From positions 74,107 through 111,081 of the forward strand of contig VFJZ01000035.1 of assembly GCA_009885805.1 (NCBI GenBank): a stretch of DNA of 36,975 bases, in the 5' to 3' direction. This stretch comes from Actinomycetota bacterium. GTDB lineage: Bacteria; Actinomycetota; Thermoleophilia; Gaiellales; F1-60-MAGs149. The position numbers and the translations under genes are program-made. Below, one piece after another: positions 1-36,975 of this stretch. Position 1 is the stretch's first letter. Each line of letters opens with the position of its first letter. The notes beneath the pieces are model-generated. The model had not been told where the DNA came from. It searched no databases and worked only from the letters and a program-made list of their open reading frames with translations.

Positions 1-563
1 GTCAGGATCGAGGCGACGAGGCCGAGTTGCGGCACACCTGCCAGGCGCGACTTCGCGTACAACGGACCGAGCGCGTAGAAGATGCTCGAACCGGTCAGGC
101 AGAGCGCGCCTCCGATCGCGTAGCGATCACCGCCGACCTCGAGACCGTAGACGGCCACGACGCCGGCGAAGCCCAACGCGACGCCGACCACCCGCAGGCC
201 CGTCGCCCGCTCGGCGCGGTCGAGGCCGATCGCCAGCACCGCCACGAAGATCGGCACCGACCCGTTCAGGACGCCGGCCAGGGACGACGGAATCCACTGC
301 TGCCCGACCGTGATCAGGGAGATCGGCGTCGCGATCTGGATCACGCCGGTGACCGCCAGCGGCCTGGCGTGCGACCGGAGGGCGCCGAGTCCGCCCGCGG
401 CGATCGCGAGCGGCCAGATGACGAGCGCGCCGAGGGTGATGCGCGCCCAGCTGATCGTCCACGGGTCGAGGCCACGCAACGCGACCTCGTTGAGCGCGTA
501 CGACCCGCCCCAGACGAGCGCGAGCAGCAGGATGCCGAGAGCGGGGCGGGACACGTCGGGCAT
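1..563 (-). CDS. EamA/DMT-family transporter, C-terminus cut by window edge
   Basis: The minus strand reads open from an ATG at 563 to the window edge, giving 187 residues. The protein begins MPDVSRPALGILLLALVWGG and shows evenly spaced hydrophobic helices typical of the drug/metabolite transporter superfamily. Visible motifs are WGGSYALNEVALRGLDP in the first helix and loop, and the QQWIPSSLAGVLNGSVPIF stretch characteristic of the end of an EamA repeat. A full EamA protein has about 300 residues and 10 helices, so roughly the last third lies outside the window. The substrate cannot be told from sequence. Its ATG overlaps the ATG of the divergent ogt gene by two bases, so one of the two starts may really lie further in (a GTG follows 9 bases inside each). 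Confidence 0.85.
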   Translation of the reverse strand, partial: MPDVSRPALGILLLALVWGGSYALNEVALRGLDPWTISWARITLGALVIWPLAIAAGGLGALRSHARPLAVTGVIQIATPISLITVGQQWIPSSLAGVLNGSVPIFVAVLAIGLDRAERATGLRVVGVALGFAGVVAVYGLEVGGDRYAIGGALCLTGSSIFYALGPLYAKSRLAGVPQLGLVASIL

Positions 564-1053
564 GATCTCCGACGTGTCCGCCCGTCGCCGCATCGACTCG
601 CCGATCGGGCCGCTGACGCTGGTCGCGTCGAGCGCCGGCCTCGCCGCGATCGGCTTCGGGCACACCGAGACCGAGGGCGGCGCCGATGACGAACCCATCC
701 TCGACCAGGCCGAGGCCGAGCTCGGCGAGTACTTCGCCGGCGAACGGGAGGTGTTCACGGTTCTCCTGGATCACGGCCCCGCGGGCGATTTCCGGCACGC
801 CGTCAGGGAGGCGATGCGGGACATCGCGTACGGACGGACGGTCAGCTACGGCACCCTCGCCGTGGCGATCGGCAAGCCCGGCGCAACGCGGGCGGTCGGC
901 ACCGCCTGCCGCACGAATCAGCTGCCGATCGTGATTCCGTGCCATCGCGTCGTCCGGGCAGACGGCACGATCGGCGGCTATGCGGGCGACCTCGTGGGCG
1001 GTCTCGACATCAAGCGACACCTGCTTCGGCTCGAGGGCTGCCAGCTTTTCTAA
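562..1053 (+). CDS. ogt: Methylated-DNA--protein-cysteine methyltransferase (MGMT/Ogt)
   Basis: A 163-residue suicide repair enzyme that moves the alkyl group from O6-alkylguanine in DNA to its own cysteine. The active-site motif IPCHRVV is present, preceded by a winged-helix domain (GRTVSYGTLAVAIGKPGATRAVGTACRTN). The C-terminal GGYAGDLVGGLDIKRHLLRLEG matches the family end. The N-terminal domain (IDSPIGPLTLVASSAGLAAIGF) is complete. I place the start at the ATG at 562 because the N-terminal domain begins right after it; a GTG at 574 would cost four residues. Its stop codon lies inside a perfect 10-bp dyad (1049-1073). It stands alone and diverges from the EamA transporter. Confidence 0.93.
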   Translation: MISDVSARRRIDSPIGPLTLVASSAGLAAIGFGHTETEGGADDEPILDQAEAELGEYFAGEREVFTVLLDHGPAGDFRHAVREAMRDIAYGRTVSYGTLAVAIGKPGATRAVGTACRTNQLPIVIPCHRVVRADGTIGGYAGDLVGGLDIKRHLLRLEGCQLF

Positions 1054-1075
1054 CCGTCATGTCGACGGTTAGACT
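1049..1075 (+). promoter_or_regulatory. Perfect 10-bp inverted repeat overlapping ogt stop, next to a -10-like box
   Basis: Arms TCTAACCGTC (1049-1058) and GACGGTTAGA (1064-1073) are perfectly complementary around a 5-base centre, and the left arm contains the ogt TAA. The hexamer TAGACT (1070-1075) fits an actinobacterial -10 box for the sigma-factor gene at 1135. The dyad could be an operator covering the spacer, or a terminator for ogt. There is no T-tract, so I prefer an operator. Confidence 0.45.
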
Positions 1076-1134
1076 GGCGCTGGAAGTGCCCGGCACCTTC
1101 AACGCCACCGACCATCGCGGCCGTCCACCAGCGA

Positions 1135-1665
1135 ATGAAGCCGCCCGCCCTGATCGCGTCGCCCGAGGACCAGCGGCTGATCGCGGCGCTCCGGGCGGGC
1201 GACGAGAGCGCCTTCAGGTCGCTCGTCGGGATGCACCACCGCGCGCTCCTGCGCCTCGCGCGGATGTACGTGTCGAGCGACGCGGTCGCCGGGGAGGTCG
1301 TCCAGGAGGTCTGGATCGGCGTGCTCGGCGGCCTCGACCGCTTCGAAGGCCGATCGTCGTTGAAGACGTGGCTTCACCGGATCGCCACCAACATCGCCAA
1401 GACGCGAGGCGTCCGCGAGTCGCGCACCGTCCCGTTCTCGAGCCTCACGGGCCCGGACGACGACGGCCCGGTGCTGGAACCGTCGCGCTTCACCTCGGCA
1501 CCGGACGCCGGCTGGTGGGCCAGTCCGGTACAGCCGTGGGCGCGCGGCGCCGCGCCGATCGCCGTCGACGGCGAGGCGATGGGTCGGATCCGCGAGGCGA
1601 TCGACGAGCTCCCGGAGACGCAGCGGGCGGTGATCACGATGCGGGGCTGGAAGTCGGGCGCGTAG
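1135..1665 (+). CDS. ECF sigma-70 factor, truncated within region 4
   Basis: A 176-residue protein with an intact sigma region 2 (ALRAGDESAFRSLVGMHHRA, then the core-binding stretch EVVQEVWIGVLGGLDRFEGR and TWLHRIATNIAKTR). The linker is followed by the first helix of region 4 (AIDELPETQRAVITMRGW). It then ends KSGA-stop, exactly where ECF factors continue for another 35-45 residues through the -35-binding helix-turn-helix. The next gene, convergent ROK kinase, starts its stop codon three bases later and is complete, so the end looks like a rearrangement junction. Without the HTH it should not recognise a -35 element by itself. It may be a remnant, or it may act by sequestering core polymerase. 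Confidence 0.8.
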   Translation: MKPPALIASPEDQRLIAALRAGDESAFRSLVGMHHRALLRLARMYVSSDAVAGEVVQEVWIGVLGGLDRFEGRSSLKTWLHRIATNIAKTRGVRESRTVPFSSLTGPDDDGPVLEPSRFTSAPDAGWWASPVQPWARGAAPIAVDGEAMGRIREAIDELPETQRAVITMRGWKSGA

Positions 1666-1675
1666 CGGCTACGCG
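1659..1675. repeat. Palindrome containing both stop codons of the convergent sigma/ROK pair
   Basis: CGCGTAGC (1659-1666), one base, then GCTACGCG (1668-1675). The TAG of the sigma fragment and the TAG of the ROK gene lie in opposite arms, so the junction is symmetric. It may form a short stem in either transcript. There is no T-tract. Confidence 0.4.
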
Positions 1676-2637
1676 GCGCGCAGCGCCGCGCCGATCGCGC
1701 CGCCGAGGTCGCCGAGGGCGGCGACGTGGACCGCCGGCGGGCGGTCGGCGACGAACAGGTGCGGCTGCATGGCGACGGCGATGCGATCCGCGTACGGCTG
1801 CCCGAGACGCGTCCCGAGGCCGCCGCCGATGACCACGGCCTCGACATCGAGGAGGTTGACCGCCGAGGCGATGGCGGCACCGAGCGCGGCGATCGCCTCG
1901 TCGACGAGGCGGGTGGCGAGCGAGTCCTTCCGAGCAAGGGCGTCGGCCCAGACGCGGCTCGTCAGGCGCTCCTTGTCGCGCCGCCTCTGGATGTCGAACA
2001 GGGACGTCTTGCCCCCCTTCTTGACGAACTTCCGAGCCCGGGCCTCCATCGCGCCACGGCCGGCGTAGGCCTCCAGGCAGCCGCGCCTGCCACAGGGACA
2101 GGGCGCGCCGTCGAGGGTGACGACGACGTGGCCGATCTCGCCTGCCTTCCCCCGCCCCGTCCAGCGCTTGCCGTCGAGGATCAGGCCGCCGCCGACGCCG
2201 GTGCCCCAGAAGACGCCGAGCAACGACCGGTAGGGCCGACCGGCACCCAGGCGGAATTCCGCCTCCGTGGCGAGGTCGACGTCGTTGCCGACGGCAACCG
2301 GCACGCCGAGGTCCTCGGCGAGCGCGCCGCCGAGGCCGAAGGAGCCCTCCCAGCCCGGGATGTTCCCCGATCGTGCGACCACTCCCGACGCCTCATCGAC
2401 CGCGCCGGGCGCGCCGACACCGACGGCGACGAGTTGCGCCGGGGCCGCACCGGCCGCCGCGACGGCCTCGCGCATCGTCTCCGCCATCGCGATCGCCACG
2501 CCCTCCGGCCCATCGCCACTGGGCGTCGGACGCCGCGCCTGGCCGCGGACGACACGGCGGCCGTCGATCGCTACTGCCTGGATCTTGGTGCCGCCGAGGT
2601 CGATGCCGCCGCGGAGGCGTGCGCGTGTCGTGGCCAT
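1669..2637 (-). CDS. ROK-family sugar kinase (glucokinase-like)
   Basis: A 322-residue cytosolic kinase that uses ATP to phosphorylate a hexose or amino sugar. The N-terminal phosphate motif is GIDLGGTKIQAVAID. The ROK signature begins GTGVGGGLILDGK and continues into GKAGEIGHVVV. The zinc-binding CPCGRRGCLE is complete, as is the catalytic GNDVDLATEAEFRLG. Length and both domains are normal for the family. A substrate cannot be assigned: many ROK proteins are glucokinases, others act on N-acetylglucosamine or mannose. Being a kinase with C-terminal ALRAA and no N-terminal helix-turn-helix, it is not a ROK repressor. It starts 9 bases after the stop of the membrane protein at 2647, so it may be the last gene of that operon. 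Confidence 0.9.
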   Translation of the reverse strand: MATTRARLRGGIDLGGTKIQAVAIDGRRVVRGQARRPTPSGDGPEGVAIAMAETMREAVAAAGAAPAQLVAVGVGAPGAVDEASGVVARSGNIPGWEGSFGLGGALAEDLGVPVAVGNDVDLATEAEFRLGAGRPYRSLLGVFWGTGVGGGLILDGKRWTGRGKAGEIGHVVVTLDGAPCPCGRRGCLEAYAGRGAMEARARKFVKKGGKTSLFDIQRRRDKERLTSRVWADALARKDSLATRLVDEAIAALGAAIASAVNLLDVEAVVIGGGLGTRLGQPYADRIAVAMQPHLFVADRPPAVHVAALGDLGGAIGAALRAA

Positions 2638-2646
2638 CGACTCACT

Positions 2647-3957
2647 CTACGCAGCCGCACGCCGGTCGGTCGCGAGGACGACCGCGATCACCGCCCCGAC
2701 CAGCGGGTAGACGAGATACGACGTCTGGAAGACGCGCGCGATGAACACCAGGAGCAGCATCGAGGCGGCGAAGCCGGCGGCCGGGAGCCACGGCGCTGGC
2801 GCCCGTCGCTGCGCAAGGAGCAGGAGCAGGGTCGCCGGGAGCCAGGTGACGAGCGCAATCGGCGCGAACGGGTAGCTGCCGGCGCGCTCGATCAGGCCCG
2901 CCTCGACGAGCAGCCCGCTGAGGCCGTAGCCGATCACCCGGTACGTCTCGGCCCCGAACGTGATCGTGTCGTCCACGAACGCGGCCGCATCGCTGACGGC
3001 GAAGCCGAGGATCGGCAGGCCGACGACGGCGAGCAGGGCCAGGAGCGGCCGCCGCAGGGCAGTGAAGCGCCCGAGCCGCCACGCCTCGAGAGCGAGGAAC
3101 GGCAGCGCCACGATCGCGAACTGCTTCAGGAGGATCGCCGCGCCGACGAGGGCGAAGGCGGGCGTGAGGCGGCGACGCTGCACGCAGGCGAACGCGAGGA
3201 CGAGGAGGAGCAGAGCCGGCGCGTCAGCGGTACCGAACCACGCCGCCCGCACCGACAGCGGGTTGGCGGCGAGGACGGCGCCGGCGATCAGGCGCACCGT
3301 CAGCGAGCCGCGCAGGAGCAGCGTCGCCGGCAGCAGCGCCAGCGTGCAGAGGAGCACGGCGAACCGCGCATCGTCGAACGGCGCCGGCGCGAGTTGCGCG
3401 GCCGCGCCGAACAGGGCCATGCCGGGGAAGTACGGGAAGTGGTCGAGCGCGACGATCGCGGCGCGGTCGTCCGGCGCGGTGCCGTCGAGGCCATAGACGC
3501 GCTCCATCCCCGTGCCGTCGTAGCTGCGTCCGTACGGACTCGACCCGTCGAGCAGCAAGTCGCCGGCGATCTCGATCTGGTAGCTCGAGTCGTTGACGTG
3601 GAACCAGGGCGCGGTGCCGTCCCGCAGCCCGATCTGCAGCAGCGTCGCCGGCATCGTCAGCGCCGCGACCACCACGACTGCGGTCCCGATTGCGATCCGG
3701 CACCGCCACCGCGGCGCGCGAACCAGGAGGCAGGCGATCAGACCCGCGACGCAGAGGACACCCGCGAGCACCGCGATGGCGCGCAGGAGCGCCGGATCCC
3801 ACTGGCCGTCCGCCGCGCGCACGAGCGGGCCGAGCACGCCGCTGCCCAGAGCCGGCCCGGTTCGCCACTCCGTCGGATCGGAGCCGAGCTCCGCGACGCT
3901 GACCGCGACGAGCGATCCGAGCGCGCCACAGACCAGCGCGGAGCGCTCGCGAGTCAC
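2647..3957 (-). CDS. Multi-pass GT-C-like membrane protein (GT87/mannosyltransferase-type)
   Basis: A 436-residue protein with about ten hydrophobic helices. The first extracytoplasmic loop holds NDSSYQIEIAGDLLLDGSSP, followed by LDHFPYFPGMALFGAAAQL. A loop of this kind with the pattern Y..A..LL.G.SPY is typical of GT-C lipid-linked sugar transferases of the GT87/DUF2029 group. This is my closest match and not a firm assignment. The GTG start overlaps the TGA of the beta-propeller gene (GTGA), so the two are probably translationally coupled. A surface polysaccharide role would suit the O-antigen-ligase-like gene upstream. Substrate and acceptor are unknown. Confidence 0.72.
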   Translation of the reverse strand: MTRERSALVCGALGSLVAVSVAELGSDPTEWRTGPALGSGVLGPLVRAADGQWDPALLRAIAVLAGVLCVAGLIACLLVRAPRWRCRIAIGTAVVVVAALTMPATLLQIGLRDGTAPWFHVNDSSYQIEIAGDLLLDGSSPYGRSYDGTGMERVYGLDGTAPDDRAAIVALDHFPYFPGMALFGAAAQLAPAPFDDARFAVLLCTLALLPATLLLRGSLTVRLIAGAVLAANPLSVRAAWFGTADAPALLLLVLAFACVQRRRLTPAFALVGAAILLKQFAIVALPFLALEAWRLGRFTALRRPLLALLAVVGLPILGFAVSDAAAFVDDTITFGAETYRVIGYGLSGLLVEAGLIERAGSYPFAPIALVTWLPATLLLLLAQRRAPAPWLPAAGFAASMLLLVFIARVFQTSYLVYPLVGAVIAVVLATDRRAAA

Positions 3958-5270
3958 TTCGGCTCGAGCCCGTAGAGCCAGCCGTAGCCGACGACGTAGA
4001 GGCGCTCGCCGTCGCCGATCACGGGGGTGTAGCGGCCTTCGTCCCGCCGGAAGATGATCTTGCCGCGTCGCAGGTCGAGGCCGAACGTCCGGCCCGGGCC
4101 GCCCTTCACGAACCGCGCCGAACCCTTGTTTCCGCTCCCCTCGATGGTCGAGTAGTACACGACCCCGTCGATGATCGTCGCGGCGCCGTGGATGGCCGCG
4201 GGCGCCTGCCGGCGCCACTTGATATCGCCGGTCGCGGCGTCGAGTGCGACGAGGTAGCCGTCATACGTGCCGACGTAGACGGTGCGGCGCCAGATCGCCG
4301 GGGCGCTGTAGACGTAGGTGCCGGCCCGCCGCGCCCAGCGGAGCTTGCCGGTCTTCTCGCCGAACGAGTACACGTAGCCGTCCGTGTTCGGCGCGTAGAC
4401 CCGGCCGTAGGCGACGGCCGGCGTCGCGTAGAAGTACTCGCGACTGCCGAACGACGAGAACGACGAGTTGCGCCAGATCAGGCGACCGGTCACTGCGTCG
4501 AGTGCGTAGAAGCGACCCTTGTCCGAGCCGACGAAGACGACCCCGTCGTGATACGCGACCGAGGACGTGATCCCGGAGTCCGCCCTGAAGCTCCAGACCT
4601 GACGGCCGTCGACCGCGTCGAGCGCGACGATGCGGCCGTCCCAGCCGCCGAAGTAGAGACGCCCCGCGACGTGGAGGATCGAGGACTCCACCACCTGCGT
4701 CTCGGCCTTCCAGCGCAGCGCACCGGTCGTGGCGTCGACCGCGACGATCAGGCCCCTCGCGCCGGCGACGCGCCGGCAGCGACCGTGCATGAAGGCGTGG
4801 TAGACGACGCCGTCGGCGTACGCGGGCGATCCGGCCGAGCAGCGCTTGAAGTCCCGCTGCCAGACGACGGCGCCGGTCGCGCCGTCGAGCGCGTACAACT
4901 CGCCGCGCGACTCGGCGACGAACAGCTTGCCGTTCGCGGCAACCGGCGGGAACTCGATCAGCCGGGTGTCGCGTTTCCACAGCGTCCTGAACGGCGGTCG
5001 CAGCCCGGGCATGTCGGCGACCCGCGTCCGGCCCGGTTCCAGCCCGTACATCGGCCAGGCCACGAGGCGTTTCAGTTCGGGCTGCGACCCGCCGGCGGTC
5101 ACGCTCAGCGTCACGCCGGCTGGCTCGAGAGCGGCGTCGAACTCCTCGGTGGAGGAGCCGAGCACGAGCCGCGTTCGCGTCTGGTCGTTGACGTACCACG
5201 CGGCGCTGCCGCCCGCGACGACGACGAGCGCAGCGGTGGTCGCGAGGACCGGCTTCCAGCGCACCCTCAC
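3954..5270 (-). CDS. Membrane-anchored PQQ-type beta-propeller protein
   Basis: A 438-residue protein with an N-terminal signal anchor (VLATTAALVVVAGGSAAWYV, about residues 8-27), then repeated beta-propeller blades. Each blade has the pattern G.vYalDa.TG...W: YALDGATGAVVW, VAVDATTGALRW, VALDAVDGRQVW, YALDAVTGRLIW, YSFGEKTGKLRW and VALDAATGDIKW. This is the BamB/PQQ-like fold. I see no PQQ-dehydrogenase catalytic residues, so a scaffold or binding role outside the membrane is more likely than an enzyme. The GTG start at 5270 overlaps the O-antigen-ligase TGA by four bases. It lies between two polysaccharide-type membrane proteins. Confidence 0.85.
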   Translation of the reverse strand: MRVRWKPVLATTAALVVVAGGSAAWYVNDQTRTRLVLGSSTEEFDAALEPAGVTLSVTAGGSQPELKRLVAWPMYGLEPGRTRVADMPGLRPPFRTLWKRDTRLIEFPPVAANGKLFVAESRGELYALDGATGAVVWQRDFKRCSAGSPAYADGVVYHAFMHGRCRRVAGARGLIVAVDATTGALRWKAETQVVESSILHVAGRLYFGGWDGRIVALDAVDGRQVWSFRADSGITSSVAYHDGVVFVGSDKGRFYALDAVTGRLIWRNSSFSSFGSREYFYATPAVAYGRVYAPNTDGYVYSFGEKTGKLRWARRAGTYVYSAPAIWRRTVYVGTYDGYLVALDAATGDIKWRRQAPAAIHGAATIIDGVVYYSTIEGSGNKGSARFVKGGPGRTFGLDLRRGKIIFRRDEGRYTPVIGDGERLYVVGYGWLYGLEPK

Positions 5271-6754
5271 GTCGAAGCCCCGGCCGGCGCGACGACGGAC
5301 GGCTCGGCGGCGTCTGCCACCGGCTGTTCGGCACCGACCCTGACAGCGGCGCAGGCGCCGGCGATCGCGGCGATCGCCCAGAAGACGGGACCGGAGAAGA
5401 ACTGCGCGTAGCCGAGCCCGTGCGTCAGCAGCGCGGCAAGGTCGGCGGCGAGGATCGCACGCAGCGCCCGGCCGGGGACGCGCCGGATCGCCAGGACGAT
5501 CGCGCCCAGCAGTCCAGCGAACAGCGTCAGGCCGATCGCGCCCAGTTCGGAGGCGACCTCGACGAGGACGTTGTGCGGCGCGATCTGGCGGCGCTCCTGG
5601 GCCGTCCGCCCGGTCGCGGCGCCGAAGCCACCGAGGCCGACGCCGGCCACCGGGTGGCTCCCGAAGGTCTCCGACCCTCGCTCGACGAGCCCGGCGCGGC
5701 TCGAAGTCGCGCGGTCGAGCGAGCGGTCGGCAAGCGACGTCACCTGCGGCTGTGAGATGAGGAGGAGGACCCCGACCGCGAGGACGCCGAGGACGGCCAC
5801 GACGACTGTCGTCCGCCGCCACGCGAGCAGGGCGAGCACCGCGGCGCCGGCCGCCAGCGCGAGGAAGCTGGTCTGGGAGAACGACACGACGAGACCCGCG
5901 AAGATCGGCACGACGGCGATCGCGACGCCCAGCAGTGAGCGCCGGGCGGGGCCGAACAGGCAGAGGCCGGCGACGGTCAGCAGCGCGAAGACCTGAACGC
6001 GACCGAAGATGCTCGGGTCGTGAAGCAGCGAGTTGACGCGGAACAGATCCGAGTAGGCGTTCGCGATGTCGATCTTCGGGTTGTCGATGAAGGTCGTCTT
6101 CGTCAGCCACTGGTAGACGGCGACGATGCCGAGCACCGCGGCGAGCAGGACCTGCACGACGGGGAGCGTCGCCATGAACGGGCGCTCCCTGACGGCGCGC
6201 GCGGTCAGGGTCGCGAGGACGCCGAGCGGGACGAACGTGCCAGCCAGCGCGAAGACGCCACGGTCGAGGTCGAACGTCCAGTGGAGGCTCGCCGCCGCGT
6301 AGACGACGAATGCCGCCAACGGCAGCCCGACGATCCCGACGCCAGACGGGCGCGCCCTGCCGCGAACCGTTGCCACCGCGAGGGCGACGAGGCCGCAGGC
6401 CAGGATCGCGTAGAGGGGGAGCAGGAAGTGCGCAGGGCGGACCGGGTTGGCGAGCGGGAAGCGGAGCGCGACGACGAGCCCCGCAACGGGTACGAGCCAG
6501 GGCCAGCGCAGCGCGCCGGCGACGCCGAGGATCGCGGCGCCGCCGATGCCGACGAGGGCAGCGACGACGAAGAGGGGCGACCGGTCGAAGGCGGCGCCGA
6601 GATCGGGGGCCTGCGCGGCGATCAGCGGCCCGGCGCCGATAACCGTCGCCGCGATTCCGGCCAGGCGCATCACCGCTCCGCGGTCGAGGAGCAGGAGCGC
6701 GACGCCCACGGCGGCGACCAGGCCTGCGTACGGAAGGAGCTCGTCGGAGGTCAC
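5267..6754 (-). CDS. O-antigen ligase / polymerase-like membrane protein (Wzy_C family)
   Basis: A 495-residue protein with about twelve hydrophobic helices. Family hallmarks are RVNSLLHDPSIFGR before helix VFALLTVAGLCLF, the FSQTSFLALAAGAA helix, and the long periplasmic loop ending GVGLGGFGAATGRTAQERRQ, then APHNVLVEVASELGAIGL. These define the Wzy/WaaL O-antigen ligase group, which moves or polymerises undecaprenyl-linked glycans at the outer face of the membrane. In a Gram-positive-type cell the product would be an exopolysaccharide or teichoic-type glycan, not LPS. The GTG start at 6754 follows the metalloprotease stop by 25 bases, and its stop overlaps the next gene, giving an operon-like order. 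Confidence 0.88.
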   Translation of the reverse strand: MTSDELLPYAGLVAAVGVALLLLDRGAVMRLAGIAATVIGAGPLIAAQAPDLGAAFDRSPLFVVAALVGIGGAAILGVAGALRWPWLVPVAGLVVALRFPLANPVRPAHFLLPLYAILACGLVALAVATVRGRARPSGVGIVGLPLAAFVVYAAASLHWTFDLDRGVFALAGTFVPLGVLATLTARAVRERPFMATLPVVQVLLAAVLGIVAVYQWLTKTTFIDNPKIDIANAYSDLFRVNSLLHDPSIFGRVQVFALLTVAGLCLFGPARRSLLGVAIAVVPIFAGLVVSFSQTSFLALAAGAAVLALLAWRRTTVVVAVLGVLAVGVLLLISQPQVTSLADRSLDRATSSRAGLVERGSETFGSHPVAGVGLGGFGAATGRTAQERRQIAPHNVLVEVASELGAIGLTLFAGLLGAIVLAIRRVPGRALRAILAADLAALLTHGLGYAQFFSGPVFWAIAAIAGACAAVRVGAEQPVADAAEPSVVAPAGAST

Positions 6755-6779
6755 AGCCCCGTCGGAGTCTACCGGTGAG

Positions 6780-8051
6780 CTACCGGCGGGCTGCCTCAAG
6801 CCGGACGGTCGCACTGCGCGGGCCCGGGTTGACGACGATGACGATCGCCTCGCCGGCCAGGTCGGCATCGATCTCGAACTCCACGGCGCCGTTGTGGTCG
6901 CGGCGACGGAAGGCGACGCCCTCCAGTCGAACGCCGGCCCCGGGGACGCCGCGGACGCTGATGGTTACCGTGCCCGCCTCATCGCCCCAGGCGACCCCGG
7001 GGAAGCGGTAGCCGACGGCGGCGACCGTGATCCGAGCCTCTGCCGTCCGGCGCGCCGTCAGGTCGAGCGAGGGTGCTGGCGGTGGCACGTCGGCCAGGTA
7101 GGCCGGCGGGAGGGTCGTCCCGCCGAGGGGCCCGGCGCCGACCAGCGCCGTCGCGTAGCGCAGCAGCACGGCGGGCAGGTCGGGCAGGACGGCCCGCAGC
7201 GTCGTGTCGCCGTTGCTACGACGCCGGACGCGCCCGGCGCGCCGGAGCAGGTCGGCGACCACGCCCGGCCTCGCCTTCCCTCCGCTCGCCTCGTACCAGA
7301 ATCCCCAACCGTCGTAGCCCTGAGCCAGCACCGACGCGCGCCGCCGCGCCGACCGCAGCAGGCGGGCCGGCAGGCGACCGAGGAACGGACCGTCGGCCTC
7401 GAACGCGTCGGGGGTGACGACGGCGGCCATCCAGTTGGCGGTTCCCTCGCTGATCGCCGTCGGCAGCAGGTCGAGGCGCGGCGCGGCGCGGCACTGGATG
7501 CCGTGGAAGTACTCGTGCGCGAGGGTCTCGCGGAGGAGTCGCTCCGGATCGATCGCTCCCTGCAGCCGCGCACCGATGCTCGTGTACGCGGTGCCCATCG
7601 TCGGGCGGCCGCCGCGGACGACGGACCTGCACCAGGTCGAGCCGTCCTCGCCGGCTCGTTGGCGAGCGAGGTAGATGTCGTAGCGCCCGTCGCCGCCGTC
7701 GCGCCGCAGCCAGGCGTCCGACCGCGGTGCGGCGAAGCCAAGCGCGAGTTCGGCCGCGCGGATCGACTCGATGAACTGCAGAACCTGGCGCGCGATGAAG
7801 GGAACGGTCGCGCACGACGCGTCCCGTGCGCTCGGCCCGGACGGCAGATGGGGCGAGCCGCGGGTCTCGTCCCAGATGACCCGGAAGTGCCGTGTCCCGG
7901 CCGCGCACAGCAGCGATCCCGGCGCGTAGCCCGGCCCGAGAGCAACCCGGCCCTGCGCAATCGCCGTACCGCGAACGGCCGCGATCGCCGACGCCGGCCA
8001 GGCGAGTGCGGCCACGGCGAATACGAGCACCGCGGGGCGCAGCCACGTCAT
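6780..8051 (-). CDS. Secreted zinc metalloprotease with HEYFH motif
   Basis: A 423-residue protein with a signal peptide (MTWLRPAVLVFAVAALAWPA, likely cleaved near ASA/IAA). The zinc-binding HEYFHGIQ is followed about 20 residues later by SEGTANWMA, which would supply the third ligand glutamate; this pairing is found in HEXXH families annotated as MXAN_6640-like. The segment FRVIWDETRGSPHLP near the N-terminus and a C-terminal beta-rich stretch (VTISVRGVPGAGVRLEGVAF) suggest a catalytic domain plus an Ig-like domain. Family naming is from memory. A TAGATT box 7 bases before the ATG supports this start as leaderless. It heads the run of surface-polysaccharide genes below it. Confidence 0.78.
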   Translation of the reverse strand: MTWLRPAVLVFAVAALAWPASAIAAVRGTAIAQGRVALGPGYAPGSLLCAAGTRHFRVIWDETRGSPHLPSGPSARDASCATVPFIARQVLQFIESIRAAELALGFAAPRSDAWLRRDGGDGRYDIYLARQRAGEDGSTWCRSVVRGGRPTMGTAYTSIGARLQGAIDPERLLRETLAHEYFHGIQCRAAPRLDLLPTAISEGTANWMAAVVTPDAFEADGPFLGRLPARLLRSARRRASVLAQGYDGWGFWYEASGGKARPGVVADLLRRAGRVRRRSNGDTTLRAVLPDLPAVLLRYATALVGAGPLGGTTLPPAYLADVPPPAPSLDLTARRTAEARITVAAVGYRFPGVAWGDEAGTVTISVRGVPGAGVRLEGVAFRRRDHNGAVEFEIDADLAGEAIVIVVNPGPRSATVRLEAARR

Positions 8052-8058
8052 GGCAGCG

Positions 8059-8064
8059 AATCTA
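8059..8064 (-). promoter_or_regulatory. -10 box (TAGATT) of the metalloprotease operon, leaderless type
   Basis: On the minus strand TAGATT is followed by seven bases and then the ATG at 8051, the spacing expected when transcription begins at the start codon. No Shine-Dalgarno sequence is visible. A -35 element is not clear. Confidence 0.45.
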
Positions 8065-8112
8065 CCGCATCGAGGGCGCATACGCTTCCGACGGAACACG
8101 ACGGGGAGCACC

Positions 8113-8898
8113 ATGACGGGACGAGTCGAGGGCAAGATCTGCGTCGTCACGGGCGGCGCCGGATCGATCGGAGCGGCGACCGCGCGACGGCTGGCGGCGG
8201 AGGGCGGACGGGTCGCGATCGCCGATCTCGCGGCCGACGCGGCCGAGGCGGCGGCCGCCTCGATCCGCACCGACGGCGGTGAGGCGAGCGCTTACGGCGT
8301 CGACGTCACCGACCCCGCGGCGGTCGAGCGGCTGTACGCCGACGTCCACCACCGGTACGGACGAATCGATGTCTGCTTCAACAACGCCGGGGTGCTGCTG
8401 GAGGGCGACAGCGACCCAATCTCGACGCCGCTCGACCTCTGGTTGCGCGTCCTTCAGATCAACCAGACGAGCGTCTTCCTGTGCCTCAAGTACCAGCTGC
8501 CGTACCTGATCGAAGCGGGTGGCGGGTCGATCATCAACACCGCCTCGATGGTCGCGCTACAGGGCGCGGCGACCCCGCAGATCGCGTACGACGCGACGAA
8601 GGGCGCGATCGTGACGATCAGCCGCGACGTCGCGATCACCTATGCGCGGATGGGGATTCGTTGCAACGCGCTCTGCCCCGGACCCGTCGAGACGCCGCTC
8701 TACCAGACGATCTTCGGCGGCGACCCCGAGGCGCTGGCGCGGCGACTCGTCCACAACCCGATGGGGCGCGTCGGCAGGCCGGACGAGATCGCGAACGCCG
8801 TGCTGTACCTCGCGAGCGACGAGTCGAGTTGGACGACCGGCACGGCGTTCCTCGTCGACGGTGGCATCACGTACGCGTACACGACCCCCGAGTCCTAG
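8113..8898 (+). CDS. Short-chain dehydrogenase/reductase (classical SDR)
   Basis: A 261-residue NAD(P)-dependent oxidoreductase. The nucleotide motif is TGGAGSIG (residues 13-20), NNAG at 90-93, and the catalytic tetrad is N117, S145, Y159 (YDATK) and K163. The segment LCPGPVETPLYQ and the C-terminal ELASDESSWTTG-like end (here YLASDESSWTTGTAFLVDGG) are standard for FabG-type SDRs. Asp38 (IADLA) after the second strand favours NAD over NADP. The ATG at 8113 is chosen because a GGGGAG ribosome-binding sequence precedes it; the frame is open further upstream but that part is not SDR-like. Its last 32 bases overlap the convergent gene at 8867. Substrate unknown. Confidence 0.9.
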   Translation: MTGRVEGKICVVTGGAGSIGAATARRLAAEGGRVAIADLAADAAEAAAASIRTDGGEASAYGVDVTDPAAVERLYADVHHRYGRIDVCFNNAGVLLEGDSDPISTPLDLWLRVLQINQTSVFLCLKYQLPYLIEAGGGSIINTASMVALQGAATPQIAYDATKGAIVTISRDVAITYARMGIRCNALCPGPVETPLYQTIFGGDPEALARRLVHNPMGRVGRPDEIANAVLYLASDESSWTTGTAFLVDGGITYAYTTPES

Positions 8899-9451
8899 CC
8901 ACGATCGCCGCCGCCACGCACGACCCCGTGAACCCGAGTGCGAGATCACCCAGTGTGTCGGTGTAGGCCGTCGCGAACTCGTTCGCGTTGTCGCGGATGA
9001 ACGTCACGTACTCGGCGAGCTCCCAGATGATCGCGGTCGCTGCGCCGAACCCGGCCGTCAGCCCGAACAGCACCCAGCGATGCTGCAGGACGCGAGCGAA
9101 CAGCAGGCCGGCGCCAAGCGAGAGGATGCCCCAGTTGACGAGGTGGTTGAGGTCGTCCCACCAAGTGATGGCGTCGTACAGGTCGGCCGCGTTCCCGGCC
9201 ATGTCGATGGTGAACGGCAGGGCGAGGAGGAAGTCGACATCGTGCGGGTAGGCGGCGCCGCGGCGCCGGAAGACGAACGCGAAGACAAGCGGGACGAGCA
9301 CGATCGCGAGCGGGTAGGTGAGCGCCCGTCCCTCCATCGCCTTGCCCTGGTACTGCGGCCAGTCGGGGAAGAGCAGCGGCAGCGCCAGCAGGACGACGAG
9401 CGCGACTTTCACGGCGTAGTTCGCGCTGCGCACGCGTGAAGTCAAGCGCAT
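8867..9451 (-). CDS. Integral membrane protein, DUF2238/YjdF-like
   Basis: A 194-residue protein with about six hydrophobic helices (VKVALVVLLALPLLFPDW, PLAIVLVPLVFAFVF, LNHLVNWGILSLGAGLLF, FGLTAGFGAATAIIWELAEY, and DLALGFTGSCVAAAIVA). The motif WELAEY followed by YTDTLGDLALGFTGS is the conserved pair of the DUF2238/YjdF-type family as I remember it. Function is unknown. Its 3' end runs 32 bases into the convergent SDR gene, so the terminal residues TRGSCTRT are unlikely to be conserved. Confidence 0.72.
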   Translation of the reverse strand: MRLTSRVRSANYAVKVALVVLLALPLLFPDWPQYQGKAMEGRALTYPLAIVLVPLVFAFVFRRRGAAYPHDVDFLLALPFTIDMAGNAADLYDAITWWDDLNHLVNWGILSLGAGLLFARVLQHRWVLFGLTAGFGAATAIIWELAEYVTFIRDNANEFATAYTDTLGDLALGFTGSCVAAAIVARTRGSCTRT

Positions 9452-9500
9452 CCCGCGACGATCGGAGGCCCTCGCGTGGCACCCTGGTGCCGAAAACGTC

Positions 9501-9544
9501 CGGGGCCTGTCCCCACTGAATCGATTCAGTGGGGACAGGCCCCG
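9501..9544. repeat. 44-bp perfect palindrome (REP-like)
   Basis: Positions 9501-9522 are the exact reverse complement of 9523-9544, with the centre at CG. The outer arm is GGGGCCTGTCCCC and the inner arm ACTGAAT. It sits in the 142-base gap between the 8867 membrane protein and the dehydrogenase at 9594. The same GGGGCCTGTCCCC core recurs at 27344-27356, so it belongs to a dispersed family. A smaller dyad, GGCACC-CT-GGTGCC, lies at 9478-9491. Confidence 0.8.
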
Positions 9545-9554
9545 CCAACTGGCT

Positions 9555-9575
9555 GCGCGGGGTCAGGCCCCGCGC
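9555..9575. repeat. 8-bp GC stem around TCAGG, REP-like
   Basis: GCGCGGGG (9555-9562) and CCCCGCGC (9568-9575) flank TCAGG. The GGGGTCAGGCCCC core resembles the GGGGACAGGCCCC half of the palindrome 10 bases upstream, suggesting a second member of the same repeat family placed next to it. It lies 18 bases before the GTG of the next gene. Confidence 0.55.
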
Positions 9576-9593
9576 TGCTGCCAGAATGGCGCC

Positions 9594-10595
9594 GTGGTCC
9601 TCGCCGCTGCAGACGAGCTCGAACGGTTCGCGACTGCGGCACTCGAAGCGATCGGCATGGCGACCGACGACGCCGCCTACGCGGCGGGTGTCATCGTCGC
9701 CTCCGACCTCGCCGGGCACGAGTCACACGGCATGCGGCGGGTCCCGGAGTACGTCGAGCGTGCGGCGGACGGCCTCCTCGACGCCGGCGCTCGACCCGTG
9801 ATCGAACTCGATCTCGGCGCCCTCGTCCGTCTCGACGGGCGGCGCGCGCTCGGCCACATCGCCCTGCGCGACGTCACCGACCTCGCTGTCGAGCGCGCCC
9901 GGGCTCATGGCATCGCGGGGGTTGCCCTGCGCCAGGCCTCCCATGCCGGCCGCATCGCCGACTACTGCGCCCGCGGCGCCAAGGCGGGGATGGCGGTGCT
10001 GTTCTTCGTCAACGACTCCGGCGGCGGGCAGGACGTGGCGCCGTTCGGAGGCGATTCACCGCGCCTGGCGACGAACCCGATCGGCGCCGGCATCCCGCGC
10101 GCCCGGGAGCCGCACCTCGTCCTCGACATGTCGACGAGCGTCATCGCGAAGGGCCGCCTCACGGAGGAGCGCGACCGCGGAACCGCGATCCCGCCCGAGT
10201 GGCTCACGCCGGGCGGCGCGATCCGTCCCTCAGGCGCGCACAAGGGGACGGGACTCGCGCTTGTCGCCGAGGCGTTCGCCGGGGTCCTGACCGGCTCGGG
10301 CTCGGTAACGGCCGATCCGCCGGTCGACGACCAGGGCGTGCTCTGCATCGCGATCGACATCGCGCGCCTGCGGCCGCTCGACGAGTTCACGGCCGAGATG
10401 GAGCGAATGCTCGCCTACGTGCGCGACGTACCGCTGGAGGCCGGCCACGACGCCGTCCGCTTCCCCGGCGAGACCGGCGCGGCGATGACCGCGGAACGGC
10501 TGCGCACCGGCGTGCCGGTCCAGGACTTCACGTGGCGACGGCTCGCCGCGGTCGCAGGCGACCTCGGCATCGAGCCGCCCGAGCCGCTCAGCTGA
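9594..10595 (+). CDS. Ldh-family NAD(P)-dependent oxidoreductase (malate/L-lactate dehydrogenase 2 type)
   Basis: A 333-residue enzyme of the malate/L-sulfolactate/ureidoglycolate dehydrogenase family, unrelated to classical MDH. Family features are SDLAGHESHGMRRVPEYV near the N-terminus, RQASHAGRIADYC with the catalytic histidine, the cofactor loop FVNDSGGG, and FGGDSPRLATNPIG. The C-terminal GAHKGTGLALVAEAFAGVLTG is also canonical. It would oxidise a 2-hydroxy acid or a related alcohol. The GTG at 9594 is the first start in frame after two REP-like stems. It overlaps the convergent dehydrogenase at 10588 by eight bases. A catabolic partner role for the nearby GMC and BMC genes is possible but not shown. 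Confidence 0.88.
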   Translation: MVLAAADELERFATAALEAIGMATDDAAYAAGVIVASDLAGHESHGMRRVPEYVERAADGLLDAGARPVIELDLGALVRLDGRRALGHIALRDVTDLAVERARAHGIAGVALRQASHAGRIADYCARGAKAGMAVLFFVNDSGGGQDVAPFGGDSPRLATNPIGAGIPRAREPHLVLDMSTSVIAKGRLTEERDRGTAIPPEWLTPGGAIRPSGAHKGTGLALVAEAFAGVLTGSGSVTADPPVDDQGVLCIAIDIARLRPLDEFTAEMERMLAYVRDVPLEAGHDAVRFPGETGAAMTAERLRTGVPVQDFTWRRLAAVAGDLGIEPPEPLS

Positions 10596-11592
10596 CCTCG
10601 AGCACGATGTTGCCGAACCGCTCCGGCTCGTCCAGCCGCCGGAACGCATCGGCCGTCCGCTGCAGGGGCACGACGACGTCGATCACCGGGCGCCAGGCAT
10701 CGGTCGCAACGTGATCGAGCAGCGACGCGAACTCACGCGGGCTGCCCAGGGTCGTGCCGTGGATCGACAACTGCCCCCAGTAGACGCGGCCGACGTCCAC
10801 GGTCGCGACATCGCCGGCGGTGTCGCCGAAGTTGACGAGCGTCCCACCGTCGCGCAGCGCCTTCAGGATGCCGGGCCAGGACGCCGCGCCGGCCGAGTCG
10901 ATCGCGACATCGACGCCGCCCGAGGCGACGGCGCGAATCACGTCCGGCCAGCCCTCGTCGCGCCAGTCGGCGCCACCCGACGCACCCAGTTCGAGACAGC
11001 GCTGCAACTTCTCCTCGCTCGACGTCGTGACGAGGACGCGCGCACCGAGCGCTGCCGCGATCTGGATTGCAGCCGTGCCCGTGCCAGCGGCCGCGCCGGT
11101 GACGAGGACCGACGTCCCCGGCCCGACACCGCCGCGCGTCGTCAGCGCCCGCCACGCCGTGAGACAGGCGATCCCGAGGCAGGCGGCCTCGCTCCACGTC
11201 AGGTGCGACGGCTTCGGGAACAGGCATTCGGCCGGCACCACGACCTGCTCGGCGAACACGCCCTGCCGCGGGACGCCGAAGATCTCGAATTCCGGCCCCG
11301 GCGCGTCGTCGTGCGACCCCCAGCCCGTCGCCGGGTAGACGATCACCTCGTCGCCGACGGCGCAACGCGTGACGCCCGCACCAACCGCGCGGACGACGCC
11401 GGCAGCATCGGAGCCGAGGATCCCCGGCGCGAACGCCCGCGCCGGGTTCCGCATGATCCACCAGTCGCGCCGGTTCAGGACCGCCGTACGCACGTCCAGC
11501 ACCACCTCGCCCGGACCCGCGACCGGATCGGGCCACTCGCCGTACTCGATGGTGGACGCATCGCCGTGCGCCCGGAGGATCGCTGCCTTCAT
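10588..11592 (-). CDS. MDR-superfamily zinc-type alcohol dehydrogenase / quinone oxidoreductase
   Basis: A 334-residue NAD(P)H-dependent oxidoreductase with a GroES-like N-terminal domain (MKAAILRAHGDASTIEYGEW; GSDAAGVVRAVGAGVTRCAVGDEV) and a Rossmann domain (VLVTGAAAGTGTAAIQIAAAL). The ASGGADWRDEGWPD and AIDSAGAASWPGILKALRDG stretches are typical. The usual catalytic zinc cysteine is replaced by N (VLNRRDWW), so it is more like a quinone oxidoreductase or a zinc-independent member. The start ATG at 11592 lies 11 bases from the divergent GMC gene, so the two share a very short promoter region. Confidence 0.88.
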   Translation of the reverse strand: MKAAILRAHGDASTIEYGEWPDPVAGPGEVVLDVRTAVLNRRDWWIMRNPARAFAPGILGSDAAGVVRAVGAGVTRCAVGDEVIVYPATGWGSHDDAPGPEFEIFGVPRQGVFAEQVVVPAECLFPKPSHLTWSEAACLGIACLTAWRALTTRGGVGPGTSVLVTGAAAGTGTAAIQIAAALGARVLVTTSSEEKLQRCLELGASGGADWRDEGWPDVIRAVASGGVDVAIDSAGAASWPGILKALRDGGTLVNFGDTAGDVATVDVGRVYWGQLSIHGTTLGSPREFASLLDHVATDAWRPVIDVVVPLQRTADAFRRLDEPERFGNIVLEVS

Positions 11593-11603
11593 GATGCGGA
11601 ACC

Positions 11604-12968
11604 ATGCCGCAGATCCTCGCCACCGCCGACGCCTGTATCGTCGGTGCCGGCGCCGCCGGCTGCGTCCTCGCGAACCGCCTGTCCGCCGAGGAGAGCCGGC
11701 GCGTCGTGCTGATCGAGGCCGGGCCGGACTACGGGCCGGTGTCCCCCACGACGTGGCCGGCCGACCTCCTCGACGCCGCGGACTGCGCTACCTCGCACGA
11801 CTGGGGCTATGGCGTCGACACCTGCGCCCGCGTCGTCGGCGGCTGCTCCGCGCACAACGGCTGTCTCGTCATATGGGGAACCCCGGCCTGCTACGACGCG
11901 TGGGCGGCGGCGACCGGCGACGCGGCGTTCGGCTTCGCCGCGATGGCACCGCGCCTCGCCGCCGCGCAACGCCAGATTCGCACGCGGGCGTTCGCGCCAG
12001 ACGAGGTCGGCGCGTTCTCCCGTCGCGCGCTCGACGGCTGGGCGGCGCTCGGCGAACCGGTGCTCGAAGACATCAACGCCCCTGACGCCCCGCGCGGCGC
12101 CGGGCTGATCCCCGTGAACCGAGTCGGGCGGACACGCTGGTCGGCCGCCGCGGCCTACCTCGACCCGGCCCGCGACCGGCCGAACCTGACGATTATCGCC
12201 GACGCGCTCGCCACTCGGATCGTCACGCGCGGCGGCCGCGCGATCGGCGTCGACACCGACCGCGGCCGCGTCGAGGCGCCGCTCGTCGTCCTCACCGCCG
12301 GCGCCTACGGCACGCCGGCCCTGCTCCTGCGCAGCGGCATCGGCCCCGCGGCGGACCTCGCCGCCCTCGGCATTCCCGTCGTCGCCGCCAACGCCGAGGT
12401 CGGCCGCGGTCTCGAGGACCACCCGGCCCGCCACGTCCGCCTGCCACTGGACGACGACCTCGCCGCGGACCTCGCGGCCGACGACGCGCGCGGCATCCTC
12501 ACGCACGTCCAGGCGCTGCTGAAGACGCCCTCGTTTCAACTGCTGCCGAACACCGGCTGGCCGTCGGGCGGCGGCCACGCGATCTCGCTGATCCCCGTCG
12601 TCCTCGGCGCCGCGATGCGCGGGTCAGTCACGCTCCGCTCGCCCGACCCCACGGCACCGCCCGTGATCCGTCGCGCGCCGACGCCCGCCGATCTCGTCAC
12701 CCTCGCCGACGGCGCGGACGCCGCGTACGCGCTCGCGGCGACAATCACGGCGCGCCGCGCGGTCGCCGCCGACGACGTGTTCACGCTCTACCACCCGGCG
12801 TCGACGTGCCGGATCGGTGTCGTCGCCGACACCAGCGGTCGCGTGCATGGCGTCGAGGGAATCCACGTCGCCGACGCCTCCGCGATGCCGATGCTGCCGC
12901 GCGCGAACACGCATCTGAGCACGCTCGCGCTCGCCGGCCTGCTCGCGGAACGGATTCTCACGATCTGA
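11604..12968 (+). CDS. GMC-family FAD-dependent alcohol oxidoreductase
   Basis: A 454-residue flavoprotein of the glucose-methanol-choline group, which oxidises alcohols to aldehydes. It shows the dinucleotide motif VGAGAAG (13-19) with LIEAGPDYG, the GMC signature VGGCSAHNGCLVIWG, and TAGAYGTPALLLRSGIGP. Near the C-terminus come YHPASTCRIG with the catalytic histidine and VADASAMPMLPRANTHLSTL. At 454 residues it is shorter than many family members (500-560), mainly in the middle. It is followed 15 bases later by the PucR-type regulator on the same strand. It may act on an alcohol connected with the amine pathway described here, but the substrate is not known. Confidence 0.88.
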   Translation: MPQILATADACIVGAGAAGCVLANRLSAEESRRVVLIEAGPDYGPVSPTTWPADLLDAADCATSHDWGYGVDTCARVVGGCSAHNGCLVIWGTPACYDAWAAATGDAAFGFAAMAPRLAAAQRQIRTRAFAPDEVGAFSRRALDGWAALGEPVLEDINAPDAPRGAGLIPVNRVGRTRWSAAAAYLDPARDRPNLTIIADALATRIVTRGGRAIGVDTDRGRVEAPLVVLTAGAYGTPALLLRSGIGPAADLAALGIPVVAANAEVGRGLEDHPARHVRLPLDDDLAADLAADDARGILTHVQALLKTPSFQLLPNTGWPSGGGHAISLIPVVLGAAMRGSVTLRSPDPTAPPVIRRAPTPADLVTLADGADAAYALAATITARRAVAADDVFTLYHPASTCRIGVVADTSGRVHGVEGIHVADASAMPMLPRANTHLSTLALAGLLAERILTI

Positions 12969-12975
12969 CCGATAC

Positions 12976-12990
12976 TGTGCATCGTGCACG
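12976..12990 (+). promoter_or_regulatory. Candidate operator TGTGCA-N3-TGCAC at the regulator's own start
   Basis: TGTGCATCGTGCACG: dyad arms matching 5 of 6 around three bases. The GTG start of the regulator (12984) lies inside it. A -10-like TACTGT (12973-12978) is five bases before that GTG, so the site overlaps both promoter and a leaderless start, which suits autoregulation. The same dyad occurs at 23401 and 30543. Confidence 0.6.
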
Positions 12991-14708
12991 CCTCCCGGCC
13001 AGCTTCGGACGCCCTGCTGACGCTGGTACGGCGGATGATCTCGGCGGCCGGCGTCGACGAGGTCCTGGCCGAGGCGGTGCGCCTGATCGCACAGTTGACC
13101 GGCGCTGCAGGGGCGCTCGTCTACCTGCTCGACGAGGACGGCGAGCGGCTCACCGTCCGCGCCGGCGTCGAGGGCTACGAGGATGCTATCGGCCGCTTCT
13201 CTCTCGAGGTCGGCGCCGGCCTCACCGGCTGGACGGCGCTCAACCGCGCGCCCGCGTTCGTCCGCGACAACCCACGCGAGGATCCGCGCTACCTGTACGT
13301 GCCGGAACTGAACGACGAACGGTTCCAGTCGGCGCTCACCTACCCGCTGATCGCGCCGAGTGACCGGCTGGTCGGAGTGGTCACGCTGCACACCGTCGCG
13401 CCGCGCGAGTTCACCGAGGACGACCTCACGCTGGTCGCGCCGATCGCCTCGCTCGTCGCCGCCGCCGTCGAAACGGCGCAGCTGCACGAGGAGCGCCGCC
13501 GGCAACTCGACGCCGTTCGCGCGCTGGCGAAGGCGGTGGGCGATCCCGCCTCCCCGGCCGGGCGCCGCCGCGCGCTGCACGGGCTGGCCGGTGCCGCGCG
13601 CAGCCTGCTGGGCGCCGACGCCGTCCTGGTGGCGACGCGCGACGAGCGGGGCCGCTACGGGCTCGGCGCCGTCGCCGGTGAGTGGAAGCGCGCCGAGCGG
13701 GTAACGGATGCGGCACTGCTCGAACCACTTGCGGCCAGAACGCGGACACTGCGCCGCGCGAGGCACGCGGAGATCCTGGGCGGCGTCGCTGGCGCGACCA
13801 CCGGCGTCGCGATTCCGCTCGCGGCCGGAGGGGAGGCGCTCGGTCTGCTGCTCGCGGCGGGCCGCCAGTCCCCGTCGCCCGCCACCCTCGACGTGCTGCA
13901 GGCGCTCGCGGCGACGGCCGCGCAGGTGCTTCTGAACGCGCGTCTGATCGACCAGGCGGCCGGCCGCAACGCGGAGCGCGATGTCCTCGACGCGCTGGCC
14001 GCCGGCGACGAGCCGGAATCGGTGCTGGCGGCGCGGGCGCGCCGTGTCGGGGTCGACCTCGAACACGCGCACGTGGCGCTGGCGATCGCCGCGGACGAGA
14101 GCGGCCGGGATCCCGAGACGACGCTCGTACGGCTGCGCGAGGAGCTGCTCGGCGCGTTCCCCGGCTCGGCGTGCGCCGTGCGCGGCCTGCAGGCGACCGC
14201 GCTGCTGAGGGCGCGCGACGCGGACGGTCTTACCGACCGTCTCGCGCGCGCCGCGGACGGGCAGGCGGCGATCGGCGTCGGCCGCCCACGCGTCGGCGCC
14301 CTGTCCCAGGCCGACGGCTTCGCAGAGTCAGCGCAGGCGCTGCAGATGGGCCGCGCCGTTCACGGACCCGCCGCCGTCACCCGCTTCGAGGACCTCGGCG
14401 TGCAGCGCTACCTGTGGGCGCTCGCACAGGAGCCGGCGCGTGACGTGTGGCAGGAGCGCCTCGAGCGACTCCGCGCCCACGACGGCGAGCACGGCTCACA
14501 ACTGTTCGAGACCGTCGAGCGCTACCTGGAGTGCGCCGGCAACCGCAAGGACGCGGCGGCCGCCCTGTACGTCCACCGCAACACCCTGCGGCAACGGTTC
14601 GACCGCATCCGCCGCGTCGCCCAGATCGACCTCGACGACCCCTCCGTGCTGTTCGACCTGCAGGTGGCGCTGCGGATCGTGCGTTATCGGCAGGCGGCGG
14701 CTGGCTGA
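12984..14708 (+). CDS. GAF-domain PucR/CdaR-type transcriptional regulator
   Basis: A 574-residue cytosolic regulator. A GAF sensor domain covers about residues 20-165 (GAGLTGWTALNRAPAFVRDN; EFTEDDLTLVAPIASLVAAA), and a second, weaker GAF-like region about 195-320 (GVAIPLAAGGEALGLLLAAG). A CdaR/GGDEF-like middle domain spans about 350-475. The C-terminal PucR helix-turn-helix is at about 511-563 (YLECAGNRKDAAAALYVHRN, then TLRQRFDRIRRV). Proteins of this plan often activate amine, purine or sugar-acid catabolic operons. Its GTG start lies in a TGTGCA-N3-TGCAC dyad that recurs upstream of the BMC and GlxBCD operons, so I infer that it controls both. The ligand is unknown. Confidence 0.88.
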   Translation: MHASRPASDALLTLVRRMISAAGVDEVLAEAVRLIAQLTGAAGALVYLLDEDGERLTVRAGVEGYEDAIGRFSLEVGAGLTGWTALNRAPAFVRDNPREDPRYLYVPELNDERFQSALTYPLIAPSDRLVGVVTLHTVAPREFTEDDLTLVAPIASLVAAAVETAQLHEERRRQLDAVRALAKAVGDPASPAGRRRALHGLAGAARSLLGADAVLVATRDERGRYGLGAVAGEWKRAERVTDAALLEPLAARTRTLRRARHAEILGGVAGATTGVAIPLAAGGEALGLLLAAGRQSPSPATLDVLQALAATAAQVLLNARLIDQAAGRNAERDVLDALAAGDEPESVLAARARRVGVDLEHAHVALAIAADESGRDPETTLVRLREELLGAFPGSACAVRGLQATALLRARDADGLTDRLARAADGQAAIGVGRPRVGALSQADGFAESAQALQMGRAVHGPAAVTRFEDLGVQRYLWALAQEPARDVWQERLERLRAHDGEHGSQLFETVERYLECAGNRKDAAAALYVHRNTLRQRFDRIRRVAQIDLDDPSVLFDLQVALRIVRYRQAAAG

Positions 14709-14718
14709 TCGATTCTCG

Positions 14719-14743
14719 AACATGCGCTGCTGCATGTTAGTAT
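14719..14743 (+). promoter_or_regulatory. Leaderless promoter and operator-like dyad of the first vapBC pair
   Basis: AACATGC (14719-14725) and GCATGTT (14732-14738) form a 7-bp dyad around six bases. It abuts the -10 box TAGTAT (14738-14743), which stands six bases before the ATG at 14750. The layout suits autorepression by the antitoxin. No Shine-Dalgarno sequence is present. Confidence 0.6.
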
Positions 14744-14749
14744 GCGTCT

Positions 14750-14989
14750 ATGCCGAAGACAGTGCAGATTCGCGATCTCGCCGACGACATCTACGCGACG
14801 ATGCGGCAGCGTGCCGCCACCGCGGGCCTCGGCCTACCGGAGTACCTTCGCCGCGAACTCACGCGCCTGGCCGAGCGAGCCGACCCGGCCGAAGCGCTTC
14901 GTCGACAGCGCGCCCTCGTCGCTTCGTCCGACCGCGGGCCCACCCGCGAGCAGATTCTCGCTGCGCTGCACGATGAGCGCCGACCGTGA
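14750..14989 (+). CDS. FitA/VapB-like antitoxin
   Basis: A 79-residue protein. The N-terminus (PKTVQIRDLADDIYATMRQR) is a ribbon-helix-helix DNA-binding segment of the FitA type (...QIRDLPDDVYRALRRRAA). LPEYLRRELTRLAER completes the fold, and the flexible C-terminus (PTREQILAALHDERRP) would wrap the toxin. Its TGA overlaps the toxin's GTG by four bases. It would neutralise the PIN protein and repress its own promoter at the dyad 14719-14738. Confidence 0.85.
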   Translation: MPKTVQIRDLADDIYATMRQRAATAGLGLPEYLRRELTRLAERADPAEALRRQRALVASSDRGPTREQILAALHDERRP

Positions 14990-15384
14990 GAGAGGTCGTC
15001 GCCGACGCCTCGATCCTCGTCGACGTGCTCGTCGCACGCTCGCCGACCGCGCTCACAGCCCTGGACGATGCGGTCATCCACGCCCCGCACCTGATCGACG
15101 TCGCGGTGCTGCAGGCGCTCCGCCGTTTGCACCGAGCAGGAACGATCGAACACGCGGTCGCAGTCGGGGCACGCGCCGCCCTGCTCGATGTCGTCACGCA
15201 CCGCTACCCCCACGACGTGCTCCTCGACCGGGTCTGGGAGCTCCGCGCCAACCTGACCGCCTACGACGCCACCTACGTGGCACTGGCCGAGGTGCTCGGA
15301 CTCTCACTCCTCACGTGCGACCGACGCATCGCATCGGCTCCCGGGCTGGGGTGTTCGGTCGAAGTGTCTGAACCGCAGTCTTAG
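14986..15384 (+). CDS. VapC-type PIN-domain toxin, one catalytic acid apparently missing
   Basis: A 132-residue PIN-domain protein, normally a magnesium-dependent ribonuclease that cuts tRNA or rRNA. Asp7 (VADASILVDVL), the third acid (LTAYDATYVALAEVLG) and the fourth (LLTCDRRIA) are present. At the second position, normally glutamate in the pattern HL.dvEvlnaLRR, this protein reads HLIDVAVLQALRR, with alanine. Loss of that metal ligand usually weakens or abolishes nuclease activity, so this copy may be inactive. GTG overlaps the antitoxin TGA. The TAG stop overlaps the stop of the convergent MFS pseudogene. Confidence 0.83.
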   Translation: MREVVADASILVDVLVARSPTALTALDDAVIHAPHLIDVAVLQALRRLHRAGTIEHAVAVGARAALLDVVTHRYPHDVLLDRVWELRANLTAYDATYVALAEVLGLSLLTCDRRIASAPGLGCSVEVSEPQS

Positions 15385-16504
15385 CGGTCTGTACGTGGCG
15401 GCGGCCTGAGTTCGTCCATGCTCGGCGCACGGCGAATCGACGGGCTCAGGGATCCCCAGACCGCAAGGACCAACGCGACGCCGGCGAACGCGGCAACCGT
15501 GACCCGGGAAGACGTCACGCCGAGCAGGACCCCGGCAGCGAGCGGCCCGAATGGCGTGAGAAGGGCGGCGAGCGTCGCCCGCACGCCCTCGACGCGTCCA
15601 ATCAGGTGGGGCGGTCTGATCGCGAGCCGGTAGCCGGTCACGACGGAGTCGGACACCGGGATCAGGAGCCCGCAGGGAATCATCGCGGCGATCAGGACCA
15701 CCGCGCGCGGCTCGGCGACGAACGCGCCGCAGCCGAGCCACGCCCAGAGTTCAAGCAGTAGGTTCGTCCGCGTCGAGAGCCGTCGGCGGACCACCGGCGA
15801 GACGAGTGACCCGACAAGGATCGAAGCGCCGAAGACCGAGAGCAGCAGGCCGATCTCTGCACCCGGCAGCCCGTCACGCCGTGCCTGGACAACGACGATG
15901 AGCAGGAGGGCCGGCCCGAGGAAGTTGCCGAGTGCCCTGAGGAGCGCGCACGTGCGCAGGAAGGCGTTGCGCCAGAGGAACCAGAAGCCGTCGGCGACCT
16001 CCGACCGCAGGCTCGCGCGATCGGTCTCGCGGACACCCTGGAACGGTGTCTTCAAGAGCGTCAGCGAGAGCGCGGAGATCGCGTGGGTGACGGCGTCCAC
16101 GATGAACGGCACCGCACGGCCGATTGCGAACAGGGCGCCACCGATCGGCGGCCCGGCGAGCTGCACTGCCGCGTGTCTCGCCTCCTGGATCCCGGCCGCG
16201 GCGGGCAACTGTGAGCGCGGCACGATCGACTGCAGCACTCCAGCCGCGGCCGGCACCGAAGAACACCCCGCCCGCTCCCTCGACGAAAGCCACAGCTACG
16301 ACGTGCCAGAAGCTGAGCCGGTCGGCGACGAGGGCGACACCGAGGCTGCCGATCGCCGCTGCCCGCGTCAAGTCGGTCGCGATCATCAGGTGCTTCCGGT
16401 TCACGCGATCGACGCCATCTGCGAGCCGCCCGCGGACAGCAGCTGGCCGACCTGCAAGATGACGAAGTCGCGGTTCCGGTGGAGCTGGACAGTGGCCTCG
16501 GCCG
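15381..16504 (-). pseudogene. MFS transporter pseudogene (MFS_3/enterobactin-exporter-like)
   Basis: Three pieces of one major-facilitator protein lie in different frames. The first, from about 16504, reads RNRDFVILQVGQLLSAGGSQ then MASIA-stop, the start of helix 1. It jumps to VDRVNRKHLMIATDLTRAAA in another frame, so about 35-40 residues between helices 1 and 2 are missing. That frame runs to GVFFGAG near 16260, where one extra base (GGTGCCG) shifts the reading into the long last piece (from the GTG at 16256: VPAAAGVLQSIVPRSQLPAA and onward). The last piece has helices 5-12 intact. With a deletion and a frameshift it cannot make a full transporter. It lies just after the BMC operon. Confidence 0.8.
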
Positions 16505-16510
16505 GGGGCG

Positions 16511-17449
16511 TCAACCTCTCGCGAGCGCCTCCTCAAGCTCGGCGCACTTCTGCCGCACCGCCGCCGCCGCCTCTCGCAGCGCCGCCAGCTCGCCCGGCTC
16601 GAGGTCGAGTTCCCGCACCTCCTCGACCCCGCGCCGCGAGAGCACCGCCGGAACGCCGACGAACGCTCCGTCGATGCCGAACTCGCCCCGAAGCCGACAG
16701 CACACCGGATGCAACTCGCGGCGATCCTCGAGGATCGCCCGCACCATCACGGCGGTCGCACTGGCCGGCGCGTAGTAGGCCGAACCCGTGCGCAGCAGCG
16801 CGACGATCTCGGCGCCGCCGGCACGGGTGTGCTCGAAGACGCCGGCGAGTGTCGCCGGATCGAAGATGCGCGTCGCGGGTGTCCCCTCGATCGTCGCGCG
16901 GCCCGGCAGCGGCACCATCGTCTCGCCGTGCGATCCGAGCGTCATCGCTTCGACATCCGGCGGCGCGACCCCGGCGAGATCGGCGAGGAACCAGCGAAGG
17001 CGCGCCGAGTCGAGGCCGCCCGCCATCCCCATCACCCGCCGCTCGTCGAACCCCGAGGTGCGCCAGGCGAGGTGGGTCATCTCGTCGAGCGGGTTGGTGA
17101 CGACGATCAGGATCGCAAACGGCGACTGCGCGGCTGCCTGTGCGACGCAGTCGCGCACGACCGCGGCGTTGACGAGGAGCAGGTCGAGCCGGCTCATCCC
17201 GGGCGCGCGCGGCCGGCCGGCGGTCATCACGATCACGTCGGAGTTGGCGGTGGCGCGGTAGGTCTCGGTGCCCGTCAGGCGCGTGCGGAACCTTTCGATC
17301 GGCGCCGACTGGTTCAGGTCGAGCGCGAGACCGGCGGCGCGTCCCGGGACGACGTCGACCAGCACCACCTCGCGGCAGACGTCCATCTGCGCGATCCGCA
17401 TCGCGGTCGTCGCGCCGACGTTGCCGGCGCCGATCACGGTCACCTTCAC
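16511..17449 (-). CDS. Malate dehydrogenase-like enzyme, last gene of the BMC operon
   Basis: A 312-residue NAD-dependent dehydrogenase of the LDH/MDH superfamily. NAD motif: VIGAGNVGATTAMRIAQ, with Asp in VLVDV selecting NAD. The substrate loop reads TAGRPRAPGMSRLDLLLVN; the arginine in RPRAPGM marks malate rather than lactate specificity. The catalytic motif is LGSHGETMVP and the family motif LDSARLRWFLADL is present. The GTG at 17449 overlaps the BMC-P4 stop (GTGA). In known metabolosomes NADH is usually recycled by an alcohol dehydrogenase. Here oxaloacetate reduction to malate could do that job (inference). There is no N-terminal encapsulation helix, so lumen location is not proven. Confidence 0.88.
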   Translation of the reverse strand: MKVTVIGAGNVGATTAMRIAQMDVCREVVLVDVVPGRAAGLALDLNQSAPIERFRTRLTGTETYRATANSDVIVMTAGRPRAPGMSRLDLLLVNAAVVRDCVAQAAAQSPFAILIVVTNPLDEMTHLAWRTSGFDERRVMGMAGGLDSARLRWFLADLAGVAPPDVEAMTLGSHGETMVPLPGRATIEGTPATRIFDPATLAGVFEHTRAGGAEIVALLRTGSAYYAPASATAVMVRAILEDRRELHPVCCRLRGEFGIDGAFVGVPAVLSRRGVEEVRELDLEPGELAALREAAAAVRQKCAELEEALARG

Positions 17450-17718
17450 GGCGCGGCGTCCCCCGGCGGCGCATCGAGCACCGCGACGATCAGCGACCGG
17501 ATCGGCGCCCGGCCGCCGATCAGCTCCCGCGCGAGACCCGGCGGGCGCGAGACGAGCACGTCGTCGCCGACGCCGGCACCGACGAGGTCGACCGCCAGGA
17601 ACGCCGCGCCGGGCGCGGCGCCGCGACGGTGCGAGCGGAGCGCGAGCAGCGTGCGCCCCTCGTAGGCCGGGTGCTTCACCGCGCCCGTGATGCGACCGAC
17701 GACGCGCGCCGGGATCAC
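17446..17718 (-). CDS. BMC-P shell vertex protein (EutN/CcmL family), fourth copy
   Basis: A 90-residue pentamer-forming shell protein that caps the vertices of the microcompartment. The start VIPARVVGRITGAVKHPAYE, the core AVDLVGAGVGDDVLVSRP and the end IRSLIVAVLD match EutN/CcmL. The G.GVGDDVLV turn is conserved. It has a slightly longer middle loop (SHRRGAAPGAAF) than its neighbours. The GTG start overlaps the preceding TGA by four bases, and its own TGA overlaps the malate dehydrogenase GTG. Confidence 0.9.
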   Translation of the reverse strand: MIPARVVGRITGAVKHPAYEGRTLLALRSHRRGAAPGAAFLAVDLVGAGVGDDVLVSRPPGLARELIGGRAPIRSLIVAVLDAPPGDAAP

Positions 17719-17972
17719 CCCGGATCGACCATCCCGACGACGACCGCGTCGACCGGCTGCGGCGCGTCGAACGCGTCGGCGGCGTCCGCACCGTTCACGA
17801 ACCAGACGCGCGCGCCGGCCGAGGCGCGGACGAGGTGGTCGGCGGCGACGATCGGTCGGCCCGCGTCGGCGCCCGTCTCGTCCACCGGCTGCACGATCGC
17901 AAGGCGGTGTCCGGCGAGTTCCGCCACGCGCCGCGTGCAGGTGACGGTGCCGGTGACACGCCCGAGGTTCAC
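17715..17972 (-). CDS. BMC-P shell vertex protein, third and divergent copy
   Basis: An 85-residue EutN/CcmL protein: NLGRVTGTVTCTRRVAELAG, LAIVQPVDETG and QPVDAVVVGMVD are all typical. The central loop differs from the family: VAADHLVRASAGARVWFVNG replaces the usual VAVD..GAG.GD.VLV. That loop faces the pentamer pore, so this copy may make a different vertex pore or a heteropentamer. GTGA overlaps on both sides. Confidence 0.88.
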   Translation of the reverse strand: MNLGRVTGTVTCTRRVAELAGHRLAIVQPVDETGADAGRPIVAADHLVRASAGARVWFVNGADAADAFDAPQPVDAVVVGMVDPG

Positions 17973-18238
17973 GGCGCAAGCTCCACGCGGTCGACGATCC
18001 CGATCACGAGCGCGTCGATCGGCTGCGTGCGGGTCGCCTCCGTCAGGCGGGCGGCGGAACCGATCGCGACCAGCACCGTGTCGCCCTGCCCGGCGCCGAT
18101 CGTGTCGGCGACGACGTGCTGCTCGGCGCGCTCCGTGCCATCCGGGTCGACCTCGACGACGAGCAGGAGCTTCGCGCCGTCGAGGCGCCGATCCTTGGTC
18201 GAGGAGACGATCCGGTCGATGACGCGGCAGAGGATCAC
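17969..18238 (-). CDS. BMC-P shell vertex protein, second copy
   Basis: An 89-residue EutN/CcmL protein and the closest of the four to the standard family. It reads VILCRVIDRIVSSTKDRRLD, LLLVVEVDPDGTE, VVADTIGAGQGDTVLVAIGS and PIDALVIGIVD. It has the full pore turn GAGQGDTVLV. The GTG start overlaps the TGA of the first copy by four bases. Confidence 0.92.
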   Translation of the reverse strand: MILCRVIDRIVSSTKDRRLDGAKLLLVVEVDPDGTERAEQHVVADTIGAGQGDTVLVAIGSAARLTEATRTQPIDALVIGIVDRVELAP

Positions 18239-18468
18239 AGCAGCGCCACCACCGCCAGGTCGACCGGGACGCGTCCGACACCCTCGACCATCCGCGCCGC
18301 CGCCGCGCTCGTCGTCACGACCAGCTGCCCCTGCGCCGCGCCGAGCGTGTCGACGGCGACGTAGCGCCTGCCGTCGCCGACCGTCTCCAGGAGATCGAAC
18401 CGGAACGGATCGAGCCCGTCCGCGCGGCGGGCGCAGTCGACCCGACCGATGACGCGGGCGAGCAGCAT
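18235..18468 (-). CDS. BMC-P shell vertex protein, first and shortest copy
   Basis: A 77-residue EutN/CcmL protein beginning MLLARVIGRVDCARRADGLD, with core VAVDTLGAAQGQLVVTTS and ending VPVDLAVVALL. It lacks the extra C-terminal residues after the last strand that its three neighbours carry. Its ATG overlaps the stop of the EutQ-N-like gene by one base of the TGA (ATGA), and its TGA overlaps the next GTG. Confidence 0.88.
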   Translation of the reverse strand: MLLARVIGRVDCARRADGLDPFRFDLLETVGDGRRYVAVDTLGAAQGQLVVTTSAAAARMVEGVGRVPVDLAVVALL

Positions 18469-18731
18469 CAGGCGCCCACCAGCTCGACGCCCTTCTCACG
18501 GGCGGTGTCGCGCGCGAGCGGCGTGACGACGGCTCCCGGCGCGAGCGCGATGCGACCCGCGCCGATAGCGGCAACGACGTCGTGCTCGGTCACCAGGTGC
18601 GCTGGACACTCGGTCCGTGGGCCAGCGGCGATCGGTGAAAGAATGGGATCTGATCCCTTTCTTTCACCGAGTTCCTGCAACACCCGCAGCACGATCCTCA
18701 CGACCAGCTCGATGTCCACATCGCGCGTCAC
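18468..18731 (-). CDS. Small BMC-associated protein: amphipathic helix plus EutQ-N/EutT-N-like motif
   Basis: An 87-residue protein. Residues 5-21 (VDIELVVRIVLRVLQEL) form an amphipathic helix of the kind that targets cargo into BMC shells. Residues 46-84 read LVTEHDVVAAIGAGRIALAP, then GAVVTPLARDTAREKGVEL. From memory this pattern (IT..DI..A...G......A.ITP.ARE.A...G) is found at the N-terminus of EutQ and of EutT. The same pattern occurs in the larger protein at 22060-22914. The stretch between helix and motif is encoded by an inverted repeat (18632-18670). The GTG start overlaps the aldehyde dehydrogenase TGA. The function is unknown; a cargo adaptor or lumen organiser is plausible. Confidence 0.78.
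   Translation of the reverse strand: MTRDVDIELVVRIVLRVLQELGERKGSDPILSPIAAGPRTECPAHLVTEHDVVAAIGAGRIALAPGAVVTPLARDTAREKGVELVGA
18632..18670. repeat. 18-bp inverted repeat inside a coding sequence
   Basis: Left arm 18632-18649 and right arm 18653-18670 pair at 17 of 18 positions around CTG. The core is GGGAT-CTG-ATCCC with GGTGAAAGAA flanks. It encodes GERKGSDPILSPI of the 87-residue protein, exactly the linker between its two recognisable parts. It looks like an in-frame REP-type insertion. Confidence 0.75.
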
Positions 18732-20122
18732 CTGATGCGGGCCACGCGCCGCGCCTGCGCGAAGTGGCGCGGCGAGGTGATGCCCTCGCCGGTGACGGTG
18801 CCGATCGCAAACCCCGGGTAGCCCTCGCCCTCCGCGCCGAGCCCGCGCAGCGAGCAGCCGTTGACAACCGTGACCACCGTCGACACCTCCCGCGCGAAAC
18901 GCTCGACATTCGGCGGGTGGTTCGAGTAGATCATCGCGGTGTGGCGGTTGCCACCCTCGGCCTCGATGCCGAGATCGATCGCCGCCGCCGAGTCGCGCAC
19001 GCGCACGACGGGGAGGAACGGACAGAACTTCTCCATCCAGAACAGCGGATGATCGCGCTCGACCGGCGCCACGAGCAGACCGACCGGCTTGCGCGCGTCG
19101 ATCCCGGCGGCGGCCAGCAGCACCTCGGCGTCGCGGCCGACGAACTCCCGGCGCGTGCGCGGCGCGGCGCCACTCGAATCGATCACCGCCCGGTAGACCT
19201 CCTCGACCTGGGACGGTGAGAGGACGAGCGTCGGCAGCTCCGCGAACGCCTCGATCAGCTGCGCGTAGACGCTCTCGGCCGCGACGACCGCCTTCTCGCC
19301 GATGCAGAGGATGGTGTTGTCGAAGACGGCGCCCTTGAAGATCTCGCTTGCCGCCCAGCGTGGGTCGGCCGTCTCGTCGACGACGGCGACCGGCATCCCC
19401 GGCCCGGCGGCGACGACGCGCTTGCCCGTCCCGAACGCGTCGCGCACGAGCTCGGCGCCGCCCGTGATGCAGAGCATGTCGACGCCCGGATGCGTGACGA
19501 GCGCCCGCGCCGTCTCCAGCGACGGTGCCGTCACACCGGTCATCAGGTTGTCGGGGCCACCGGCGGCGACGACCGCCTGGTTCATCAGCTCGACCGTCCG
19601 CATCGAGGTGCGGGCGCAGCCCGGGTGGGCGTTGAAGGCGACGGCGTTGCCGCCCGCGATCATCGTGATGCCGTGGTTGATCATGAACGCCGACGGCGAG
19701 TTCGTCGGCGTCACGCTCGCGACGACGCCCCACGGCAGCCAGTCCTCGATCGTCAGCCCATGCTCACCGGCGAACGCCGCCGGCCGCTCGAAGTCCTCGA
19801 CCCCGACCGACACGTTCGCCGCCAGCTGGTTCTTGGCCACCTTGTCGCGGACGCGCCCGAGGCCCGTCTCGTCGTGCGCCATCTGTGCGAGCGACTCGGC
19901 GTGCTCGTTCCCGCAACGGCGGATCGCGTCGATCGCCCGCCGACGCAACTCGACGCCGCCACGCGCGAGCGCCCGCTGCGCGGACCGGGCGGCGCCGACC
20001 GCGTCGTCGACGGAGGCGAACAGGCCGTTGCGACCGTCCGCCGCCGGCGCAGCGACGGCCGGCGACAGCTCCGCGACGACGCGGCTGACGATCGCCGCGA
20101 GCTCGGCCTCCGAGATCGCCAT
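18728..20122 (-). CDS. CoA-acylating aldehyde dehydrogenase of the microcompartment (EutE/PduP family)
   Basis: A 464-residue enzyme converting an aldehyde with NAD and CoA to acyl-CoA and NADH. Family marks are LPWGVVASVTPTNSPSAFMI (129-148), MIAGGNAVAFNAHPGCA, the loop ITGGAELVRDAF, and catalytic Cys273 in FDNTILCIGEK. The end GITSPRHFAQARR is as in EutE. Residues 3-21 (ISEAELAAIVSRVVAELSP), followed by an Ala/Pro linker, are a classic encapsulation helix, so the enzyme is almost surely lumen cargo. It is the signature enzyme of the metabolosome. The aldehyde is unknown; C2 or C3 is the default for this family. Six bases separate its ATG from the BMC-H stop. Confidence 0.94.
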   Translation of the reverse strand: MAISEAELAAIVSRVVAELSPAVAAPAADGRNGLFASVDDAVGAARSAQRALARGGVELRRRAIDAIRRCGNEHAESLAQMAHDETGLGRVRDKVAKNQLAANVSVGVEDFERPAAFAGEHGLTIEDWLPWGVVASVTPTNSPSAFMINHGITMIAGGNAVAFNAHPGCARTSMRTVELMNQAVVAAGGPDNLMTGVTAPSLETARALVTHPGVDMLCITGGAELVRDAFGTGKRVVAAGPGMPVAVVDETADPRWAASEIFKGAVFDNTILCIGEKAVVAAESVYAQLIEAFAELPTLVLSPSQVEEVYRAVIDSSGAAPRTRREFVGRDAEVLLAAAGIDARKPVGLLVAPVERDHPLFWMEKFCPFLPVVRVRDSAAAIDLGIEAEGGNRHTAMIYSNHPPNVERFAREVSTVVTVVNGCSLRGLGAEGEGYPGFAIGTVTGEGITSPRHFAQARRVARIR

Positions 20123-20127
20123 CCCCG

Positions 20128-20427
20128 CTACTTCGCCGCCTTGCTCGCGCCGATCGGCAGCGTCGCTCCGAGCGACTCGTGCGGCTTCGCGATCACGTGC
20201 ACCGCCATCACTTCCGAGATACGCGCCGCCGCGGCAGCGCCCGCATCGGTTGCGGCCTTCACGGCGGCGACGTCGCCGCGGACGATCGCCGTGACCAGGC
20301 CGCCGCCGATCGACTCGTACCCGACGAGCTCGACGTTCGCGGCCTTGATCATCGCGTCGCCGGCCTCGACGGCAGCGACGTAGCCCTTCGTCTCGACGAG
20401 GCCGACGGCATCGGTTGGGTTCGCCAT
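20128..20427 (-). CDS. BMC-H shell hexamer protein, second copy (PduA/CcmK/EutM family)
   Basis: A 99-residue shell protein that forms the hexameric tiles of the facets. It reads [20 protein letters not shown], the pore segment [20 protein letters not shown] and the end [12 protein letters not shown]. The edge lysine (ETKG) that packs hexamers side by side is present. The pore motif SIGGG differs from KIGAG in the other copy, so the two tiles probably pass different molecules. A short C-terminal tail ([13 protein letters not shown]) is extra. A strong AAAAGGAG ribosome-binding sequence precedes it, unlike the overlap-coupled genes, which fits the high copy number of hexamers. Confidence 0.95.
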
Positions 20428-20432
20428 CTCTG

Positions 20433-20440
20433 CTCCTTTT
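20433..20440 (-). promoter_or_regulatory. Strong ribosome-binding site of the second BMC-H gene
   Basis: AAAAGGAG on the minus strand, five bases before the ATG at 20427. It is the best Shine-Dalgarno sequence in the operon; most of its genes rely on 4-nt overlaps instead. This suggests extra translation of the hexamer tile. Confidence 0.6.
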
Positions 20441-20451
20441 CCGTTCGCCGC

Positions 20452-20721
20452 TCAGGCCATCTTCGCGGTGGTGGCCGCGTCGGGGCTGGGAATGACGGTG
20501 ACCGCGACGACCTCGCCGACGCGGCGGGCGGCGGCGGCACCGGCGTCGACCGCTGCCTTGACGGCACCGACATCGCCGCGCACCGAGATCGAGACGATGC
20601 CCGCCCCGATCTTGCCGTACGAGCCGGCCGTGACGTCGGCCGCCTTCAGCATCGCGTCCGCCGCCTCGACGACTGCCGCGAATCCCTTCGTCTCGATCAT
20701 GCCGAGTGATTGCTGTGCCAT
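20452..20721 (-). CDS. BMC-H shell hexamer protein, first copy
   Basis: An 89-residue BMC-H protein: [20 protein letters not shown], pore segment [20 protein letters not shown], and the terminal [20 protein letters not shown]. The pore motif KIGAG is near the PduA/EutM consensus KIGSG. Edge lysine and the arginine after the pore strand are conserved. Its ATG is preceded by a purine-rich AGGGGAG. It lies 19 bases after the ligase stop. No BMC-T (tandem-domain) gene is seen in the operon. Confidence 0.95.
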
Positions 20722-20740
20722 CTCCCCTGCCTTCCGGTGG

Positions 20741-22060
20741 TCAGTAGATCTCGAGGTACTCGGTGCGTTCCCAGTCGGTGACGTGATCTTCGAACCGCTG
20801 GAGCTCGTAGCGGCGCACCGTCAGCCAGATGTCGCAGAACTCGTCGCCGAGCAGCTCCCGGATCGGCTCGGCGCGCTCGAAGTGGTCGAGCGCCTCGCGC
20901 ATGTCGTACGGCAGCTGCTCGTACTTCGGGTCGTCCTCGGCCGGCCCCGGCCCCGAGGGTGGCATCAGCTCGAGCCCCTCGCGGATCCCGAGCAGGCCCG
21001 CCGCCATCACGCCCGCGGCGACGATGTACGGGTTCGAGAGGCCGGACGCGCCGCGCTGCTCGACGTGCCGCGACGATGCCGACCCGCCCTTGATCCGGAT
21101 CAGCGCCGAGCGATCCTCGTGACCCCAGGAGATGTTCGACGGCGCGAACGTGTGCGGTCGGCGGCGCTTCAGGCAGTTGACGGTCGGCACGAGCAGCGTG
21201 TAGATCGCCTTCGCGTACTTCAGGTTGCCGGCGATGAAGGCCTTCGCGGCCTCCGAGAGCCCATGCTCGGCGGTGTCGTCAGCCATCACCGAGGCGCCGG
21301 CGGCGTCGAGCAGCGAGATGTGGAAGTGCGCGCCACACCCGGCGAGGCCGTTGAAGGGCTTGGACATGAACGTCCCGATCAGACCGTGCTTGTGCGCGAT
21401 CTCCTTGACGGCGTTCTTGTAGGTGTAGCTCTTGTCCGGGCCGGCGAGGCCATCGCCGGGGCCGAAGTTCAGCTCGAACTGACCGGGCCCGTATTCCGAG
21501 TTCGCGGTGATCAGGTCGACACCCACCTTCGGGAGCTGCTCGAACAGGTCGAGCACGACCGGGTGGAAGACGTTGAAGACGGGGTTGAAGATGTGGTGGC
21601 CGCCGAACAGCGGCGTGCCGTCGGGGTTGAGGAAGTAGTTCTCGTACTCCATCCCCGTGCGCATGCCGTAGCCCATGGCCTTCGCCTCGGCGAGCACCTT
21701 GTCGAGCAGCTGCCGCGGCGACGCCAGCCGCGGCGTGCCGTCAACGGACTCGGCGGAGCAGATGAAACGCGCGTGGCCGGGCTGCCATGGGATGCTCTGG
21801 GCCGTCGTCGGGTCCGGCCGGAGCAGCTGGTCGGCGTACGAGTACTCGGTGTTGTAGCCGGACCCAGGCACGACGTCGGAGCGCGAGTCGAGCACCTGCG
21901 CGCCGCCGTACATGTTCAGGCCGTCCTCCGCGTACTGGTACGCGGCCTGCAGCGGCACGAGCTTGACCCGCGCCGTGCCGTGGATGTCGGGCAGCTCGAA
22001 GCGGACCCAGGAGATGTCCTTGGCCTGCCAGTCGTCGAGGATCTCGACAACGGTCTTCAT
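20741..22060 (-). CDS. Glutamine-synthetase-like gamma-glutamylamide ligase (GmaS/PuuA/GlnT type)
   Basis: A 439-residue member of the glutamine synthetase superfamily, which joins glutamate to ammonia or an amine using ATP. Metal and substrate residues are present: E138/E140 in [10 protein letters not shown]189 and E196 in [14 protein letters not shown]245/H247 in [10 protein letters not shown], arginines in [12 protein letters not shown] and EDRSALIRI, and E334/R336 in [16 protein letters not shown]. The GlnA adenylylation tyrosine loop is absent, and the substrate loop (GCGAHFHIS) differs from ammonia-using GlnA (NGMH.H.S). I therefore infer that it glutamylates an amine. The ATG at 22060 shares ATGA with the previous stop. 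A GS-like enzyme inside a BMC operon is unusual. Confidence 0.9.
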
Positions 22061-22914
22061 CACGGCACGAGCTCCAGTCGATCGTCGAGGGTGTGCCAGG
22101 GAATCATGCGGTCGATCCATGCCTGCATGCGGTCGGCGGCGAGCATCAGGTGCTCGCAGAGCTGCCGGAACTCGTCGTGGCTGGCCGCGCCGGTGCGCTC
22201 GCAGAACGTCTGGACGTCGCCGAGCAGCTCGATCGAGTCGACCAGGTGCCACTTCGAGAGGCGGATCGCGTGCCGGCCGCAGAGCGAGCCGAGCAGCTCG
22301 TTCAGCGCGGACAGCGGGATCGACTGTGCCTTCGCCTTGTCGCGCAGCGTCTGGATCTCCTCGCCGAGCCAGAACAGGTTGAAGCAGGCGTAGAAGATGC
22401 CGGGCATGCGGCCCATCGGCGGGCGCGAGAGCTGGCGGAGGCGGCGGACCTCGTTCGGCTCGGAGCGCCAGACGAGGTCGGTGAAACGGTCGAGGCGCTC
22501 GATCAGTTCCGCCGTCGAGCCGGCGACGGGGCGGTCCTTGCGCGTGTAGACGGCGGGCTGCATGCAGCCCCCGCAGTGCGTGCAGTAGTCGGAGCCCGAC
22601 TGCCGTTCGTGTCGATGGGCCGCGGGCGGCTGGCTGGCCGGCGTCCCGCCGACGACGATCTCGACGCCAGCCGTCTCGGCCTCTTCGCGGGCCAGGTCGG
22701 TGATGATCGCGCCGGCCGGCGCATGTAGCGCGAGGCCGGCCGCGGCGGCGCGTTGGACGTCCTCGCGGGTGACGACGCGGCCGGTCACCTGCGCCCGTTG
22801 GGCCGCGGGCGGCGGCGCCGGGGAGGGCGGCGCCGGCGAGCCCGTGGGCCGCTGCTCGGCGAGCGCCTGCTGGACGAGGGCGACGATGCGGGCGGTGAGG
22901 TCGGCGTCGCTCAT
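22060..22914 (-). CDS. Unrecognised BMC-associated protein with EutT-like layout
   Basis: A 284-residue protein that I cannot place in a characterised family. Residues 3-21 (DADLTARIVALVQQALAEQ) form an amphipathic helix followed by a Pro-rich linker (SPAPPSPAPPP), the usual cargo-targeting arrangement. Residues 47-88 carry VVTREDVQRAAAAGLALHAP and GAIITDLAREEAETAGVEI, the EutQ-N/EutT-N-like motif. Then comes H100/H102 followed by C111-x2-C114-x2-C117 (YCTHCGGCMQP). From about 130 on it is helical, ending WHTLDDRLELVP. EutT, as I remember it, has the same order (motif, H-x11-CC-x2-C, helical domain), but no B12-dependent enzyme is in the window. It starts two bases from the DUF3830 stop. Confidence 0.8.
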   Translation of the reverse strand: MSDADLTARIVALVQQALAEQRPTGSPAPPSPAPPPAAQRAQVTGRVVTREDVQRAAAAGLALHAPAGAIITDLAREEAETAGVEIVVGGTPASQPPAAHRHERQSGSDYCTHCGGCMQPAVYTRKDRPVAGSTAELIERLDRFTDLVWRSEPNEVRRLRQLSRPPMGRMPGIFYACFNLFWLGEEIQTLRDKAKAQSIPLSALNELLGSLCGRHAIRLSKWHLVDSIELLGDVQTFCERTGAASHDEFRQLCEHLMLAADRMQAWIDRMIPWHTLDDRLELVP

Positions 22915-22915
22915 C

Positions 22916-23299
22916 TCAGGACTCCCGCATCTGGACGGGGATCGAGCCGACGGAGAGGATCTCGCGACCCCACTGCTTGAGCGTGTCGAGCCCCTCGGTG
23001 ACCTTCGCGAACACCGATACCTCGCCGAACGGCTCGGTGTCGCCGTAGAAGATGCAGATCGTCTGGCGGCCCGGGTAGTAGCCGATGTCGCCGGGCTGGA
23101 CGGCGAAGATCTCGTTCTCCGGCTCGCAGAAGAACGGCACCATCACGATCAACTCGTCGCCGGCGAACTTGGCATGGACGGAGAAGCTCTCGCACGGAAG
23201 GTGCTCGCAGAAGGCGCGCGTGACGTTCGGCGCCTCCCGCTCGAGCAGGGTCGCGACGACGCGCTGATTGCCGGACAGGATCTCGAACGATCTCCCCAC
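22916..23299 (-). CDS. DUF3830-family protein, first gene of the BMC operon
   Basis: A 127-residue cyclophilin-like beta-barrel protein. It reads TLLEREAPNVTRAFCEHLPC, VHAKFAGDELIVMVPFF, GDIGYYPGRQTICIFYGDTEPFG-type core (split here as GDIGYYPGRQTICIF and YGDTEPFG) and VFAKVTEGLDTLKQWGREIL. In my memory DUF3830 genes sit next to amidohydrolases and amine or pyrimidine catabolic genes, and their function is unknown. The GTG start has a GGGAG sequence 6 to 10 bases before it. The promoter region upstream contains TAGGAT and a TGTGCA-N3-TGCACA dyad. Being first in the operon, it may bind the substrate or control uptake; that is speculation. Confidence 0.82.
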   Translation of the reverse strand: MGRSFEILSGNQRVVATLLEREAPNVTRAFCEHLPCESFSVHAKFAGDELIVMVPFFCEPENEIFAVQPGDIGYYPGRQTICIFYGDTEPFGEVSVFAKVTEGLDTLKQWGREILSVGSIPVQMRES

Positions 23300-23339
23300 G
23301 CCTACGCTCCCGGTTCGGGCACTGCAGCTGACGCAGGCG

Positions 23340-23345
23340 ATCCTA
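23340..23345 (-). promoter_or_regulatory. -10 box (TAGGAT) of the BMC operon
   Basis: Minus-strand TAGGAT, about 41 bases before the GTG at 23299. The dyad centre at 23408 is 68 bases further upstream. The GlxBCD operon has TAGGCT with its dyad centre 67 bases upstream. There is no clear -35 element, as expected for an activator-dependent promoter. Confidence 0.5.
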
Positions 23346-23400
23346 CGTGGTCAGGGGTGCCGGGCGCCAGTCTCGAGCCGCCCGTTGTCCCCGGCGCAGG

Positions 23401-23415
23401 TGTGCAGGGTGCACA
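23401..23415 (-). promoter_or_regulatory. Perfect operator dyad TGTGCA-GGG-TGCACA upstream of the BMC operon
   Basis: Six-base arms match exactly around three bases. It lies in the 123-base gap between the BMC operon and the vapC stop. It is the best of three copies in the window (others at 12976 and 30543). The likely binding protein is the PucR-type regulator at 12984. Confidence 0.65.
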
Positions 23416-23422
23416 TCCACGC

Positions 23423-23818
23423 TCAGCCGACGCGGACGAGGCCGGGCACGAGGTCGAAGCCCGGGTCGAAGGACAGGACACGATCGACGCCGTGGCGCCG
23501 CATCACCGCGACGTGGAGGGCGTCGCGAGCGGACAGCGACCAGCGGGCGAGCAACTCGTCGCGCGCGGCCGTCACGTCATCGACGCCCACCGGCAGGACC
23601 TCGTCGACGACCCCGAGGAGGAGATCGAACGCCGGTTGGATGGCGGCCGGGCGATCGATCGCCCGGTAGCGATGGAGGATCTCCTGCAGGACCTCGGCGT
23701 CGGTGACGAGGCGCTCACGGACGAGGCTGAGACGCTCGAGGTGCCGCTGCGCATCGACCTTGTGCCGGTGCGGCTCGCCGATCAGGTACATCGGCACGTT
23801 GGAGTCGACGAAGATCAT
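23423..23818 (-). CDS. VapC-type PIN-domain toxin, catalytic acids intact
   Basis: A 131-residue PIN ribonuclease. All four acids are visible: D5 ([12 protein letters not shown]), E in [10 protein letters not shown] in [11 protein letters not shown] and D in LSFDPGFD. It would cleave RNA when freed from its antitoxin. The ATG at 23818 overlaps the antitoxin TGA (ATGA). It lies directly upstream of the BMC operon promoter, on the same strand. Confidence 0.9.
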
Positions 23819-24066
23819 TCCCCGGGCGCGTAGCCGCTCTCGATCTCGGCGAGCATCTGCTCGATGTCGGGCGCGGGGAACGAGTGCCCGGCGGCGGCCC
23901 GGATCAGCGCGATGCGGGCGTCGGGATCGCCGGTGCCGGTCCGGCTCGCGCAGTCCCGCAGTGCCCGCCGTACCCACTCCGACAGGTTCACGCCGTCGGC
24001 GTCGGCGGCGAGGCGGAAGGCCGCGATCTCGGCCTCGTCCAGGACGACCTGCAGGCGCGTACTCAT
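23815..24066 (-). CDS. Ribbon-helix-helix antitoxin of the second VapBC pair
   Basis: An 83-residue protein with an N-terminal RHH fold ([37 protein letters not shown]) and an acidic C-terminal tail ([18 protein letters not shown]) that would occupy the toxin groove. The ATG at 24066 is chosen because TATACT stands exactly six bases before it and no ribosome-binding site is needed. A dyad, ACTCAT-TCC-ATGAGT, overlaps the start codon, the expected place for autorepression. Confidence 0.86.
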
Positions 24067-24078
24067 GGAATGAGTATA
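24061..24078 (-). promoter_or_regulatory. Leaderless promoter and operator of the second vapBC pair
   Basis: Minus strand: TATACT (24078-24073), six bases, then the ATG at 24066. The dyad ACTCAT-TCC-ATGAGT (24075-24061) overlaps both the box and the start codon. The AT-rich block stands out in a GC-rich region. Confidence 0.65.
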
Positions 24079-24083
24079 CCATA

Positions 24084-25430
24084 CTACTGACGGCCGGTGA
24101 TGCGATTCGCGACCGCCGCCAGCCGGGACGGGCGGCCGGTCTGCGCCTCGCGGCGGTCGGCGGCGCGGTAGGCGGCAAAGAGGCCGTTCACGCCGAGGAA
24201 GCGCAGCGGCTCCGGCTCCCAGTCGCGCCGCCACGTGTGGCCGACGAAGGGAAGCGTCGTGATGTCCGACTGCTCGCCGCGGACGAGGTCGGCGACGATG
24301 CGTCCACCGAGGTTCGCGGCGGCGACGCCGACGCCGACGTAGCCGCCCGACCAGGCGATGCCCTGGTCGCAGTCGACGCCGACAGCGAAGCGCCAGTCGC
24401 GCGGCACGCCGAGGACGCCTGACCAGCCATGCGCGATCGGCACCTCGCGTGCCTGTGGGAAGAGCGCATGCAGTCGGCGTGTCAGCCCGTCGACCGTCGC
24501 GGGAGCGATCTCGCCGTGGCGGTCGGTGCCGGACCGGAACCGGTACGGCACGCCGCGGCCGCCGATCGCGATGCGGTCGTCGGCGGTGCGCTGGATGTAG
24601 ACGTAGGCGTTCGCCATGTCGCGGATCGTCTCGGCCGCGTCCCAGCCGATCGCGGCCATCGCCTCGGGCGGCAGCGGGTCGGTCACGATCATCGACGAGT
24701 TCATCGGCAGGATCCGGCGACGCAAGCCTTGCAGCGACGCGGTGTAGCCCTCGGTCGCGCGGACGATCCACGGCGCGCGCACGTCGCCCTGGTCGGCGCG
24801 CACGACGCCGGGCAGGATCTCACGCACGGTCGTGCGCTCCCAGATCGTCACGCCGAGCCGCTCGACGGCGTCGGCGAGCCCGCGCGCGAGCGCCGCCGGC
24901 TGGACGCGCGCGCAGTGCGGCGTCCGCACGGCCGCGAGGGCGCCGTCGAGCCTGATCCGCTCGGTGAGGTCGTGGCCCTCGAGCCACCGCGAGTCCTCCT
25001 CGCCGTCACCCTCGTCGCGGCGGTGCTGGAGGTAGCTGCGGAGGCGCTCCTTCTCGACCGGGTTCGTCGCGACGCTCAGCGACCCACCCTTGAGGAAGTC
25101 GCAGGCGATGTTCTCGGCGGCGCAGACGCGCCCGACCTCGTCGATCGTGTCGTAGACGGCGAGGCGCGTGCGGCGGTCGGCGGCGAAGGCGATCTCGCCG
25201 GTGACCCAGCCGCCGTTTCGGCCCGACGCGCCGTAGCCGGCGACCTCGCGTTCGAGGATCGCGACCCGCAGCGACGGGTCGGCGCGCTTCAGGTAGTACG
25301 CCGTCCACAGTCCCGTGTAGCCGGCGCCGACGATCGCGACGTCCACCTCGGCGGAGCCGGGCAGCGACGGGCGCGGGCCCGGCAGTCCGCCGAGCGCGTG
25401 GAACCAGTAGGACGGGCCGCCGATCAGCAC
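24084..25430 (-). CDS. FAD-dependent amine oxidase (DAO fold, PuuB/OrdL-like)
   Basis: A 448-residue flavoprotein of the D-amino-acid-oxidase fold. It shows the FAD motif [19 protein letters not shown] (residues 29-47) and the PuuB/OrdL signature [13 protein letters not shown] (about 68-80). It also has the mid-domain [20 protein letters not shown] and the C-terminal [19 protein letters not shown] second FAD segment. Relatives oxidise gamma-glutamylputrescine, sarcosine or N-methyl amino acids, giving an aldehyde or imine. Placed near a GS-like ligase and a BMC aldehyde dehydrogenase, it is the best candidate to make the aldehyde, for example from an N-alkylglutamate (inference). The GTG start is seven bases after a TAGCAT box, so it has its own leaderless promoter. 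Confidence 0.88.
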
Positions 25431-25437
25431 GGAACTG

Positions 25438-25443
25438 ATGCTA
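25438..25443 (-). promoter_or_regulatory. -10 box (TAGCAT) of the FAD oxidase gene, leaderless type
   Basis: Minus-strand TAGCAT, seven bases before the GTG at 25430. The start has no Shine-Dalgarno sequence. A -35 element is not obvious. Confidence 0.45.
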
Positions 25444-25492
25444 TCCGCGTCGGGCCCGTGTCCGTGCCCGGCTGGCCGGGCCGCGCGGGCTG

Positions 25493-25556
25493 GCCAGGCT
25501 CCGTTTCGGCCATTTGGGGCCTCTCTGGGCCCGAAATGGCCGAAACGGAGCCTGGC
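25493..25556. repeat. Large hairpin, perfect 23-bp stem, between DUF1989 gene and FAD oxidase gene
   Basis: Arms 25493-25515 and 25534-25556 are perfectly complementary; the arm core is CTCCGTTTCGGCCATTT. The 18-base loop can pair again after one G-G mismatch (GGGCC with GGCCC), leaving CTCT at the tip plus one wobble pair. It lies after the DUF1989 stop and before the FAD oxidase promoter, so it could end the DUF1989 transcript. There is no T-tract on either side. It may instead be a mobile palindromic element. Confidence 0.8.
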
Positions 25557-25593
25557 GCGGCTACGGAAGCGTCACGCGACACTCACGGAGGCG

Positions 25594-26184
25594 TCACGCG
25601 CCGACCGCGAGGTCGATCGCGCGCGGCTCGCCGCCGGAGATCGGGTTCAGATCCATCGGGCACGAGGAGACGACGATGACCTGGTCGACGAGCGCCTCGA
25701 CGATGAACGCATCACCCGCGCGCGCGGGTGAGGTTCCCCACTCGAGCCGGCCGTCGGCGTCCCAGGGGATGTTCATGAACAGGTTGAAGGGTGCGGGCAC
25801 CTCGTCGCGGGCGAGGCCGAGCTCCGCGATCGCCTCGCGGTAGTTGTCGCAGCAGGTGCGGTGCGGGCCTGTGACGCCGTACTCGCGGTAGCGGGCGGCG
25901 TCGCAGGCGGCGATCAGCGTGTCGTGGACACCCGGGCTCGTGTCCTCGGTGACGAGCAGGATCGGGCGGCGCAGGTTCGACCAGAGCTGATCGCCGGCCG
26001 TCGGCACGAGGTGCTTGATCGCGGCGCGGGTGTGGTGCATCGAGAGCACCTCCGCGCCCGGCTCGACGAGCGACCAGAAGTCGACGACCTGGCCGCCGAG
26101 CGTGTTGACGACGGCGAGCCGCTCGCCCTTTGGGAGGCGGACGGCCTTGCCGTGCGAGCCCTCTACCGTGATGCGCTTGGTCAT
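25594..26184 (-). CDS. DUF1989 protein (urea-carboxylase-associated family)
   Basis: A 196-residue protein of the family named urea-amidolyase-associated protein. It reads GKAVRLPKGERLAVVNTLGG, QVVDFWSLV, MHHTRAAIKHLVPTAGDQLW and HRTCCDNYREAIAELGL, and includes VPAPFNLFMNIPWDADGRLE and the end VVSSCPMDLNPISGG. Paired members act as carboxyguanidine deiminase in guanidine-using bacteria (from memory). Here there is only one and no urea carboxylase, so a different amine or ammonia-yielding step is likely. The ATG at 26184 is preferred over one seven codons upstream because a TAGGAT box lies eight bases before it. Its promoter overlaps that of the divergent CHRD gene. Confidence 0.85.
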   Translation of the reverse strand: MTKRITVEGSHGKAVRLPKGERLAVVNTLGGQVVDFWSLVEPGAEVLSMHHTRAAIKHLVPTAGDQLWSNLRRPILLVTEDTSPGVHDTLIAACDAARYREYGVTGPHRTCCDNYREAIAELGLARDEVPAPFNLFMNIPWDADGRLEWGTSPARAGDAFIVEALVDQVIVVSSCPMDLNPISGGEPRAIDLAVGA

Positions 26185-26189
26185 GGCGC

Positions 26190-26218
26190 TTGATCCTACC
26201 GGCATCGCGACCTACCCT
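26190..26218 (+). promoter_or_regulatory. Divergent overlapping promoters for the CHRD and DUF1989 genes
   Basis: Plus strand: TTGATC (26190-26195), 17 bases, TACCCT (26213-26218), well placed for the CHRD gene at 26245. Minus strand: TAGGAT (26198-26193), eight bases before the DUF1989 ATG at 26184. The two promoters overlap, so the genes may interfere or be jointly controlled. Confidence 0.5.
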
Positions 26219-26244
26219 TGTCTGGAAGCAACGAGGGAGGGGCG

Positions 26245-26943
26245 ATGCGACACCTGCTTGCGATCGCGGCGCTCGCCGCGTGTGCGGTTGCGATCGGCGC
26301 CGTGCCGGCCGGAGCGGCGACTGACGCGCAGTACCGCGCCAAGTGCAAGGCGGCGTGGACGGGATCCACGACAACGGCGGCCTACCGGAAGTACCGCGCG
26401 CGGTGCGTCAACGCCTCGAAGGCGGCCGTGAGCGAGGCCGAGGACGCCGGCAACCCGACGAGCACGGCGGCCAACAAGGCCCGCGCTCGCACGGCATGCG
26501 GCGCCCAGTACCCGGCGCCGCGCAACACGGCCGCGAAGCGCAAGGCCTACAACGCCTGCGTGACGGCCGCGACCGGCGCACAGCGGTCGTACGCGGGACG
26601 GCCGCTCAAGGCGACGCTGCTCGGCGCCAACGAGACGCCGCCAACGGGGAGTGGCAGCGGAACCGCGAACATCCGGCTGAATCAGGGCAAGGGCCGGGTG
26701 TGCTGGACGATCACCCTCACCGGCCTCAGTTCGGCCGTCACGGGCGCGCACATCCACACCGGCGCGGCAGGCGTTGACGGCGGCGTCGTCGTCGCGCTCG
26801 GCCCGAACATCGCCGAAGGCTGCGCGGACAACGTCGACCCGCAGTTGATCAAGGACATCCGCCAGAGCCCGGCGCAGTACTACGTCAACGTCCACACCGC
26901 GACGTTCGGTAACGGCGAGGTACGGGGACAGCTGCGCAAGTAG
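26245..26943 (+). CDS. Secreted CHRD-domain protein
   Basis: A 232-residue exported protein. Residues 1-27 are a signal peptide (MRHLLAIAALAACAVAIGAV, cut near AGA/ATD). A Lys/Arg/Cys-rich middle part (YRAKCKAAWTG, YRARCVNASKA, ARTACGAQY, YNACVTAATG) shows a weak repeat. The C-terminal half is a CHRD domain: ATLLGANETPPTGSGSGTAN, WTITLTGLSS, GAHIHTGAAGVDG and the end FGNGEVRGQLRK. CHRD domains occur in secreted proteins of unclear function. The ATG at 26245 has GAGGGAGGGG just upstream. Its TAG overlaps the GTG of the next gene by one base. Confidence 0.85.
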   Translation: MRHLLAIAALAACAVAIGAVPAGAATDAQYRAKCKAAWTGSTTTAAYRKYRARCVNASKAAVSEAEDAGNPTSTAANKARARTACGAQYPAPRNTAAKRKAYNACVTAATGAQRSYAGRPLKATLLGANETPPTGSGSGTANIRLNQGKGRVCWTITLTGLSSAVTGAHIHTGAAGVDGGVVVALGPNIAEGCADNVDPQLIKDIRQSPAQYYVNVHTATFGNGEVRGQLRK

Positions 26944-27317
26944 TGCTCGTCATCTACGACGACGCGTGCGCGTTTTGCTCACGCTCGATCCGGTACGCCG
27001 CGCGGCATGACGCCGCGCGGCGTCTCCGGTTCGCGGGTCGCGACTCGGCGGCGGCTCGCGCCGCCGTGCCGGAGCGGCCGGGTCGCTCGACGATCCTCGT
27101 CGTCACCGACGGCGGCGTGCTGACGGAGAGCGACGCCGTGTTCGCGATCTGCGCCGCCCTGGACGGCCCGGCCCGCCACCTGGCGCGGCTGCGCGTCGTG
27201 CCGCGCCCGGTGCGTGACGGCGCCTACCGGATCGTCGCCCGCGTCCGCCATCGGCTGGCTCGGCGCCTACGTGCGTGCCCGCTGGACGACGCCGTCCGCG
27301 AGCGCCTCGAGCCTTAG
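26943..27317 (+). CDS. DCC-family thiol-disulfide oxidoreductase (DUF393)
   Basis: A 124-residue protein of the YuxK/DUF393 group. It starts LVIYDDACAFCSRSIRYAAR, with the DxxC-x2-C motif that gives the family its name (thioredoxin-like CxxC). It continues with the short helices around STILVVTDGGVLTESDAVFA. The usual length is 110-140. Function is presumed redox; the partner is unknown. The GTG start uses the last base of the CHRD gene's TAG, so the two are likely one transcript. REP-like sequence follows. Confidence 0.8.
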   Translation: MLVIYDDACAFCSRSIRYAARHDAARRLRFAGRDSAAARAAVPERPGRSTILVVTDGGVLTESDAVFAICAALDGPARHLARLRVVPRPVRDGAYRIVARVRHRLARRLRACPLDDAVRERLEP

Positions 27318-27343
27318 GGCCTGGCCCCGCCCGCGCTGCGCCC

Positions 27344-27385
27344 GGGGCCTGTCCCCGGTTTGCCGTTTTCGGGGGACAGGTCTCC
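27344..27385. repeat. REP-like element sharing the GGGGCCTGTCCCC core
   Basis: GGGGCCTGTCCCC (27344-27356) pairs with GGGGACAGGTCTC (27372-27384) across a 15-base loop; the mismatches are G-U in RNA. The core is the same as in the palindrome at 9501. TTTGCCGTT occurs twice next to it (27360 and 27391). It lies in the 168-base gap between the convergent DCC and glutamate-synthase-like genes and may also serve as their terminator. Confidence 0.6.
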
Positions 27386-27485
27386 GAGCGTTTGCCGTTG
27401 AAGTGGCGCCGAACTCGCTCGGGGTGTGCGCTGCGCCGCACGAAGGGCTGCACGGGGCGCACGCGGAGGCACGCAGGACGCGCGG

Positions 27486-28892
27486 CTAGTGACCGCCCTC
27501 GACGTCGCTCGTCGGCAGGTGCCCGGCACCGTCGTTGTGCATCCGGTGCGCCCACGGCGCGCCGAACGCGGCATCGGTGCCGACCAGGGGGATACCGGTG
27601 ATCATCGACGCCTCCAGGGTGAGGGCTCGGAGATCCTCCGGTTCGAGGTCGTGGACGTCCTGCTTGCCGCACGCACGCGCGAACATCTGGCACTCCAGCG
27701 TCAGCGCGTTGAGGAAGTTCTCCACCCGCTCCGCCGCGACCTCGACCGGGAGCCGCTCGATCAGCCGCTCGTCCTGGGTCGTGATCCCGACCGGGCACTG
27801 GCCGGTGTGACAGTGCGCGCAGTGACCAGGCTCCGTGCCGAGCGCGTGGTAGTCCTCGATGTAGCGGGCGCTGTTGCAACCGAGTGCGATCATCGCCGCC
27901 GAGCCGACGCCGACCGCGTCCGCGCCGAGCGCGAGCGCCTTCGCGACGTCGGCGCCGTTCTTGATCCCGCCTTGCAGCACGATCTGCACCTCGCCGAGCA
28001 GGCCCAGGTCCTCCAGCGCCCGCCGCGCCTCGCAGATCGCCGCCATCGTCGGGATGCCGGTGTGGTCGTAGAGGATGTCGGGCGTCGCCGCCGAGCCTCC
28101 CTCCATGCCGTCGATCACGATCACGTCGGCGCCGGCCTTCGCCGCCAACTTGACGTCGTCGCGCGTGCGGGCGGCGCCGATCTTGACGTAGACCGGGATC
28201 TGCCAGTCGGTCGCCTCGCGGATCTGCTCGATCTTCAGCCGCAGGTCCGCCGGTCCGATGAAATCCGGGTGCCGCACCGGCGAGCGCTGGTCGACGCCGA
28301 GCGGCAGGTCGCGCATCCGCGCCACCTCGTCCGACACCTTCGCGCCGAGCAGCACGCCGCCGGTGCCCGGCTTCGCGCCCTGGCCGACGACGATCTCGAC
28401 CGCATCGGCGCTCGCCATGTCGTGCGCGCTGTTGCCGTAGTGGCTCGGGCAGATCTGGTAGATCAGGTGCTCGGAGTTCTCCCGCTCCAGCGGATGCATG
28501 CCGCCGTCGCCCGTCGTCGTCGACGTGCCCGCCCGCGTCGCGCCGAGGCCAATGCCGGCCTTCGCGTTGCGCGATAGCGCCCCGAACGACATGCCGACGA
28601 CGCAGATTGGAATCTTCAGCCTGACGGGGCGCTCCGCAAAGCGGGTCCCGAGGACGGTCTCCGTCACGCACCGCTCGCGATACCCCTCGAGGGGCACGCG
28701 CGACAGGGTGCACGGCAGGAACGTCAGGTCGTCCATGTTCGGGACGGGCCTCGTCGTCGACATGCCGCGATAGCGGTAGCGCCCGAGTTCGGCCTTGAGT
28801 TGGATGTCCTGGATCACGTCGGGCGTCCAGACGGCGTGCTGGTGCAGCCAGCGCCGGAAGTCGACCGCCTCGCCGTTCCCGTGATCGGTCAC
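27486..28892 (-). CDS. FMN-binding glutamate-synthase-like subunit (GlxD/MgsC type)
   Basis: A 468-residue protein equal to the central FMN domain of glutamate synthase. It has PICVVGMSFGALSRNAKAGI, then GATRAGTSTTTGDGGMHP, QGAKPGTGGVLLGAKVSDEV and VIDGMEGGSAATPDILYDHT. The iron-sulfur segment reads CAHCHTGQCPVGITTQD with its cysteines in place. As separate small genes the three GltB domains form GlxBCD or N-methylglutamate synthase MgsABC, which transfers an amine to glutamate. The GTG overlaps the stop of the GXGXG gene (GTGA). A partner role for the BMC ligase is inferred. Confidence 0.9.
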   Translation of the reverse strand: MTDHGNGEAVDFRRWLHQHAVWTPDVIQDIQLKAELGRYRYRGMSTTRPVPNMDDLTFLPCTLSRVPLEGYRERCVTETVLGTRFAERPVRLKIPICVVGMSFGALSRNAKAGIGLGATRAGTSTTTGDGGMHPLERENSEHLIYQICPSHYGNSAHDMASADAVEIVVGQGAKPGTGGVLLGAKVSDEVARMRDLPLGVDQRSPVRHPDFIGPADLRLKIEQIREATDWQIPVYVKIGAARTRDDVKLAAKAGADVIVIDGMEGGSAATPDILYDHTGIPTMAAICEARRALEDLGLLGEVQIVLQGGIKNGADVAKALALGADAVGVGSAAMIALGCNSARYIEDYHALGTEPGHCAHCHTGQCPVGITTQDERLIERLPVEVAAERVENFLNALTLECQMFARACGKQDVHDLEPEDLRALTLEASMITGIPLVGTDAAFGAPWAHRMHNDGAGHLPTSDVEGGH

Positions 28893-29581
28893 ATCGCCTC
28901 CCGCCAGATGGCGAACTCGCGCTTGTCGAAGTTGTGCAGGCGCCCGCCGGAGCCGAGCTTCGTCCAGGCCCGCTTCGGGCCGAGACCGTGCGGGTCGCAG
29001 AGCTCGTGGAGTAACCGCTCGTCGGCGTCGGTCAGATCCCTGACGACGCAGTCCGAACCCGGCTCCCCGATCGAGCCGCCGACGTAGATGTCCCCCGCGT
29101 ACATGGAATCGCCGATGCCGTCGTCGACGTCGCCGCAGACGACGAGGACGCCCTTCTGGAACATGAACCCGCTCATGTAGCCGGCATCGCCGCCGACGAC
29201 GACCGTCCCGCCCTTGCCGGCGATCCCCGCGCGGGTACCGACGGAGCCCTTCACGACGACGCTCCCGCCCTTCATCGACGCGCCGACGTTCGTGCCGGCG
29301 CCGCCGTGGACGACGACGGAGCCGGCGTGCATGTCGGCGCCGACCGACCAGCCCGCATCGCCTTCGACCTCGAACCGCGCGCCGTCGCCGAGCGTGCAGC
29401 AGAGGTAGCCGACGGAGCCGGCGAAGCGGATCAACACCGGCTCGAAGATGGCAACGCCGAGGCAGTGACGCGCGCCCGGGTGCAGCACGCGGATCTCGGC
29501 CGCGCCCTCCGCCGCGAGCCGCTTCAGCTCGCGATTCACCTCGCGGGTCGTCTGGCCGGCACAGTCGACTACAGCGTCCAC
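28889..29581 (-). CDS. GXGXG-domain glutamate-synthase-like subunit (GlxC/MgsB type)
   Basis: A 230-residue protein made of the right-handed beta-helix domain of glutamate synthase. It has repeated turns GSVVVHGGAGTNVGASMKGG, GSVVVKGSVGTRAGIAGKGG, GTVVVGGDAGYMSGFMFQKG and GVLVVCGDVDDGIGDSMYAG. The N-terminus (DCAGQTTREVNRELKRLAAE) is as in GlxC. It would hold the amidotransferase and FMN subunits together. The GTG start at 29581 lies 13 bases inside the upstream gene. Confidence 0.9.
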   Translation of the reverse strand: MDAVVDCAGQTTREVNRELKRLAAEGAAEIRVLHPGARHCLGVAIFEPVLIRFAGSVGYLCCTLGDGARFEVEGDAGWSVGADMHAGSVVVHGGAGTNVGASMKGGSVVVKGSVGTRAGIAGKGGTVVVGGDAGYMSGFMFQKGVLVVCGDVDDGIGDSMYAGDIYVGGSIGEPGSDCVVRDLTDADERLLHELCDPHGLGPKRAWTKLGSGGRLHNFDKREFAIWREAM

Positions 29582-30474
29582 ATTACGGCCCTCCCGACGC
29601 CCAGTTCGCGGAACGACGCGTCCTCGGCGGCGTCGCCGAACGCCTCGTGGACGGCGATCGGCTCGGAGGCGACCGCGACCCAGTCGTCCGTCTCGGCGAT
29701 GATCCCCGGCATCGATCCGACCCGGTCACGGCACATGCCGAGGCCGTCGGCAGTCGCGAGCAGGTACGAGAAGGAGCCGTCGAGATCGGCGATCGACGCC
29801 TCCATCGCCTCCTGGATCGTCGCGCCCTCCTCGAGCCGGTGCGCCAGGTACAGCGCGAGGAGTTCGGAGTCGTTGCCCGTGAAGAAACGGTGCCCGCGCA
29901 TCTCGTAGAGGCGACGCAGCTTGTGGTAGTTCGTGATGTGCCCGTTGTGGACGACGCAGATGTCGGCGAACGGCCGCGCCCAGAACGGGTGGGCGTGCTG
30001 GACGTCGACCCGCGACTCGGTCGCGAGGCGCGTGTGGCCGACGCCGTGTCGGCCAGGCGACCCGGCCAGCCCGTAGGCCCGCGCGAGTTCCGTGCCGTCC
30101 ATGACGTGCTTGTAGATCTGCAGCGAACGCCCGACGGAGAAGACCTCGACCGTCGCGTCGGCGCCCTCGACCTCGCGGCAGATGTCGGCGACCGCGACGG
30201 CGCCGTCGACGCGGAACCGCAGGACGCCCGAGTCGAAGTCGAACTCGTCGATGTCATAGGCGGCGCGCGCCCGGTCGCGCGCGGCGTCGGCCGCCGCCGC
30301 ATCGTCGCCGCACCAGACGCGGACGGTGACATGCCCGTTCGTCGCCGGCTCGTAGAGACCGAGGCCCGTCGAGTCGGGGCCGCGTGTGCGAAGGCCCGTC
30401 AGCATCCGTCCGAGCACCTCCGAGGCGACCGGGCCGTCGGCGCGCTTGGCGAGGAATCCCGCGATACCGCACAT
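29569..30474 (-). CDS. Class II glutamine amidotransferase subunit (GlxB/MgsA type)
   Basis: A 301-residue protein with the N-terminal nucleophile cysteine exposed after Met removal (MCGIAGFLAKRADGPV). It carries LRTRGPDSTGLGLY, GVGHTRLATESRVDVQHAHP, FADICVVHNGHITNYHKLRR and TGNDSELLALYLAHRLEEG, the standard class II amidotransferase pattern. It releases ammonia, or in the Mgs type an amine, from glutamine or a glutamylamide. It is the first gene of the three-gene operon. A TAGGCT box is eight bases before the ATG, and the TGTGCA-type dyad lies 67 bases above that box. Confidence 0.92.
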   Translation of the reverse strand: MCGIAGFLAKRADGPVASEVLGRMLTGLRTRGPDSTGLGLYEPATNGHVTVRVWCGDDAAAADAARDRARAAYDIDEFDFDSGVLRFRVDGAVAVADICREVEGADATVEVFSVGRSLQIYKHVMDGTELARAYGLAGSPGRHGVGHTRLATESRVDVQHAHPFWARPFADICVVHNGHITNYHKLRRLYEMRGHRFFTGNDSELLALYLAHRLEEGATIQEAMEASIADLDGSFSYLLATADGLGMCRDRVGSMPGIIAETDDWVAVASEPIAVHEAFGDAAEDASFRELGVGRAVMWTL

Positions 30475-30482
30475 GCCGCGGG

Positions 30483-30488
30483 AGCCTA
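30483..30488 (-). promoter_or_regulatory. -10 box (TAGGCT) of the GlxBCD-type operon
   Basis: Minus-strand TAGGCT, eight bases before the ATG at 30474. It is nearly the same hexamer as at the BMC operon (TAGGAT), with the operator dyad at the same distance upstream. Confidence 0.5.
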
Positions 30489-30542
30489 CGGCGCTGCCGA
30501 CGGGACCGCCACGGCGACGGCGCGCGACCTCGCCATCCCTGG

Positions 30543-30557
30543 TGTGCGCGATGCACA
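30543..30557 (-). promoter_or_regulatory. Operator dyad TGTGCATCGCGCACA upstream of the GlxBCD-type operon
   Basis: Third copy of the TGTGCA-N3-TGCACA dyad, with one mismatch between arms. It shares TGTGCATCG with the copy at the regulator's start. The centre is 67 bases above the -10 box at 30483, and it also lies just before the TfoX promoter on the other strand. Confidence 0.6.
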
Positions 30558-30562
30558 TTCGG

Positions 30563-30568
30563 TAACGT
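30563..30568 (+). promoter_or_regulatory. -10 box (TAACGT) of the TfoX-like gene, leaderless type
   Basis: TAACGT, seven bases before the ATG at 30576, without a Shine-Dalgarno sequence. The operator dyad ends six bases upstream, so a bound regulator could block it. Confidence 0.4.
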
Positions 30569-30575
30569 CCTCGGT

Positions 30576-30902
30576 ATGGCCTACGACGAGGCGCTCGCCG
30601 ACCGGATCCGCACGGCACTGGCGGGCCGCGACGCGATCACCGAACGGAAGATGTTCGGCGGGATCGGTTTCCTCCATCACGGCAGCATGTGCGCCGGCGT
30701 CTGGAAGGAGTCGCTGATCGCGCGCGTCGGCGAGGCCGACGCGCAGTACCTGGCGGAGCCGAACGTCGGCGTGTTCGACGTCACGGGCCGGCCGATGTCG
30801 GGCTGGCTCCTCGTCGACGCCGAGGCCGTGCGGGACGATGCGGACGTCGAGCGCTGGGTCGACCGCTCGCTAGCGTTCACCGGCACGCTGCCGCCGAAGT
30901 AG
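30576..30902 (+). CDS. TfoX N-terminal-domain protein
   Basis: A 108-residue protein of the TfoX_N family: AYDEALADRIRTALAGRDAI, TERKMFGGIGFLHHGSMCAG and MSGWLLVDAEAVRDDADVER. It has only the N-terminal domain; the C-terminal helical part of competence TfoX is absent. Stand-alone copies are common and of unknown function. It ends one base before the stop of the convergent PIN toxin gene. Confidence 0.88.
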   Translation: MAYDEALADRIRTALAGRDAITERKMFGGIGFLHHGSMCAGVWKESLIARVGEADAQYLAEPNVGVFDVTGRPMSGWLLVDAEAVRDDADVERWVDRSLAFTGTLPPK

Positions 30903-30903
30903 C

Positions 30904-31311
30904 TCAGCTACCGAGTCGCGCCACGAACGCGGCCGGCGACTCGACCGGGAGAGCCGCCCCGAGCGCCAGGAGGTGGCGGTCGCCCGAGACGAGCAGCGCC
31001 CCCGCGGTCGCCGCCAGAGCGACGAGGTACTCGTCGTCCCGATCGGCCGGCACGCGAGCCGGTCCCGGCGGCGGGTCTCCTAACACGATGGCCTCGCCAC
31101 GAAGCGTCTCGATGAGCGCCTGCACGGCTCCGTCCGGAAGCCGCTGGCGGATCCTGTCGTAGCCCGCCGTTCGCTCGAGTTCGGCGATCAGGAGGGGCGA
31201 CACGACCACCTCGAAGGCGCCCTCGCGCCAGGCCTCGACGATCCGAGCCGGCGGGCCACCGGACGACAGCAGGGCGGCGACGAGCACGTTGACGTCGAGC
31301 ACGACGCGCAC
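30904..31311 (-). CDS. PIN-family toxin component, catalytic acids intact
   Basis: A 135-residue PIN-domain protein of the putative-toxin-component type: D6 in VVLDVNVLVAALL, E in LLIAELERTAG, D in RDDEYLVALAATAGA and D in LLVSGDRHLLALG. It is probably a ribonuclease. The GTG start shares one base with the TAG of its antitoxin. Confidence 0.87.
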   Translation of the reverse strand: MRVVLDVNVLVAALLSSGGPPARIVEAWREGAFEVVVSPLLIAELERTAGYDRIRQRLPDGAVQALIETLRGEAIVLGDPPPGPARVPADRDDEYLVALAATAGALLVSGDRHLLALGAALPVESPAAFVARLGS

Positions 31312-31547
31312 TATGGGCGCGGACGGCGAGGGCGCGACTCGTGCTGCGCCTCGACAGCGAGCGCTATCGCGGCCTCCGCGTCCATGTCCGCGCGCTCCCA
31401 GAGGCGGGTGAACAGGTCGAAGCCGAGCGCACTGCGCAGGGCCTCCTCGATCACCTCGCCGTCGCCGCGACCGCTGCGCGCAGCGCGCACGCGGACGGCG
31501 CGCATCACATCGTCGTCAATGGCGATCGTCGTCCGGGACTTCGGCAC
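31311..31547 (-). CDS. Ribbon-helix-helix antitoxin partner of the PIN toxin
   Basis: A 78-residue protein: PKSRTTIAIDDDVMRAVRVR, then SGRGDGEVIEEALRSALGFD, an RHH fold, followed by an Arg/Pro-rich tail (HESRPRRPRP). The GTG at 31547 is chosen because TAAGAT stands exactly six bases upstream. An 8-base direct repeat, GTTCGTGC, flanks that box and may be its operator. Confidence 0.84.
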   Translation of the reverse strand: MPKSRTTIAIDDDVMRAVRVRAARSGRGDGEVIEEALRSALGFDLFTRLWERADMDAEAAIALAVEAQHESRPRRPRP

Positions 31548-31553
31548 GAACGC

Positions 31554-31559
31554 ATCTTA
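31554..31559 (-). promoter_or_regulatory. Leaderless promoter (TAAGAT) of the third toxin pair
   Basis: Minus-strand TAAGAT, six bases before the GTG at 31547. GTTCGTGC occurs on both sides as a direct repeat. The spacing is the same as for the other two toxin pairs in the window. Confidence 0.55.
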
Positions 31560-31573
31560 GCACGAACACATCA

Positions 31574-33271
31574 CTACATCTGCGTGTACTCGGGCCCTGA
31601 GCCGCCCTCGGGCGGCGTCAACTGGCCGCCCTTGGCCGTGATCGCCCCGCACTGCACACAGTTCGACGGCGCAATCCGCACGCGCACGAGTCCGTCCATC
31701 GTCTCCGAGCCCTCGACGATCTCGTAGACGGCGGCCGGACACATGTTCACCCACGTCTCGGCAACCGTACGCGGGACGCGCTCGCGAAGGCGGATGTGGT
31801 TCGGCTGGTCGTCGCGCGTGCGGTTGCCGGAGGCGAAGACGGACGACAGCTTGTCGAACGTCAACGCGCCGTCGGGTTCGACCAGCGTGCGGCCCTGCGG
31901 CCGCATGTCGACGGCCGCGTCGGCGTGCTGGCCCCAGGCGCCGCCAGGCAGCCGGCCGCGCGTCAGGTCCATCAGGCCTGCGATCTGGCCGCCGACGACG
32001 AGGCCGCGCGACAGCGCCTGGCGCATGTTCCGGTAGCGGTGGAGGTCCTTCACGATCTGGCTTCCCCGGACGGCGCCGTCGTAGGCCGCGAGCGCGCCAG
32101 GCGCCCGCAGGTCGGCGCCCTCGCGAAGCCCGGCGTAGATCGCCTCCGCCGCGAGCATCCCCGAGCGCATCGCGTAGTGCACGCCCTTCAGGCGCGGGAT
32201 GTTGACGAGACCGGCCGAGTCGCCGCAGAGCACGGCACCGGGAATGGCGAGCGTGTCGGGGATCGAGTAGTAGCCGCCGGACGGAATCGTCTTCGCGCCC
32301 CACGCCACCCGCTCACCGCCCGCCAGCAGCTTGCGGATCAGCGGGTGCGTCTTGAACTCCTGCAGGATGTCGTGCGGCGAGAGCCCGGAGTCGGTGTATT
32401 CGAGACCTGTCACGAAGCCGATGCAGATCTCGTCCGGGCCCAGCGGGTAGATGAAGGAGCCGCCGACCTCGCCGTAGCGTGCCGACCAGCGCAGCGGCCA
32501 GCCGAGCGTGTGGATGATCCGGTCGAGCGGCCTCGCGACCTTCCAGATCTCCTTCACGCCGAGCTCGTACGCCTGCGGGAAGCGGCTGCCGACACCGAAG
32601 TGGTCGAGCGCGACCCCGCGGAGGTGCCCCTGCGTCCCCTCGGCGAGCACCGTCGCCTGCGCCACGATCTCGGTCGGCGGCGCGGAGCCGGCCGACGCGG
32701 AGCCGTCGCGGTCGAGGCCCATCGCGGCCGTGCGCACACCGTGGACGGCGCCGTCCTGCACGAGGAGATCGAGGGCCGTCGTCTCGGGCTGCACGAACGC
32801 GCCGAGTTCCTCCGCCTGCTCGGCGAGATAGCGCACGAGTCGGGAGAGCGAGAAGATCCAGTTGCCCTTGTTGTGGAACGGCGGCGGCGTCGGCAGACGC
32901 AGCGCGCGACCGCCGGTCATGAAGTAGACCGCCTCGCCCTTCACCGGGCCGAACGTCGGCAGCTGGTCGAGCGGCACGCCGGGGAGCAGGTCGCGCAGCG
33001 CTGACGGGTTGACGATCGCACCGCTGAGCGAGTGCGACCCCGGCGCCTTGCCCTTCTCCAGCACGATCAGCGGCACCTCGCCGAGACGCTCTCCCGTCGC
33101 CGGATCGTCGGCGAGAAGCTGACCGAGGCGGATCGCACAGGCGAGGCCGGCCGGGCCGCCGCCGACGATGGCGACACCGGCCTCGATGCGGAGGTCGGCC
33201 GGCCCGTCGGGCCGCCCGACGTAGGCGCCGGAATCGAAGGCGGGCGGGAAATCGACCGGGGCTGAACTCAT
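31574..33271 (-). CDS. Electron-transfer-flavoprotein:quinone oxidoreductase, atypical Fe-S site
   Basis: A 565-residue inner-membrane-associated flavoprotein that passes electrons from ETF to quinone. FAD motif VAIVGGGPAGLACAIRLGQL; quinone-region sequence GAKTIPSGGYYSIPDTLAIP; FAD C-terminal GDSAGLVNIPRLKGVHYAM; and PNHIRLRERVPRTVAETWVN. The Fe-S domain reads MCPAAVYE and NCVQCGAITAKGG. The canonical protein has NC.HCKTC.IKD, so the fourth cysteine is replaced here by isoleucine. The ATG at 33271 is favoured by a TATGTT box seven bases upstream over the ATG at 33283. Electrons may come from an ETF-linked amine oxidation, but no ETF genes are in the window. Confidence 0.9.
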   Translation of the reverse strand: MSSAPVDFPPAFDSGAYVGRPDGPADLRIEAGVAIVGGGPAGLACAIRLGQLLADDPATGERLGEVPLIVLEKGKAPGSHSLSGAIVNPSALRDLLPGVPLDQLPTFGPVKGEAVYFMTGGRALRLPTPPPFHNKGNWIFSLSRLVRYLAEQAEELGAFVQPETTALDLLVQDGAVHGVRTAAMGLDRDGSASAGSAPPTEIVAQATVLAEGTQGHLRGVALDHFGVGSRFPQAYELGVKEIWKVARPLDRIIHTLGWPLRWSARYGEVGGSFIYPLGPDEICIGFVTGLEYTDSGLSPHDILQEFKTHPLIRKLLAGGERVAWGAKTIPSGGYYSIPDTLAIPGAVLCGDSAGLVNIPRLKGVHYAMRSGMLAAEAIYAGLREGADLRAPGALAAYDGAVRGSQIVKDLHRYRNMRQALSRGLVVGGQIAGLMDLTRGRLPGGAWGQHADAAVDMRPQGRTLVEPDGALTFDKLSSVFASGNRTRDDQPNHIRLRERVPRTVAETWVNMCPAAVYEIVEGSETMDGLVRVRIAPSNCVQCGAITAKGGQLTPPEGGSGPEYTQM

Positions 33272-33278
33272 GCGCCGG

Positions 33279-33284
33279 AACATA
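33279..33284 (-). promoter_or_regulatory. -10 box (TATGTT) of the ETF-quinone oxidoreductase, leaderless type
   Basis: Minus-strand TATGTT, seven bases before the ATG at 33271. It includes the alternative ATG at 33283, which would then be untranslated. Confidence 0.4.
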
Positions 33285-33320
33285 GAGGAGCCACCCCCCT
33301 GCCGGCGAAGTGGGGCCCTG

Positions 33321-33497
33321 ATGAAGGGTGTCCTCTACCTGATCGGCCTCTGCGTCGTCCTGCTCGTGCTGGCCAACTCGCAGGGCGCCAGCGCCCATTT
33401 CTGCCTGGGACAGCAGAACGGATGCCTCGTCCTCGGCGGTGACGGCATTCACCTGGTCGACAACGAGGCGGCGAAGAAGCTCGACGGCGGACCGTAG
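33321..33497 (+). CDS. Small secreted or membrane-anchored protein
   Basis: A 58-residue protein with one N-terminal hydrophobic helix (VLYLIGLCVVLLVLANSQG), then ASAHFCLGQQNGCLVLGGDG and HLVDNEAAKKLDGGP. The two cysteines could form a disulfide outside the cell, and ASA/HF is a possible cleavage site. I do not recognise the family. It is divergent from the ETF-quinone oxidoreductase and 4 bases upstream of the next gene. Confidence 0.55.
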   Translation: MKGVLYLIGLCVVLLVLANSQGASAHFCLGQQNGCLVLGGDGIHLVDNEAAKKLDGGP

Positions 33498-33501
33498 CGC
33501 G

Positions 33502-34005
33502 GTGCGACCGGGCGCGACCTCCGCCGTGCTGCGCTGGCGCGTCGGCGCCTGGCTCGTCGGCGCGGCCGTGGTGCTGCTCGTCGCGGACGTCGCGCGGCTG
33601 CGTCAGGGCGCCGGGTTCTGGCTGCTGTGCCTGTTCTTCGGACTGCTCGGCACGCTCGTCGCGAACCCGTTGAAGGTGCCGGGTCGCATGCGAGAGGGGT
33701 CGGGAACGGAGCCCGTCGTCCGGCTGCGGCCGCTCGGCGTGTTCGGCTTCATCCTGATGATGGTGCTGTTCCTCGTCCCGTTCGCGATCGGCGAGTGGCT
33801 GCTGCACCTGACCGGCGACCTGTTCGACCGCCGGGCCGCCCGTGCCACCGACAGCCCCGGGCCGGAGCGACCGGACGAGGAGACGATGGCCGGCCATCCA
33901 CCCGTCCCGTGGCCGGGCGCCGAGGGATTCGAGGACATCTTCTTCGACCAGCAGGATCCGAACCGCAAGCGCCGGCCGCGCCGGCGGCTCCTCACTCGCC
34001 GCTGA
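33502..34005 (+). CDS. Small membrane protein with two to three helices
   Basis: A 167-residue protein with hydrophobic helices VGAWLVGAAVVLLVADVARL, FWLLCLFFGLLGTLVA and LGVFGFILMMVLFLVPFAIG. It then has a charged cytoplasmic tail (GPERPDEETMAGHPPVPW, ending RKRRPRRRLLTRR). The GTG at 33502 is the first start after the previous gene. The last 14 bases overlap the convergent carboxylase gene. No family recognised; the reading frame is supported by its well-formed helices. Confidence 0.55.
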   Translation: MRPGATSAVLRWRVGAWLVGAAVVLLVADVARLRQGAGFWLLCLFFGLLGTLVANPLKVPGRMREGSGTEPVVRLRPLGVFGFILMMVLFLVPFAIGEWLLHLTGDLFDRRAARATDSPGPERPDEETMAGHPPVPWPGAEGFEDIFFDQQDPNRKRRPRRRLLTRR

Positions 34006-35725
34006 CGACGCAGATCATCTGGCCCGCGCCGACGGCCTGACCGACGGCGACAGCGACGCCCTCCACCACGCCAGCGCGCGGCGCGACGATCTCGTTCTCC
34101 ATCTTCATCGCCTCGACGATCGCGATCACCTGCCCGGCGGTGACGGCGTCGCCGTCCGCGACCTCGACCTTGAGGACCGTGCCCTGCATCGGGCTGACGA
34201 CGGCGCCGAGTCCACCGCCCGCGCTGCCGGCCGCCCGGCGTGCCTCGCGGCGGCCACGTGCCTCGGCGAGGACCGGATCCTCGGGCACGTGCAGCCGTAC
34301 CTCGAAGCGCCGGCCGTCGACCTCGGCGATGTAGGTCCCTCCGCGCGCCGGTGTCGCAAAGGCGTGCGGCACCATTGCGACGCGCGCGGCCTCGATCTGC
34401 GCCGGCCACACGTTCTCCACCAGGCCCGCGCACGTCTCCCCACGCGCGAACTCCGGCGCCTCCATGATCAGCCGGTGCAGCGGGATCAGCGTCGCGACGC
34501 CCTCCACGACCATCTCATCGAGGGCACGCCGCATCCGCGCACGGGCCGCGTCGCGCGTCCGGTCCCAGACCACGAGCTTCGCCACCATCGGGTCGTACTG
34601 CGGAACGATCTCACCGCCCTCCTGAAGCGCCGAGTCGACCCGGACACCGGGACCCGCCGGTTCCCGGTAGCGCGTGACGCGACCCGGCGACGGCAGGAAG
34701 GTCGTCGGGTCCTCGGCGTTGATGCGACACTCGATCGCGTGCCCCCTGAGGACGACCTCGTCCTGCGCGAAGGAGAGCGGCGCACCCTGCGCGACCAGGA
34801 TCTGCTCGCGGACGAGATCGATCCCCGTCGCCATCTCCGTGATCGTGTGCTCGACCTGGATACGCGTGTTCATCTCGAGGAAGAAGACGTCGCCGCTCGT
34901 GTCCATCAGGCACTCGATCGTGCCGGCACCGACGTAACCGACCGCCCGCGCCGCGGCGATCGCCATCGCGCCCAACTGCTCGCGGATCGCCGGTGTGACC
35001 GCCGGCGACGGCGTCTCCTCGACGATCTTCTGGTGCCGCCGCTGCAGCGTACAGTCACGCTCGTGCAGCGACACCACCGACCCGTGCGTGTCGGCCATCA
35101 CCTGCACCTCGACGTGCCGCGGGTCGGCCAGGTACTTCTCGACGTAGACCGCGTCGTCGCCGAAGTAGCTCTGTCCCTCGCGCTGCGCGGCTTCGAGCGC
35201 CCGCTCCGCCTCATCCGGCCCCGCAACGACCTTGAGGCCCTTGCCGCCGCCGCCCGCCGCCGCCTTCAGTGCGATCGGCCAGCCATACCGGTCGCCGAGC
35301 TCGATCACGCGCGCCGGGTCGGTCACGCGCTCGGTCGTCCCGGGAACGATCGGCACCCCGGCGGCGAGCATGATCTCCCGGGCCCGGATCTTCGAGCCCA
35401 TCGCGTCGATCGCGTCCGGCGGCGGCCCGATGAAGACGAACCCCTCCTCGGCGCACCGGCGCGCGAACGCGGCGTTCTCCGCCAGGAACCCGTAGCCCGG
35501 ATGGATTGCTTCGACCCCCGCCTTCCGCGCCGCGCCGAGGACCTGGTCGTGGTCGAGGTACGCATCGACCAGGTACGCGTCGTCGGCGCGGGTCACGTGG
35601 ATCGCGTCCCGATCGACCTCGGAGTAGACGGCGACGCAGCCGATGCCGAGTTCGCGACAGGCCCGAAAGACGCGCAGCGCGATCTCGCCGCGGTTCGCGA
35701 CCAGGACCCGCTGGAATCGCCTCAC
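33992..35725 (-). CDS. Acyl-CoA carboxylase alpha subunit (biotin carboxylase plus biotin carrier)
   Basis: A 577-residue ATP-dependent carboxylase. The biotin carboxylase part starts FQRVLVANRGEIALRVFRAC and has the ATP-grasp loop AAAGGGGKGLKVV, the catalytic HPGYGFLAENAAFARRC, and EMNTRIQVEHTITEMATGID. The C-terminal biotinyl domain has the lysine in VEAMKMENEIVAP. This is the AccA/PccA type of actinobacteria that serves acetyl- or propionyl-CoA. The GTG start at 35725 overlaps the epsilon-like gene's TGA (GTGA). If the microcompartment yields propionyl-CoA, this complex could use it; the link is only by distance. Confidence 0.94.
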   Translation of the reverse strand: MRRFQRVLVANRGEIALRVFRACRELGIGCVAVYSEVDRDAIHVTRADDAYLVDAYLDHDQVLGAARKAGVEAIHPGYGFLAENAAFARRCAEEGFVFIGPPPDAIDAMGSKIRAREIMLAAGVPIVPGTTERVTDPARVIELGDRYGWPIALKAAAGGGGKGLKVVAGPDEAERALEAAQREGQSYFGDDAVYVEKYLADPRHVEVQVMADTHGSVVSLHERDCTLQRRHQKIVEETPSPAVTPAIREQLGAMAIAAARAVGYVGAGTIECLMDTSGDVFFLEMNTRIQVEHTITEMATGIDLVREQILVAQGAPLSFAQDEVVLRGHAIECRINAEDPTTFLPSPGRVTRYREPAGPGVRVDSALQEGGEIVPQYDPMVAKLVVWDRTRDAARARMRRALDEMVVEGVATLIPLHRLIMEAPEFARGETCAGLVENVWPAQIEAARVAMVPHAFATPARGGTYIAEVDGRRFEVRLHVPEDPVLAEARGRREARRAAGSAGGGLGAVVSPMQGTVLKVEVADGDAVTAGQVIAIVEAMKMENEIVAPRAGVVEGVAVAVGQAVGAGQMICVVSGE

Positions 35726-35868
35726 TCGACCGCTTCCTCGGCCGCCGCGCGGCGCCAGGCTCCGACCGGACCAGCGGCAGCCGCCAGGGCGAGTTCGATC
35801 GCCACCCGCAGCGCCGCCGCCTCGTCGGGCTCGGCGTCCGGGACGATCTCGAGGTCGAAGTCGGGCAC
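35722..35868 (-). CDS. Short acyl-CoA carboxylase epsilon-like subunit
   Basis: A 48-residue protein: PDFDLEIVPDAEPDEAAALR, VAIELALAAAAGPV and GAWRRAAAEEAVE. The pattern (short acidic start, one long helix, W-R-x-A-A near the end) is that of the epsilon subunit that bridges alpha and beta in actinobacterial acyl-CoA carboxylases. Its GTG follows a GGAG-containing sequence 7 bases away. It overlaps the alpha gene by four bases and lies 12 bases after the beta gene. It is small enough to be missed by routine calling. Confidence 0.72.
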   Translation of the reverse strand: MPDFDLEIVPDAEPDEAAALRVAIELALAAAAGPVGAWRRAAAEEAVE

Positions 35869-35880
35869 GCCAGCTCCAGC

Positions 35881-36975
35881 TCAGAGGGGGATGTTGCCGT
35901 GCCGCCGCTTCGGCCGCTCGACGCGCTTGCCGAGCGAGGTCTGCAGGGCGGTGCTGAGGACGCGTCGCGTCGTGCGCGGCTGGATGACGTCGTCGACGTA
36001 CCCGCGCTCGGCCGCCGCGTAAGGGTTCGCGAAGCGCGCCTTGTAGTCGTCGACGAGCTCGAAACGCCGCGCCTCCGCGTCGTCCGCCTCGGCGAGTTCC
36101 TTGCGGAAGACGATGTTGACGGCACCCTCCGGGCCCATCACCGCAACCTCGGCCGTCGGCCAGGCGAAGTTGAAGTCGGCGCGCAGGTGCTTCGAGCCCA
36201 TCACGTCGTACGCGCCGCCGTAGGCCTTGCGGGTGATCACGGTCAGCTTCGGGACGGTCGCCTCGGCGTACGCGTAGAGCAGCTTCGCGCCGTGCCGGAT
36301 GATGCCGCCCCACTCCTGACTCGTCCCGGGCAGGAACCCCGGGACGTCGACGAAGGTCACGATCGGCAGGCCGAACGCGTCGCAGGTGCGGACGAAGCGC
36401 GCCGCCTTCTCCGACGAGGCGATGTCGAGCACTCCGGCGAGCTGGGCCGGCTGGTTGCCGACGACGCCGACGGCGTGCCCGGCCAGGCGGGCGAACCCGC
36501 AGACGATGTTGCGCGCGTACGCGGCCTGCAGCTCGAGGAAGTCGCCCTCGTCGAAGACGGCTTCGATCACGCGCTTCATGTCATAGGGACGGTTCGCTGC
36601 GTCGGGGATGAGCACGTCGAGCTCGGGGATCTCCCGGTCGGGCGGGTCCGGCGTCGCGTGCCACGGCACCGGCTCGAGGTTGTTGTCCGGGAGGTGCGCG
36701 AGGATCGCCCGCGCCTCGGCGATGCAGTCGGCCTCGGAGTCGCGGACGATGTGCGCGACGCCGGACTTCTCGGCGTGGGCGTCGGCGCCGCCGAGCTCCT
36801 CCATCGAGACGTCCTCGCCGGTGACGGTCTTCACGACCTCGGGGCCGGTGATGAACATGTGCGACGTGCCACGCACCATCAGCACGAAGTCCGTGATCGC
36901 CGGCGAGTAGACGGCGCCGCCGGCGCAGGGGCCGAGGATCACCGAGATCTGCGGGATCACACCCGAGGCCTGCAC
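35881..36975 (-). CDS. Acyl-CoA carboxylase beta subunit (carboxyltransferase), N-terminus cut by window edge
   Basis: At least 364 residues are visible, ending HGNIPL; the start lies beyond the right edge. It carries [60 protein letters not shown], the acyl-CoA segment [19 protein letters not shown] and [20 protein letters not shown]. It moves the carboxyl group from biotin to acyl-CoA and is of the PccB/AccB type. It leads the beta-epsilon-alpha operon. The residue deciding acetyl versus propionyl preference (Asp/Ile near the active site) cannot be judged with confidence from here. Confidence 0.92.

Follow-up and report, generated by a model that had tools for sequence, protein, structure and literature searches.

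A candidate Pictet-Spenglerase-type protein pair, predicted to be lumen-targeted, in a bacterial microcompartment locus of an actinobacterium

Which enzyme makes the aldehyde in a microcompartment that encodes an aldehyde dehydrogenase and no recognised enzyme to feed it? Many metabolosomes are of this kind, and the 2021 catalogue of bacterial microcompartments (BMCs) lists such types as open cases (PMC8217296). The question arises for the DNA analysed here, a stretch of 36,975 nucleotides from a genome of the Actinomycetota, order Gaiellales (the window), where a gene for a 284-residue protein (P0001, 22060..22914, minus strand, as are all the window genes given below unless stated otherwise) lies in a shell-gene locus. 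An open frame on the plus strand at these positions is ruled out by an in-frame stop.

On one side, P0001 is followed by a glutamine-synthetase-family ligase resembling gamma-glutamylamide synthetases (20741..22060, Gln-synt_C 2.5e-80), which fell below the cutoff for all NCBIfam equivalogs of glutamine synthetase, two BMC-H shell proteins (20452..20721, PF00936 2.7e-26, and 20128..20427, PF00936 4e-26), a EutE-type CoA-acylating aldehyde dehydrogenase with an N-terminal helix (18728..20122, PRK15398 with 484.8 bits against a cutoff of 403), and a cluster of BMC-P (EutN/CcmL) vertex proteins (17446..18238, PF03319 1.8e-19 for 17715-18035), of which ORF 17969-18238 matches BMC-P genes in three related loci (L008-L010). 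Next to the cluster is a lactate/malate dehydrogenase-like protein (16511..17437), a possible recycler of NAD+, with a homologue in a second BMC locus of the same genome. On the other side there are an FAD amine oxidase of the DAO family (24084..25430, PF01266 4.8e-59), a DUF1989 protein (25594..26205, PF09347 1.6e-41) and a trio that resembles N-methylglutamate synthase (MgsABC), namely a GltB2-like FMN domain protein (MgsC-like, 27486..28892, PF01645 1e-93), a GXGXG protein (MgsB-like, 28889..29581, PF01493 1.6e-10) and a class-II glutamine amidotransferase-like protein (MgsA-like, 29569..30474, PF13522 5.5e-18). A GAF/PucR-type regulator (12984..14708, plus strand) has counterparts by homology among the regulators of L008 and L027. 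Two further observations were made by eye. Between the FAD oxidase gene and the DUF3830 gene (see below), at 23423-24090, there are short ORFs of PIN-like and ribbon-helix-helix-like type that may be a toxin-antitoxin pair, and upstream of the locus (33992-36975) there are biotin carboxylase and carboxyltransferase genes of the acyl-CoA carboxylase type, which might handle a C3 acyl-CoA product.

This gene set is not restricted to the window. L008 again has the GS-like gene, the MgsABC-like trio, shell genes, a DUF3830 gene, a gene for the helical domain described below and a PucR-type regulator, and L009, L010 and L027 share much of this set. The aldehyde dehydrogenase is also among the genes that recur in related loci, and the locus L007/L027 additionally carries PduL and acetate kinase. 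L008 has, about 6 kb from its BMC genes, a gene of the PuuD-like gamma-glutamyl-GABA hydrolase family (16345-17142, plus strand), which is consistent with gamma-glutamylated intermediates. The second BMC locus of the window's own genome (L039, contig C28 80000-97200, at 4356-13947) contains a GATase/GXGXG/GltB2 trio, a GS-like ligase, BMC-P, BMC-H, an acylating aldehyde dehydrogenase, a BMC-T-like protein and malate dehydrogenase. Its Octopine_DH-family protein (PF02317, 2e-30) has an N-terminal extension resembling two encapsulation helices, and a cargo of the opine-dehydrogenase type would fit an amine/opine theme.

A preliminary description of P0001 had read an encapsulation helix, a Pro-rich linker, a motif like the N-terminal part of EutQ and EutT, an H-x10-C-x2-C-x2-C segment and a helical domain from the sequence, and all of these are present in the translation and in the AlphaFold2 model, the His/Cys motif being exactly as written (H100-x10-C111-x2-C114-x2-C117, 22564..22617). 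In this model, built on a shallow alignment (mean pLDDT 77.9), a helix at residues 3-21 (22852..22908) is followed by a disordered linker (22-37), a small alpha/beta unit like that of the EutT/EutQ N-terminus (50-88; the motif spans residues 45-90, 22645..22782), a low-confidence stretch with the Cys segment (91-122) and a confidently modelled helical domain (134-279). The N-terminal helix is a probable encapsulation peptide. Its amphipathicity, measured as hydrophobic moment, was moderately above that of shuffles of its own residues (p = 0.022), and by the same measure the helix of the nearest homologue was not above its shuffles. Among the proteins tested, cargo-type N-terminal helices were found in P0001, the aldehyde dehydrogenase and ORF 18468-18731, and not in the oxidase or the GS-like protein, a distribution that is a weak argument because some others, e.g., the GXGXG protein, come out as amphipathic too. 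P0001 alone had no Pfam or NCBIfam match above cutoff, nothing meaningful among PDB sequences and no match to plasmids. With its place in a shell-gene locus, the protein remains, as a prediction, the candidate BMC cargo outside named families that had been proposed, and it would be targeted to the lumen.

The order of its parts had been likened to that of EutT, the corrinoid adenosyltransferase, in which an N-terminal module and a His/Cys segment also stand ahead of a helical domain. The likeness rises above chance for the N-terminal part only. The EutT profile aligns with residues 61-139 of P0001 (E 0.0011, probability 20.6), more weakly than the match of residues 3-87 to ORF 18468-18731, a stand-alone 87-residue copy of the module (39% identity over 85 aa, E 1e-12) that likewise carries helix, linker and EutQ/EutT-N motif. 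We attribute the EutT-like order to this common BMC N-terminal module having been joined to a different domain. Since the weak EutT match reaches into the Cys segment, a common origin of the N-terminal region of P0001 with EutT is possible. The helical domains are, by contrast, unrelated by profile and by fold: the profile of the BMC helical domains compared with four EutT sequences gave a probability of 0.9 over 21 columns, and the comparison with Cucumopine_C one of 95.8 (E 7e-9). The spacing also differs, H-x10-C-x2-C-x2-C in P0001 and H-x11-CC-x2-C in EutT, with E. coli EutT showing the canonical form. PF01923 (Cob_adeno_trans), which E. coli EutT matches at 9.6e-13, was not matched by P0001.

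The window had been described as lacking a B12-dependent enzyme, and indeed no EutBC or PduCDE genes were seen in it. This does not extend to the genome, where EutB was absent in a genome-wide search and a diol-dehydratase large subunit, as well as a separate PduO-type adenosyltransferase, were found on contigs other than that of the window. The B12-dependent large subunit and an adjoining reactivase-like gene are located on contig C28 (L034, about 9176-12376, minus strand), at a distance of about 17 kb from the second BMC locus. The alternative that P0001 is itself a corrinoid adenosyltransferase of divergent EutT type, or a relative of EutT whose metal site has changed, could draw on this diol dehydratase and on the alignment of the N-terminal module and Cys segment. 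Against it stand the profile comparison of the C-terminal domain, the lack of a PF01923 match, the separate PduO-type enzyme and the fold matches listed, which include no adenosyltransferase. EutT membership of the main domain was accordingly rejected on the profile comparison and the KslB/McbB fold matches, and we regard this alternative as largely refuted and hardly credible. P0001 is, as the preliminary description had suspected, predicted not to be a B12 adenosyltransferase, its helical domain belonging to another family. A common N-terminal targeting module can give unrelated cargo a EutT-like appearance.

By profile and fold comparison, the C-terminal domain of P0001 (residues 133-284, 22063..22518) is a divergent member of Cucumopine_C, the domain that forms the helical half in bacterial Pictet-Spenglerases such as McbB and KslB. 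A search of genomes with the profile of the BMC family retrieved blind two proteins, L015 (E 8.8e-6) and L016 (E 2.2e-4), that Pfam assigns to Cucumopine_C (PF18631) at 2e-38 and 2.6e-39, respectively. When the five BMC domains were aligned by hhalign with six Cucumopine_C proteins from outside BMCs, the probability was 95.8 and the E value 7e-9 over 143 columns. The top 12 Foldseek matches of the P0001 model in the PDB were all KslB or McbB, with probability 1.00 and modest E values (0.008-0.14). P0001 itself is below the Pfam gathering cutoff for PF18631, and a short homologue (L004) covered nearly the whole model at E 0.05 (14.2 bits, cutoff 27). A profile built on no more than the five BMC members found neither McbB nor KslB among PDB sequences. 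The match to McbB obtained with a further profile (A2) is partly circular, because A2 contains two Cucumopine_C proteins, and we have put the weight on the blind detection of L015 and L016, on hhalign and on Foldseek. The new job that had been suggested for the fold is right in so far as it is not B12 adenosylation, and wrong in that the fold is of the Cucumopine_C/Pictet-Spenglerase type and not that of EutT.

The other half of such enzymes is cyclophilin-like, and it is encoded directly upstream of P0001, after a 1-nt spacer, by a DUF3830 gene (22916..23299, Pfam DUF3830 1.5e-13). We found no paper naming DUF3830. The model of this protein resembles KslB with TM up to 0.84 (Foldseek), and an hhalign comparison of the DUF3830 proteins of the BMC loci with those that accompany Cucumopine_C proteins outside BMCs gave a probability of 98.7 (E 3e-16). 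Each of the five BMC loci encodes the two halves side by side, and so do L015, L016, L019, L021 (Sodalis) and L022 (Sinorhizobium). Of the nine pairs outside the window, seven have genes that overlap by 1-4 nt, and in L016 and L019 a gap of about 50 nt separates them. In Nonomuraea the halves are fused in one protein of 314 aa, homologous to McbB 3x27 (E 9.8e-96). Fold, homology and conserved pairing identify the DUF3830 protein as the cyclophilin-like half and P0001 as the helical half, and we predict that the two form one complex, with DUF3830 as the catalytic half. The catalytic residue of McbB is Glu97, within a YG..TE motif. In 3x27 a Glu is found at chain position E118, which fits this number with an offset of 21 residues. 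All members of the non-BMC set have the Glu of the corresponding YG-x-T-E-P motif in DUF3830. The window and L007 have it too, and in L002-L004 it is replaced by Q, Q and K; the DUF3830 core residues are strongly conserved. The replacement in the short homologues indicates that the classical catalysis of the family may have been lost in part of it.

The lack of this Glu in the short homologues, and the fact that the N-terminal module is also encoded as a separate small protein, would suit a non-catalytic lumen scaffold or shell-cargo adaptor, an inactive DUF3830/helical pair that organises the aldehyde dehydrogenase core. We consider such a role unlikely, as the Glu is kept in the window and L007, the DUF3830 core residues are strongly conserved and homologous pairs also exist outside BMCs.

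The domain is rare, with representatives in four of 129 genomes of the window's order and in two of 396 genomes drawn from the phylum; a search of another 26 genomes, from the class to which G486 belongs, found none. The nearest relative of P0001 (L007, from the MAG nzgw114, the same DNA as L017/G486) is 57% identical overall and 62% over its best segment; the Cys segment is retained in it (HVHGRQSGSDFCTHCGGC) and the EutQ/EutT-N-like motif is lacking. In L002-L004, from three genomes of the same order as the window, the protein is a version of 158 aa, the helical domain alone, without the N-terminal targeting module and with 35-38% identity to P0001. All five members, P0001 included, are found in BMC loci. 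Two other candidates, L005 and L006 (E about 1e-4), were rejected as spurious matches to other proteins.

A metal- or Fe-S-binding lumen protein had been offered as an example of the new function, and the signature H..QSGSD(Y/F)CTHCGGCM is indeed invariant in both long forms, P0001 and L007. The segment is absent in the shorter BMC homologues L002-L004. Two of the five BMC members have it, as against none of the six Cucumopine_C proteins from outside BMCs, and it is thus not the core function of the family. The suggestion may hold for the Cys segment, a candidate metal site, and not for the family's core: at most the segment would serve the long form as an accessory site for a metal or for redox chemistry. 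That P0001 has its main job in this segment, as a lumen metal or Fe-S redox protein, is very unlikely given this distribution and a Cys count of just three. In L007, a PduL-type phosphotransacylase gene (10533-11309, plus strand) overlaps the end of the P0001 homologue, and its product starts with a Cys-rich lead sequence that contains an N-terminal CPDCTVC segment.

What would the pair do inside a shell? Cucumopine synthase, McbB and KslB bring together the amino group of an amino acid and a carbonyl compound as an imine, followed by ring closure (PMC7024544, PMC12513458). The chemistry of the fold, the amine-catabolic neighbours and the cargo-type helices make the pair the best candidate for the missing aldehyde-yielding step in the lumen, in which an amine-carbonyl adduct would be cleaved or rearranged. 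The N-terminal helix and EutQ/EutT-N-like module would bring P0001, and through it the DUF3830 partner, into the lumen. As the neighbouring genes suggest, the GS-family ligase may couple an amine to glutamate, the MgsABC-like trio may carry out a transfer to an N-substituted glutamate and the FAD oxidase may provide an oxidation. Inside the shell, the pair may then form a nitrogen-carbonyl adduct or, as seems more likely here, split one, and splitting would deliver an aldehyde in the lumen to the acylating aldehyde dehydrogenase. Both the reaction and the encapsulation of the pair are inferred. We favour, with slightly better than even odds (about 0.55), the reading that P0001 and the DUF3830 protein are a split, lumen-targeted Pictet-Spenglerase-like enzyme that works on an amine-carbonyl adduct, in a BMC for the degradation of amines. 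The organelle would probably handle the joining or splitting of amine and aldehyde, a step new for such shells. A more specific proposal, which we put forward tentatively and with more doubt than confidence, is a new kind of metabolosome with this split complex as its aldehyde-releasing signature enzyme, cleaving an N-substituted glutamate or opine-like adduct.

The direction of the reaction is where a biosynthetic or protective Pictet-Spenglerase would differ, in that it would use an amino acid or amine to trap surplus aldehyde rather than release aldehyde. All characterised members of the fold catalyse the forward condensation (KslB structure titles; PMC7024544; PMC12513458), and even so we find this quite unlikely here, because the neighbours are catabolic and secondary-metabolite genes were not seen in the operon. 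Should the split Pictet-Spenglerase-like reading be true, a cryptic BMC type would gain a testable signature enzyme and substrate class, and Pictet-Spenglerase-type chemistry would enter catabolism. A literature search for texts that mention microcompartments together with cucumopine, Pictet-Spengler or N-methylglutamate terms gave nothing relevant.

Several known systems resemble parts of this one. The N-methylglutamate pathway (GMAS, MgsABC) has, like the window, a GS-family ligase and three split glutamate-synthase-like proteins. It uses a four-subunit N-methylglutamate dehydrogenase (MgdABCD), none of which was seen in the window, where an FAD oxidase and an acylating aldehyde dehydrogenase in a BMC are found instead. 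The RMM (Rhodococcus/Mycobacterium) and other incomplete-core metabolosomes (PMC4207490, PMC8217296) share with the window an aldehyde dehydrogenase without a recognised signature enzyme, and to these the window adds the GS-like and MgsABC-like set and the DUF3830/Cucumopine_C pair; glutamine synthetase is absent from the main text of both BMC surveys. The non-BMC modules of Sodalis (L021), Sinorhizobium (L022), L015, L016 and L019 have the same two halves in adjacent, mostly overlapping genes and, unlike the window, are without the targeting module and the Cys motif; no homologue of the window's shell genes was found around L015 and L016. Finally, in the Cucumopine_C enzymes KslB (PDB 9ns6, 9k0a) and McbB (3x27), the helical and cyclophilin-like domains match the window pair by fold and profile, but they are joined in one protein, whereas the window has two separate genes and adds the N-terminal BMC-targeting module, the Cys segment and a setting among amine-catabolic genes in a microcompartment locus. 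A fold familiar from the synthesis of alkaloids and opines is here paired, recurrent and apparently targeted to the lumen of a shell, beside a glutamate-based amine pathway.
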